IMG/VR virus record: IMGVR_UViG_3300021962_000238 | Span: 1-40,575 of that record | Length of the DNA stretch: 40,575 nt | Direction: 5' to 3' (one strand) | Origin: a virus | Part shown: piece after piece, positions 1 to 40,575 of the stretch | Layout: every line of letters starts with the position of its first letter | Position numbering within the stretch: the stretch's first letter is position 1 | Translations under genes and position numbers: made by a program | Notes under the pieces: model-generated | What the model was told of the DNA's origin: nothing | Databases searched by the model: none | Seen by the model: the letters and a program-made list of their open reading frames with translations, nothing else

Positions 1-85
1 GATAATGACCAGAAGGTCATGGACCGCAGCAGAGCAAACCACGGTCAAGAACTACCTTGCCCAGAAGACGGGGGTGACGCTGTGA
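1..85 (+). CDS. C-terminal end of small phage protein (joins right edge)
   Basis: A frame open from the left edge ends at the TGA at 83-85 and encodes a C-terminus ending in YLAQKTGVTL. Such a tail (T.. YLA.KTGV.L) is, from memory, seen at the end of phage structural proteins that begin with LFA.GEQG.WYDPS. The gene cut by the right edge starts with just that motif, and its frame continues exactly into this one if the window is circular, giving a 69-residue protein. The next gene's GTG (82-84) overlaps this stop as GTGA, which supports this frame being translated. Function unknown; probably a minor virion protein. The join is an inference. Confidence 0.6.
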   Translation, partial: IMTRRSWTAAEQTTVKNYLAQKTGVTL

Positions 86-492
86 ACTGGGTCTACCGCT
101 GCATGGTCGTTCGCGCCGAGGACGTAATCGTGGCCCGCACGATTGCCGAGGGCATTTCGCCCGTAGCAGGCGCAGGCATGTGGCCTATCCCCGTGTCGCC
201 CGACGGCAACGCGCCCGCGACGCACTACTGGGACGCAGGCTCCATCGGCCCCGAGTGGGAGGTGCTGATGCCCTTGCAGACTTACGCCCGCGACGAGAAC
301 GGCGACTGGGTGCTGGCCGACAGCTACGCAGGCGACCCCGTGGCACTCTACGCCGCGTGCCAGCAGTACGGCGTGCAGGTGACGCAGCAGCAGATCCTCG
401 ACCTGTTCGCGCACAGCGATGTAACCACGCAGGAGCCTGCGGAGGCTCTCCAGCGCATGGGCCTCAAGCTGGTGCAAACCGGCCAACCATAA
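82..492 (+). CDS. conserved phage protein of unknown function, 136 aa
   Basis: The chosen GTG start overlaps the upstream stop (GTGA), so translation is probably coupled; an in-frame ATG at 19 would lie deep inside the upstream gene and is less likely. The product is soluble, acidic and without membrane segments. It has a WPIPVSPDG stretch near residue 35, an EWEVLMP stretch near 58, and a C-terminal helical half with a QYGVQVTQQQILDLF segment. I do not recognise a catalytic motif. It lies between a fibre-like gene cluster (across the junction) and probable lysis genes, so a minor tail or late accessory role is possible but not shown. Confidence 0.7.
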   Translation: MNWVYRCMVVRAEDVIVARTIAEGISPVAGAGMWPIPVSPDGNAPATHYWDAGSIGPEWEVLMPLQTYARDENGDWVLADSYAGDPVALYAACQQYGVQVTQQQILDLFAHSDVTTQEPAEALQRMGLKLVQTGQP

Positions 493-494
493 AC

Positions 495-761
495 ATGGAC
501 TGGGACATATTCGTCAAGGCCGTAACTGCCATCTTCACCGTGGTTATCCTTCCCGCGGCGACTTGGGCGGTTCGTGTCCAATCCAAACTCAACAGGTTGG
601 AGGATCAAGTCAGCAATGTAAGCGCGCAGATTCGGGCAGAACGCGAGGAACGAGACGAACTGCTGTCGGAAATCCGGGCTGTTCGAGGCGACCTGCGAGG
701 GCTGTCCGAAGCCTTCCTCCAGCGCATGACCAGGGTCGAAACCAAGCTGGGGATAAAGTGA
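495..761 (+). CDS. small membrane protein with coiled coil, possible lysis protein
   Basis: 88 residues. A single hydrophobic segment (about residues 9-27, with VTAIFTVVILPAATWAV) is followed by a charged, heptad-like helix (about 30-80) rich in E, R and L. This N-terminal anchor plus coiled coil is the layout of phage holin-associated and spanin-like proteins, but no signature identifies it firmly. The ATG at 495 starts just upstream of the hydrophobic segment and lies 3 nt after the previous stop. Its neighbours (a lipobox protein at 958) fit a lysis cluster. Alternative: a virion-associated membrane anchor. No endolysin gene is adjacent. Confidence 0.65.
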   Translation: MDWDIFVKAVTAIFTVVILPAATWAVRVQSKLNRLEDQVSNVSAQIRAEREERDELLSEIRAVRGDLRGLSEAFLQRMTRVETKLGIK

Positions 762-961
762 CCTGGATGCCCAGCCGCTATTGCCCTCAGTGTGGGGCCG
801 AAAAGCGGCTGGGGTACGGCCTATGCCGTAAGTGCGCCAGGCGCATCACCTACAAGGTCGATGGCCTAGAGGACATGACCCACGAGGAAATCGAACGCAA
901 ACTCAACGAAGCCGACCGCCGAGCCTGGAACCTCGACGACGATTGGAAACCTAAACCATGA
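758..961 (+). CDS. small zinc-ribbon protein
   Basis: 67 residues from a GTG that overlaps the previous stop (GTGA); an in-frame ATG at 767-769 is an alternative start only a few codons on. The N-terminus has two CxxC knuckles, YCPQCGAEK and GLCRKCARR, the pattern of a zinc ribbon, followed by an acidic helical tail (THEEIERKLNEADRR). The downstream ATG overlaps its TGA (ATGA). Zinc ribbons of this size in phages are usually of unknown function; nucleic-acid or protein binding is plausible. Nothing in the sequence shows the target. Confidence 0.65.
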   Translation: MTWMPSRYCPQCGAEKRLGYGLCRKCARRITYKVDGLEDMTHEEIERKLNEADRRAWNLDDDWKPKP

Positions 962-1260
962 ACTACCGCATCCTTGCCATCCCGCTTCTCTTTGCCGCCT
1001 GCATCAGCCCCGAAACGGCAGCCCAGATCGGCCAGACCGTAGGCGAGCAGATTGGCCCCAACGCTCCTAGCATCATCCCCGGCGACGACGCTATCGTGCT
1101 GACGGTTACCGAGGCGGTGATCGCTGCCATCGGTGCTGCGGGTCTTGGGATCTTGGCTGGTCCCTTGCGCGCGATCCTGCCAGCATTGGTTCGGACCATC
1201 TTGGCTCTGATCCTTGGCAAGAAGAAGCAGCAGCCGGAAGCACCAAAGGTTGAAGGATGA
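958..1260 (+). CDS. putative lipoprotein with membrane segments
   Basis: 100 residues. The N-terminus (MNYRILAIPLLFAAC) resembles a lipoprotein signal peptide with a lipobox-like LFAAC; the Cys is residue 15, though Phe at -3 is not canonical. A second strongly hydrophobic stretch runs from about 46 to 86 (VLTVTEAVIAAIGAAGLGILAG onward, then a second helix ending LALILGKK), followed by a basic tail. A lipobox protein plus the coiled-coil membrane protein at 495 could form an unusual spanin or holin pair. Small phage proteins with cysteine signal peptides and Gly/Ala-rich helices also occur as holins. Start overlaps the previous stop (ATGA). Confidence 0.6.
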   Translation: MNYRILAIPLLFAACISPETAAQIGQTVGEQIGPNAPSIIPGDDAIVLTVTEAVIAAIGAAGLGILAGPLRAILPALVRTILALILGKKKQQPEAPKVEG

Positions 1261-1478
1261 ACTTCGCAAGCTGGTTTGACTCTCAGCCCGGGTCTCAGAA
1301 ACAGCAAATAAATGCAGACTTCGGGGGTCTGACGATCAAAAATCCCATCATTCGTGCAATGATGAATCAAAACTCCCCGTTCCCGGTCAACAAGGAGCAG
1401 GAGGCCGTGCAGCGCCCCGACAAGCCGTTCATCGCCGCCGAGACCGGCAACTTCGGCGTGGACATGGGAGGTCAGTGA
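1257..1478 (+). CDS. hypothetical protein, 73 aa
   Basis: Starts with ATGA overlapping the previous stop and ends 1 nt before the next ATG, so it belongs to the same tightly packed operon. The product is soluble and without repeats or cysteines; it has a short NPIIRAMMNQNSPFPV stretch in the middle and a Gly-rich end. I do not recognise it. By position, between probable lysis genes and internal virion proteins, it may be a minor virion protein. Confidence 0.6.
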   Translation: MNFASWFDSQPGSQKQQINADFGGLTIKNPIIRAMMNQNSPFPVNKEQEAVQRPDKPFIAAETGNFGVDMGGQ

Positions 1479-1479
1479 T

Positions 1480-2478
1480 ATGCCGTTCTACGAAACTGCG
1501 TACGCTTCCGTTGCCAAGAAGCTCTTCGGCAAGAAGAAGAAGCGCGCTCCCGACACTACGCCTGACCCGTACAGCCTAGAGTGGGACCCGAACACGGGGA
1601 TGCCCATCGGCATGAAGGGTCCGCCTTCGGCAAGGATGGCTGGTCGCTACCAGTACCGCGCCGAGGAGATTGCGGCGCAGCGTAGGGCTGCCTTGCAGCA
1701 GGGTGCCATGGGCACGATGGGCCAGGGCATGAACCTGTTCGAGAGCTTCCGCCCTGGCGGTGCGGCACAGCTTGCGCAGGGTCAGTTCGCCCAGAAGGCG
1801 GGCATGATGCTTGGCACGGCGGCCATGATCGAGGCCCCGGACATGCTGTTCAACTACCGCGAGGACGCGGCTAGGCGGGCAGAGCGGGCGGCCAAGAAAG
1901 CCCGTGACGCGCAGATCTTTGGTGGCATCATCCAGGCCGCGGCGACCATCGGCGGGGCCGTAATCGGCGGCCCAGCGGGCGCAGTGGCTGGGTCTGCGGT
2001 GGGAGGCGTGGCTGGCGGCGCAGCCGGTGCGCAGATGGGCAAGATGGGCGGCCCTGGCGGCGCCGCAATGCCTTATGCGGATCGTGCTGGCGGCGCTGGC
2101 ATGACCGACATGGAGCAGCCGTATGCCGGGCGCGAAGGCGTCAAGTCGGAGGGCGGCGCTGGCGCGGTCGAGGCTCCCAGCCTGCAGGGCGGCCCTGGTG
2201 GCTACCCGTTGTCCGGCGACACCGCCATGGGCGGGCCGATGGAGAAGGGCACAGGCTACGGCGGCGAAGGTGCTGCACCCTCCCCGATGGGTGCGCCGTT
2301 TGGCTCTACCGGCGACTTCAGCACGACGGCCTTGGCCATGTCGAACCCCAACGATCCAGCCACAATGCTCGCGTTGATGCAGCTCGACATTGAAGACGAG
2401 TACTCAGCTACGAACGATGTGTTCCAGGCAGCCGTCAACCGTAGGTTGATGCATGCCTATCGCGGCAGAACATTCTAG
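1480..2478 (+). CDS. glycine-zipper virion-type protein, 332 aa
   Basis: Preceded by GGAGG at proper spacing. The basic N-terminus (KKLFGKKKKRAP near residue 14) is followed by an Ala/Arg-rich helix (about 120-145) and a long Gly/Ala segment (about 145-185: GGIIQAAATIGGAVIGG and further GxxxG steps). Glycine zippers of this type are typical of proteins that insert into or cross membranes, including phage internal proteins ejected with DNA. The C-terminal half is Gly/Pro/Met-rich and low-complexity, ending in a short folded helix. It is first of three consecutive genes (with 2486 and 4179) in the place where podoviruses encode internal core/ejection proteins. Role is inferred. Confidence 0.65.
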   Translation: MPFYETAYASVAKKLFGKKKKRAPDTTPDPYSLEWDPNTGMPIGMKGPPSARMAGRYQYRAEEIAAQRRAALQQGAMGTMGQGMNLFESFRPGGAAQLAQGQFAQKAGMMLGTAAMIEAPDMLFNYREDAARRAERAAKKARDAQIFGGIIQAAATIGGAVIGGPAGAVAGSAVGGVAGGAAGAQMGKMGGPGGAAMPYADRAGGAGMTDMEQPYAGREGVKSEGGAGAVEAPSLQGGPGGYPLSGDTAMGGPMEKGTGYGGEGAAPSPMGAPFGSTGDFSTTALAMSNPNDPATMLALMQLDIEDEYSATNDVFQAAVNRRLMHAYRGRTF

Positions 2479-2485
2479 GTGAACC

Positions 2486-4177
2486 ATGGTGTACGGCGGC
2501 GGATATGGTTATGCAAAGCCTACGGGCAGCTCTTCCTGGGGCATCCAGTCCCAGCAGATGGCGTTTGGCCAGCGTGAGCAAGCCAACCAGTACGAGGTAG
2601 CTCGCGGTGGCACCATCGGCGGCACCATCGCTGGAGCGCCGAAGGCGTACCTGGAAGCGCAGGACATGGTTCAGCAGATGTCCATTCGCGCGCAGACGGC
2701 TCGTGCAAACCTGATGCAGGAGGAACTGCGTCGGCGCAAGATGCAGATGGACCTCGACATGGCTGACCGACTCAGCCAGTCCGATGTGATGGACTCGCAG
2801 GCGATGCTGATCAAGGAGCAGGCTCGCGCAGCGCAGCTTCAGAACGACGAAGTCCAATACAGGCTTGATCAAACCAAGAGGGGCGAAATGTCGGCCCAGG
2901 ACAGGGGCCAGATCTTCAAAGCGATCATAGAACGTGGAACCACTATTAGTAGTGGTGGCATCGTTGCTGGTGACTTCATCTATACGCCTTCGCCATCTGG
3001 TGGTTTTGAAGCCAAGATGGCCACCGATGAACAGAAGAAGGAAGCTGCCCAACTGTTTGAGCAAACGGGTCCGCGCGCGGAAGCCTCTCGTCAGCGCGAA
3101 AAGCACGCGATGACGATGGAGGAGATCAAGTTCAGGACTGAGGCTGCGAAGGAAGAAGGCATTGCGACTCGTCAGTCTCGCATGGAAATCCAGGAGCGTC
3201 GGATTGAAGCCGAACGCGAAAAGATCAAACTTGATCTTGAAGCCAAGAAGGCTGAACTCGAAGCCGACAAGGCTTTGAACGCGGAAAAGCGCAAGGCCGA
3301 GCTTGAGCGGATTACCGCGGCTGCGGACGAAAAGATCCGCGTGCTTGAGCGCCAGGCTGAGATTCAGGAGCCAGAGACCAAACGAAAGGCCAGCATTGAA
3401 GAGCGAAGGACTCAGGTCCTTGAGCGCCGTCTTGACCTTGATACCAAGATCAAGGAAGGGATGCTGAAGCTCGAAGAGGAGAAGACCGCCAACAAGCCCA
3501 TCACCTACAACCAAAAACTTGTCGATTCTGCCAACGAAACGATCAAGTCGATGCTGGCTGAAGAAACTAATGAAGGCACTTGGCTTGGAGATCCAGCTAA
3601 AGAACGATTCCTCAGGAGAACTCAAACTAGGATCAACTCAATCGCCACTCAGATGGCAGCGACTGCTACAACTCCTGAAAACCGCGCACAGCGGATCAAG
3701 GATGCAGAGCAAATCACTCAGTTGGCGAACAATATTTTCGACGAAAAGAAAATCCAAGGAGCCATTTTTGCTCAGTCTTTGATTGACGAGCCTACTGAAG
3801 CTGCAAGTTTTGGGTTGGATCCTGCCAACAACCAGGTGCATCACGCCTTTGCGGAGCAGCTTGGATCGCTTTATGAGTCTGAATACAGGGCAGAACTTGA
3901 AGGCGTAAGAATCTTGCGAAGCAACCCTGACCCCAATGCAGAACCATCAGAAGATGATGATTTGAGTGATTTTGAAGTGGCTCGCAAAAGGCTGTACCGG
4001 CAGATTCGAGCGAACTGGCAAAACCCTTCAAGGCGAGCAAGAGACTCTGCCAAAGTTCTTTATGGATTAGGTGCCAACAGGGCACAAACCATTGGCATGT
4101 TAAAAGAAGAACTTCCTGGCCTGACTCAAGAAGAACTCGAAGGCATCGTGGATTCAGCTTACGCAAACCCTAGGTAA
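2486..4177 (+). CDS. coiled-coil internal virion-type protein, 563 aa
   Basis: The N-terminus (about 1-90) is Gly/Gln-rich and then alpha-helical (QEELRRRKMQMDLDMADRL). A long charged coiled coil covers about 200-330, with repeated ERRxEAEREK and ELEADKALNAEKRKAEL heptads. The C-terminal third (about 340-563) is helical, and its DNA is visibly less GC-rich than the surroundings. It ends 1 nt before the giant gene. The combination of size, coiled coil and position suggests an internal core or ejection protein comparable in role to T7 gp15, but I see no direct homology. An ATG at 2486 follows an AGGTG ribosome site. Confidence 0.65.
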   Translation: MVYGGGYGYAKPTGSSSWGIQSQQMAFGQREQANQYEVARGGTIGGTIAGAPKAYLEAQDMVQQMSIRAQTARANLMQEELRRRKMQMDLDMADRLSQSDVMDSQAMLIKEQARAAQLQNDEVQYRLDQTKRGEMSAQDRGQIFKAIIERGTTISSGGIVAGDFIYTPSPSGGFEAKMATDEQKKEAAQLFEQTGPRAEASRQREKHAMTMEEIKFRTEAAKEEGIATRQSRMEIQERRIEAEREKIKLDLEAKKAELEADKALNAEKRKAELERITAAADEKIRVLERQAEIQEPETKRKASIEERRTQVLERRLDLDTKIKEGMLKLEEEKTANKPITYNQKLVDSANETIKSMLAEETNEGTWLGDPAKERFLRRTQTRINSIATQMAATATTPENRAQRIKDAEQITQLANNIFDEKKIQGAIFAQSLIDEPTEAASFGLDPANNQVHHAFAEQLGSLYESEYRAELEGVRILRSNPDPNAEPSEDDDLSDFEVARKRLYRQIRANWQNPSRRARDSAKVLYGLGANRAQTIGMLKEELPGLTQEELEGIVDSAYANPR

Positions 4178-4178
4178 C

Positions 4179-7100
4179 ATGACTAACTTTGAAGGCCCCA
4201 AGGACCGCGTTGCTCCCATTCGTCCCGATGAAGAGCTGAACGAAGAAACCGAAGTCCTGAATGCTGGGCAGGCTATCAGCCCGCAAGCTCAGGATCCTCA
4301 GCAGAAGAAGGCTCTGCCTTCGGTTCCTACTAGCGGTCAGGGTCCTGGCGTGCCGACTCCGGCACCTGCTCCAACTCCTGGGCCAGCTCCTACACCAGGA
4401 GGTGTTGATCTCGGAGGTCTTCGCGGCGTCATTTCAGGGAAGAAGGTTGCTGCTCCAGCCCTGCAGCCTCAGGGAGTTCAGGAGCCAAAGCCAACGCCGA
4501 CTGGGGTGTCCAACTCCGCGACTCGCGGCACGCCAAGGTTTGCGCAGCGTTTTGAAGAAGCTCTTCGCACAGAGCGCGTTCGCACCGCAATCGACAACGG
4601 CATCCCAATGTCGCAGTTGGATTCGATTGACATCCCGCTGGCTCGGCAGAAGGAGATTGAAGACTCGATCACCGGGGCGATGGCGGATACGGAGGACAAC
4701 TTCTTCGACACGTTTGCCAACTTCATGGGCGAACTTGGAGAAGGAACGATGGAGGCTGGCAAGACGGCGCTGATGACCGCGCCCGAAGCCCTGTTCTCGT
4801 GGGTTCCGAACGGGGCCACGAACGCAGCCAACTACGTCAACACCGCATCGGTCATGATGTCGGGCGATAAGGCCCGGATGGAGAACCTCCAGAAGCGTTG
4901 GGCTGCTCAGGAAACGCTGCGAGACGAAGCCGCTCTCAAGAAGATGGCTCCTGAGCAGATTCAGCAGCTCATCGCAGATTCTCAGCTTGAGACGACCGAG
5001 GCCGAGGAGTTTTTCACCGACACGACCGGCAAGTTGAGCGTCTATTCGCTTCTTCCCAAGGACACGCAGTTAGCGGTTCGCGCGCAGCAGGCGCTGAACC
5101 CGGTTGCCACCGCAGCCACGGAAGTCGCTGGCCAGATCGTTCAGTACGCTCCCACGCCGTGGGGTGGCGCAGTTGGAGCGGTCACCAAGACTGCAAGCGT
5201 GCCAGGTTTGTTGACGCGCACTGTGGAGAATCTCCTTAAGGCAGGAGTGCAAAAGGCTGTAGTCAAACCGTTCAGCGCATCCAAGTTCGGCGCTGGCCTC
5301 AATCGCATGATGGCAAGCGAGGCGTTCCGGCCGTTGCGTGCAGCAAAGGCAAGCCCGATGGGCAAGTTCCTGTCCAAGGTTGCCGATCTCAACATGACCG
5401 ACCTCGCAACCAGCGGGCTTTCGTCGGCTCTTGTTGACTCGCTGTTTGGCGATGCCAAGGCAACTGCCCAGGAGCGGGTGTGGAACGGCATGGTGATGGG
5501 CATGGTTGGATACACCGGCTACAAGGTCGCCGCCAACGTATCCAAGCTGTACTCCAACAAGTTCATCTTCGACAAGCTGCCAGAGGATGCTCGCAGGCAG
5601 ATTGCAAACGGCGACGACCTCATGAGGGTCGCCGTCAAGAACGGCGTTGGTCGCCTTCATCCCGTTGTAGCCAAGACCTTGAGCGTTGGCCTGGAATCTT
5701 TTGGCAACGCCTGGGTGGACACGCACGAACTGATGAAGTCGATGAGCGTGCTGTACAACAGCGACGAACACACCGACAAGGAGATTGAAGAAGCCAAGTC
5801 TCGCTTGGTTGGCATCGTCGGCGGCAGCTTTCTTGGGACGCTGTGGGGTCGCGTTGGCAACAGGCCGGTCTGGGCAGATTACGTCCAGAAGAACCCGGAG
5901 CTGGCTGACAACAAGCTGTACATGCAAGAGGTTGAAGCTCGATACGCAAAGCGTATGCAGGGCTACCAGGAAAACATTGCCAGGACCACGGAAGAGATTG
6001 CCGCGCTGCGCCGCAATATTGGCCTTGGCGCGAAGCCTGGCGAGATCAACATCGAGTACACGCGCTCCCTGGTAGGCGACATCGAACGCGCCATCGGCGT
6101 GAACGAATGGATGGAGTCGCAAGGCGCTGGCAAGGTTGGCGTTGCTCGACTCGTCAACTCAGCCCAGCAAGCTGCAGATCGCTACATGGATCTCGCCTTC
6201 TCCAGGGCGGTGCAGGGTGGCCCCACGGGCGAGACTCTTGCGGCAGCCAGGGAGCAGGGCATCAAGGACATCGACAACACCTTCACCGAGCTTTACCGCG
6301 AGATGGACGCGGAGCTTGGAGAGAAGGTTTCCAAGGGCATGTCGGCCGGAGAAGAGGCCAAGCTGCGTGAGCAGGGTGTGGCTGCACTGACCCTGGCTCG
6401 CGACAAGTCCAAGGCGCTGCTCGATGCCAACATCGACCGCGGCATCATGGAGCTGTTCAACAAGCACCAGCAGGCGCAGATGCAGCTTGCCGAGTCGCAG
6501 CGCGTCATCGATGCCAGCACGCAGGTCGCGCGCGAGAACATCCTTGGCACCGCCCTGAGCGGCATGACTCCCGAGCAGCGGTCTCGCCTTGGCTCCGAGG
6601 CGCTGGTTGGTCACCAGACCACGATCTTTGGCGCAGGTGCCAAGATGGTGGACCGCCTGTTCTCCACGCAGTGGCGGAACCAGTTCCAGGTGGAAGGCGT
6701 TGATCGCCCCTGGAGCGCCAAGAAGTTCAGCAACGAAGCCGAATCCAACATCGATGCTGCAGCGGCTAGCGCGACTGAGGAGGTCAACAGTCGCTACGAC
6801 CGGATGGAGAAGGAGAGCGGAGAAAACTTCCAGCCTCAGCGTGAAGCAGAGCTGCGCGCTGTGCAGGAATCTGCGTCTGCAGCCAAGGAGTTCTTCAACC
6901 AGTCGCTGCGCGATCAGCAGTCGGACATGCGCTCCAGGTGGGATCACGCTCGCGCGCAGATTGCCATCGCCCAGGGCGTGAACGTCGATCAGCTTGGCAA
7001 TGCTGGCACGATCAACACCAAGCTCGAAGAGCTGCGTGCGTTGAGGGCTGCCGAAACGGATCCGGCCAAGCGTCGGCAGATCGACGAAGAGATCAACAAG

Positions 7101-10100
7101 CAGAAGGATGCGTTGCGTGGTGCCGAACAGGCCCTGAAGCGGTTTGTAGATTCGGAGGACATGATTCGTTCGACGAGCATGGACGCTCTGAAGCAGATGC
7201 ATGATGAGGCCAACGAACGGCAAAAGGCATCTCACCAGCAGTGGCAAGCAGATCAGCAAGCTCGTTTGGAACGGGCCGAACAGATAAAGCTCTCAAACGA
7301 GAAGGCTTACGAGCGGGCCAAGATGGCCATGACTCAAGGTTTGCCGAGAGGCGAAGATGAAACCAAGGCGTTCACCGCCTTGACGAAGCACGGCGGATGG
7401 TTCGCCACGTTGCGCCATCCACAAACTGGTTTCATTCAGTACTACCCCAACGGCGGCGATCAGCGCCTGTTCGTGCGAGGGTCTGGCGACAACTTTGAAG
7501 TGATGATCAACAGGGATGTGCTAGACCTATTCCCTGACGACATCCCTGAATACTTGTCTCAAGCCAACGACGAGCTTTCGTCTGTTGCCAACAAGCTCGA
7601 CACGCAAGCCACGTTCTCGCTAACCGGGGATGCTGCGCACAAGCTCATCTCGGACATCAACTATCTGATGATGGCCAACCAGATGCGCGGTCATGCGACG
7701 TTTACGAGGAATGGCATCAAGCCGTTGCCTCCGTATGGCGGCGGCGTGTACGTCCTGGACGGCAAGAGCTACATCCGCGGCGCGGACGGCAAATACCGCA
7801 GCAAGTGGGCTGCAGCAGGAAATGCGCGCGAAGAGAAGATGTTTGATTCGACCGTCGTGGCCGAATCAATGGTGCGGCGCATCGACCAGTTGCAGCAGAC
7901 TTTGGCAAGCGAGCAGGATCCCAAGGTTCGCGAGAAGTTGACGGCGGACATTACCGCCATGAACGAAGCTCTAGCCAAGGAGCGGGCTGAAATCGCCAAG
8001 CGCCTGAGTGAGCCGGATAATATTTTCGTCAGCCACGATCCTGGCAAGTACGAGCTGCTGGATCGCCAGCTCAAGGACCCGACGACTTGGAACCGGCACT
8101 CGGAAGCCAACCCAATCGTCAAGCTGTGGATCAACTTCGTCACGCGCGACCTTCGCAACGTCGCGATGTCCGACGAGTCTTTGCTGTCGCCGTACATGGC
8201 CATCGAAGCTGCGATGGACATGGCCGCGCGCGGCCAAGAAGACGATCCTTTCGTGCTTGAGATGGTGAAGTTCCTGGAGTCCATTCCTGAGCCTGCTGAT
8301 GCTCTTCGCGAGAGCGGAATGGACGCCAGCGAGATCATGCATCGCCTTGCCATGGAGATGGGTGCCATCGGCATGGGCCGCGGCAATGCGGAAAGCAGCA
8401 TCGCCAAGATGACCAAGGCGGTTCAGGAGAACCAGGCCAAGATGGAGCAGGAGGGCCTGATCCGCAGAGCGGCCGAGGAAGGCAAGCAGCCGCCTCCCGA
8501 GGAGCCTCCGGCCGATGAGGGCGGGGAGCCTGTTGAACCCACGCCTAAGCCCACTGAGGGTCCTGTGGCGGCCGAAGAGCGGCCCCCTGTCGAAGCCGAG
8601 CCTGAGCCAGCCCCGCGCCCGGCTGAGGCCAAGCCAACCAAGAAGCGCACTCGCAAGGTCAAGACGCAGCAGGGCCAGGAGTTGCCCTTTACGTCGATGA
8701 CCGACCTGGTGGATGCCAAGCCGATGGAGTCGTCGATGGAAGATCGCCCGGCCTGGGAGATGGACATCAACGAGTTCATGCAGCAGAACCTCAAGGGCGA
8801 GGTCGATCCTGAAGCCGAACAGGAAATGACCAAGTTCTACTACCAGCGCGTGCTCGCCGCGGCAGCGGAAGGCAAGCCGGTTAACCCTGAGTACGTTCGG
8901 GATGCCGAGGCGATGGTGGAGTCGGGCGACATCGAGGCCCCAGCGGGCTACAAGGCTGCAAAAAAAAAGACGGTAGTCGGCCTGGAAGCCGAGCAAGGCC
9001 CCGAGCTAACCCCCGAAGAACGAAAGAGAAGGGCTAGCTACCCAATCGCTCAACACAACGTCACCTCCATGCTGGTTCGCCAGTTTAAAGACAAGGGTCT
9101 TTACACTGGCGATCTGAAAGGCGGCGACATTAATCTGACCCATAAGGGCAGAGATCTTCACGACGTTTTGTATGACATGCAGATAGATGCCGAAGATCCT
9201 AATAATCAGGACACCGGCAAGGACATCAGCATGCGCGTCGAAGTGGAAGTTGAAGCAGGCGATAATCGATTCAAAGAAGAAGACATCTTTATTGAGCGGA
9301 TTAATGGCCAGTGGTCGATGCGTTTTGCTAGCGATGCCAAAGGAAAAGAAAGAGGTATTTTTGGCACGCAAAGGCCAGTTGACGATTTAACTGCTGACAA
9401 TATTGCTCATAAAGTCATCCAGCCAGCAGTAGAAAAGATTCTTGGCATTAAGGATAACGCAAGGCTTGCTCGTCGCCCATTAACGCAAATGGTTGTCGTT
9501 CCTGAGGGGGGAAACATCAACCAGATGCTTAAGATTTTAAAGGACGAAGGTCATCCAATCAGAGAGGTCGCCAAAGACAACAAGGACCAGAAAGTCGTAT
9601 CGCTTGTTGACGTTGTTCAAGAGATTGGAACGGCTAACGACGATGGATCTGATGTTAGTTTTGAGATTGTAAACACAAACAGTAATGAATGGAGCGGCGG
9701 CAAAGTCAAAACGCATATATTTCCCCGCGTATTTTTGGAACGCAAGAACGGCCAGTGGTCGGTCAGAAACCTGCAAGGCAAGGTTATTCCTGTCGCCATC
9801 GGAGGCGAAGCTCCTGCCAAGGCCCCGGCGGCAAAGCCAGGCAAGAAGGGCCGCGTCATCAAGGGCAGCCCTGGCGACCCCGAGCTTGGTGGCACGATCA
9901 TCTTCGACCCGGTCGAGTGGAACCGTGCTGTGCGCAGGACGGCGGCCAAAGCCAAGGAGAGCATCTCCTATGCCTCAAACCGCCTGGTGCAGTTCTTCGG
10001 CAGCGATGCTGAGTTCATCAAGAACATCGACGCCGATACCGGCCAGAGGATGGAGCAACTGCACGATGATGACCGTCGCGTGCGTGGCGAGCTGCACTAC

Positions 10101-12986
10101 CAGGCGGTGAAGATCATCCGCGACCTGGACGCTTTGCCCAACCGAGCCGAGGTGCGCGACTTCGCTCAGGAGCGCGTGCTCGATCCGAACTCCAACTCGT
10201 TCACGACTCGCCTGCAGATGGCCGTCGAAGGCATACCGTTCCCTGATGGCGCAACCCCTCCTAAGGGGTTCCAAATCATGGTCGATGGCTACCGCAAGAT
10301 GTTCTACGAGAGCGGTCGGTTCCTGCAGGAGGCCGGTCTCGTCACGAAGTTTGCGGATGGACGACTTGATCGGTTCACGGCGGATCCAAACCGTCATCGC
10401 TTCATCCGCATGATGACGCCCGAGTTCTACGACATCATTCGTGGATCGGAAAATGACCCGCGGTTCACGGCCCTCGTCGATGCGCTGGCAAACGGCAACG
10501 CTCGCACGCCAGAGCAAACGCGCGAGAGGCTGAGAAGCAAACTTGGTCGCGAACCAACTGACGCTGAGGTAACTGAAGCTCGCGACAAGCAGATTGCTGG
10601 TTTGAAGCAAAGCATCGTAGACGCTTTCAAGCCAGAGCTGAAGCAATCTACAGATGAGGCCATGCGCTCAGGCCGCGTGGAGTACAAGCCCGTTGAAAGA
10701 ACTATTGCTGCTGACTTCGCGCGCACGCTGAGGTTCTTCCCGACAACCATCAGGATTCCCGACAAGTTTGGAGGCCCGGATAGCAACGTCAACATCCTGG
10801 CTGACGATTTCGATTCGATTATCAGCCGCATGGCTGACGAGACTGGCCTGCGTTACGCAGTTGTCAACAACTTCGGCAACGACATCAGCATCGATCAAGC
10901 TCGACAGATTTCCGAACGAGACCCGTCTTTGCGCGAAGTGCTCTCCAGCTCGACCGTGTTGAGCAAGTTCGACCAAGCCATCAAGCGCCAAGGGCTTACT
11001 CGCTATTCCAAGCAAAATCTGGAGAACGTGCTTCGTCGAGTGCAGGACATTTCTGCGGCTTCGTTTGTTGATGCAAGAGGCAAGGTTAGTCGCTTCCTGA
11101 TGGCTGCTGAAGGCGAGCGCCGCATGGCCGAGCTGACGATTTCATCCGTTGCCAACCTTGTGGAACCTCTTGGTTCGCTGCCTGGCTTTGTGGGCAGCAA
11201 GCGCACGATGGAAGCGTTGAAGCGCACGTTGACCAGCCTTGGTCAGTATGCAGCAGATTCAGCGTTAGATGCCAAGAACGGCACGCGAACCGCGCTTTTC
11301 GAGGTGCGTGACGCTGCCATTCGCAACGGCGCGGTGATGACCGGCATCTCAACTCGCCTGTTCGACACCAACCGATTCTCCGGCAAGACGATGGAAGTGC
11401 TTCGCGCCATCGTTTCCGGCGGCTTCGAGTACACGCAGCAGTTTGCCGAGATCTGGGCTGCTGAGACCGGACGGGTGACCGTCGATTCGTGGAAGCAAGG
11501 CAAGTTCCTCAACATCGATAAGTTCATGCTGAGAAACCTTGGCTTCAACGATGCGCAGATCAACGCCTTCAAGACTGGCAACTTCTCGCCGGACCTTGAG
11601 AAGGCGTTCATCGGTCGCCTGTCGGGCGCGGCCACGGCCACGCAGACGACAACCAGGCGCAGCTACGTCATGGGCAACAAGTGGATCAACCTGGCGTTGC
11701 CATTCAACCGCTACTACCTGGGACGCATGAAGTTCGTGGCTCGCATGATGATCGAAGTGGCCAAGAGCAAGAATCAGGAAGATGCTCTTGGTGCAACACA
11801 TGCTGTTGCATCGCACTATTTTGGAACGGCTGTTACCGGAGCATTGGCCGTGTTCCTTATGCAGTCGCTTTATACGCTAAGTCCAAAAGAAGTAGCTTTG
11901 AAGATGGCTCGCGAAGCTGTTGGCAATCCTAGCGATGACCTTGTGACGCGGATTAACAACCTCGTTGGCTACTCAGCGAAAATGTATGTTTCGCAGACCT
12001 TTGCCGGTCCAGGCATCGGTGCCGTTGGATCTCTGTTCGATCCATCCCAGCCTGTGCAGTCTGGAGCCAGGGCCGTATTGCCGTTCGACTACTGGAACTC
12101 CATCAAGGATGCACTCAACAGCAGCGGTCCTTACCGTGGCATGAACTTCTGGGAGAAGCTATCCGTGTCCATGGAGCGAGCCACGCCCGCTGCCAAAATG
12201 GTCAACCGGCTTGTCTCGTCCTTCACAGTTGACGAGTTGGCCAACGATGTGGCTCGCATCGTCAACGATGTGAACGAGCTGGAGCGCGAGAACAGGGAGA
12301 CGTACCTGATCACTGGCGCCATCCCCGAGAAGAAGGTCGAGTTCCACAGGGCTGTCAGGGACCTCATGAAGGAGTTCCGCCGAGGCATGAAGCCAGACAG
12401 CCCCGAGGTGATGGAGAAGATAGACGAAGCCCTCAAGGTTGGCGTTGGCGAAGACCTGCGAGCCGCCATTCGCAGCATGAAGAACTTGGAAGGCCAAGAC
12501 ATTCCCGTTGATCTGCGCAAGAAAGTTGTAGACCGCATCGGCGTAGAGAACTTCCAAAAGCTGCAGGCTTACGATGATGCTATCGATGACCTGGCCGACA
12601 GCGTGCCTCGCTACAAGGGCAAGCTGCCTGACGAGCGAGCTGACTTCAAGAATCGCCTGGACGAAGCCGCTGTGCTTTGGGAGCTGAAGGATTTCACCAG
12701 CGTGGACGACATCAAGAAGGACGCTCAGTTCCTCGCCGTCCGCGATCTGGTCAGAGTCAAGGACCCCAACGGTCGCATCTCAGCAGACGCACAGGATGCG
12801 TTGAGGCGTCTCTCCAGGAAGCTGGCTGCATTCCCTGATGCGTTGCCTGCTGCCATCGGGGAGCAGGAGGCCAAGAAGATGGTTCGCCAAGGCTTGCGAA
12901 TCCACCTGATCTACAACGCTCTGCGAAAGGACGCATCCGATGCCGCCGAGGTTGAACTTGATCGGCAGGATGCGTCCAAGAAGTGA
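4179..12986 (+). CDS. giant (2935 aa) multidomain internal/ejection-type protein
   Basis: Covers over a fifth of the window. Visible parts: Pro-rich N-terminus (residues 57-75), Gly/Ala hydrophobic stretches (about 307-356, 436-460, 543-562), long helical/coiled-coil segments (about 590-1110), a globular part (about 1065-1240), a Pro/Glu linker (about 1430-1500), a lower-GC tandem duplication (about 1620-1870), and a long helical C-terminal region (about 1905-2935) with LALPFNRYY near 2503 and a membrane-like segment near 2550-2570. Giant proteins in this gene position, after two smaller internal proteins, are commonly ejected virion proteins; large-polyvalent-type proteins have similar architecture. 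I see no catalytic motif for transglycosylase, protease or RNA polymerase. It stops back-to-back with ssb on the other strand. Confidence 0.7.
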   Translation: MTNFEGPKDRVAPIRPDEELNEETEVLNAGQAISPQAQDPQQKKALPSVPTSGQGPGVPTPAPAPTPGPAPTPGGVDLGGLRGVISGKKVAAPALQPQGVQEPKPTPTGVSNSATRGTPRFAQRFEEALRTERVRTAIDNGIPMSQLDSIDIPLARQKEIEDSITGAMADTEDNFFDTFANFMGELGEGTMEAGKTALMTAPEALFSWVPNGATNAANYVNTASVMMSGDKARMENLQKRWAAQETLRDEAALKKMAPEQIQQLIADSQLETTEAEEFFTDTTGKLSVYSLLPKDTQLAVRAQQALNPVATAATEVAGQIVQYAPTPWGGAVGAVTKTASVPGLLTRTVENLLKAGVQKAVVKPFSASKFGAGLNRMMASEAFRPLRAAKASPMGKFLSKVADLNMTDLATSGLSSALVDSLFGDAKATAQERVWNGMVMGMVGYTGYKVAANVSKLYSNKFIFDKLPEDARRQIANGDDLMRVAVKNGVGRLHPVVAKTLSVGLESFGNAWVDTHELMKSMSVLYNSDEHTDKEIEEAKSRLVGIVGGSFLGTLWGRVGNRPVWADYVQKNPELADNKLYMQEVEARYAKRMQGYQENIARTTEEIAALRRNIGLGAKPGEINIEYTRSLVGDIERAIGVNEWMESQGAGKVGVARLVNSAQQAADRYMDLAFSRAVQGGPTGETLAAAREQGIKDIDNTFTELYREMDAELGEKVSKGMSAGEEAKLREQGVAALTLARDKSKALLDANIDRGIMELFNKHQQAQMQLAESQRVIDASTQVARENILGTALSGMTPEQRSRLGSEALVGHQTTIFGAGAKMVDRLFSTQWRNQFQVEGVDRPWSAKKFSNEAESNIDAAAASATEEVNSRYDRMEKESGENFQPQREAELRAVQESASAAKEFFNQSLRDQQSDMRSRWDHARAQIAIAQGVNVDQLGNAGTINTKLEELRALRAAETDPAKRRQIDEEINKQKDALRGAEQALKRFVDSEDMIRSTSMDALKQMHDEANERQKASHQQWQADQQARLERAEQIKLSNEKAYERAKMAMTQGLPRGEDETKAFTALTKHGGWFATLRHPQTGFIQYYPNGGDQRLFVRGSGDNFEVMINRDVLDLFPDDIPEYLSQANDELSSVANKLDTQATFSLTGDAAHKLISDINYLMMANQMRGHATFTRNGIKPLPPYGGGVYVLDGKSYIRGADGKYRSKWAAAGNAREEKMFDSTVVAESMVRRIDQLQQTLASEQDPKVREKLTADITAMNEALAKERAEIAKRLSEPDNIFVSHDPGKYELLDRQLKDPTTWNRHSEANPIVKLWINFVTRDLRNVAMSDESLLSPYMAIEAAMDMAARGQEDDPFVLEMVKFLESIPEPADALRESGMDASEIMHRLAMEMGAIGMGRGNAESSIAKMTKAVQENQAKMEQEGLIRRAAEEGKQPPPEEPPADEGGEPVEPTPKPTEGPVAAEERPPVEAEPEPAPRPAEAKPTKKRTRKVKTQQGQELPFTSMTDLVDAKPMESSMEDRPAWEMDINEFMQQNLKGEVDPEAEQEMTKFYYQRVLAAAAEGKPVNPEYVRDAEAMVESGDIEAPAGYKAAKKKTVVGLEAEQGPELTPEERKRRASYPIAQHNVTSMLVRQFKDKGLYTGDLKGGDINLTHKGRDLHDVLYDMQIDAEDPNNQDTGKDISMRVEVEVEAGDNRFKEEDIFIERINGQWSMRFASDAKGKERGIFGTQRPVDDLTADNIAHKVIQPAVEKILGIKDNARLARRPLTQMVVVPEGGNINQMLKILKDEGHPIREVAKDNKDQKVVSLVDVVQEIGTANDDGSDVSFEIVNTNSNEWSGGKVKTHIFPRVFLERKNGQWSVRNLQGKVIPVAIGGEAPAKAPAAKPGKKGRVIKGSPGDPELGGTIIFDPVEWNRAVRRTAAKAKESISYASNRLVQFFGSDAEFIKNIDADTGQRMEQLHDDDRRVRGELHYQAVKIIRDLDALPNRAEVRDFAQERVLDPNSNSFTTRLQMAVEGIPFPDGATPPKGFQIMVDGYRKMFYESGRFLQEAGLVTKFADGRLDRFTADPNRHRFIRMMTPEFYDIIRGSENDPRFTALVDALANGNARTPEQTRERLRSKLGREPTDAEVTEARDKQIAGLKQSIVDAFKPELKQSTDEAMRSGRVEYKPVERTIAADFARTLRFFPTTIRIPDKFGGPDSNVNILADDFDSIISRMADETGLRYAVVNNFGNDISIDQARQISERDPSLREVLSSSTVLSKFDQAIKRQGLTRYSKQNLENVLRRVQDISAASFVDARGKVSRFLMAAEGERRMAELTISSVANLVEPLGSLPGFVGSKRTMEALKRTLTSLGQYAADSALDAKNGTRTALFEVRDAAIRNGAVMTGISTRLFDTNRFSGKTMEVLRAIVSGGFEYTQQFAEIWAAETGRVTVDSWKQGKFLNIDKFMLRNLGFNDAQINAFKTGNFSPDLEKAFIGRLSGAATATQTTTRRSYVMGNKWINLALPFNRYYLGRMKFVARMMIEVAKSKNQEDALGATHAVASHYFGTAVTGALAVFLMQSLYTLSPKEVALKMAREAVGNPSDDLVTRINNLVGYSAKMYVSQTFAGPGIGAVGSLFDPSQPVQSGARAVLPFDYWNSIKDALNSSGPYRGMNFWEKLSVSMERATPAAKMVNRLVSSFTVDELANDVARIVNDVNELERENRETYLITGAIPEKKVEFHRAVRDLMKEFRRGMKPDSPEVMEKIDEALKVGVGEDLRAAIRSMKNLEGQDIPVDLRKKVVDRIGVENFQKLQAYDDAIDDLADSVPRYKGKLPDERADFKNRLDEAAVLWELKDFTSVDDIKKDAQFLAVRDLVRVKDPNGRISADAQDALRRLSRKLAAFPDALPAAIGEQEAKKMVRQGLRIHLIYNALRKDASDAAEVELDRQDASKK

Positions 12987-13364
12987 TCAGAACGGAGCTT
13001 CGTCGAGGTTGATGGCCGCCTTCTTCGGAGGAGGCGCGTCATCACCGCCGCGTTCGGGCTTCATCAGCAGGCTGGCCCGCTCGACAACGAGCGACAGCTT
13101 GCTGCGCTTCTCGCCGTCCTTCTCCCAGGTGTCCTGCTCGATGCGGCCCTGCAGGTACACCGGGTTGCCGCGCTTTGCACCCTTCAAGTCCTCAGCCGAG
13201 TAGCTGAACGCCCTGAAGTCGATGAAGTGCGGCTTCTTCTCCTCGCCGACCTTGGTGTTGTAGGCCACCGTTCCCGAGGCCCAGAACGTACCCTTCTGCG
13301 AGGTACGGAACTCAGGATCCTTGACCAAGTGTCCAAGGATCACAACGTGACAGTAGTTAGGCAT
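12987..13364 (-). CDS. ssb: single-stranded DNA-binding protein
   Basis: Binds ssDNA during replication and recombination. The OB-fold family pattern is clear: NYCHVVILGHLVKDPEFR at the N-terminus, a VYLQGRIEQDTWEKDGEKR strand pair, and an acidic C-terminal tip ending DEAPF, which in bacterial SSBs docks partner proteins. The ATG at 13364 is preferred because GAGGA lies 9 nt upstream; an ATG at 13373 sits directly on that GAGGA. 125 residues, shorter than typical bacterial SSB (about 160-180), mainly in the linker. Last gene of the leftward cassette; it overlaps the nuclease gene upstream, and its stop abuts the giant gene's stop. Confidence 0.93.
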   Translation of the reverse strand: MPNYCHVVILGHLVKDPEFRTSQKGTFWASGTVAYNTKVGEEKKPHFIDFRAFSYSAEDLKGAKRGNPVYLQGRIEQDTWEKDGEKRSKLSLVVERASLLMKPERGGDDAPPPKKAAINLDEAPF

Positions 13365-13698
13365 CTGATTCATTCCTCAGTTCTTGCGCGCGAACTAGTT
13401 CAAGGAAGTCGCCTGCGCGCATAACGACTACCCAATCTTGGTTGTTCTTCTTCCAGGCGACGTAGGGTCGGCTGCCGTCCGGCATCTCGTCCTGCGCCTG
13501 CTTGAGCGCCCCGTGGATGTTCAGCACGGACCTGAACTTGACCTCAGGGTGCCATCCTGCTGGCCCACCGACAACGTCGGGGGAATCGGGGCTGCCAGCG
13601 TACTGCTGGCCACGCCTGGCATCGGGCCAGCCGGTGGCGCGCAGCACATCGCGCCACATCAGCTCGCCCCTCTTGCCCTTCTGTCGGCTGTTGACCAT
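13357..13698 (-). CDS. PD-(D/E)XK nuclease, Holliday-junction-resolvase-like
   Basis: 113 residues. An N-terminal SRQKGKRGELMWRDVLR helix supplies a conserved Glu (E12), then SPDVVG gives Asp41 and HPEVKF gives E52-x-K54, together the E...D...ExK active site of small Hjc-type resolvases and related phage nucleases. It likely cleaves branched DNA arising in recombination or packaging. ATG at 13698 is chosen for its GGAGG 8 nt upstream and TGATG overlap with the preceding gene; a GTG at 13713 would start within it. It sits between an unknown gene and ssb in a recombination cassette, which fits. Substrate is inferred from family and context. Confidence 0.8.
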   Translation of the reverse strand: MVNSRQKGKRGELMWRDVLRATGWPDARRGQQYAGSPDSPDVVGGPAGWHPEVKFRSVLNIHGALKQAQDEMPDGSRPYVAWKKNNQDWVVVMRAGDFLELVRAQELRNESDA

Positions 13699-14003
13699 CA
13701 GTTGAGCCTCCACTGCTCGTCGGCCTCTCGCTGCTCCTGCTGTGTTTCGGCCTCTGGGCCTTCCACCTCACGGAACATGGGATAGCCGTCGCTGTCGATG
13801 CTCTCGATCTGCAACACCTCGCGATCCCACTTGTCGATGAGGTCGCGCGTGTTGCGCATCATGGCAAGGATCTTCAGGATCCTGATGGCATCGTTGTCCT
13901 CGATGCCGCCAGGGAAGTCGCGCACGATCCTGAGAGCATCCTGCACCCTTATCTCTTCCGGCTCGACGCTGTCGATTGGAAACATCTCGTCAAAGTGCGT
14001 CAC
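13698..14003 (-). CDS. hypothetical protein, 101 aa
   Basis: GTG start overlaps the stop of the gene before it (GTGA), and its own TGA overlaps the resolvase ATG by one base. The product is acidic, helical and without cysteines or membrane segments; a NDAIRILKILAMMRNTRDLIDKW helix dominates the middle and the tail is Glu/Gln-rich. I do not recognise a family. Context suggests an accessory factor of DNA recombination or replication; nothing more is shown. Confidence 0.65.
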   Translation of the reverse strand: MTHFDEMFPIDSVEPEEIRVQDALRIVRDFPGGIEDNDAIRILKILAMMRNTRDLIDKWDREVLQIESIDSDGYPMFREVEGPEAETQQEQREADEQWRLN

Positions 14004-14161
14004 TTACTCACCTCCTTCTCCAACTCCACGACCTGCAGGCGCAGGTAGTCGATCATGTCCAGCAGCTCACGCACCGCCGAGAGGTGAAGCTCGACGGTGT
14101 TGCCACCGCGAGCCTCGACCTCTTCGCACAGGTGCCTGACCGTTTCGGTCATGTGCTTCAC
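14000..14161 (-). CDS. small helical protein, 53 aa
   Basis: Begins at a GTG overlapping the nuclease stop (GTGA), with GGAGG about 12 nt upstream; an internal ATG at 14152 would give 50 residues. The product is one or two amphipathic helices (TVELHLSAVRELLDMIDYLRL then QVVELEKEVSK) that could form a coiled coil. No known family. It is flanked by overlapping genes on both sides, which argues that it is translated. Confidence 0.55.
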   Translation of the reverse strand: MKHMTETVRHLCEEVEARGGNTVELHLSAVRELLDMIDYLRLQVVELEKEVSK

Positions 14162-14934
14162 GATGGCACCGTCCCTCCGTGATCCTTTTCGCACTGTTCC
14201 CAGTACGCACACCAGCGTTTGCTGCACATCATGTTCTGGCGATTGGGCAGGAAGTCGCCACTCTGCACGCTGGCGTTGATCTGCCTCTTCGCACCGACAA
14301 GCTGCGAGACCGCGCCGCGCACATCCCTGGGCGTGACAGTCGTCTGGATGACCTGCGTCTTGGGCACCTTGGTCTTGACCGCAACATCCCACTGCACCTG
14401 GTTGGTGCCGACCGCCTCAGCGTAGATTGGCACCTGCAGGCTGCGCTGAATGTCGGCCTCGGACATCGACTTGGCCTTGGTCTTCAGCTCATGCACCACT
14501 TTGTGGTTGTCGCCCACCTGCGCGACCGTGTCCACGATGCCGTGGATCTGCGTCCCATCATCAGCGATGAGGTTTGCAGGCACCTGGACGCCCACAGGCT
14601 GCACGGTGACGGCAATGTCGTTACGCCACAAGGTGGCCAAGGTCGTGCCTTGGTCGAGCAGCTTGGCAGGATCCTCGTCCTCCCACAGCTCGACCTGCAC
14701 CTTGGCCTTGTCCCACTCTGCAGCGAACAGGTCGGCCGTGTCGTTGGCCGTCTCGCCCGTGACCATCTTCAGGCTGTAGACGGCGTTGGACATGTTGTCG
14801 AACGCCTTCCCGAACGCCAGGGCGGCGCTCGGGGGAGACTTCAGGCCATCAACATACCTGTACTTCCACTGGGCCTGGCAACGCAGCCACATCGCGGCCT
14901 GCGATGGGCTGATGTACTTGGGGATCTCAGACAC
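14158..14934 (-). CDS. RecB/Cas4-family Fe-S exonuclease
   Basis: 258 residues. Motifs of the RecB-type PD-(D/E)XK fold are visible: SPSQAAMWLRC helix, G-I-V-D135, E149-L-K151, and the QxxxY motif (Q167 to Y171). Four cysteines follow the iron-staple pattern of AddB and Cas4: C20 near the N-terminus and C237, C242, C248 at the C-terminus, so a 4Fe-4S cluster is likely. The His usual in motif I is not seen (GKAFD in its place). Start GTG has GGAGG 6 nt upstream and lies 8 nt inside the previous gene. Likely partner of the ERF annealing protein: it would generate single-stranded ends for annealing. Confidence 0.85.
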   Translation of the reverse strand: MSEIPKYISPSQAAMWLRCQAQWKYRYVDGLKSPPSAALAFGKAFDNMSNAVYSLKMVTGETANDTADLFAAEWDKAKVQVELWEDEDPAKLLDQGTTLATLWRNDIAVTVQPVGVQVPANLIADDGTQIHGIVDTVAQVGDNHKVVHELKTKAKSMSEADIQRSLQVPIYAEAVGTNQVQWDVAVKTKVPKTQVIQTTVTPRDVRGAVSQLVGAKRQINASVQSGDFLPNRQNMMCSKRWCAYWEQCEKDHGGTVPS

Positions 14935-15319
14935 TGGATGCCTCCTTGATCTTCTTGGCCAGCTCATCGATGAGGTTCTGGCTCGACATCTGATCCATCT
15001 CGGCCTCGATCTCTTCATCAACACACATGCCGATGAAGCGCCTGTTCTCGACATGCTTGGTCGCCAGCTCCTGGGCGGTCTGGGCGTATTCCCACAGCGC
15101 CCAGTACTCGTAGCTGGACTGCGCGAGATGCATCTCGAACAACCAGGTGACAGCAACGGCGCACTCGCGCGGCTTCATGCCGCCATCCATGGCCGCCTGC
15201 CGAAACAGACGCTGCAGAGCAAACCGGATCACCGACATGCGCTTGCGCGCGGCCAATGCCTGACGCTCCCAGCTCTCCGACAGCACGACCTCCTTGGTTT
15301 CCACGTTGGTCTCGGTCAC
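14927..15319 (-). CDS. hypothetical protein, 130 aa
   Basis: GTG start overlaps the ERF stop (GTGA) with GGAGG 6 nt upstream. The product is all-helical in appearance (ERQALAARKRMSVIRFALQRL, then WLFEMHLAQSSYEYWALWEYAQTAQ), acidic at the C-terminus, and without recognisable motifs. It sits between the annealing protein and the exonuclease, so it may be a small partner of that pair. Family unknown to me. Confidence 0.65.
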   Translation of the reverse strand: MTETNVETKEVVLSESWERQALAARKRMSVIRFALQRLFRQAAMDGGMKPRECAVAVTWLFEMHLAQSSYEYWALWEYAQTAQELATKHVENRRFIGMCVDEEIEAEMDQMSSQNLIDELAKKIKEASSV

Positions 15320-15906
15320 TGGGCACCTCCCAGCTCTGCGAGGCGGCTGCGGTAAGCTGCCGCGACCGTGTCCTTGTCGGTTGCCTTGAACCACAGGCAA
15401 CGCTTGGCCATGACCTGCAGCGCGCCCACGGTCGTGCAGGTCTTGAACGCCGACACGGCCTCCTCGACCAGCTCGAACTGCACCAGCTCGCCCTGCGGCT
15501 GCGCCTTGGGTGCAGCGGCCTTGCGCGGCGTGGCAGCCTCGCCATCATCGTCGTCGTCGGCACCTGCAATGCCGCACAAGGCCATCAGGGAATAGCGGCG
15601 CAGGTAGGACATCACGCTGCCAAACTCCTGCGGCCCGCTCTTCGACACCGCCAGCGGCACCGACGAGCTGATGGACTCGCCGCTAGTGTGCAGCAGGCGC
15701 GTCACCAGCATCGAGTGTGCTCCTGGGGCCGAGCTGTCGATGACTTGCGTCACCGCCAACCCGTGCTTGGCCAGCACCGGCCGGACTGCCGACAGCACGT
15801 TGTGCAGGTCTGCGTACCTGGACTTGAAATGAGGGTTCGTCGAATCCTTGACGGGATCACGCACCTCGGACTGGAACGCCACTAACGCTTTCGCTAGCTC
15901 AGACAT
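15316..15906 (-). CDS. erf: ERF-family single-strand annealing protein
   Basis: 196 residues. ERF proteins anneal complementary single strands in phage recombination and circularisation. The family pattern is visible: MSELAKALVAFQ at the start, NPHFKSRYADLHNVL (residues about 25-39), RPVLAKHGLAV, and the SYLRRYSLMALCGIAG segment followed by an Asp run. The C-terminal part is a linker (Ala/Pro/Lys) plus a helical tail. ATG at 15906 is supported by GGAG about 7 nt upstream; the longer upstream frame lacks this. Overlaps the HTH gene before it and the unknown after it. Works with the nuclease at 14158 and SSB. Confidence 0.88.
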   Translation of the reverse strand: MSELAKALVAFQSEVRDPVKDSTNPHFKSRYADLHNVLSAVRPVLAKHGLAVTQVIDSSAPGAHSMLVTRLLHTSGESISSSVPLAVSKSGPQEFGSVMSYLRRYSLMALCGIAGADDDDDGEAATPRKAAAPKAQPQGELVQFELVEEAVSAFKTCTTVGALQVMAKRCLWFKATDKDTVAAAYRSRLAELGGAQ

Positions 15907-16168
15907 CTTGCTCTCCAAAATCGTGCTCACTGTACCACCCACGCAGCCGGAGCACGGACCGGCCGGAAGGCAAACTCACACCACGCAGCCACTGGTGATA
16001 CTGGCGCAGCGACACGCGGGCGACCCTGCAGAGATCCTGCTTGGTCATGCCCGCTGCCGTCCGCGCTGCTTCGACATCGAAGCCCAGCAGCTCGGTCAAC
16101 TCGGTCTGCTGCGTCACCATGCGCGCCACCATGCACTGGCGATGCCAAGGCCGCAGCAGATCCACCAC
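15899..16168 (-). CDS. HTH (XRE/Cro-like) DNA-binding protein
   Basis: A helix-turn-helix is visible: AARTAAGMTKQDLCRVARVSLRQYHQWLRG, with the Q-x-x-L and the recognition helix SLRQYHQWL. The rest is short, so it is essentially one DNA-binding domain. The start is uncertain: GTG at 16168 (89 aa) is the longest; ATGs at 16132 or 16120 give 77 or 73 residues, and the last is preceded by a weak GGTGG. It overlaps the ERF start by 8 nt. It may regulate the leftward cassette; the hairpins at 16411-16541 are possible operators. Regulation is inferred. Confidence 0.65.
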   Translation of the reverse strand: MVDLLRPWHRQCMVARMVTQQTELTELLGFDVEAARTAAGMTKQDLCRVARVSLRQYHQWLRGVSLPSGRSVLRLRGWYSEHDFGEQDV

Positions 16169-16195
16169 AAGACGGACACCGTCCGCCGTCCACGA

Positions 16196-16282
16196 TTAGC
16201 GTCGGCCACGGAGAAACCTCCCGATGGCCGACGCCACGACGAACGACAGGACAACGTAGGCCAGGACGCACCAGAAGGTCAC
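16196..16282 (-). CDS. 28-residue membrane peptide
   Basis: A GTG at 16282 overlaps the stop of the zinc-ribbon gene (GTGA) and opens a frame to TAA at 16196. The product is a single transmembrane helix (WCVLAYVVLSFVVASAIG) ending in a basic FLRGRR, so the tail should face the cytoplasm. Such miniature membrane proteins are common in phages but seldom annotated. Translational coupling and the clean hydrophobic-then-basic layout support it. Function unknown. Confidence 0.55.
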   Translation of the reverse strand: MTFWCVLAYVVLSFVVASAIGRFLRGRR

Positions 16283-16398
16283 TGCTCGACCTCCCAGGCG
16301 TACTCGCAACCGCAGGCCCGGCACCGGACCCAGAACAGCACACCGAGCTGGCCCAGCTCGACGGCCTCATCTCCACAACATGCAGGACAGCAACACAT
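16279..16398 (-). CDS. 39-aa zinc-ribbon protein (Lar-like pattern)
   Basis: An ideal AAGGAGG lies 5 nt upstream of the ATG at 16398. The product begins MCCCPACCGDE and later has WVRCRACGCEY, giving two cysteine knuckles about 20 residues apart, the spacing seen in small Lar-type zinc ribbons of phages. Lar alleviates type I restriction in Rac prophage; similarity here is only in the cysteine pattern. It is the first gene of the leftward cassette, so it would be made early. Several adjacent cysteines (CCC, CC) are unusual. Confidence 0.65.
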   Translation of the reverse strand: MCCCPACCGDEAVELGQLGVLFWVRCRACGCEYAWEVEQ

Positions 16399-16410
16399 AC
16401 ATACCTCCTT

Positions 16411-16426
16411 GCGACCACTCGGTCGC
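16411..16426. repeat. short inverted repeat in leader of leftward cassette
   Basis: GCGACC and GGTCGC form a perfect 6-bp stem with a 4-nt loop, 13 nt upstream of the first leftward gene and just beyond its ribosome-binding site. It could be an operator or a leader hairpin. Confidence 0.4.
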
Positions 16427-16484
16427 ATGGGGCGCACCCTTACCAGACCGCGCGGCCCGGCGCACGCGCGAATCCGCAGAATCT

Positions 16485-16541
16485 TGTTGTGTGCGCAACA
16501 CCGCGCGCTACTTTGCGCGCTCCTTCGGCGGGTGCCGAAGG
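16485..16541. repeat. three consecutive hairpins between divergent genes
   Basis: Three perfect inverted repeats follow one another: GTTG/CAAC (16485-16499), GCGCGC/GCGCGC with a TACTTT loop (16503-16520), and CCTTCGGC/GCCGAAGG with a 4-nt loop (16522-16541). The last ends about 10 nt before the GGAG of the rightward gene. The rest of 16399-16559 shows no gene and no strong promoter. Confidence 0.5.
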
Positions 16542-16559
16542 CAAACCAAGGAGACGCAG

Positions 16560-17387
16560 ATGGAAGCAAACGCAGTACTGCAGACGTTGGCCGAGGCCCT
16601 TTCCAAGAACATCAAGGTATCTGCCCGGTCGGTGGCCGAGGCTTTGGACTACAACGAGCTGGCGCAGGAGGTCGCTAGCGAGCTGGCCTACAACGACATC
16701 GCTAGCGAGCTGGACTACGACGAGCTGGCCTCCCGCGTGGACCTCGACGATCTTGCGCGCAAGGTTGATCTCAGCGACTTAGCGGCCGAGTGGGACCTGT
16801 GCGAAGTGGCCGATGCCATCAACCCAGCGAGGGTCGCGATTGAACTCAACCTTGAGGCCGTGGCCGCCAAGCTGCCCTGTGAGACCATCGCGCAGCACTT
16901 CAGCAACCAGAACCCGACCCCGTTGCGCGAGCTGGAGAGGCGGCTGGCCGAGGTCGAGGCGACGATGGAGATGCGTGCCGCTGCCAGCCAGCCTGCGAAG
17001 GACGCTGCGGCCCGTGCGGGCGAGGACCTGCTGTCCGAGGTCTACAGCGCGAACATGGTCTTCGTTGTCGAGGAGGGCCGGTTCGTGTCGAAGGCCAGCG
17101 TGCTGGAGAAGCGCGTCGATCAGGGGCTGCGGGAGCTGGAGGCACGGATCAATGAGCAGGACGGCGTGCTGGGGCAGATCCTGACCGAGCAGCGCAACAT
17201 GCAGATGCGCATCGACACGGCCGCGCCCATCACTGGCCAGCGCATGGCCGCCCGCTTCGAGACCGAGGACCTGCGCGAGATGCTGACCGACTGTCGCCTG
17301 CGCCTTGAAGCGGTCGAGAGAAGCACGCGCGCACTCTACGAGGCTTTCCTGCAGGGCTACGCCAAGGCCATGGAGGCACGCCCGTGA
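16560..17387 (+). CDS. nonapeptide-repeat coiled-coil protein, 275 aa
   Basis: The ATG at 16560 follows GGAGACGCAG. Residues about 40-115 hold at least eight consecutive nine-residue repeats with consensus [DN][LY]x[DE][LVI]Axx[LVIW], e.g. DYDELASRV, DLDDLARKV, DLSDLAAEW, DLCEVADAI. Two neighbouring repeats still share near-identical DNA 27 bp apart (GCTAGC at 16674 and 16701). The C-terminal half is a charged coiled coil (LRELERRLAEVEATMEMR; EKRVDQGLRELEARINEQ). I do not recognise a family; such solenoid-like repeats suggest a scaffold or protein-binding role. It is first of a two-gene rightward unit. Confidence 0.7.
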   Translation: MEANAVLQTLAEALSKNIKVSARSVAEALDYNELAQEVASELAYNDIASELDYDELASRVDLDDLARKVDLSDLAAEWDLCEVADAINPARVAIELNLEAVAAKLPCETIAQHFSNQNPTPLRELERRLAEVEATMEMRAAASQPAKDAAARAGEDLLSEVYSANMVFVVEEGRFVSKASVLEKRVDQGLRELEARINEQDGVLGQILTEQRNMQMRIDTAAPITGQRMAARFETEDLREMLTDCRLRLEAVERSTRALYEAFLQGYAKAMEARP

Positions 17388-17731
17388 GCGACCGCGAATG
17401 GGAGGAGGACGAGCTGGCCCGTCTCGACGAGCTGCGCAGCATGCCGATGGATGTGCTGGCCGCGGTGCTGGCCACCGACATCGCTGACACCATGCAGGCC
17501 GTCATCGAGCACGGCAACACGGACGCCGCGCTTCTGGGGTGCATCGTCGAACCCGGCGACATTCCTGACGGCCGGACGTTCGAGCGCATGTTCTGGCTGC
17601 ACCTTGGCGACGGCCGCGCGTTCCGCGTCACCGTCGATCCAATCGAGGCCCGTCCGCTCCACGATCCCGAGCCCGACGTTCCCGACGAAGGCTTCAACCC
17701 GTACAGCGGCCAGTACGATAACGACTGCTGA
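17384..17731 (+). CDS. hypothetical acidic protein, 115 aa
   Basis: GTG start overlaps the preceding stop (GTGA). The product is acidic, with an N-terminal helical part (EWEEDELARLDELRSM, then LAAVLATDIADTMQAVIEHG) and a C-terminal part rich in Asp and Pro ending PYSGQYDNDC. No membrane segment or known motif. A hairpin terminator follows at 17776. Confidence 0.65.
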   Translation: MSDREWEEDELARLDELRSMPMDVLAAVLATDIADTMQAVIEHGNTDAALLGCIVEPGDIPDGRTFERMFWLHLGDGRAFRVTVDPIEARPLHDPEPDVPDEGFNPYSGQYDNDC

Positions 17732-17775
17732 CCGTCCCCTTTCCCGTCCGTCCCCGTCCGCCGGGGAGCATGCCA

Positions 17776-17799
17776 GCGGCCCGCCATCGTGCGGGCCGC
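17776..17799. terminator. hairpin terminator between convergent genes
   Basis: GCGGCCCGC and GCGGGCCGC form a perfect 9-bp stem with a 6-nt loop, 45 nt after the rightward gene. The following T-tract is weak (GCTGCTTTGG). A second small hairpin, CATTGC/GCAATG, lies at 17813-17831. Together they probably stop or pause transcription from the left. Confidence 0.55.
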
Positions 17800-17853
17800 G
17801 CTGCTTTGGGTGCATTGCATTCTGCGCAATGACTCCAAAGGGTGGCCAGGTGC

Positions 17854-17872
17854 GCGGCCCCTAGTGGGCCGC
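17854..17872 (-). terminator. hairpin at the 3' end of the leftward gene
   Basis: GCGGCCC and GGGCCGC form a perfect 7-bp stem whose 5-nt loop holds the leftward gene's stop codon (17861-17863). No T-run follows, so termination is only likely. Confidence 0.4.
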
Positions 17873-18640
17873 GATCACCACGGATGGCGCACGCGCGGCC
17901 GGGCCGCCCGCGCCGCTGCAGAGCTTGCACCGGGCACACTGCGCGCCTCGCGCTACGGCCGGGCAGTGCAACTCGTTCTCGCGCACCTGCAGGTCGCCGG
18001 TAGTGCGGAAGTACCGCCACCCCATGGCGGTCGCGATCATCGCCTGCGCGGGACTTTCCACGCTGGCCATGCAATGCTCGCGCCACCATGCGCCACCCGT
18101 CAAGGCTCGCCGGTGCCACTGGTGCGTATACGCCGTATGCCCGGCCCTGCAGTGCTGCAGCAGCTCGCGCCACACCCGCGCAGGCACGGCCGCCGGGTCG
18201 CCGTAGGCTCCGAGCCGCACGGGAACGTCATGCGGCACGTGCCGCAGTCCCGTGCCCGTCCGCCCTGCGCGCCACGCCGCCCAGACTGAGCGGGGGGCCT
18301 GCCACGGTTCCACGTAGCATCGGCCGATACCGGCGCCAGTGCTCGCCTGCGCGAGGCCACCCGGGCCGCACCTGGACAACCGCGCAACGGCCGCAGCCTG
18401 CGCGGCCGGGTTCGCCTGCAGGTGGTGCCGGTGCATGCAGTCGCCGCATACGGCGCGGTCGCGACCCGAGCGTACGGCCGCGACCGGGTCCAGCCTGCGG
18501 GCTAGGATCCACGCCTGCAGCATGTTGCCCGTCTTACGGTTGCCGCTGGGCTCGCGCAGGCCGGACAGAAGTAGGATGATGGGGGAACGGTCCAAGCGGG
18601 AAGGCCCGGACCAAATGAGGGAAGTGTTAGGACTTGACAT
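17861..18640 (-). CDS. cysteine-rich conserved phage protein, unknown function
   Basis: 259 residues from ATG at 18640; TTG at 18595 would begin nearer the conserved part. Blocks in order: GLREPSGNRKTGNM (28-40), AVCGDCMHRHH (64-73), GRCYV (107-110), VRLGAYGDPAAVP (141-153), TAYTHQWH (169-176), GWRYFR (207-212), and CPAVARGAQCARCKLC (226-241). I recall this GNRKTG...CGDC.HR...CYV...GAYGDPAAVP...YTHQW layout from many phages, always without known function. The cysteines suggest metal or Fe-S binding. The gene stands alone on the minus strand; its start codon overlaps the -35 of the rightward promoter at 18634. Confidence 0.7.
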   Translation of the reverse strand: MSSPNTSLIWSGPSRLDRSPIILLLSGLREPSGNRKTGNMLQAWILARRLDPVAAVRSGRDRAVCGDCMHRHHLQANPAAQAAAVARLSRCGPGGLAQASTGAGIGRCYVEPWQAPRSVWAAWRAGRTGTGLRHVPHDVPVRLGAYGDPAAVPARVWRELLQHCRAGHTAYTHQWHRRALTGGAWWREHCMASVESPAQAMIATAMGWRYFRTTGDLQVRENELHCPAVARGAQCARCKLCSGAGGPAARAPSVVIAAH

Positions 18641-18661
18641 GGAAGCGCGCGACCCTACCCT
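18634..18661 (+). promoter_or_regulatory. sigma70-like promoter for the 18714 operon
   Basis: A perfect TTGACA (18634-18639) is followed after 16 nt by TACCCT (18656-18661), a weak -10. It lies about 50 nt before the first rightward gene. The -35 shares bases with the ATG of the leftward gene at 18640, so the two transcription units are physically linked. Confidence 0.45.
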
Positions 18662-18713
18662 TGCGGCCCACCGCGCGCAATACCGCGCGCGGGAAACCCT
18701 TGGAGACCGACTG

Positions 18714-19004
18714 ATGCAACCGCAACCCGAACCTACTCCCGACACTATCAGCCTTCGCCGGTTCCTGACCCGCGTGGCCACCCTTGCCGACACCCTGCAG
18801 CAGCTAGAGACCTGCAGTGTCTCGCGCGCGACTCGCGAGGAGCTGTTGGACGTTGCGCAGGAATGGGGCCGCGAGGCCGCTACCCTGCTGCAGCAGCACC
18901 CCGTGGTGCGCCTGGACGGCAACGGCAACTGGCAGCCGGTGCCCGGCCTGCGCAGTGATGCATGCCCGGATGCGGACTGGCGCGACGGGCAGGAGGTGCG
19001 GTGA
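18714..19004 (+). CDS. hypothetical protein, 96 aa
   Basis: ATG at 18714 follows TTGGAG with 8-9 nt spacing. The product has a Pro-rich N-terminus, a helical core (LTRVATLADTLQQLETC, EELLDVAQEWGREAATLLQQ) and an acidic C-terminus. Not recognised. First of three small, coupled rightward genes behind the TTGACA promoter, probably expressed early. Confidence 0.65.
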   Translation: MQPQPEPTPDTISLRRFLTRVATLADTLQQLETCSVSRATREELLDVAQEWGREAATLLQQHPVVRLDGNGNWQPVPGLRSDACPDADWRDGQEVR

Positions 19005-19237
19005 TGTACGGCGTATCGCCCCTTGTTCCGGCCTACGGCCGCACCTACGCAAGCCTGCGCGCTGCGCAGGCGGACCTTGACGCAGGCCGTGACTTCCGGT
19101 GCCCGGACGGCCGCTACATCGCCCTGCCCGAGCTGCAGCAGCTCAACCTGCGGCAAGTGCAGGTACGCTACGGCCGCGGCTTGACCAAGACGGGCATGCT
19201 GCAGGTGCGGCCTAAGGCCGCGGAGGTGCGCGCGTGA
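19004..19237 (+). CDS. hypothetical protein, 77 aa
   Basis: The ATG at 19004 overlaps the previous stop (TGATG) and has AGGAGG 7 nt upstream. The product is short, basic towards the end and mixed alpha/beta in appearance (YGRTYASLRAAQADLDAGRDF, CPDGRYIALPELQQLN). Not recognised. Confidence 0.65.
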   Translation: MYGVSPLVPAYGRTYASLRAAQADLDAGRDFRCPDGRYIALPELQQLNLRQVQVRYGRGLTKTGMLQVRPKAAEVRA

Positions 19238-19473
19238 CTCCCCGCAGGCGCGGCCCGGAGGACTACGGCCCCGACGAGTGGGCGGACCTGTGCGAACGCT
19301 TCGCCGACCCGGGCGGCAGCTCGGCCTTGCACCCGGAGACGGCCCGGAACCCTCGCAACCTGCCTTGCCCGACCTGCGGGCAGCCTGACCGCCTGACCCC
19401 TCGCGACCGCGCGAAGGGCTACCGGTGCGACAGTTGCGCGGATGCCGCGGAGGGCGGCTGGCCAGCCTACTAG
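19234..19473 (+). CDS. small zinc-ribbon protein, 79 aa
   Basis: GTG start overlaps the previous stop (GTGA). Two CxxC knuckles, LPCPTCGQPD and YRCDSCADA, lie about 20 residues apart in the C-terminal half, the spacing of a zinc ribbon. The N-terminus is Arg/Asp-rich (RRRGPEDYGPDEWADLCERF). Function unknown. A strong hairpin at 19506 closes this operon. Confidence 0.65.
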   Translation: MTPRRRGPEDYGPDEWADLCERFADPGGSSALHPETARNPRNLPCPTCGQPDRLTPRDRAKGYRCDSCADAAEGGWPAY

Positions 19474-19505
19474 CTAGCCTCGCACCTGCAGCTCCTGCAG
19501 CACCT

Positions 19506-19539
19506 GCGGCCCGGCCTCGCGCTTGCGAAGTCGGGCCGC
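19506..19539 (+). terminator. hairpin terminator after the 18714-19473 operon
   Basis: GCGGCCCG and CGGGCCGC form an 8-bp outer stem, and TCGC/GCGA with a GCTT loop forms an inner stem. TCTACTT follows, a weak T-tract. It lies 33 nt after the last gene of the operon. Confidence 0.5.
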
Positions 19540-19836
19540 TCTACTTCCGGGCATGCACCTGCAGCACTTCTCCGGCCTTTCCCGCCGTCCCGTTCCCGGT
19601 CGCCCAGGTGGACCGCGCAACCGCGCACTGGCGGCCGTAGGGCGCGCATGCCTGTACCTGGGGGAGCTGGGCGTGTCACCCCTACCGGCCGCGGTAGGGT
19701 GGCCAGCTGCCCGGCCTGCAGGCTCGCGAGGCCAGCTCGGCGCCCCCGGCCTGCCCGGCCTGCGGCCCGCGGTTGCGTACCTAGCGGCCGCCACGGATGA
19801 CGACGACATCGGCGCGCGCGTGTCCCGCGCCACGCA

Positions 19837-19869
19837 CCCACGCACCCCTGCACCCCCATCCCCGCACCC
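19837..19869 (-). repeat. G-quadruplex motif on the minus strand
   Basis: Five C-tracts of 3, 4, 5, 4 and 3 on the plus strand are separated by loops of 5, 4, 2 and 3 nt, so the minus strand meets the G3+N1-7 rule with one tract to spare. It lies just upstream of the AT-rich palindrome. Confidence 0.55.
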
Positions 19870-19883
19870 AGCCGCGCGTCAGA

Positions 19884-19911
19884 GGGACCCAAATGATATA
19901 TTTAGGGTCCC
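19884..19911. promoter_or_regulatory. palindrome with AT-rich centre
   Basis: GGGACCC (19884-19890) and GGGTCCC (19905-19911) are perfect inverted copies around a 14-nt centre, AAATGATATATTTA, made almost only of A and T in a GC-rich genome. It looks like a regulator or initiator binding site, or a promoter core with TATATTTA. Its protein partner is unknown. Confidence 0.4.
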
Positions 19912-19960
19912 CTCCCACTCCATCCATCCGTCCCATGTAGGCGTTCGTCCGCAATACGTC

Positions 19961-20302
19961 TTTGACGATGCTGAGACGGTTCATCGCCGTGGCAAGTTGC
20001 ACAAACTGTGGTTGCGCATGGCTTCGTATGGTGTGCCGATGCGTGCTTGTCGTTGGTCGATTGATCGGCGCATTCGCCGGTACATCCCGCCGTTCAAGAC
20101 CTTTAGGCAGTATGTGCAGTGGCTGGAGATGTTTGGTTTGCTGCCGATTGGTTCAACGAAGCTAGCCCGGAAGGCGTTGCTGGCTGTGATCGCGGTTAGT
20201 CCTGGTGCTCGGCCAGCCACACACGTTCCCAGGCGGAACTTGCAGCCAACTCGCACCCGTCCGCGCATCAGAGACTCGAATGCTCGACCGGTCTTTGACT
20301 GA
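19961..20302 (+). pseudogene. possible decayed HNH-type endonuclease gene
   Basis: The frame ending at the TGA 20300-20302 has gene-like codon use (few A in third positions) but no ATG, GTG or TTG near its beginning. It encodes FDDAETVHRRGKLHKLW, then RRYIPPFKTFRQYVQWLEMFG and PGARPATHVPRRN. These loosely recall the HxLW, W..F..F...MG and PGN.RWAT blocks of phage HNH endonucleases, but the catalytic residues are not visible. The stretch is less GC-rich than its surroundings. It may be a decayed mobile gene, or non-coding. Low certainty. Confidence 0.25.
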
Positions 20303-20315
20303 TCGATTACACTCG

Positions 20316-20344
20316 TTGAACTACTGCACTACATTAAATATCTG
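20316..20344 (+). promoter_or_regulatory. possible sigma70-like promoter
   Basis: TTGAAC (20316-20321), 17 nt, TATCTG (20339-20344), inside an AT-richer segment upstream of the early operon. Weaker than the one at 20423. Confidence 0.3.
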
Positions 20345-20422
20345 CATGTGGCCGAAGCGATGGGTCAACCTGTCGCGGAATCTTGTACCTAGATTGTATC
20401 TAGCGGAAAGTCTGTGAGAGTG

Positions 20423-20450
20423 TTGACTGTGTTCTGTGTGTGGCTATGTT
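20423..20450 (+). promoter_or_regulatory. sigma70-like early promoter
   Basis: TTGACT (20423-20428), 16 nt, TATGTT (20445-20450). The expected start of transcription, about 7 nt beyond the -10, falls on or next to the ATG at 20457, which has no ribosome-binding site. It probably drives the early operon 20457-22314. Confidence 0.55.
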
Positions 20451-20456
20451 GTTGGC

Positions 20457-20654
20457 ATGGACAACAAGAAGCCAAGGATGGAAGCTGCTCAGTCTGGTCA
20501 GAGGAAGTTCCACGGGAAACCGTGCCGTAAGTGCGGAAGCACTGAACGGTACGTCTGCTCTAGCAACTGCATCGCCTGCCAGAAGGCGCAATCCAACGTC
20601 TACCACACCAAGGTCCGCGAGGCCCTCAAGCAGGCGGAGGCACAGCAACAGTGA
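20457..20654 (+). CDS. small zinc-finger protein (CxxC...CxxC), 65 aa
   Basis: ATG at 20457, followed by basic KKPRMEAAQSG and then KPCRKCGSTERYVCSSNCIACQKA, a zinc-finger pattern of two CxxC knuckles found in a widespread family of tiny phage proteins. The C-terminal part is a basic helix (YHTKVREALKQAEAQQQ). No Shine-Dalgarno is visible, and the promoter's -10 ends only 6 nt upstream. It overlaps the initiator gene's GTG (GTGA). Probably nucleic-acid binding; function unknown. Confidence 0.75.
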   Translation: MDNKKPRMEAAQSGQRKFHGKPCRKCGSTERYVCSSNCIACQKAQSNVYHTKVREALKQAEAQQQ

Positions 20655-21361
20655 CCTTGGTCAAGAACTGGGACAAGTTCCAACACTACGGCAACCGCCG
20701 ACCAACCTGGATCAAGCTGTACCGTAGCTTGCTCGATGACCTCGATTGGCACCAACTCGCAGGAGATGATGCCAAGCACCTGGTCATGATCTGGCTACTC
20801 GCAGCAGAGGATGACGGTAGGTTGCCGCCTACAAAGCAGCTTGCATTCAGGCTGCGCATCAAGGAGCAAGAGGCTGAGAAGCTGTTAGTCAGGCTGGAGC
20901 AATGGGTTACGCATGATGCTAGCAACGTGCTAGCAGACGGCTATCAAGATGCTAGCAAGACGCTAGCAGATGGCTATCAGGATGCTAGCTCAGAAGAGAG
21001 TAAGAGTAAGAGTAAGAATAGAGAGACCGCTCCGCGGTCTTCTGTGGATCGCCCTGAAGGTGTCTCAGAGGAAACGTGGAACAGCTACATAGCCATCAGG
21101 AAGGCGAAGCGTGCGCCCATGACGGCAACAGCTCTCAGCCAACTCAGGGCGGAGGCGACCAAGGCCGGGTGGTCCCTGGAGGCCGTGCTGGCCGAATGCT
21201 GCGTGCGCGGCTGGCAAGGCTTCAAGGCTGACTGGGTCAAGGGCAAGGCCGCCACTGGCGCGTTCTCGAAGCCCACAGCCCACATGCCCAACATGCCTCT
21301 TGGAACCGCGGCCTGCAACTGCGACGGTTGTACGGAGTACAGAAAGAAGCGCGCCGTATGA
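20651..21361 (+). CDS. replication initiator, phage O-like
   Basis: 236 residues from a GTG overlapping the previous stop. The N-terminal domain (VKNWDKFQHYGNRRPTWIKLYRSLLDD, then DAKHLVMIWLLAAEDDGRLP and a winged-helix-like part) matches phage O-type or replisome-organiser DNA-binding domains. A low-complexity hinge follows (about 88-115, with 11-residue repeats LADGYQDAS and a Ser/Lys tract), then a C-terminal helical domain (RKAKRAPMTATALSQL, RGWQGFKADW) and a small cysteine-containing end. The hinge DNA carries an iteron array (20918-20994), so the gene probably contains its own origin, as lambda O does. It should recruit host helicase, since none is encoded here. Confidence 0.8.
   Translation: MTLVKNWDKFQHYGNRRPTWIKLYRSLLDDLDWHQLAGDDAKHLVMIWLLAAEDDGRLPPTKQLAFRLRIKEQEAEKLLVRLEQWVTHDASNVLADGYQDASKTLADGYQDASSEESKSKSKNRETAPRSSVDRPEGVSEETWNSYIAIRKAKRAPMTATALSQLRAEATKAGWSLEAVLAECCVRGWQGFKADWVKGKAATGAFSKPTAHMPNMPLGTAACNCDGCTEYRKKRAV
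20918..20994. repeat. seven 11-bp iterons: predicted replication origin
   Basis: GCTAGC or GCTATC begins at 20918, 20929, 20940, 20951, 20962, 20973 and 20984, exactly 11 bp apart. The pattern is also a 33-bp unit repeated twice plus a partial third. Consensus of the unit is GCTAKCARRAY. The array lies inside the initiator gene and is followed by a purine-rich, AT-richer tract (20993-21023) with AGTAAG repeated, then a perfect AGACCGC/GCGGTCT hairpin (21024-21040). This matches the plan of lambda ori. Confidence 0.75.
21024..21040. repeat. inverted repeat beside the iterons
   Basis: AGACCGC and GCGGTCT pair perfectly around a 3-nt loop, directly after the purine-rich tract. It could be part of the origin. 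Confidence 0.5.
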
Positions 21362-21465
21362 ACCCCATCACCAGGGCACTCTTCGCTACCGCTTGTACCA
21401 TCATAGGAATCTTCCTATGCGCATGGGCGAACGAGCGGGATCGCACGCCACCGCCGTTTCGGTAG
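21358..21465 (+). CDS. 35-residue membrane peptide
   Basis: ATG at 21358 overlaps the initiator's stop (ATGA). The product is one hydrophobic helix (ALFATACTIIGIFLCAWA) with a basic/acidic mixed tail (NERDRTPPPFR). It could be an early membrane protein, or a signal-anchored peptide. Function unknown; support comes from coupling and hydrophobicity. Confidence 0.5.
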   Translation: MNPITRALFATACTIIGIFLCAWANERDRTPPPFR

Positions 21466-21475
21466 ACTTGCGGTC

Positions 21476-21844
21476 ATGCGACATGCCATGGCCGTCTTGC
21501 TCTCGACCGTCAGCGCCGCTGCGCAGAACCTTAGCGTGGCGGCTGTCTCTGATGGAGTCTCAGACCTGCAGGTGCGTTTCGCGCGCATCTCGGAGCTTGA
21601 GCTGCGCGTGATCTTTCCAGAAAGCCCCATGGCCGTGGTCGAGATCAGCGCCGGGCCAACCATGATTTGGTCGTGGATCATCCAGCCCTACCAAGGCCGC
21701 GACGGCTTCATCGAGCGGCCCAGCAACCAACACCCAGCCGAGCTGCGCATCCCGGTGCGGCTGATCCCTCCTGGAACGTGGCACCTGCGCGTGCTGACCA
21801 TCTATGGGCCGTCTGACACCATCGAGCTACGCACCTATCCGTGA
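21476..21844 (+). CDS. putative secreted protein, 122 aa
   Basis: The N-terminus (MRHAMAVLLSTVSAAAQN) resembles a signal peptide with possible cleavage after SAAA. The rest is beta-rich (LQVRFARISELELRVIF, MAVVEISAGPTMIWSWI, AELRIPVRLIPPGTWHLRVLTIYG), like a small beta-sandwich. No ribosome-binding site of note. It lies between a membrane peptide and the sigma gene, so a periplasmic or envelope role during early infection (for example exclusion) is possible but unproved. Confidence 0.6.
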   Translation: MRHAMAVLLSTVSAAAQNLSVAAVSDGVSDLQVRFARISELELRVIFPESPMAVVEISAGPTMIWSWIIQPYQGRDGFIERPSNQHPAELRIPVRLIPPGTWHLRVLTIYGPSDTIELRTYP

Positions 21845-22314
21845 GCGACGAGCAGTACGCCTTCCTGCGTAGAGTTTGCCGCAAGGCGCTGCGCCGATGG
21901 AACTGCTCTAAGGACTGGTCGCTCGATGAGTTCACCTCCTGGGGCTGGTGGGGCCTGGCGTGCGCCGAGCGCACCTTCGACGAGGCCAAGGGTTCCTGGC
22001 ACCCTTACGCCGCGTTCAAAATCAGGGGGGCCATCCTGGACAACCTCAAGCAAGGCTGCTGGAAGCTGCACGCCCGCTGGACGGACGATGAACAGCCGGT
22101 GTACCAGCCCAACCCATGGCACGAAGCCTTGTACGACCTGACCAAGACCTTGAACTTGCCGCAGCGCCAGGCGGTGTGCTGGTATTACCGAGACGGCTTG
22201 AGCCTCGCCGACATCGGCAAGCTCCAAGGTGTCACAGAATCTGCCGTCAGCTACAGACTCAAGGACGCGCGCGAAAAGATCCGACAGCTCGTCCTTGACG
22301 CCAAAAACATCTAG
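21841..22314 (+). CDS. phage sigma-like factor (regions 2 and 4)
   Basis: 157 residues, GTG start overlapping the previous stop. Residues 10-72 match sigma region 2 (LRRWNCSKDWSLDEFTSWGWWGL; ERTFDEAKGSWHPYAAFKIRGAILDNLKQ), and 104-150 match region 4 (LPQRQAVCWYYRDGLSLADIGKLQGVTESAVSYRLKDAREKI) with the helix-turn-helix at about 119-142. Region 3 is absent, as in small group-3/4 sigmas. It should bind host core RNA polymerase and redirect it. It is the last gene of the early operon, just before the terminator at 22406 and the late genes, the natural place for a late-switch factor. Confidence 0.82.
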   Translation: MSDEQYAFLRRVCRKALRRWNCSKDWSLDEFTSWGWWGLACAERTFDEAKGSWHPYAAFKIRGAILDNLKQGCWKLHARWTDDEQPVYQPNPWHEALYDLTKTLNLPQRQAVCWYYRDGLSLADIGKLQGVTESAVSYRLKDAREKIRQLVLDAKNI

Positions 22315-22405
22315 CCCTAGGCTTCGGGCTGCCGCGAGTCCGCTGTCAGACTCCAGCTCTCCACCTTCCCTCCTAGTTTGCACCATGCCCTAGGACTTGC
22401 GGCTT

Positions 22406-22443
22406 GCCCCTGCATCTCTGACCGGATGCAGGGGCGCTTTTTT
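22406..22443 (+). terminator. strong intrinsic terminator of the early operon
   Basis: GCCCCTGCATC (22406-22416) and GATGCAGGGGC (22425-22435) form a perfect 11-bp stem with an 8-nt loop, followed by GC and six T (22438-22443). The ATG of the next gene follows the last T directly. Confidence 0.85.
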
Positions 22444-22737
22444 ATGTACTACACGCGCGACGAAATGTTGGAGATCTGCGGCATGATGCTGCCGGATCAG
22501 TTCGACCAAGCGTTCATGGGGTACGCCGAAACCTGCGGCAAGGTGGTCGCGGTCTACGACCGGGACAAGGTCATCGAGCTGCTGGACTGCGAGAACGAAG
22601 AAGAAGCTACCGACTACTTCTGCTTCAACATCGCTGGTGCTTACTTGGGCGACACCATGCCGGTGTACTTTTCCAAGGCTACCCTGCAGCCTCAGCAGCC
22701 TGCCGAGCCGCCGCAAGATCCTCAGGCGTCATCCTAG
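22444..22737 (+). CDS. conserved phage protein, 97 aa
   Basis: The ATG at 22444 is directly after the terminator's T-run. The only ribosome-site-like sequence is AGGGG inside the terminator stem, so translation may depend on opening the hairpin. An ATG at 22426, inside the stem, is an alternative. The product contains YDRDKVIELLDCENEEEATDYFCFNIAGAYLGDTMPVYF, a pattern I recognise from small phage proteins (YDYDKCIE.L....EEA.EYFEFNV.GAYVGE.TPVF) of unknown function. The Pro/Gln-rich tail overlaps the end of the leftward gene at 22679. Confidence 0.7.
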   Translation: MYYTRDEMLEICGMMLPDQFDQAFMGYAETCGKVVAVYDRDKVIELLDCENEEEATDYFCFNIAGAYLGDTMPVYFSKATLQPQQPAEPPQDPQASS

Positions 22738-22927
22738 CCGCCTTGCTCTGGGTGGGCAGGAGCTTGGACATCAAGTCGCAGTATTTGGCCGCGGCCTGGT
22801 GATCAATCTCGGCCTCAGAACCGGCGGCGTTTTCGAGAAGCCGGACGAGCTTTTGTAAAAGCCATTCTCGGGTAACTGGATTTCCATCCTTGTCGGTAAT
22901 GGTTTCCAACGCTAGGTTCTTGGACAT
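22679..22927 (-). CDS. small minus-strand protein, possibly small-terminase-like
   Basis: 82 residues starting at ATG 22927 with GGGG 4 nt upstream. It fills a stretch with no gene on the other strand and overlaps the 3' end of the 22444 gene. The core, VTREWLLQKLVRLLENA then DHQAAAKYCDLMSKLLPTQS, resembles the helical oligomerisation part of small terminase subunits, but an HTH is not visible. Being antisense to packaging genes is odd for a terminase subunit. Alternative: a small regulator. Function uncertain; coding is likely. Confidence 0.5.
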   Translation of the reverse strand: MSKNLALETITDKDGNPVTREWLLQKLVRLLENAAGSEAEIDHQAAAKYCDLMSKLLPTQSKAARMTPEDLAAARQAAEAAG

Positions 22928-23588
22928 GATCCCCGAATCCTATGTGATGCAGATTCTCGAATCCAAAGGCTACATGATCACCTTCGGTTCCTACCACGAA
23001 CCGATTGGTCTCGTCGATAAGAAGTGGAGTGTGCGCGCGGACGGTCAGCGCGAGCGCCACTTCTACGGCATGGTGGATCGCGTCAACTACGACCACATCA
23101 TGAAGACCTCCAAGGACCACATGCATGCGGCAGATCGCATCGAGAAGTTCTTGACGGTGGGCGAGCAGGACGCAGACCCCATCGACACGCTGGTTGAGCG
23201 CAAGGTTCAGGAACAGCTTCAGGCCATCCTGGGCAGTCTGACCAACGACGCCGTGGCCAAAGTCTCCAAGAAGTCTGAGGTCCCGTCTGCCGAGCCGCAG
23301 GTTGCAAGCCTTCGCGAGAAGGTCATCGCCGAGCTTGAGAAGCGACCCGGCGTGGCGCGTACCAAGGACGGCCGCATCCACGAGTCGGTCATCAAGGCTG
23401 CGATGAACCGCTACGAGGTGACAGAAGAGCCTCGCGGCCCGCGCGTGCGCCAGGGAACCAAGGAACCCAAGGGCAAGAGCAACTGGAACAAGGTTGCTCC
23501 CAAGTTCAAGCCGATGACGGAAGTCCAGGAGCCTACGATTTCTCACGATGCGGAAGTTGAGGCCCTCGTGAGGCAGGCCAATGGCTAG
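22926..23588 (+). CDS. hypothetical protein upstream of terminase, 220 aa
   Basis: ATG at 22926 is preferred; an ATG at 22899 and a TTG at 22890 are alternatives, and the start shares the tetramer CATG with the leftward gene's start. The N-terminal third is globular (YVMQILESKGYMITFGSYHEPIGLV, then HFYGMVDRVNYDHIM), followed by a helical segment and a basic tail (PRGPRVRQGTKEPKGKSNWNK). Its place just before the large terminase and a 63-residue protein would suit a small terminase or packaging factor, but no family is recognised. Confidence 0.6.
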   Translation: MIPESYVMQILESKGYMITFGSYHEPIGLVDKKWSVRADGQRERHFYGMVDRVNYDHIMKTSKDHMHAADRIEKFLTVGEQDADPIDTLVERKVQEQLQAILGSLTNDAVAKVSKKSEVPSAEPQVASLREKVIAELEKRPGVARTKDGRIHESVIKAAMNRYEVTEEPRGPRVRQGTKEPKGKSNWNKVAPKFKPMTEVQEPTISHDAEVEALVRQANG

Positions 23589-23772
23589 AGAAGACACGGC
23601 GTCGATCCTGCACATCCTGAGTTACGTCAACGACGCCGTGCAGCTTTTCGAGGAAGCCAAGACCGCTGGTCACGAAAAGCTCCCTCTGTCCGAATGGAAG
23701 TTCCTGCTTTTCGTGGACAAGGAGCTGAGAATGCTGCAAAGCAAACTCGAAAATGCCGCCCTCAACCCCTGA
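23581..23772 (+). CDS. hypothetical protein, 63 aa
   Basis: ATG at 23581 lies 8 nt inside the previous gene, and the last 20 nt overlap the terminase start. The product is a short helical protein (DTASILHILSYVNDAVQLFEEA, FVDKELRMLQSKLEN). Not recognised; possibly a packaging accessory protein. Confidence 0.6.
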   Translation: MAREDTASILHILSYVNDAVQLFEEAKTAGHEKLPLSEWKFLLFVDKELRMLQSKLENAALNP

Positions 23773-25408
23773 CAAGGACTTCGTCGCACAGTGCCTCAAG
23801 GACACGGGGTACTTGTGTCGAAACTTGCTAGGTTGGAACTACGACATGCGGAAGGACCCGGCGTCGGGTAAGCAGGTCAAGGCCAACATCGGGACGGGCG
23901 GCGTTCGCGACAACGGTCCTCATCGCATGATGACGGACTTCCTCGACGACCCGGCCACGCACCACAAGGTGATGCTCGCGCCGCGCGAGTCGTACAAGAG
24001 CACCATCCTTCAGGGTTTTGTCACTCGACAGATCCTGAAGGACCCCAACGTCCGCATCCTTTACGGCATGAGGACGGATGACCAGGTGTTCAAGAAAGCA
24101 CGCGCCATCAAGCGGTCGCTGGAAAGCGAAGAGATCGTCAGCCTGTTCGGCGACCAGAAGTCCGACTTCTGGCAAGACCTGGAGTTCACCGTAGCAGGTC
24201 GCACCAAGGTGAACCTGCAGGAGCCGACCTTCAGCACGTTCTCGCTCAAGTCGCCGCCGACCGGCGGCCACTTCGACTACATCATCTTCGACGACCCGGT
24301 AGACGACCGCGACTACATCAACAACGACAGCGCCGAGAAGGCCGAGTCGATGATCCAGATGTGCGACCCGCTGCTGACCACGGCGGGCTACCTCATCCTG
24401 GTCGGCACCAGATACCACGACCAAGATGTTTATGGTGTGCGTTCAAACAACGAGGAGTGGTCGTTTTTCAGCCTCGACTCCGGCGTAACCATCGAGCGCA
24501 CCGACAAGGGGTTTGAGCTGGCTGGCCAGCCGCGCTTTGGCCACCACGACAAGGAGTACCTCTACGGCAAGCTGCGCCGCATGGGGTACAACAAGTTCCT
24601 CAGCCAGTACATGAACGTGGTGCCGCAGGGCTTGCACCAGCCGTTCCGCCGCGAGGATTTCCAAGCCATCCGCTGGGACGAAGACATGCGCGGCCTGTCG
24701 GGCTACATCCTCACGGATACGGCGGTATCGGAGGACGACAAGGCGTGCTACTCGGTCATCGCCTACATCGGCTTTGACGCCAGGAACGTCGCTTACGTCC
24801 TGGACCTCCGTGTGGGCCGGTGGCCGCCGGTCGAGTTCGTGCAGACCTTGTTCGAGGTCTACCAGACCTGGCAACAGCGGTGCAACCACATCGGCGAGGT
24901 GTTCGAGGAGATCGGATTGAACACCGTGTTCATGGCCCCGATCCACGAAGAGGCCCGCAGGCGCAAGGTTCGCCTCAACATCATCAAGCTGAAGCGCGGC
25001 ATCAAGAACCGCAAGGTCGAGCGCATCCAGCGCCTAGAGGCCAGGTTCAACGACCGGACGGTCTACATCGTGGACACGGTACCCAAGCTGTTCCGCGACA
25101 TCGGCGGCAACCGGGTACTTTGGGACCCCAAGGGGTACATCGACCCGGCTACCGGGGCAAGCCTTCCGGGCGGCGAACTGGTCGAGCAGTTTGTGCGCTT
25201 TCCCGTACACCAGTATAGAGACATCCCTGATGCCCTTGCCGACATGGATGCTTTCGATGGCAACACGGGTGCGCGGTTGTTGTTCTACCGCAAGGCTCCG
25301 CGTATCGACTACGAAGGTGTTCAGGAGCGTCGAGTCCGCACTTCGCGCCAGAATCTTTGGAACGATTCCGGCGGCGACTGGTGGGACAAAGTGATCGGCA
25401 ACATCTAG
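23753..25408 (+). CDS. terL: terminase large subunit
   Basis: Packaging motor ATPase and nuclease, 551 residues. Walker-A-like APRESYKST at 76-84, Walker B YIIFDD at 176-181 with DDPVDDRDY after it, and the coupling motif VGTRYHD at 217-223. The nuclease domain begins near 318 with YILTDTA (D322), and the second acidic cluster is IPDALADMDA near 495. The start lies within the previous gene by 20 nt. The family is the podovirus-type terminase; packaging mode (headful or cos) cannot be told from sequence. Followed by two virion genes and the portal. Confidence 0.92.
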   Translation: MPPSTPDKDFVAQCLKDTGYLCRNLLGWNYDMRKDPASGKQVKANIGTGGVRDNGPHRMMTDFLDDPATHHKVMLAPRESYKSTILQGFVTRQILKDPNVRILYGMRTDDQVFKKARAIKRSLESEEIVSLFGDQKSDFWQDLEFTVAGRTKVNLQEPTFSTFSLKSPPTGGHFDYIIFDDPVDDRDYINNDSAEKAESMIQMCDPLLTTAGYLILVGTRYHDQDVYGVRSNNEEWSFFSLDSGVTIERTDKGFELAGQPRFGHHDKEYLYGKLRRMGYNKFLSQYMNVVPQGLHQPFRREDFQAIRWDEDMRGLSGYILTDTAVSEDDKACYSVIAYIGFDARNVAYVLDLRVGRWPPVEFVQTLFEVYQTWQQRCNHIGEVFEEIGLNTVFMAPIHEEARRRKVRLNIIKLKRGIKNRKVERIQRLEARFNDRTVYIVDTVPKLFRDIGGNRVLWDPKGYIDPATGASLPGGELVEQFVRFPVHQYRDIPDALADMDAFDGNTGARLLFYRKAPRIDYEGVQERRVRTSRQNLWNDSGGDWWDKVIGNI

Positions 25409-25422
25409 CAACGGAGCATTCG

Positions 25423-26733
25423 ATGGCCATTCTGACTCGTGAACAAGCAAACAAGTCTTTCTACCCGTACCAGGCGAGGAACACCTCGCAAAGTGTCGGT
25501 CTAAGCGATGCAATCACTGCCGGTCTTTTGAAGATTGACGGCAGCTACTTTGCAAGCAATCTGATCCCCGCTCGTACTGGGTTTGTGTACGTCGTTGATC
25601 GCCTCGTCATCAGCAGCCTTGGTGCGCCTGCCAACAGTACGGCACCGCATGACGGGGTGGTAACCGTTCGCGTTTCAAATGGCACGACGACCAAGGAGCT
25701 GTTTTTCAAGTCCGCGCGCGAGGATGTGAGCGGCGGCGATTACCACTCCTACAACATCGACTGGAAGGTCAACGGAAAGCTGGTTCTTGAAGAAGGCTAC
25801 GGCCTGAATGCCAAGATTAGCACTGCTTCCGGTTTTGCTCTTGGCGATGCTGTTGTCAGCATCATGGTGTACGGCGAGTACGTCCATGTCGAAGAGGCTC
25901 GCCAGCGCGGGCTTCTTGGCGACCTCGTGATTGCCTCGATGCACAGCGAAACCACCAACACGACGCTTGTGCCCAAGAAGGACGGCAAGCAGTTCGTCAT
26001 CGATGCGTTCTACGTTGTGGGCCTTGGTGCCACCAACGCAGCCATCGAAAGCATGACGCTGCGGTTCTCGTCGGCGGACAACGGCGGCGGCACGAACTAC
26101 AACATTTTCCGGTTTTCGTCGCGCCGTGGCGAGCTTTCCAACCTGGTTAACATGGGCACTTCGGGTTGCCACATTGGCGGCCCTGTTGGCTACGGAGTCA
26201 CCGGCATCCAGACCACGACCAAGAAGTTCTCCATCGTGATTCTTGGCCGCTACGTCAAGGAAGCAGATGTGTGGGATCCAACCGGAACTCACGTTGGCGT
26301 GAATCCAAATCCTACGACCGCCAACGGTGTTGTCGGCAAGGGCGAGCGTTTCTGGGTCTACAAAGCTGCTACGGCATCAACCGCGGCGCTGACTCCCAGC
26401 AACAAGCCTGGTTATGCCATCATCGAAGGCTATGCCTTCTCTGGTGTGCGAGATGCCACAACGGCTCTTCCTGCCGTCAGCGCGTTTTCCCTTGGATATA
26501 CATCCGGGTTGAACAGAGTGCCGATCACCATCACCAGCCATGCTTACGAAAACAAGGATACGCACTTGTTGATGGATCAGCTTGGTCTGCCGATTGCAAA
26601 CTCTGCTGAACTCAAGGGGCTTGTGGTTCCGACGCAAGTCGGCGTGAGCGCAGCTTGGGATCAGGCAAGCGTGACTATCTGGGGTCGTTACGTTAGCGAC
26701 AAGACTGCTCAGTACGTCGTGCGGGGTAGCTGA
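25423..26733 (+). CDS. triplicated beta-domain virion protein, 436 aa
   Basis: ATG at 25423 follows CGGAG. The product is beta-rich throughout, with three similar units, each ending in a strand of the type V.I.GxYV: MVYGEYVHVEE (near 150), VILGRYVKEAD (near 276) and TIWGRYVSDKT (near 422). No catalytic motif. Its place between terminase and portal, and this all-beta build, suggest a capsid decoration or head-fibre protein. The next gene (26736) has a matching C-terminal strand (LTLEGYYIHKD), so the two probably share a fold. Function inferred. Confidence 0.65.
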   Translation: MAILTREQANKSFYPYQARNTSQSVGLSDAITAGLLKIDGSYFASNLIPARTGFVYVVDRLVISSLGAPANSTAPHDGVVTVRVSNGTTTKELFFKSAREDVSGGDYHSYNIDWKVNGKLVLEEGYGLNAKISTASGFALGDAVVSIMVYGEYVHVEEARQRGLLGDLVIASMHSETTNTTLVPKKDGKQFVIDAFYVVGLGATNAAIESMTLRFSSADNGGGTNYNIFRFSSRRGELSNLVNMGTSGCHIGGPVGYGVTGIQTTTKKFSIVILGRYVKEADVWDPTGTHVGVNPNPTTANGVVGKGERFWVYKAATASTAALTPSNKPGYAIIEGYAFSGVRDATTALPAVSAFSLGYTSGLNRVPITITSHAYENKDTHLLMDQLGLPIANSAELKGLVVPTQVGVSAAWDQASVTIWGRYVSDKTAQYVVRGS

Positions 26734-26735
26734 TC

Positions 26736-27332
26736 ATGGGCATCTACGCACAAGGCTACGGGAAGGGCAACGCACACTGGCAGGCCAGCCGTTATCACAC
26801 GGCTGCGCCTGCGGTGGGCAACTACACCGCCACTTCCGCCACTACGACGAGCATCACGGTTACCGGCGCTGGGTTCGGGGTAAACGCGCACGTTGGCAAG
26901 ATCATTCGCATCACCAGCGGCACGCTTGCCGATACTTATCGCAAGGTCATCTCCAACACGGCGGACACGCTTACCATCGACACGTTGCCGTCTGCTCCGG
27001 GTGGAACCGAGACGTTTTCGCTGATGACCCCCATCACCATCCTGCCTGCGAAGACCAACTTCCTGCCGGTGGTGACGGGCATCACGCTGAACTACGACAG
27101 CAACCTCACCAGTTGCATCGCAGTGCTCGGGAACGGATTGCAGCCCACCAAGATCCACTCCGCGGATCTGGGCAGCAACCACAACCACACTTCGGTGTCA
27201 TCGACCGGGTGGGATCTGCTTGGCGATGCAGACCAAGGCATCATCCTCTGCACGCTCGTGGGCGGTGGGACCTTCTCGCTGACGCTTGAGGGCTACTACA
27301 TCCACAAGGACACGCCTAAGAGCTACATCTGA
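26736..27332 (+). CDS. beta-rich virion protein, 198 aa
   Basis: Starts 2 nt after the previous stop, and its TGA overlaps the portal ATG. Residues about 27-96 are a small beta-domain (TSATTTSITVTGAGF, NTADTLTIDTLP) also seen in the proteins at 32815 and 34761. The C-terminal half (NFLPVVTGITLNYDSNLTS to GTFSLTLEGYYIHKD) resembles one unit of the triplicated protein upstream. Likely a head or decoration protein. No enzymatic motif. Confidence 0.65.
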   Translation: MGIYAQGYGKGNAHWQASRYHTAAPAVGNYTATSATTTSITVTGAGFGVNAHVGKIIRITSGTLADTYRKVISNTADTLTIDTLPSAPGGTETFSLMTPITILPAKTNFLPVVTGITLNYDSNLTSCIAVLGNGLQPTKIHSADLGSNHNHTSVSSTGWDLLGDADQGIILCTLVGGGTFSLTLEGYYIHKDTPKSYI

Positions 27333-29602
27333 TGAGCAAGACAACCAGCGTCTCTCACGAGCCTGGGGCGATGACCCCAGACGAAGCCATCGAATGGACT
27401 CGGGCGCAGATCGGGGAGTTCCCGAACCACGCATCGAATCCTGAGATTGCCGAGAGGGTGCTGCGTTTCTGCAACGACCTGATGGCCACCCAGCGCGAGC
27501 GGATGCGCAAGCTCCACCAACGCTGGGAGGCCATCTTTCGCATGATGGCGGGAAACACGCTGGACCGGACCAGCCGATACGATGTGCATGTGCCCGAGGT
27601 CTACAAGGCCATCGAAGCCCTCGTGCCGCGCATCGAAGAAGCCGTGTTCGATGCAGACCCGCCTTTCCGCGTGCGCGGTCGCGACAAGGGTGACGAGCGC
27701 CGATCCGATGTGATCGGCGCGTATCTCGACTGGCAGCTAGACCAGTGCCGTGCGTGGGACCTCATCCAGCCTGGCGTGCGCGACATGCTCATCTGCCAGG
27801 CTGCGGCCCACAAGATTTGCTGGGACCGCAAGGTGCAGCAGCGCGTCCGGCGCGATGTCGAGCTTGTTCAGAAGAACAACAAGCCTGAGTACAAGATCAA
27901 CTCGAAGAAGATCGAAGAAGTCGTCTTTGACGGCCCGGTGATTCAGCTCATCGATCCGTTTTGCTTCTTCATCGATCCCAAGGCCACGACACCGCAGAAC
28001 GCCAGCTTCGTTGGCGACCTCAGCCTGTGGAACTACACCGACCTCCTGCGCTACGAGCGCATGGGCTGGTTCGTCAACGTCGATGGCTTGTTCGACAAGA
28101 GCATCAAGAAGCCGGTCGGCGGCAACATGGACAGCCGCGTGCCAAGCCGCTCGCTCTACGAGCCGATCTGGAACAGCCAGCGCGCTCGTGACCCCGCGAC
28201 CCCGTGGGGCAAGGAGTACTCCTCGATTAGCGAGGGCGAGGCCAAGAAGTTCTGGATCATGGAGGTCTGGTGCCTCTTTGACCTCTACAACGACGGCGTC
28301 GAGCGCGAGTGCGTGTTCACCGTGGCCGATGGCCGCGTAGTGCTACGCGCGCAGGAGAACTTCCTCGATTCGCAGGTGCGTCCCTACGCGACCGGGCGCG
28401 TGGCCAAAAACGGCCACAACTTCTACGGCACCGGCATCGTGGACAACGCGGTGCGCGTCAACGTAGACCTCGACCGCATCCGCAAGCACGCCACGCGCGC
28501 GGCGGAACTGTCGGTCAACCCGCTGGTGTTTACCGAGATCGACAGCTCGCTGCCGGACACGGTGTACGAGATTCAGCCTGGCACCATTTTCAAGGGCGTC
28601 GGCAAGGTCGAGATGAGCCGTATGCCCAACACGCTTGATGCCTGGAGCGTGGTGGAGACGGTCTACAAGAACGACATCGAGGAGATCATGGGATCGCCTC
28701 GCGTGTTCCAGGGCACGGAAGGCGCGGCTACCGCGACCGAGATGGAGCGCAAGGTCAAGGAAGCGAACCGTCGCATCCGAGCCATGATCCGCTCGTACTC
28801 AGACCTGTGGGTGCAGACGCTGCGGATCATGCACAACATGAACCAGCAGTTCACGACCGGCAAGACTGCGTTCCGGGTCATGGGCAAACGAGCCAAGCGA
28901 CTGACCGAATACGTCGAGCTTGGACCGGACACGCTGATGATGGATGTTGACTTCGAGTTCGTTGGACTCAGCAACCTCCACAGCTACGATCTGCGCGCGA
29001 CCGCGCTGCAGAATGCGCTGCAAACCACCATGCCGATCTTGATGCAGCATCCCGACAAGGTCGATATGCTTGCCGCGGCACACCAGCTCATTTCCTTGAC
29101 GGTTGGTCCCAGCGAAGCGGATTCGATTATCAAGGACTACGAGGATCCCGCCGACGTTTTGCCGCAGGAGCAAGAGAACTTGATGCTTCTGGCCGGGCAA
29201 GAGGTAGATGTTTCCGAGCTTGACGATCATCAGCAGCATATCGATGCGATGATCAGCATGGGGTTGCTTGATCGAGTGATGGACAGCAGTGTGGATGCGA
29301 GAGTTCGCACTGCAATCATGAACCATTACATGAAGCACGAGACGCTCATGGGACAGCAAGCCGCGCAGCAGCAGGCGCGGCAAAGGATGGCCGAACAGCG
29401 CGGAGCCATGCTACCTCCTGAAGCTGGGGGATCGGTCGGCCCGAACGGTCAGTCTCCTCTCCGTGGTGGAATGTCGGCGGCACTTTCTCAAGGCCCGGCG
29501 GTTACGCCACAGGGTGAGACGCCTGGGCCAGCGCGTTCCGCGGTCGTGGGCCGTGGCGGTCGCGCGCCTGATGGTATCCCGCAGACGGAGAACCGGATCT
29601 GA
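27332..29602 (+). CDS. portal protein
   Basis: 756 residues, the size of P22-type portals. The N-terminal part has EIAERVLRFCNDLMATQRERM and YDVHVPEVYKAIEALVPRIEEAVF, followed by LIDPFCFFIDPKA near 208 and DGRVVLRAQENFLDS. The central part includes GTGIVDNAVRVNVDLDRIRKHA; the helical C-terminal part holds TEMERKVKEANRRIRAMIRSY near 470. The last 80 residues are Gln/Ala/Pro-rich, like a barrel or disordered end. It forms the dodecameric DNA gate. Position between terminase and scaffold is standard. Confidence 0.9.
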   Translation: MSKTTSVSHEPGAMTPDEAIEWTRAQIGEFPNHASNPEIAERVLRFCNDLMATQRERMRKLHQRWEAIFRMMAGNTLDRTSRYDVHVPEVYKAIEALVPRIEEAVFDADPPFRVRGRDKGDERRSDVIGAYLDWQLDQCRAWDLIQPGVRDMLICQAAAHKICWDRKVQQRVRRDVELVQKNNKPEYKINSKKIEEVVFDGPVIQLIDPFCFFIDPKATTPQNASFVGDLSLWNYTDLLRYERMGWFVNVDGLFDKSIKKPVGGNMDSRVPSRSLYEPIWNSQRARDPATPWGKEYSSISEGEAKKFWIMEVWCLFDLYNDGVERECVFTVADGRVVLRAQENFLDSQVRPYATGRVAKNGHNFYGTGIVDNAVRVNVDLDRIRKHATRAAELSVNPLVFTEIDSSLPDTVYEIQPGTIFKGVGKVEMSRMPNTLDAWSVVETVYKNDIEEIMGSPRVFQGTEGAATATEMERKVKEANRRIRAMIRSYSDLWVQTLRIMHNMNQQFTTGKTAFRVMGKRAKRLTEYVELGPDTLMMDVDFEFVGLSNLHSYDLRATALQNALQTTMPILMQHPDKVDMLAAAHQLISLTVGPSEADSIIKDYEDPADVLPQEQENLMLLAGQEVDVSELDDHQQHIDAMISMGLLDRVMDSSVDARVRTAIMNHYMKHETLMGQQAAQQQARQRMAEQRGAMLPPEAGGSVGPNGQSPLRGGMSAALSQGPAVTPQGETPGPARSAVVGRGGRAPDGIPQTENRI

Positions 29603-29997
29603 TGGCCAACGCACAAGCAATCGCTCTGCGTCTCAAGCAGGTGTTGTCCGAGCTTCAAGCTCGGGAAAAGGTGCTCGACTACCGCACCGCGCTGTCGTCC
29701 ATCGTGGACGATGACCGTTGGGCCAGGGTTGCCGAGCAAATGTCCAAGATTGAAGCGGACAAGGTGCAGCTTTTGACCACGGGCGAGATGACCCCGCACC
29801 GCCTTGGTCACCTTCAAGGTCAGATCGACATCCTTCGCACCATCACGCGCGCGACCCTCATGGGCGACGATGATGTGGCGCAACTTGCATCCCGCGTTGC
29901 CGAGCTTCGCACAGAAGCCAACGCACTACAGGACCGACTCAACGCAGCGGAGATGGATCCTGTCGATCAGTTCACCAACTCGCTGCAAGGTGATTGA
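29602..29997 (+). CDS. coiled-coil protein next to portal, 131 aa
   Basis: ATG overlaps the portal stop by one base (TGATG). The product is nearly all helical with heptads (LRLKQVLSELQAREKVLDY; VAQLASRVAELRTEANALQDRLNAAE). Small coiled-coil proteins after portal occur in many phages, sometimes as scaffold-like or head-assembly factors. No further identification. Confidence 0.6.
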   Translation: MANAQAIALRLKQVLSELQAREKVLDYRTALSSIVDDDRWARVAEQMSKIEADKVQLLTTGEMTPHRLGHLQGQIDILRTITRATLMGDDDVAQLASRVAELRTEANALQDRLNAAEMDPVDQFTNSLQGD

Positions 29998-29999
29998 AC

Positions 30000-30173
30000 A
30001 TGGCAGAATCTCACGCCAGCAAGCTCGACAGCCGTCATCAGACGGCTGCTAGCCAGATGGGTCAGCGTTCCACGGGCGACAAGGTTTGGAACCCGAAGGG
30101 CCGCATGTCCACGACGCACGGCTTGCCCGTCAAGGCGGTCAAGTGCTTCGAGTCCAAGGGCGGCAAGAAGTAA
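30000..30173 (+). CDS. small basic protein, 57 aa
   Basis: ATG at 30000 is 2 nt after the previous stop. The product is soluble and basic (SKLDSRHQTAASQMGQRSTG; NPKGRMSTTHGLPVKAVKC; ending KGGKK). Too short to place. It is first of three consecutive small basic proteins before the scaffold gene and may be a minor virion or DNA-binding protein. Confidence 0.6.
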   Translation: MAESHASKLDSRHQTAASQMGQRSTGDKVWNPKGRMSTTHGLPVKAVKCFESKGGKK

Positions 30174-30177
30174 TCCA

Positions 30178-30318
30178 ATGCCCTCTTGGATGCACAAGAA
30201 GAAGGGCAAGAAGGCCCCAAAGGCAGGACTGAAGGCAAAGGCCAAGGGTCTCAAGAAGCCCAAGGTCAAAGCCAAGGCCAAGCCTGGCCCGTGGGGTGGA
30301 ATCGGCGGGATGGGCTAA
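30178..30318 (+). CDS. lysine-rich protein, 46 aa
   Basis: 15 of 46 residues are lysine, in KKKGKKAPKAG and KPKVKAKAKP, followed by a Gly-rich end (GGIGGMG). It starts 4 nt after the previous stop. The composition is like histone-tail or DNA-condensing peptides. Packaged DNA neutralisation is a plausible role; not shown. Confidence 0.6.
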   Translation: MPSWMHKKKGKKAPKAGLKAKAKGLKKPKVKAKAKPGPWGGIGGMG

Positions 30319-30339
30319 TCCCTTACTACGAGGAACAAC

Positions 30340-30588
30340 ATGGGACTGGGTAGCAAACTCAAGAAGATGGGCCGCAAGGTCAACAAGGCTGCCAAGAAGG
30401 TTGGGGGCGCAGCCCTCAAGGCTGGCAGCAAGGCGGCCAACCTCGCCACTCTCGGCGTGGCTGGCAAACTCATGGGCAAGAAGCGTGGTCGCCGCTTTGC
30501 CGGTGGGTCTTTGAATCAGGGCGGCCAAGGCAGCAATCGAGTCAAGCTCCGTCGCCGCATGCGCGGCATGACGGGTCTCGGCTACTAA
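30340..30588 (+). CDS. basic, amphipathic protein, 82 aa
   Basis: ATG at 30340 after GAGGAAC. The N-terminal half is strongly basic and helical (SKLKKMGRKVNKAAKKVGG, ALKAGSKAANLATLG), then basic and Gly-rich (KKRGRRFAGG; VKLRRRMRGMTGLGY). Such proteins may bind DNA or membranes. It shares the Lys/Gly style of its upstream neighbour and may be related to it. Function unknown. Confidence 0.6.
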   Translation: MGLGSKLKKMGRKVNKAAKKVGGAALKAGSKAANLATLGVAGKLMGKKRGRRFAGGSLNQGGQGSNRVKLRRRMRGMTGLGY

Positions 30589-30624
30589 CCAACAGAGTCG
30601 CACTCTCAAAAAGCGAAAGGTGTT

Positions 30625-31212
30625 ATGACGGACTCACCAGCCGACGTTGAAGGTAATGATCCCCAGGCTGTGCAGCCGAAGGGATCGCGTTCCGAGCAGC
30701 GCATTCATCAACTTGTTGCCCAGCGCAACGAGGCGATGGACGAGTTGACTCAGGTACGCACGGAACTGGATAAGTGGCAAGCTGGCGATCTGGACGACGA
30801 TACCAAGTCTGCAATCGCAGACCTGATTCGTCAGACGGTGCAAGAACAAGTTGCACCGCTCCAGAAACAACTGGCTGCTGCGGACCTCGCTCTGTCCAAG
30901 GGCTACACCAAGCCCCAGGCGGAAGCCATCCGTGCGGTGCAGGATCAGTACGCTGATATTGCGCCGGACGAGGCAGAGTTGTTGGTTCGTCGCAGGCAAC
31001 CAGAGTTGTTCCCGCAGCAGAGGCAACAGACCAGTTCGAGGCAGCAATCTGTTCCCGGCATACTGCCAGCCTCGGGCGGAGGTCCAAGGACTCAGTCTAC
31101 TCTCGGAGACATCAAGAAGACTGCGCGCAACGCCGTCTCTGGTAACGAGCGTCAGGCGAAGATCCAAGAGGGCCTTCGGATGCAACTGGCTCGTTTCTTC
31201 TCTCAAGGATAA
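30625..31212 (+). CDS. scaffold-like protein, 195 aa
   Basis: Acidic, helical and Gln-rich, ending 5 nt before the major capsid gene, where podoviruses encode the scaffold. Visible parts: acidic N-terminus (TDSPADVEGNDPQ), coiled-coil segment (SEQRIHQLVAQRNEAMDELTQ), QTVQEQVAPLQKQLAAADL, and a basic helix near the C-terminus (GNERQAKIQEGLRMQLARFF), as in scaffolds that bind coat protein with a short basic end. The identification rests on position and composition. Confidence 0.7.
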   Translation: MTDSPADVEGNDPQAVQPKGSRSEQRIHQLVAQRNEAMDELTQVRTELDKWQAGDLDDDTKSAIADLIRQTVQEQVAPLQKQLAAADLALSKGYTKPQAEAIRAVQDQYADIAPDEAELLVRRRQPELFPQQRQQTSSRQQSVPGILPASGGGPRTQSTLGDIKKTARNAVSGNERQAKIQEGLRMQLARFFSQG

Positions 31213-31217
31213 CTCAA

Positions 31218-32339
31218 ATGGCTTACGTCACTAATGCAGGCGGAACCGTCAACGAGGTGCTCATTCGTGAGCAGCTTGAGGACTGGGTTTCGATTATGGA
31301 TCCGACCGATGCGCCTCTGCACTCGGTCCTCACTCCGCACCCTGTCCAGTCGCGGTTTGTTGAGTACGGCGTGGACACGTTCGGCGTGGACTACACCTCG
31401 CAGACTCCGCTCCAGGAAGCAAAGGCGGAAGGCGCTGCGGCGGTTGATGAGCCGGAAATCTATCCGACTCGCCTGCGCTCGGTGATGCAGATCAACTGGG
31501 AATCGGCTTCGGTTTCCGGCACTGACCGCGCATCGCTGCACGCTGGTATCGATGAACCCTACGAGTACCGCGCGTACAAGACGTTGACCCGCGTTGTGCA
31601 GAAGGCCGAAAAGGCCATGCTGTTTGGCGTTGGCACGGTGGCCAATCCTGCGGCAAACGTCCGCGCGACTCAGGGTCTGCTGACCTGGGCGGCCATGACC
31701 GGCCTCCAGCGTTTCTCGCCTGACTTCAACGCGGTTGACCCAACCGCTTCGATTGAGGACAGGACTGGCAACGTCATCCCCAGGGCGTACTTCAGCACGT
31801 TCTTCAACGCTCAGGGCACGAACCTTGATCGCTCGATTCTGACGCACAGCATCCTCGGCACGGCCGTGAGCAACGGCTTCATCGCCGATGGCGCTGTCGG
31901 CATGGCGAGCTACAAGGTCAAGGGCTTGTTTACCGAGATGGGTCTGACCGCAAACGGTCCCATCAACGAGCGCAAGATCGACGCCCAGGACCGCATGTTC
32001 ATCGACGTTGTCGATGCCTACCAGACGGTTGCTGGCACGGTGTACATCAACTGGAACCGGTGGTTTGACCGTACTGGCAGCACGACGGTTTCTCCCACGG
32101 CTATCACCAGCGCCGCTGGAAGCCCGCTTACCGGCGTGACCAGCACGGCTGTGCCGTGGGCTGAATCGCTCGTGTTCATGATGCCCAAGTACATCCGTCG
32201 CGGTGTGTTCCGCGGTGCGTACATGCGGCCTCTGGCGGCTGACGGTGACCGTGACCAGTTCATGGTTATCACCGAAGGCGGCCTTATCGTTTTGAATCCC
32301 ATCGCGCTCTGCGGTGGCACCAACCTGCTGGCTCCCTGA
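31218..32339 (+). CDS. major capsid protein (SU10/DUF5309-like)
   Basis: 373 residues. The pattern, with an N-terminal DPTDAPLHSVLTPHP block, EYGVDTFGVDY, an EG-AAAVDEP stretch, RSVMQINWESASVSGTDRAS and YEYRAYKTLTRVVQKAEKAMLFG, matches the SU10-type major capsid family as I recall it, an HK97-fold relative. The C-terminal region is beta-rich with MPKYIRRGVFRGAYMRPLA. It directly follows the scaffold-like gene. TGATG overlap couples it to the next gene. Confidence 0.82.
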   Translation: MAYVTNAGGTVNEVLIREQLEDWVSIMDPTDAPLHSVLTPHPVQSRFVEYGVDTFGVDYTSQTPLQEAKAEGAAAVDEPEIYPTRLRSVMQINWESASVSGTDRASLHAGIDEPYEYRAYKTLTRVVQKAEKAMLFGVGTVANPAANVRATQGLLTWAAMTGLQRFSPDFNAVDPTASIEDRTGNVIPRAYFSTFFNAQGTNLDRSILTHSILGTAVSNGFIADGAVGMASYKVKGLFTEMGLTANGPINERKIDAQDRMFIDVVDAYQTVAGTVYINWNRWFDRTGSTTVSPTAITSAAGSPLTGVTSTAVPWAESLVFMMPKYIRRGVFRGAYMRPLAADGDRDQFMVITEGGLIVLNPIALCGGTNLLAP

Positions 32340-32812
32340 TGAACCTAATCCTGTATCGCTGTCGTAGTTGTCCGGCTGAGTTTGAGGCCGTTGGCACAAT
32401 CCCCACCGACGTTGACTGCCCCGAGTGCGGGAAGCAGGCGACCTGGTGGAAGGTCATGTACAACTTCGTGTCCGACAGCGATGTGGGAGAAGGTTTGCAG
32501 GTGCTAGTGAAAGACCGTGCTTGGGACTTTGATCCCAAGCACGGTTGCGTCAGCATCGGCGTCGAGAAGGCTGGGCGCACTCCTGAGCAGCAGGAGGCGA
32601 TCTACAAGAACGTCATCGCCGAGCACCAGCGCCGCGCGCACGAGCGCGACTCGTCGCTTGGCCGCAAGGACGACAACACGTTCCGCAAGATCGGCTCGAT
32701 CCCGCGCGAACTGTTCGAGATGCGTCGGCGGCAGACGGGCAACCCGAACTACTGGCAGGAAGAAGGCGCACGCGCGCTTGTGCGCGAGGGCCTGTACTTG
32801 GGTAAGAGGTAG
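32339..32812 (+). CDS. FmdB-like zinc-ribbon protein, 157 aa
   Basis: An N-terminal zinc ribbon (LYRCRSCPAEFEA, then VDCPECGKQATWW) is followed by a helical, basic part (AIYKNVIAEHQRRAHERDSS; IPRELFEMRRRQTGNPNYW). The ribbon pattern is that of FmdB-type regulators, but the C-terminal part suggests a phage-specific head protein. It lies between the capsid and adaptor genes, unusual for a regulator. Function unknown. Confidence 0.65.
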   Translation: MNLILYRCRSCPAEFEAVGTIPTDVDCPECGKQATWWKVMYNFVSDSDVGEGLQVLVKDRAWDFDPKHGCVSIGVEKAGRTPEQQEAIYKNVIAEHQRRAHERDSSLGRKDDNTFRKIGSIPRELFEMRRRQTGNPNYWQEEGARALVREGLYLGKR

Positions 32813-32814
32813 CG

Positions 32815-34761
32815 ATGGCGAAACTCCCCTGCTTCATCTTCTTTGGCCAGTCCAACATGGAAGGGGCTGGCAACCTTGGGCAAGCAGGGTTCGACCTTGC
32901 GGGCAACTTGTCTCGCTGGTTTGGCGTAGGTAGCTATTCGCCGGGCATCACGCAGGCTCCAGGCATCAACTACTGGATGGCACAGATGCCGTCCACCAAC
33001 TATGTCGGCGGCGAACATGCGCCGATTAGCGGGACGGCAACGTCGGCAACGGTGGACACGCTTGTCGATACCGGAACAAACTTCAACAATATGCCGCCTG
33101 CACAGGTGGTTATTACTGGTGGAACTCCAGTAGCGGCGATTGGTCAACTTCGCAATGTTGCAAGCGTTACTGGCTCCCACACGCTGAACCTTACGCAGCC
33201 GTGGGCGGTGACGCCTAGCGATTCTTCGACCTACACGGTTTACCGTGCGGGAACGCTCAACGTCGCAACTTACAAGGGGTCGTTCAAGCCGCTTCAGTTG
33301 ACTGTGTATGGCACCCAGACCTACACGACCGGCTACGAGTACTGCTCGTGGTACAGCTTTCCGCGTCAGACTCCGCAGCAGGGCACGGTCGGCCAGATCG
33401 GCCCGGACCTCGAAGCAACGTGGCAGCTTCAGCACGCTTTCGACGAGGACATCTGGGTCATCAAGCTGTCCATCGGCAGCACTTTTCTCAGCCGCTACCG
33501 CGGCACGCTGGCTCCTTCGTCGTACTTCGCCGAGACGGCGTGGTTCCGCCCGGCTCGCCACAATAGCTGGCACCCTGCGGAGACCGACAAGCAGCCTCCT
33601 GCGCTCAACGCCGACTGGACGGTCAACGACTACAGCTACGGCCTGTTTGGGATGCTGATCGACAAGATCCTGATCGAGAAGGCTACGGCGTGGATCGCGG
33701 CTAACCGGCCTGGCGACACGCTCGACGTTCGCGGCATCTTCGGAATGCTTGGCGAAACCGACAGCACATTCGCCGAGCGCGCGGCCATCGCGGGCCAGAA
33801 CATGCAGATGGTCCGCGACGTTATGCGGTCCAAGATTGAAGGCGCTGGGCTGTCGCAGACGATGGGCAAGAACATCCCGTTCGTCATCGGCGGCGTCCGC
33901 AACAAGGGTTTTTGGACCTACGCTGGCACGGTCAACACGCAATACAAGCAGCTTGCTACGGACGACCCGTACAGCGGCTACGTCAACACCGACGACCTGC
34001 CTAACAACGATTTGACCGACCAAGCGCACTACAGCGCCGCAGGTCAGGTGACGTTTGGCAAGCGGCTGTACGACGAGTGGGTGCGGGTCAGCAAGCGCCA
34101 GCAGGACGCGAACCGTTACCCTGCATCGCGCAAGACGCTGGGCCAGCTTCGCACCGAAGTCAAACGCCGCTACGAGCGCAACGCCGTGGACAACGACGCC
34201 ACGGACGAGCGCATCAACCAGGCGATCAACGACAGCCTGCGCGAGATCTACAACACGCTGGGCGACTCGGCGTGGTTCCTGCGGCGCACAGAGTCGTTCA
34301 CGATCACCAGCGATTACCAGACGCCGGTCACGCTGCCACGCCAGGTCAACCGCATCTTGGCCATCGAGAACCCCATCAACTACGGTCGCACCATCACGTT
34401 CGACCACATGGGGTACACGGACGAGGGCCGCATCAAGATCCGGCTGTTGAGCGACCCCGGTGGCACCTTTGATGTCCACTTTGTCTGCCTGCCGACCGAC
34501 CTCACGGACGACAGCGAACTGGCGCAGATCCCCAACGAGTACACCGAACTGGTTGTGGTGATGGCTGCCATGCGGCTGGCCCAGACCGGCGGGCATCAGG
34601 ATCAGGTTGCCATCCTTGGCGGCGAGATGCAGCGGCTGTGGCGTGGCGCTTGGCGACAGGCGCACATCCAGGACCGCCGCCGTGCTGGACCGATGGTGCT
34701 CAAGGATCGCGCGCAGGAGCCTGCGCCTGGTAGCGACTGGAACAGGGACATGTACTACTGA
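32815..34761 (+). CDS. SGNH esterase fused to head-tail adaptor
   Basis: 648 residues in two parts. Residues 1-420 form an SGNH/sialate-O-acetylesterase-like enzyme: FFGQSNMEG at 9-17 (nucleophile S13), GMLGETDS near 310 and DQAHYSAAG at 402-410 (D402, H405). A small beta-domain (about 66-145) is inserted after the first block. Residues about 435-648 (RKTLGQLRTEVKRRYERNAVDN, INDSLREIYNTLGDSAWFL, LPRQVNRILAIENPI) look like a podovirus head-tail adaptor. It likely deacetylates host-surface glycan while sitting at the neck or tail. The start ATG has GAGG 6 nt upstream; no internal stop separates the parts. Confidence 0.8.
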   Translation: MAKLPCFIFFGQSNMEGAGNLGQAGFDLAGNLSRWFGVGSYSPGITQAPGINYWMAQMPSTNYVGGEHAPISGTATSATVDTLVDTGTNFNNMPPAQVVITGGTPVAAIGQLRNVASVTGSHTLNLTQPWAVTPSDSSTYTVYRAGTLNVATYKGSFKPLQLTVYGTQTYTTGYEYCSWYSFPRQTPQQGTVGQIGPDLEATWQLQHAFDEDIWVIKLSIGSTFLSRYRGTLAPSSYFAETAWFRPARHNSWHPAETDKQPPALNADWTVNDYSYGLFGMLIDKILIEKATAWIAANRPGDTLDVRGIFGMLGETDSTFAERAAIAGQNMQMVRDVMRSKIEGAGLSQTMGKNIPFVIGGVRNKGFWTYAGTVNTQYKQLATDDPYSGYVNTDDLPNNDLTDQAHYSAAGQVTFGKRLYDEWVRVSKRQQDANRYPASRKTLGQLRTEVKRRYERNAVDNDATDERINQAINDSLREIYNTLGDSAWFLRRTESFTITSDYQTPVTLPRQVNRILAIENPINYGRTITFDHMGYTDEGRIKIRLLSDPGGTFDVHFVCLPTDLTDDSELAQIPNEYTELVVVMAAMRLAQTGGHQDQVAILGGEMQRLWRGAWRQAHIQDRRRAGPMVLKDRAQEPAPGSDWNRDMYY

Positions 34762-37700
34762 TGCAAACCGGCACGCAGATCGTTTCCGTTCGCGGCGAAG
34801 GCGCATGGTCAGGCATGACCACGCTCACGACAAGTGAGCGCGGTGATCGCCGACTGGCCAAGCTGGAGAACTGCTACGTCAACGTGGACGGCAGCGAAAT
34901 CCGCACCTTCCCTGGGATGCGGTGCGTCGTGGACTTGCAGACCTTGCCCGAGAGCCGCGACACGGGCTACCGCCGCAACTTCGTGGATGCGATGCGGCCT
35001 GACTACACGACCAGCGCGACCTCGAAGTACCTGAACGCCGTGGCCAGCAGCACGGTGGCCGAGGCCGACAAGCTGTACTGCTGGACCAATCCGACGCGCT
35101 TCCACTCGTTCCACTTTGTGCGCGGCAGGATGGTCATCCTTGGCGAGTCGGACTTCCGCAAGGAGCCGATCTTCAGCGCCGATGGCATCCAGCGCACGGT
35201 CACGGAGATTGCAAAGTCTGGCGCGAACACCATCCTGACGTTGAGCGGTAGCTATCGCTCGGAGGACTGGGAGTTCAACGGCATCGGGCGCGAGCGCGCG
35301 ACCTTGACGGACCCGACCTACGGAGTCCTGTCTGGCCGTGGTGCTTGGATCTATCTTGAGAACGTCCCTGCCGTGGCTGGTTCCACGGTGCAGGCGGACC
35401 TCAACAACAAGTTCCACGCGGTTGAATCACAGATTGGCAACACGGTCACGTTGTTTACGACGGTGACGACGCTGGCTGCACCGGCCACGGGTCTTGATGT
35501 CGCCATCTGGCGATGCAGGCCAGGCACGGCTCAGTACCGCACCAGCCTGACGACCGGCGTCGGCTACTACGACACCGATGTCAACTTCAAGCCGGTCGAG
35601 AGCTATGCGGTGGACGACCCCGAGGCGCTGACCTCGTGGATGCTGATCGACCGCCCCAGCCTGTCCGTGCCGGTCAAGACCTCGTACCAAGCCAACGTGG
35701 CCAACCGCATCCGCGACTTCGGCGGCGTTGGCAAGCTGGTGACCACGACGGGCACGGCAACCAACGATGGCGGCTACGGCTACATCACGCTGGCCGACGC
35801 CAACCGTTTTCCCGCGGGCGCGTTCTCGTGGTTCGATTACCACTACTACGTTCGCCTGACCATCGGCGGCAACGTCCAGATGCGCCAAATTTTTGGCAGT
35901 AGCGCTACCGACAACGAGGACATCACCGGAACGGTCAGCACTTCTACGACCACGACGATCAACGTCACGGGAACTCCGTGGACCGGATTGAACCTTGTGG
36001 ACCGCGTGGTGGAGACGAACAACGGCTTCAGCCGCATCGTTGCCAACACTTCCTCGCAGATCAGCTTCAACCCTGCGATCAGCCCTAATCCTACCGGCAC
36101 CTTCACCATCCACGGCAACAGGGCCAAGGTAACGGTGTACCCGACTTGGGGCACAACCGGCACTGGCACCGTTGAGATCCTTAGCTACGGACGCCAGGAG
36201 GGCGGTGAGCGCGCCGTCAACCGTATTGGTCTCGACTCTGGCCCGTACAGCTTTAGCCGCCGCCGCCAGAAGCGCATCCCGTACCGCCCGGTGCCGACGA
36301 TCAGCGGCGACCGCTTGCTCATCGCAGCGCCAGGATACGGATGTGTGTTCCAGTCGCCTGCGGTCTACCCCATCGACCCGACGCTGACCTCGCAGCCCGA
36401 AGGCCAGCCGAGCCTGACCAACGACCGCGACAACATCATTCGTTGCGTGGGCGTTCCCAAGGCCATCCTTCAGTGCGACCTCCGCAACAAGGATTCGGCC
36501 ACCAAGGTCGAGTCGATGAACCTTAGCCGCAACGTGGCCATCAAGGGACTGTCGGCCAAGGAGTATTCCTACAACACGGTCCACACCGGCAACAACTACG
36601 CAGGCGCTACGCGCGGGGGCGATTACGCCTTCGCCGTTGCCTACAAGGACGAAGCCACGGGTGAAGTCGGCTTGTTGAGCGAGTCGTGCATTGTCAAGAC
36701 GCCAAACACAGGCGAGTGGGGCGTGACGCTGCGCGTGCTGTATCCCGGCTACCTGATGGCCGAATGCGCCGCCTACAGCCTGCTCGTCTACCGCAGCAAA
36801 AAGGACGCGCTGGACTCGCTGTACTTCATGGGCGAGTACAGCTACGGGCGACAGCAGGAATCGTTTGATCCCAACTTGTTCGCCATCCGTGGTCCGTACT
36901 ACGACCTTGGCGCAGACCAGCTTGGCCGCGATCTTGGCAAGGGCCTAAACGAAAGCGCCAACTGGACGGCGCTTAGTGGCAACACGGTCACGGGCACCTC
37001 TGGCGAAGTCATCGTTACCTACGTCAACAACGCTGAGGGCGCAACCGCCGCGTTGAGCGCCGCTGGCGACCTGACCTCCGACCTCATCGTAGACCGCTGG
37101 TACAAGGTTACGGGCGAAGCCAAGGTCAGTGCTGGAGCCAGCGTCAACATCGCCGTCAACACCACCGCAACCATCCAAGGTCCGACGATCACGAGCACGA
37201 GCTACGTTCCTTGGACGATGTATTTCAAGGCAACCAACGCCACTAGCAACACGTTGCGTTTTGCCAACATGCAATCCACTGAGGTTATCACGGTTCGCAA
37301 CCTGACCGTGAAGCTCATCAGCGAGGACTGCGCCAAGTACGAGTCTAACGGCAAGTACGGTCTGTCCATCGCTTGGCCGACGCCGGACTCCGCGCTGCTA
37401 TCCACAGAGCGTTCCGACGATGACGCGCCTGCGGTCTTCGCCACGATCCACAACATCCAGTACATCAACGACACGGAGCTTGGTCTCAACGAGACCGCGC
37501 CGCCCGTGCTCAACCAGATGCCTCGCGGTGCCAAGGCCGTGCGGACGATCCGCGGCTGGACGTTCTACGGCGGTAGCCAGGGCAACTGCGGTGAGAACGG
37601 CGAGATGCTGGCCGTGGACGTTGTGGCCGCCTACGACAACGAGAGCTACCCGAACCCAGGCTTGCAACAGTACGACTGGCTGTACCAAGACGAGGTGGCT

Positions 37701-39503
37701 ACCCAGCCGTGGCCGTCGCCTGTCATCAACAGCCAGTACCGGCTGCCGACTTCGGCCAACGGATCGGATGCGTACCTGTGCGCGCAGGACATCATCCCGC
37801 CCAGCTACGCGGGCTTGGACTTCCTGACGCCAGGGATGTTTCCGTACCCGTCCAAGACCAGCAAGCTGGACCGGCTGGTCAACATCGACATCGTGAGCAC
37901 GCCTGCGGCTGGCATCCAGCCTCCGCGGTGCGAGGGTGCGGCACACGCATGGCCGCGCTGGAAGATCACCAACAGCCCGTTCCTGAGCAGCCAGGAGTCC
38001 TACGAGCGCACGGGCAAGGCGTACATCAAGCTCCCGCGCGGGCGCTTCCAAGTGTCCGAGCAGGGCTTCCCGTCGATCACGCCCGCCACGAACACGGGCT
38101 TCCTCGACAACGAGAACGATGACGACATAGAGGCGATTGGGCAGTATGGCGGTCAGGCCATCCTGTGCAGTCGCCTGCGTACCTACACGGTAGGCTGGAG
38201 TGGGTCGCCGATCACCGATGTTGGTGTGGTGCCGCCGGAAATCGCCAGCCCTGAGTTCGGGTGCATCGCCGCCAACAGCATGGTCGAGTTTGATGGCGGC
38301 CTCGCCTGGATCAGTGACCGTGGTCCGGTTGCCATGACCGGCGAAGGGGTACAATGGATTGGCCGCGACCTCGCTTCGGACTTCTTCGGGGAGACCGCGA
38401 AGTACAAGCGCGACAGCAACGGCATGATGCGCCATTCGTGGGCGTGCCATGACCCCGAGCGCGGTCTGGTCTACTTCGGCCTGTTCTCCAACCGCAACAA
38501 GACGCTGGGCTACAAGACGCTGAACATCAGCTTCCGTGGCACGACGGTCGAGTGGGACACGGCCAGCGACGAAGCCAAGTCGTTCTTCCCGTGCGACGAG
38601 GTGCTGATCTGGTCGTACCGCTCGAACGCCTGGTCGGTGTACTACCCGGCCACGCGCATCCACCCGGACTCCAGCACCTACTTCGGCAGCACCGAAATCC
38701 TGTGGATGGCTCGCGGCCCGGACAGCACGGGCACCCAGCGCGTCTACGCCATGCAGGCGGACGGGCGCATCTACGCGCTCATCGACGAGAACAACGACGC
38801 CAACGTGGACGGCCTGACGCTGAACATCAACGCGGCTGGCACGACCACGCTGAACAGCTTCACCGAAGCCGTGGTCGCGTTTGACCCAGGCAGCGGATCG
38901 CCGGGCCAGACCTACGCCAAATGGGCGAGCAACGAGTACCTGCGCGCGGGCATGGAAGCGGTCATTACGGATTCGACGGGCACGGTCCTCAAGGGCCGGT
39001 TGGCCGTCAAGGAATGGAATCTCGGCAATCACGAGATCACCCTGTGGGCACCAGTGGCCGACCAGGGCGCTTTCTCGTGGGTGTCGGGTGACAAGCTGGT
39101 GCTGGGCGCACGCACGATGAGGATGACCACCAACTACTTGAACATGAAGGGTCATTCAGACCGCGCTTCGGTGCGGCGCATCGGCGTGCGCTACAGCCTT
39201 CGCAGCAAGCTCACCACTATCGGCACGGGCGACCAGCTTCCCGCGTTCGCACGCGCGACGGCACGGGTCAACAAGCGGTCGGCTGTCGGAACTTCGACAC
39301 CCAGCCCGACCAACGATGTCAGCCTTTCGGCGGTCACGACGGTGGACACGTTTGACTACTTGGGCAAGAGCTACAGCGACGGCAGCAGCCGCGACTACGG
39401 CTTTACCAGAGCCTTGCCGGTTGGCCAGGAGTTCAGCCTGACCATCGAGGCCATCGGCACGGCCCAGGTTGCCGTCCAGGACATCTATGCCGAGGTGTCC
39501 TAG
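34761..39503 (+). CDS. giant nozzle-like tail tube protein, 1580 aa
   Basis: N-terminal part (GTQIVSVRGEGAWSGM, RRLAKLENCYVNVDG) and the core motif around 1155-1215 (VGVVPPEIASPEFGCIAANSMVEFDGGLAWISDRGP) fit the T7 gp12/P22-type tail nozzle family, in which a beta-propeller follows the adaptor. At 1580 residues it is about twice the T7 protein. Insertions include the small beta-domain at about 387-455 and a carbohydrate-binding-like beta domain near 735-850 (NWTALSGNTVTG to TVRNLTVKL). ATG overlaps the adaptor stop (TGATG). It is likely the tail tube distal part, perhaps with receptor-contacting insertions. Confidence 0.78.
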   Translation: MQTGTQIVSVRGEGAWSGMTTLTTSERGDRRLAKLENCYVNVDGSEIRTFPGMRCVVDLQTLPESRDTGYRRNFVDAMRPDYTTSATSKYLNAVASSTVAEADKLYCWTNPTRFHSFHFVRGRMVILGESDFRKEPIFSADGIQRTVTEIAKSGANTILTLSGSYRSEDWEFNGIGRERATLTDPTYGVLSGRGAWIYLENVPAVAGSTVQADLNNKFHAVESQIGNTVTLFTTVTTLAAPATGLDVAIWRCRPGTAQYRTSLTTGVGYYDTDVNFKPVESYAVDDPEALTSWMLIDRPSLSVPVKTSYQANVANRIRDFGGVGKLVTTTGTATNDGGYGYITLADANRFPAGAFSWFDYHYYVRLTIGGNVQMRQIFGSSATDNEDITGTVSTSTTTTINVTGTPWTGLNLVDRVVETNNGFSRIVANTSSQISFNPAISPNPTGTFTIHGNRAKVTVYPTWGTTGTGTVEILSYGRQEGGERAVNRIGLDSGPYSFSRRRQKRIPYRPVPTISGDRLLIAAPGYGCVFQSPAVYPIDPTLTSQPEGQPSLTNDRDNIIRCVGVPKAILQCDLRNKDSATKVESMNLSRNVAIKGLSAKEYSYNTVHTGNNYAGATRGGDYAFAVAYKDEATGEVGLLSESCIVKTPNTGEWGVTLRVLYPGYLMAECAAYSLLVYRSKKDALDSLYFMGEYSYGRQQESFDPNLFAIRGPYYDLGADQLGRDLGKGLNESANWTALSGNTVTGTSGEVIVTYVNNAEGATAALSAAGDLTSDLIVDRWYKVTGEAKVSAGASVNIAVNTTATIQGPTITSTSYVPWTMYFKATNATSNTLRFANMQSTEVITVRNLTVKLISEDCAKYESNGKYGLSIAWPTPDSALLSTERSDDDAPAVFATIHNIQYINDTELGLNETAPPVLNQMPRGAKAVRTIRGWTFYGGSQGNCGENGEMLAVDVVAAYDNESYPNPGLQQYDWLYQDEVATQPWPSPVINSQYRLPTSANGSDAYLCAQDIIPPSYAGLDFLTPGMFPYPSKTSKLDRLVNIDIVSTPAAGIQPPRCEGAAHAWPRWKITNSPFLSSQESYERTGKAYIKLPRGRFQVSEQGFPSITPATNTGFLDNENDDDIEAIGQYGGQAILCSRLRTYTVGWSGSPITDVGVVPPEIASPEFGCIAANSMVEFDGGLAWISDRGPVAMTGEGVQWIGRDLASDFFGETAKYKRDSNGMMRHSWACHDPERGLVYFGLFSNRNKTLGYKTLNISFRGTTVEWDTASDEAKSFFPCDEVLIWSYRSNAWSVYYPATRIHPDSSTYFGSTEILWMARGPDSTGTQRVYAMQADGRIYALIDENNDANVDGLTLNINAAGTTTLNSFTEAVVAFDPGSGSPGQTYAKWASNEYLRAGMEAVITDSTGTVLKGRLAVKEWNLGNHEITLWAPVADQGAFSWVSGDKLVLGARTMRMTTNYLNMKGHSDRASVRRIGVRYSLRSKLTTIGTGDQLPAFARATARVNKRSAVGTSTPSPTNDVSLSAVTTVDTFDYLGKSYSDGSSRDYGFTRALPVGQEFSLTIEAIGTAQVAVQDIYAEVS

Positions 39504-40156
39504 TGACGTACAAGCTGCCGCGCCTTGACCTGACGCCCTCGCGCGAACCTTGGTGGGGCGCGATGCGCGGCATCATCGAGTGGGCCAGGGGCGTTTCGGT
39601 GCCTAATGTCAGCGAGGCCAGCTCGGGCCTTGTGCCAGCCGCCACGGGCAACACGGCTGAGTTCCTGCGCGGGGATGGCACCTGGGCTTCCCCGCCCGCA
39701 GCGCCCGAGGTGATCGTTCCTGGGGCCAACGATGACGTTACCTACGCCAGCCTGTCCATCAGCCGCACCAACGGGCTGACCAAGACGACGCTGCTCACGG
39801 CTGAGACAACGGACGGCACCAAGACGGAGATGTTCGTGGATGGCGCATCCATTCGAGCGACGGTTCCCAGCGGCGGTACTTGGTTCGCCGAGCTTCGCGT
39901 GGTCGCGCGCGAGGAAGGTGGGGCCAACCATGCGACGTACCACCGCCGATGCTGCATCCACAACATCGCTGGCACGACGGCCTTGGAAGGCACGGTGGAG
40001 ACGCTCGGGACCGATGTCGAGACGGACGCCGCGTGGGAGATTTACATCACCGCAGACGACACCAACGACGCCTTGAAGGTCGAGGTCGAAGGCGGTTCGG
40101 GTCAGAACATCCGCTGGATCGCAGAACTGAGCTACGTTCAGGTCAGTTATGCCTAG
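39503..40156 (+). CDS. tail fibre/tailspike-like protein, 217 aa
   Basis: GTG overlaps the previous stop (TAGTG). After a short N-terminal part with Trp-rich REPWWGAMRGIIEW (virion attachment candidate), SGLVPAATGNTAEFLRGDGTW appears, a motif common in phage fibres. The rest is a beta-rich C-terminal domain (FAELRVVAREEGGANHATYH, ALEGTVETLGTDVETD, IRWIAELSYVQVSYA) seen at the ends of many tail fibres. It is short for a receptor-binding protein, so it may be an adaptor or minor fibre. Confidence 0.7.
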   Translation: MTYKLPRLDLTPSREPWWGAMRGIIEWARGVSVPNVSEASSGLVPAATGNTAEFLRGDGTWASPPAAPEVIVPGANDDVTYASLSISRTNGLTKTTLLTAETTDGTKTEMFVDGASIRATVPSGGTWFAELRVVAREEGGANHATYHRRCCIHNIAGTTALEGTVETLGTDVETDAAWEIYITADDTNDALKVEVEGGSGQNIRWIAELSYVQVSYA

Positions 40157-40169
40157 CGCAAACGCTTGC

Positions 40170-40183
40170 TAAAATGAGGTAAC
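40170..40183 (+). promoter_or_regulatory. extended -10-like element and ribosome site
   Basis: TTGCTAAAATGAGG upstream of the ATG at 40185 holds TGCTAAAAT, like an extended -10, and GAGGT as ribosome-binding site. No -35 is seen. A weak internal promoter is possible; the ribosome site is clear. Confidence 0.3.
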
Positions 40184-40184
40184 C

Positions 40185-40448
40185 ATGGCTGTTTCCAACG
40201 AAGCTGTATCTACGACACCGAACCCGGCCCTTGAGGCCGTGGCGGCTACGGTTGGCCAGAACTTTACGGCATCGGCCAAGTTTGCCAGGGCCGTCTACAT
40301 TGGCGCGGCTGGCGATGTCACGCTGATCTTGCCCGACAACGATCCGGTGCAGTTCAAGAACTGCCTAGCCGGAACGATCCTTCCGGTGCGTTGCAGGCAG
40401 GTTTCTGCCGCTTCGGCCAGCCCCGCCAACATCGTAGCCCTGTTCTAA
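40185..40448 (+). CDS. small beta-rich phage structural protein, 87 aa
   Basis: ATG after GAGGT. The product (ARAVYIGAAGDVTLILPDNDPVQF, LAGTILPVRCRQV, SPANIVALF) matches the pattern of a widespread small phage protein: AxAIYVG..GDV....P....V.F..V.AG..LPV....V......NIVALY, found beside fibre or structural genes. Probably a virion component. No enzymatic motif. Confidence 0.7.
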   Translation: MAVSNEAVSTTPNPALEAVAATVGQNFTASAKFARAVYIGAAGDVTLILPDNDPVQFKNCLAGTILPVRCRQVSAASASPANIVALF

Positions 40449-40450
40449 TC

Positions 40451-40575
40451 ATGTACCTCTCCGCCCTCTCGCTCGCCCTGAACCGTCCCGGCGCGGTGTC
40501 GCTGGAGCAGGTAGTCGCGTCGTTGTTCGCCTCTGGCGAGCAGGGCGCGTGGTACGACCCGAGTGGGAACAACAC
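40451..40575 (+). CDS. N-terminal part of small phage protein (continues at position 1)
   Basis: ATG at 40451, no stop before the edge. The product has ALSLALNRPGAV, then VVASLFASGEQGAWYDPSGNN. The LFA.GEQG.WYDPS block is, as I recall it, the start of a family of phage structural proteins that are usually several hundred residues. Joined to position 1 the frame continues without a stop to 85, giving 69 residues, so here it would be a minimal form of the family. An SD-like sequence is not clear. Confidence 0.6.
   Translation, partial: MYLSALSLALNRPGAVSLEQVVASLFASGEQGAWYDPSGNN

Follow-up and report, generated by a model that had tools for sequence, protein, structure and literature searches.

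The lambda origin is laid out as iterons, an A+T-richer purine tract and an inverted repeat (PMC4488673, PMC5043065), and dimers of the O protein bind the palindromic iterons and open a 40-bp A+T-rich region on supercoiled DNA (PMC5043065). For the P335 lactococcal replisome organizers, direct repeats in the rep gene serve as the origin (PMC8965321), and oriL of SPP1, with direct repeats and an AT-rich region, lies within gene 38 and is bound by gp38 (PMC6316719). The RepA_N initiators of plasmids and PLEs read semi-palindromic iterons through a DnaD-like winged-helix N-terminal domain, and PLEs exchange this domain together with the origin as one module; in PLEs the origin is non-coding, and RepA_N iterons are longer than those reported below (PMC7145576, PMC8263062).

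The stretch analysed here, referred to as the window, is the 40,575-base virus record IMGVR_UViG_3300021962_000238 (positions 1–40,575). It encodes an O-like replication initiator of 236 aa with a GTG start (20651–21361, plus strand), which matches phrog_678 of the PHROGs library (‘replication initiation O-like’; residues 115–200, E 3.1e-20) and phrog_26426 (‘replication protein’; residues 4–147, E 6.8e-17). Exact sequence matching places GCTAGC cores within this gene at 20918, 20929, 20951, 20962 and 20984, and GCTATC cores at 20940 and 20973, with a core-to-core pitch of exactly 11 bp across all seven; each of the phased starts listed in the original prediction was recovered to the base. Pattern matching and a synonymous-shuffle null define the array as seven 11-bp iterons of the form nnnGCTAKCAR (20915–20991, plus strand), the seventh unit deviating from CAR at its end. 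TRF describes the same array with period 33 (2.3 copies, 88% match) and period 11 (7.2 copies, 69%), the 33-bp higher-order unit comprising three 11-mers. The paired pattern GCTAKCAN4GCTAKC is unique to the array within the record, and its backwards control gave 0 matches. On sequence grounds, we put at roughly 80% the probability that the array acts as a replication origin embedded in the gene for its own initiator.

The order proposed earlier by analogy with lambda is present in full, with an N-terminal domain, iterons, a strand-asymmetric purine tract and a C-terminal domain. The N-terminal domain (codons 1–88, 20651–20914, plus strand; NWxxFQH[YF]..WIKL) is winged-helix-like in its model and is the proposed iteron reader. 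As had been anticipated, the iterons are followed on their 3′ side by a purine-rich, A+T-richer tract (20992–21026, plus strand), a candidate unwinding element with 31 purines in 35 positions and 66% A+T in a window of 60.7% GC, and then by a perfect hairpin with 7-bp arms and a 3-nt loop (21024–21040, no strand assigned) that overlaps the end of the tract. The O-like C-terminal part (codons 115–200, 20993–21250, plus strand) matches phrog_6451 (‘primosomal protein’) in addition to phrog_678, and is predicted to serve in helicase-loader or primosome docking.

The locus resembles lambda O and its origin in that the protein is O-like, its gene contains the iterons in the stretch that separates the binding domain from the C-terminal domain, and after the palindromic iterons come a strand-asymmetric, A+T-richer purine tract and an inverted repeat. 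The difference lies in the iterons: lambda has four of 18–19 bp, with starts 20, 24 and 23 bp apart, whereas the window family has palindromic cores of 6–8 bp at 11 bp, usually in three or four copies, with seven in the window. The pitch is tighter than lambda's, as originally claimed. Since the iteron length and spacing of lambda are not found here, we place the locus outside the lambda O family, as a variant among the systems that carry their origin in the initiator gene. In a lag test, which compares each gene with its own synonymous shuffles (protein and codon usage kept), the lambda gene O control gave 44, 20, 23 and 24 as its top four lags, corresponding to the annotated iteron starts.

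Among the P335 organizers, Tuc2009 rep (orf16), annotated ‘contains origin of replication’, gave Z 3.2 at lag 11 and 4.5 at lag 22 in the same test, while its top lags (20, 10 and 5) came from a G/A-rich tract. It resembles the window in that four AACCA-type units stand 11 bp apart ahead of this short-period tract; however, these repeats are not the window core, and the likeness rests on repeat layout. TP901-1 rep (ORF13), whose gene is reported to include the origin repeats of that phage, was considered as an 11-bp precedent and rejected, as it had neither an 11- nor a 22-bp lag signal. SPP1 gp38/oriL is comparable in having direct repeats and an AT-rich region positioned inside the initiator gene, although the host group and protein differ and the comparison is by description.

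The lambda O sequence of events is a natural model, by analogy, for the window origin. The winged-helix-like N-terminal domain would bind the palindromic core YG[C/A]TA[G/T]CA, probably as a dimer in which each subunit contacts one half-site TG[C/A]T, and seven sites one helical turn apart would align every bound protein along a single face of the helix. As an 11-bp pitch leaves scant room for separate lambda-type dimers, a tighter complex, wrapped or filament-like, is likely. Such a complex could strain and open the adjacent purine-rich tract, upon which the O-like C-terminal part would recruit a helicase loader or helicase.

The strongest competing explanation is that the array is mainly a binding site through which the initiator is autoregulated or titrated, with the origin elsewhere. 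Binding by itself would look the same at an operator and at an origin, and there is a promoter-like site upstream (20423–20450), though at chance level (1 found versus 0.6 expected). The hairpin at 21024–21040 scores as terminator-like on the minus strand, again only at chance level, and both scans were set aside as evidence. Against an operator, the array sits approximately 270 bp inside the gene, with an unwinding-like tract and the O-like C-terminal domain after it, a layout that matches the lambda origin. We consider this explanation unlikely. The GC-skew signal that had been expected at the site was absent: the cumulative profile has no extremum at the array and peaks near 13 kb.

A second alternative would locate selection in the linker peptide, with the DNA repeat as a consequence. 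The peptide unit encoded by the array is the 11-residue DASxxLADGYQ; an 11-residue repeat had been described correctly, but the LADGYQDAS quoted for it has nine residues. The 33-bp unit does encode this repeat, and the peptide pattern D(D/A)(I/S)..(I/L)(S/A)..YQ is common to many relatives. However, 11 is not a multiple of three, and cores 1–7 fall in frames 0, 2, 1, 0, 2, 1 and 0, with one DNA word encoding Ala-Ser, (x)Leu-Ala and Gly-Tyr-Gln by turns. The presence of cores in all three reading frames identifies the repeat as DNA-level and not as a protein repeat in codon register. Synonymous recoding also destroys the pattern: among 20,000 synonymous-codon shuffles of the window gene, the longest GCTAKC chain at 11 bp was four (five shuffles), and seven never occurred. 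The linker is, in addition, predicted to be disordered. Selection on the peptide is thus highly improbable as the source of the repeat, and the earlier suggestion that DNA constraint shapes the linker is supported by a core that is independent of frame and a peptide that shifts with the core (DDI..IS versus DAS..LA). Under the origin reading, the linker peptide would be a by-product of that constraint.

Relatives of the initiator are encoded in 253 of 267 candidate stretches, the viral relatives being those among the matches listed. Among the matches listed for the N-terminal-domain query, 117 of 122 sources yielded genes; removing redundancy left 85, and the test covered 84 of these, one gene below 300 nt being dropped. 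ORFs with non-ACGT letters were excluded, and ORFs cut by a contig end, along with shorter genes, were left out of one gene set. The original prediction stood or fell with whether relatives with the same protein keep the periodicity in their DNA, and they do: 11-bp chains of at least two, three and four exact G[AC]TA[GT]C cores are present in 68, 40 and 7 of the 84 non-redundant relatives, against means of 4.1, 0.65 and 0.05 in synonymous shuffles. The remaining 16 of the 84 have no chain of at least two exact cores. Adjacent cores up to 45 bp apart are spaced by exactly 11 bp in 139 of 182 cases.

The lag test gave a mean Z of 3.08 at lag 11 for the 84 genes (47 with Z>3) and of 3.21 for 75 genes with the N-terminal domain that we term type A (41 with Z>3), two overlapping sets made with different redundancy cut-offs. 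Other odd lags stayed near zero in the 84 genes and, from 5 to 43, had Z between −0.12 and 0.69 in the type-A genes; raised even lags in the 84 genes were attributed to the GA-dinucleotide tracts that come after the arrays. For 288 neighbouring control ORFs, the mean Z at lag 11 was −0.07, with four above 3. By these sequence measures (three frames, 11-bp pitch, excess over the synonymous null and retention in relatives), the comparison shows an array maintained as DNA.

The commonest core among relatives is GATATC, which places the window in a GCTAGC minority; the hybrid cores GCTATC and GATAGC also occur. The 220 distinct GATATC-class units are distributed over the three frames as 66, 98 and 56. 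With one end mismatch allowed, copy number is three or four in 71 and 61 of 146 relatives, respectively, and, together with the 33-bp unit, this suggests that a recent duplication enlarged the seven-copy window array. That likely duplication, and the excess of copies over the usual number, would also fit neutral slippage, in which an 11- or 33-bp unit is duplicated in tandem without function. Yet the core is conserved among relatives' units while the spacer bases vary (a comparison that is partly circular for the core columns, as units were chosen by the core pattern), the pitch is kept in diverged genes and the motif changes together with residue 13. Functionless slippage is accordingly very unlikely.

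Genes of the GCTAGC class also carry cores in their N-terminal-domain codons, 55 sites in 24 genes where synonymous shuffles predict 12.6. Many of these sites are separated by 11, 21 or 22 bp, and the origin may reach further upstream in this class. The corresponding count for the GATATC class shows no excess (20 cores versus 20.1 expected in 122 genes).

GA tracts come after the arrays in relatives too, and among 37 genes with a chain of at least three cores and a dense tract, the commonest offset of the tract is 13 bp past the last core. Just 21 of 84 relatives have a purine tract denser than in every one of 20 synonymous shuffles, which indicates that part of the tract stems from the protein sequence; we did not retain the tract as a case of DNA-level constraint, the signal being weak. 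Inverted repeats within 120 bp past the array were present in 22 of 68 relatives, against 5.2 in mononucleotide shuffles. Hairpin conservation among relatives is mild, and this null ignores coding.

In the full-length AF2 model of the window protein, the N-terminal domain is ordered, the C-terminal part is helical (helices 140–152, 159–172, 176–185 and 194–200) and the linker that joins them is of low confidence. Linker segments with pLDDT <50 fall within residues 97–126, which the iterons and tract encode. Modelled alone, the N-terminal domain reached a pLDDT of 89.6 and shows a small β-hairpin (residues 11–13 and 20–22) followed by a winged-helix-like core. Its best VIA-align matches are winged-helix proteins, among them RepA_N initiators, the DnaD N-terminal domain, LexA and MntR; all are tied at Z 5–6, every VIA-align Z is below 8, and the matches are not decisive. 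Foldseek returned no match below E 0.001 for either model. A PDB sequence search with the N-terminal profile gave two matches (E 0.44–0.48), which were set aside, and four Pfam matches to the window protein (E 0.03–0.39) were below cut-offs and judged meaningless.

The matches to RepA_N proteins (pSK41, pTZ2162 and PLE RepA) have Z scores of 5.1–5.8 to 4pql, 4pt7, 5kbj and 4pta; we take 4pql and 5kbj to be RepA_N-type initiators. 4PTA and 4PT7 are described as such in PMC7145576. The RepA_N Pfam domain had no match in the window protein at E up to 1, and the array lies inside the gene, unlike the longer iterons and non-coding PLE origin of that group. Going by the model, RepA_N would be the nearest structural idea for the window protein, though the protein does not match its Pfam profile.

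In relatives, the gene after the initiator is annotated as a replicative helicase (MW202640) or a DnaC-like loader (phiPLPE). In the window, the next three scanned ORFs, at 21476 (searched against PHROGs), 21841 and 22378 (Pfam), had no helicase or loader match, the libraries differing by ORF. A partition centromere of the ParR/parC type, in which 11-bp repeats are known and which the one-turn pitch and array form resemble, is barely credible: the C-terminal domain is O-like, relatives have a helicase or loader gene directly after the initiator, and the scanned ORFs, a subset of the window's genes for ParM too, included no partition gene. The model is winged-helix-like and its listed matches include no ribbon-helix-helix protein, though this fold is not thereby excluded.

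We then considered the distribution of arrays over domain architectures in a non-redundant set of 198 genes, either O-like or type A. Of the 75 genes with a type-A N-terminal domain, 66 carry the G[AC]TA[GT]C array, versus none of 123 with other N-terminal domains, and in type-A genes it is present whether the C-terminal domain is shared (17 of 19) or not (49 of 56). Two pairs of loci illustrate the pattern. L003 and L036 are identical at 92 of 95 positions in their C-terminal parts and have unrelated N-terminal domains; L003 has a GCTAGC array and L036 a different repeat. L050 and L080 share a C-terminal part (94 of 98) and a 7-bp AACCAAY tract, while their upstream repeats differ. Taken together, the counts and these pairs indicate that the iterons travel with the N-terminal domain.

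At lag 11, the 96 DUF1376-type O-like genes reached a mean Z of 2.59, with 37 of them above 3; at lag 7 (mean Z 3.12, with 62 above 3) they showed another array, of 7 bp. DUF1376 loci whose C-terminal domain is O-like, L050, L057 and L065 among them, have 11-bp CGTTCAACG arrays with 7-bp AACCAAY repeats after them. The phased DNA arrays in its genes point to DUF1376 as a putative origin-binding domain. The eight HTH_36-type genes had Z>3 at lag 22 in six cases and at lag 17 in five. L029, L055 and L062 are O-like genes of this type, for which the class periodicity is 22 bp and 17 bp; L055 and L062 match Pfam HTH_36, and L055 itself contains an 11-bp repeat. The 19 genes with other N-terminal domains showed a weaker signal at lag 11 (mean Z 1.71, four with Z>3). 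Given the lag signals in DUF1376 and HTH_36 genes, phased arrays in initiator genes are not confined to the window's family.

A group of proteins of approximately 100–108 aa (L166–L169, L172 and L174–L177) consists of scarcely more than the type-A N-terminal domain. They are encoded in genomes of the Massilia group, along with Noviherbaspirillum and Janthinobacterium. Most carry one GCTAGC near the end, and they are perhaps stand-alone origin binders or split initiators.

Sequence comparison shows the array to be linked to the N-terminal domain, with a core that covaries with residue 13 of that domain. In the window, codon 13 is TAC, Tyr (20687–20689, plus strand), and both class counts and tree contrasts bear on it. 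In a 68-sequence alignment, of which 64 sequences were classed (18 Tyr, 44 Phe and two unread), the two core classes split without exception at residue 13. This discovery set is contained in an extension to 166 unique genes, 146 of them classed by their array, in which residue 13 is Phe in 122 of 122 GATATC genes (codons TTC/TTT) and Tyr in 24 of 24 GCTAGC genes (TAC/TAT), counts that come from related sequences with iterons and codon 13 linked in one gene. The 20 unclassed genes comprise 12 with Tyr, seven with Phe and one unread; nine of the 12 with Tyr encode the short Massilia-group proteins, most with the single GCTAGC. Residue 13 is the only column of the N-terminal profile that separates both classes perfectly, residue 81 being next best. 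FQHF occurs with GATATC in Xanthomonas phage PBR31, Limnohabitans phage DC33 and the environmental record MW202640, and FQHY with GCTAGC in Iodobacter phage phiPLPE.

On a 104-gene codon tree (252 codon columns, codon 13 left out), core and residue 13 each changed six times. The best tree yielded six independent contrasts, of which three fell on well-supported branches and all three were concordant (sign test p 0.25); an earlier 68-protein tree had five and five changes and one supported contrast. Support for the contrasts is limited.

It is an open question by what route an initiator and its origin can alter their specificity jointly and stay functional. In this family a single short gene contains both partners, there are two natural specificity classes and one residue separates all 146 classed genes, so the question can be tested with just two small proteins and a pair of short DNAs. 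The pattern suggests that protein and start site may evolve as lock and key within a single gene. The specificity switch would be a one-base change (TAY/TTY) approximately 230 bp upstream of the origin, and the one-turn pitch would let initiators form a continuous helical filament instead of discrete lambda-type dimers. Arrays of 11 or 22 bp under the unrelated DUF1376 and HTH_36 domains suggest that this pitch is a convergent requirement of O-like initiators. Taken as one proposal, that Tyr or Phe at residue 13 sets the origin spelling as TGCTAGCA or TGATATCA, that the filament is continuous and that the pitch is convergent, these ideas are tentative and somewhat doubtful as a set. The titles and abstract openings listed in literature searches name no 11-bp GATATC/GCTAGC array, residue-13 switch or DUF1376 origin repeats. 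Comparing lags with those of synonymous shuffles can also serve to look for concealed origins in initiator genes, among them genes whose sole annotation at present is DUF1376 or hypothetical protein.

Several further features were noted. The initiator gene of MW202640.1 (L259; 3004–3633) is unannotated and lies between an annotated ‘homing endonuclease’ and the ‘replicative helicase’. The 39-kb record of Limnohabitans phage DC33 (L258, PQ492659.1), which has an O-like initiator gene, carries Inoviridae in its taxonomy line, apparently a mislabel. Rfam and tRNA scans of the window gave no matches. Between its initiator and terminase genes, the window encodes a sigma-70 region 4 protein (21841–22314, plus strand; Pfam Sigma70_r4_2, E 4.8e-08), possibly a phage sigma-like late regulator. 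A leftward recombination block (12987–15156, minus strand) with SSB, a RusA-like resolvase and a PD-(D/E)XK exonuclease runs opposite to the initiator gene in a lambdoid-style layout. A single open frame of 2935 aa (4179–12986, plus strand) takes up about one-fifth of the record, and a 27-bp tandem repeat (16672–16723; 1.9 copies, 92%) contains two GCTAGC cores 27 bp apart.

Follow-up and report, generated by a model that had tools for sequence, protein, structure and literature searches.

An SU10-type head-tail adaptor gene that carries a predicted SASA/CE6-type esterase in the same reading frame

In positions 1 to 40,575 of the IMG/VR virus record IMGVR_UViG_3300021962_000238 (hereafter the window), one gene on the forward strand (32815-34761, 648 residues) encodes a SASA/CE6-type esterase fused to an SU10-type head-tail adaptor. 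The reading we favour, with a probability of roughly 0.6, is that the product is a head-tail adaptor with a working SASA/CE6-type esterase on its N-terminus, which would ring the neck of the virion and deacetylate surface glycan. An earlier note, made from the sequence alone, had proposed such a fusion. Families, synteny and predicted folds agree with a single esterase-adaptor protein, and the interpretation as a whole is supported in part, the architecture standing and the role at the neck staying conditional.

The frame begins with an ATG, accompanied by an AGAGGT Shine-Dalgarno-like site, and ends with the stop codon at 34759-34761. Its first 425 residues (32815-34089) make up the esterase domain, which is recognized by Pfam SASA (PF03629, E 9.8e-10 in a scan of the whole protein). 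Relatives from bacterial genomes (Acidovorax, Marinilabilia, Alteromonas, Thiotrichaceae and Thalassotalea) and from viral contigs align across the entire domain, sharing the blocks GQSN, GPxL, IKxxxG, GE-D and D-x-x-H. The earlier note had listed a full SGNH/sialate-O-acetylesterase-like set of residues and each of its members is present: GQSNM at residues 11-15 near the N-terminus (block I, invariant in the alignment, with the codon of the catalytic Ser13 at 32851-32853) and, near the C-terminus of the domain, both GETDS at residues 313-317 (GETD, residues 313-316, 33751-33762, with G, E and D invariant) and the catalytic pair Asp402-x-x-His405 (34018-34029). Ser13 was assigned from motif position and alignment, and the Asp-His pair additionally from the profile of the relatives.

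When compared with the PDB, the profile of the esterase relatives detects 1ZMB (8e-21), 2APJ (1e-17) and NanS (3PT5, 5e-7). The AlphaFold2 model of this half has a confident core, residues 31-193 being without a usable model. NanS, 1ZMB and 2APJ rank first in a Foldseek search with it, and a second structural comparison gives 2APJ (Z 22.9) and 1ZMB (Z 22.8, 2.2 A over 215 residues), followed by the tailspike of cyanopodophage Pan3 as the third match (Z 21.2). Structure prediction thus recovers the SGNH core, and as modelled the esterase half has the SGNH alpha/beta fold, the insertion at 31-193 aside. Since the model can be overlaid on 1ZMB across both catalytic blocks, the catalytic triad would assemble in the predicted fold; the earlier note had named a triad that does not assemble as grounds for refutation. 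Judged from sequence and model, the N-terminal half is a complete SASA/CE6-type SGNH esterase with predicted deacetylase activity. The insertion comprises about 160 residues (approximately residues 31-193, 32905-33393), as delimited by the alignment and by low model confidence. Within it, residues 61-155 (32995-33279) have a GC3 of 0.59 against 0.73-0.84 in the flanks. Its similarity to beta-rich stretches of the product of 26736-27332 and of the 1580-residue protein encoded downstream is faint and not significant.

The C-terminal half contains an SU10-type adaptor domain (residues 441-626, 34135-34692). When this half was scanned alone, Pfam SU10_adaptor (PF24175) matched at 54.4 bits (E 3e-14, curated cut-off 27) over nearly the whole Pfam model; two differently cut pieces scored 53.0 and 54.5 bits, accepted adaptor relatives score 31-59 bits, and the reversed sequence of this half, taken as a control, gave no match to the family. 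The family is absent from HMMER output for the whole protein and for pieces of at least 239 residues, and the 54-bit match vanishes on the addition of 16 residues (34042-34758 versus 34090-34758). As the match is strong in the shorter cuts and lost in the longer ones, this reflects an effect of the HMMER prefilter and not a missing domain. The fusion suggests that the adaptor half can escape standard HMM annotation: routine annotation would display the esterase alone, and fused adaptors may generally be under-annotated.

The AlphaFold2 model of the adaptor half (26-sequence alignment, pLDDT 78, pTM 0.72) runs helix, helix, five strands, helix, helix, forming a four-helix bundle and a five-stranded beta domain. 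Its best 18 Foldseek matches are all phage neck or adaptor structures, from phages that include SU10, GP4, LME-1, KHP30, Pa223, VP1, A4, P1, P-SCSP1u, B2, N4, phicrAss001 and Moo19. The second structural comparison gave Z 13.5 for 9K09, the tail tubular protein A of cyanophage A4, and Z 10.6, 9.2 and 8.0 for T7 gp11, KP32 TTPA and P22 gp4, respectively. The alignment supplied to AlphaFold2 was one of adaptors and may bias the model; the Pfam match and synteny are independent of that bias. The resemblance of this half to podovirus adaptors, anticipated beforehand with T7 gp11 and P22 gp4 as the comparisons, is hence borne out in family, fold and gene order.

With respect to gene order, the fusion gene occupies the exact slot of the free-standing adaptor in cyanobacterial podoviruses, after the genes for an SU10-type portal protein (27332-29602; Pfam SU10_portal, E 1.9e-31) and an SU10-type major capsid protein (31218-32339; Pfam SU10_MCP, E 6.8e-33), and further downstream of a terminase large subunit gene (23753-25408; PHROG 38, E 7e-49), all on the forward strand. 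Arthronema virus TR020 and Anabaena phage A-4L have their genes in the sequence terminase, portal, scaffold (or, in its slot, a hypothetical gene), capsid, tail tubular A and a gene of about 1,020 residues, which in A-4L is tail tubular B. Two small genes lie between capsid and tail tubular A in TR020 only; in the window, a small zinc-ribbon protein (32339-32812, forward strand; Zn_ribbon_8, E 4e-6, under the curated cut-off) is encoded between capsid and fusion. The free adaptors of TR020 and A-4L have 217-221 residues, and their start aligns just before helix 1 of the fusion, at the end of the linker. The fusion gene is followed on the same strand by a gene for a 1580-residue protein (34761-39503), placed in the nozzle (tail tubular B) slot from its position only, with weak PHROG hits and no match to a nozzle profile. 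This protein is much longer than its slot counterparts in TR020 and A-4L, has no strong family match and may hold extra domains. Elsewhere in the window, 4179-12986 encodes a 2935-residue protein that matches no Pfam family and may be an internal ejection protein, 21841-22314 a small sigma-70 region 4 protein (E 5e-8) that may regulate phage transcription, and 18339-19004 a weak Nif11-like domain (E 2e-4, just below the curated cut-off).

The fusion was seen in one genome only, among about 90 related adaptors checked. Direct tblastn searches of 50,697 phage genomes with the full protein and with either half gave no match, nor did a search of GTDB genome contigs with the full protein or of IMG/VR with an alignment of the N-terminal half and NanS, and PHROGs and NCBIfam gave no useful match to either half. 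Single-protein scans of IMG/VR with the two halves, the product of 25357-26733 and the terminase matched solely L003, a 6-kb contig with a terminase 92% identical, which stops short of the fusion gene. The DNA pattern for FGQSNMEG was found in five IMG/VR contigs, three of them with a readable ORF at the motif and none with an adaptor fusion, and none of the 80 loci from a terminase-alignment scan has an ORF of the GQSNM/GESNM type. Similarly, in viral loci collected by way of relatives of the terminase and the adaptor, none of about 47 recognised adaptor frames has an esterase, most of these frames being free-standing with 190-282 residues. Among 694 prokaryote genomes (398 from the Acidovorax relative's phylum and 296 from the phylum to which the Marinilabilia relative belongs), PF24175 gave 43 matches in open frames of 70-348 residues, none with an esterase, in counts biased against long fusions, as the prefilter would miss the window's own. 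The 348-residue case (L134) looked on inspection like merely an open upstream frame.

Additions of other kinds were observed on adaptors. Two related viral contigs, L096 (1306-2586, reverse strand) and L098 (1321-2601, reverse strand), contain 427-residue adaptor frames with an N-terminal extension of about 170 residues, and therefore the adaptor N-terminus tolerates additions. The extension differs from the esterase and is a second kind of N-terminal adaptor addition, in a pair that is distant from the fusion. In L045 (10686-11702; equal to L103), a 339-residue adaptor has its SU10_adaptor match split in two, which suggests an inserted domain in the beta region.

The claim that esterase and adaptor lie in one uninterrupted frame holds on examination of the junction, and it is very improbable that an assembly or sequencing error fused a separate esterase gene with an adaptor gene. 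Such an error would fit a fusion present in one contig whose nearest relative (L003) is without the region; however, no stop codon occurs in any of the three forward frames at 34050-34447, which includes the whole linker (residues 423-440, 34081-34134, forward strand), and therefore an indel error cannot have merged two genes. Although a mis-called (lost) stop is conceivable, in that case no good start would be available to the adaptor, codon composition runs continuously over the junction (GC3 0.84 at the end of the esterase, 0.80 in the linker and 0.86 in the adaptor), and the window yielded a single adaptor-like gene. The junction also bears on whether the gene gives a short adaptor as well, through an internal start around residues 412-423 or cleavage of the linker, so that most ring subunits would be without esterase or the esterase would be freed as an enzyme. 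The nearest in-frame starts around the linker, GTG 34048 and GTG 34081, would yield products of about 226-237 residues, the size of free adaptors, and AGGT stands immediately upstream of 34048. Nevertheless we consider this unlikely: 35% and 53% of internal in-frame start codons reach the Shine-Dalgarno energies of these two codons (-3.3 and -2.5, respectively), which are thus no better than this background, residue 412 falls within the conserved last helix of the esterase, and there is no known protease site.

Granted a single intact product, either half might still have a role other than that of its family. Phage enzymes can be repurposed for binding, and the esterase fold may have been retained as a glycan-binding (receptor-binding) domain and not as an enzyme; the residues near the GE block do differ from those of relatives (GMLGETD here versus WMQGE[TA]D). 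We find this quite improbable, however, as Ser13, the GE-D block, Asp402 and His405 are all retained at only about 25% identity to bacterial enzymes. That the C-terminal half is some other neck or tail protein of similar topology is hardly credible. Its identity to known adaptors is below 25%, and a local profile that we built from cyanophage-type adaptors, excluding the fusion sequence, did not match it; yet Pfam SU10_adaptor scores 54 bits across nearly the full model, and fold matches and synteny favour an adaptor.

The preferred reading, an adaptor that bears a working esterase, allows a mechanism to be proposed. The adaptors of SU10 and T7 are dodecamers with the portal on one side and the hexameric nozzle on the other, and they dock the tail fibres (PMC9509320, PMC6702177). 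The adaptor half of the fusion would likewise assemble as a ring of twelve subunits on the SU10-type portal and keep the tail nozzle in place, with about twelve esterases tethered by the 18-residue linker and hanging around the neck. We infer this ring, its neck location, the exposure of the esterases to the outside, their activity and their substrate, and also the roughly twelve copies at the collar, because the adaptor family (T7, SU10) forms dodecamers. In T7 the nozzle meets the adaptor at the loop joining helices 1 and 2 (PMC6702177), which by analogy would put the N-terminus of helix 1 on the portal side and so the esterases near the capsid-neck junction, where it is not evident that twelve 45-kDa domains would fit. 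While the virion approaches and comes to rest on a cell, the esterases would strip surface polysaccharide in the vicinity of the tail of its O-acetyl (or similar ester) groups, and this would expose a receptor or loosen the surface layer; such deacetylation at adsorption seems the most economical function. SASA/CE6 relatives act on several acetylated glycans, and the capsule is a candidate substrate only.

Glycan-stripping virion enzymes are known on tailspikes and fibres, parts which are easily swapped between phages. In a fusion to the adaptor, the enzyme becomes part of a component essential for assembly, probably in twelve copies, and the fusion suggests that the adaptor N-terminus can bear large cargo and that a core assembly part can also bear a surface-attacking enzyme. 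We would put even odds on the neck-ring protein itself being the surface-glycan enzyme of this podovirus, with about twelve esterases fixed by the fusion and the attack built into head-tail joining, independent of any attached spike. If true, this would offer a clear experimental case of enzyme function at the neck; earlier claims of activity there concern bare adaptors, for which no active site has been proven.

On comparison with known systems, the fusion is like the SU10-type adaptors (SU10 gp11, PF24175, including tail tubular protein A of A-4L and TR020) in family, fold and position between the capsid gene and the next long gene; these are mostly free proteins of 190-282 residues, whereas the fusion adds about 425 N-terminal residues forming an enzyme. 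With the SASA/CE6-type SGNH hydrolases (1ZMB, 2APJ At4g34215 and NanS) it has in common the core fold, the Ser in GQSN, GE-D and the terminal D-x-x-H, and it differs from them in the insertion of about 160 residues after block I and in the joined virion assembly protein.

Searches of open-access papers turned up no description of an adaptor fused to an esterase or to any other enzyme domain, an absence that is weak evidence; the earlier note had likewise taken a fusion of this kind to be apparently undescribed. Tailspike esterases are known, as are adaptors with weak hydrolase activity, and the new element is the esterase-adaptor architecture, which we could not find described. The esterase tailspikes and fibres (G7C gp63.1, Moo19 gp82, B2 gp49 and cyanopodophage Pan3) have a virion-borne esterase, as predicted for the fusion; G7C gp63.1 is an earlier virion SGNH esterase, and the Moo19 and B2 tailspikes cleave p-nitrophenyl acetate (PMC11654681). 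Their enzyme belongs to a tail-attached spike or fibre, whereas here it is carried on the neck ring protein itself, and in place of the tail-attachment domain and trimerising spike or fibre of that class, the rest of the fusion protein is an adaptor and not a spike anchor. The tail tubular protein A adaptors of KP32, KP34 and phiYeO3-12 are reported to hydrolyse carbohydrate (PMC5440376, PMC5741709, PMC7060351), the candidate residues in PMC5440376 being given without a mutation test. Like the fusion, they link an adaptor to carbohydrate hydrolysis; their glucosidase-like activity, however, lies within the adaptor, whereas in the fusion a separate recognizable enzyme domain has been added.
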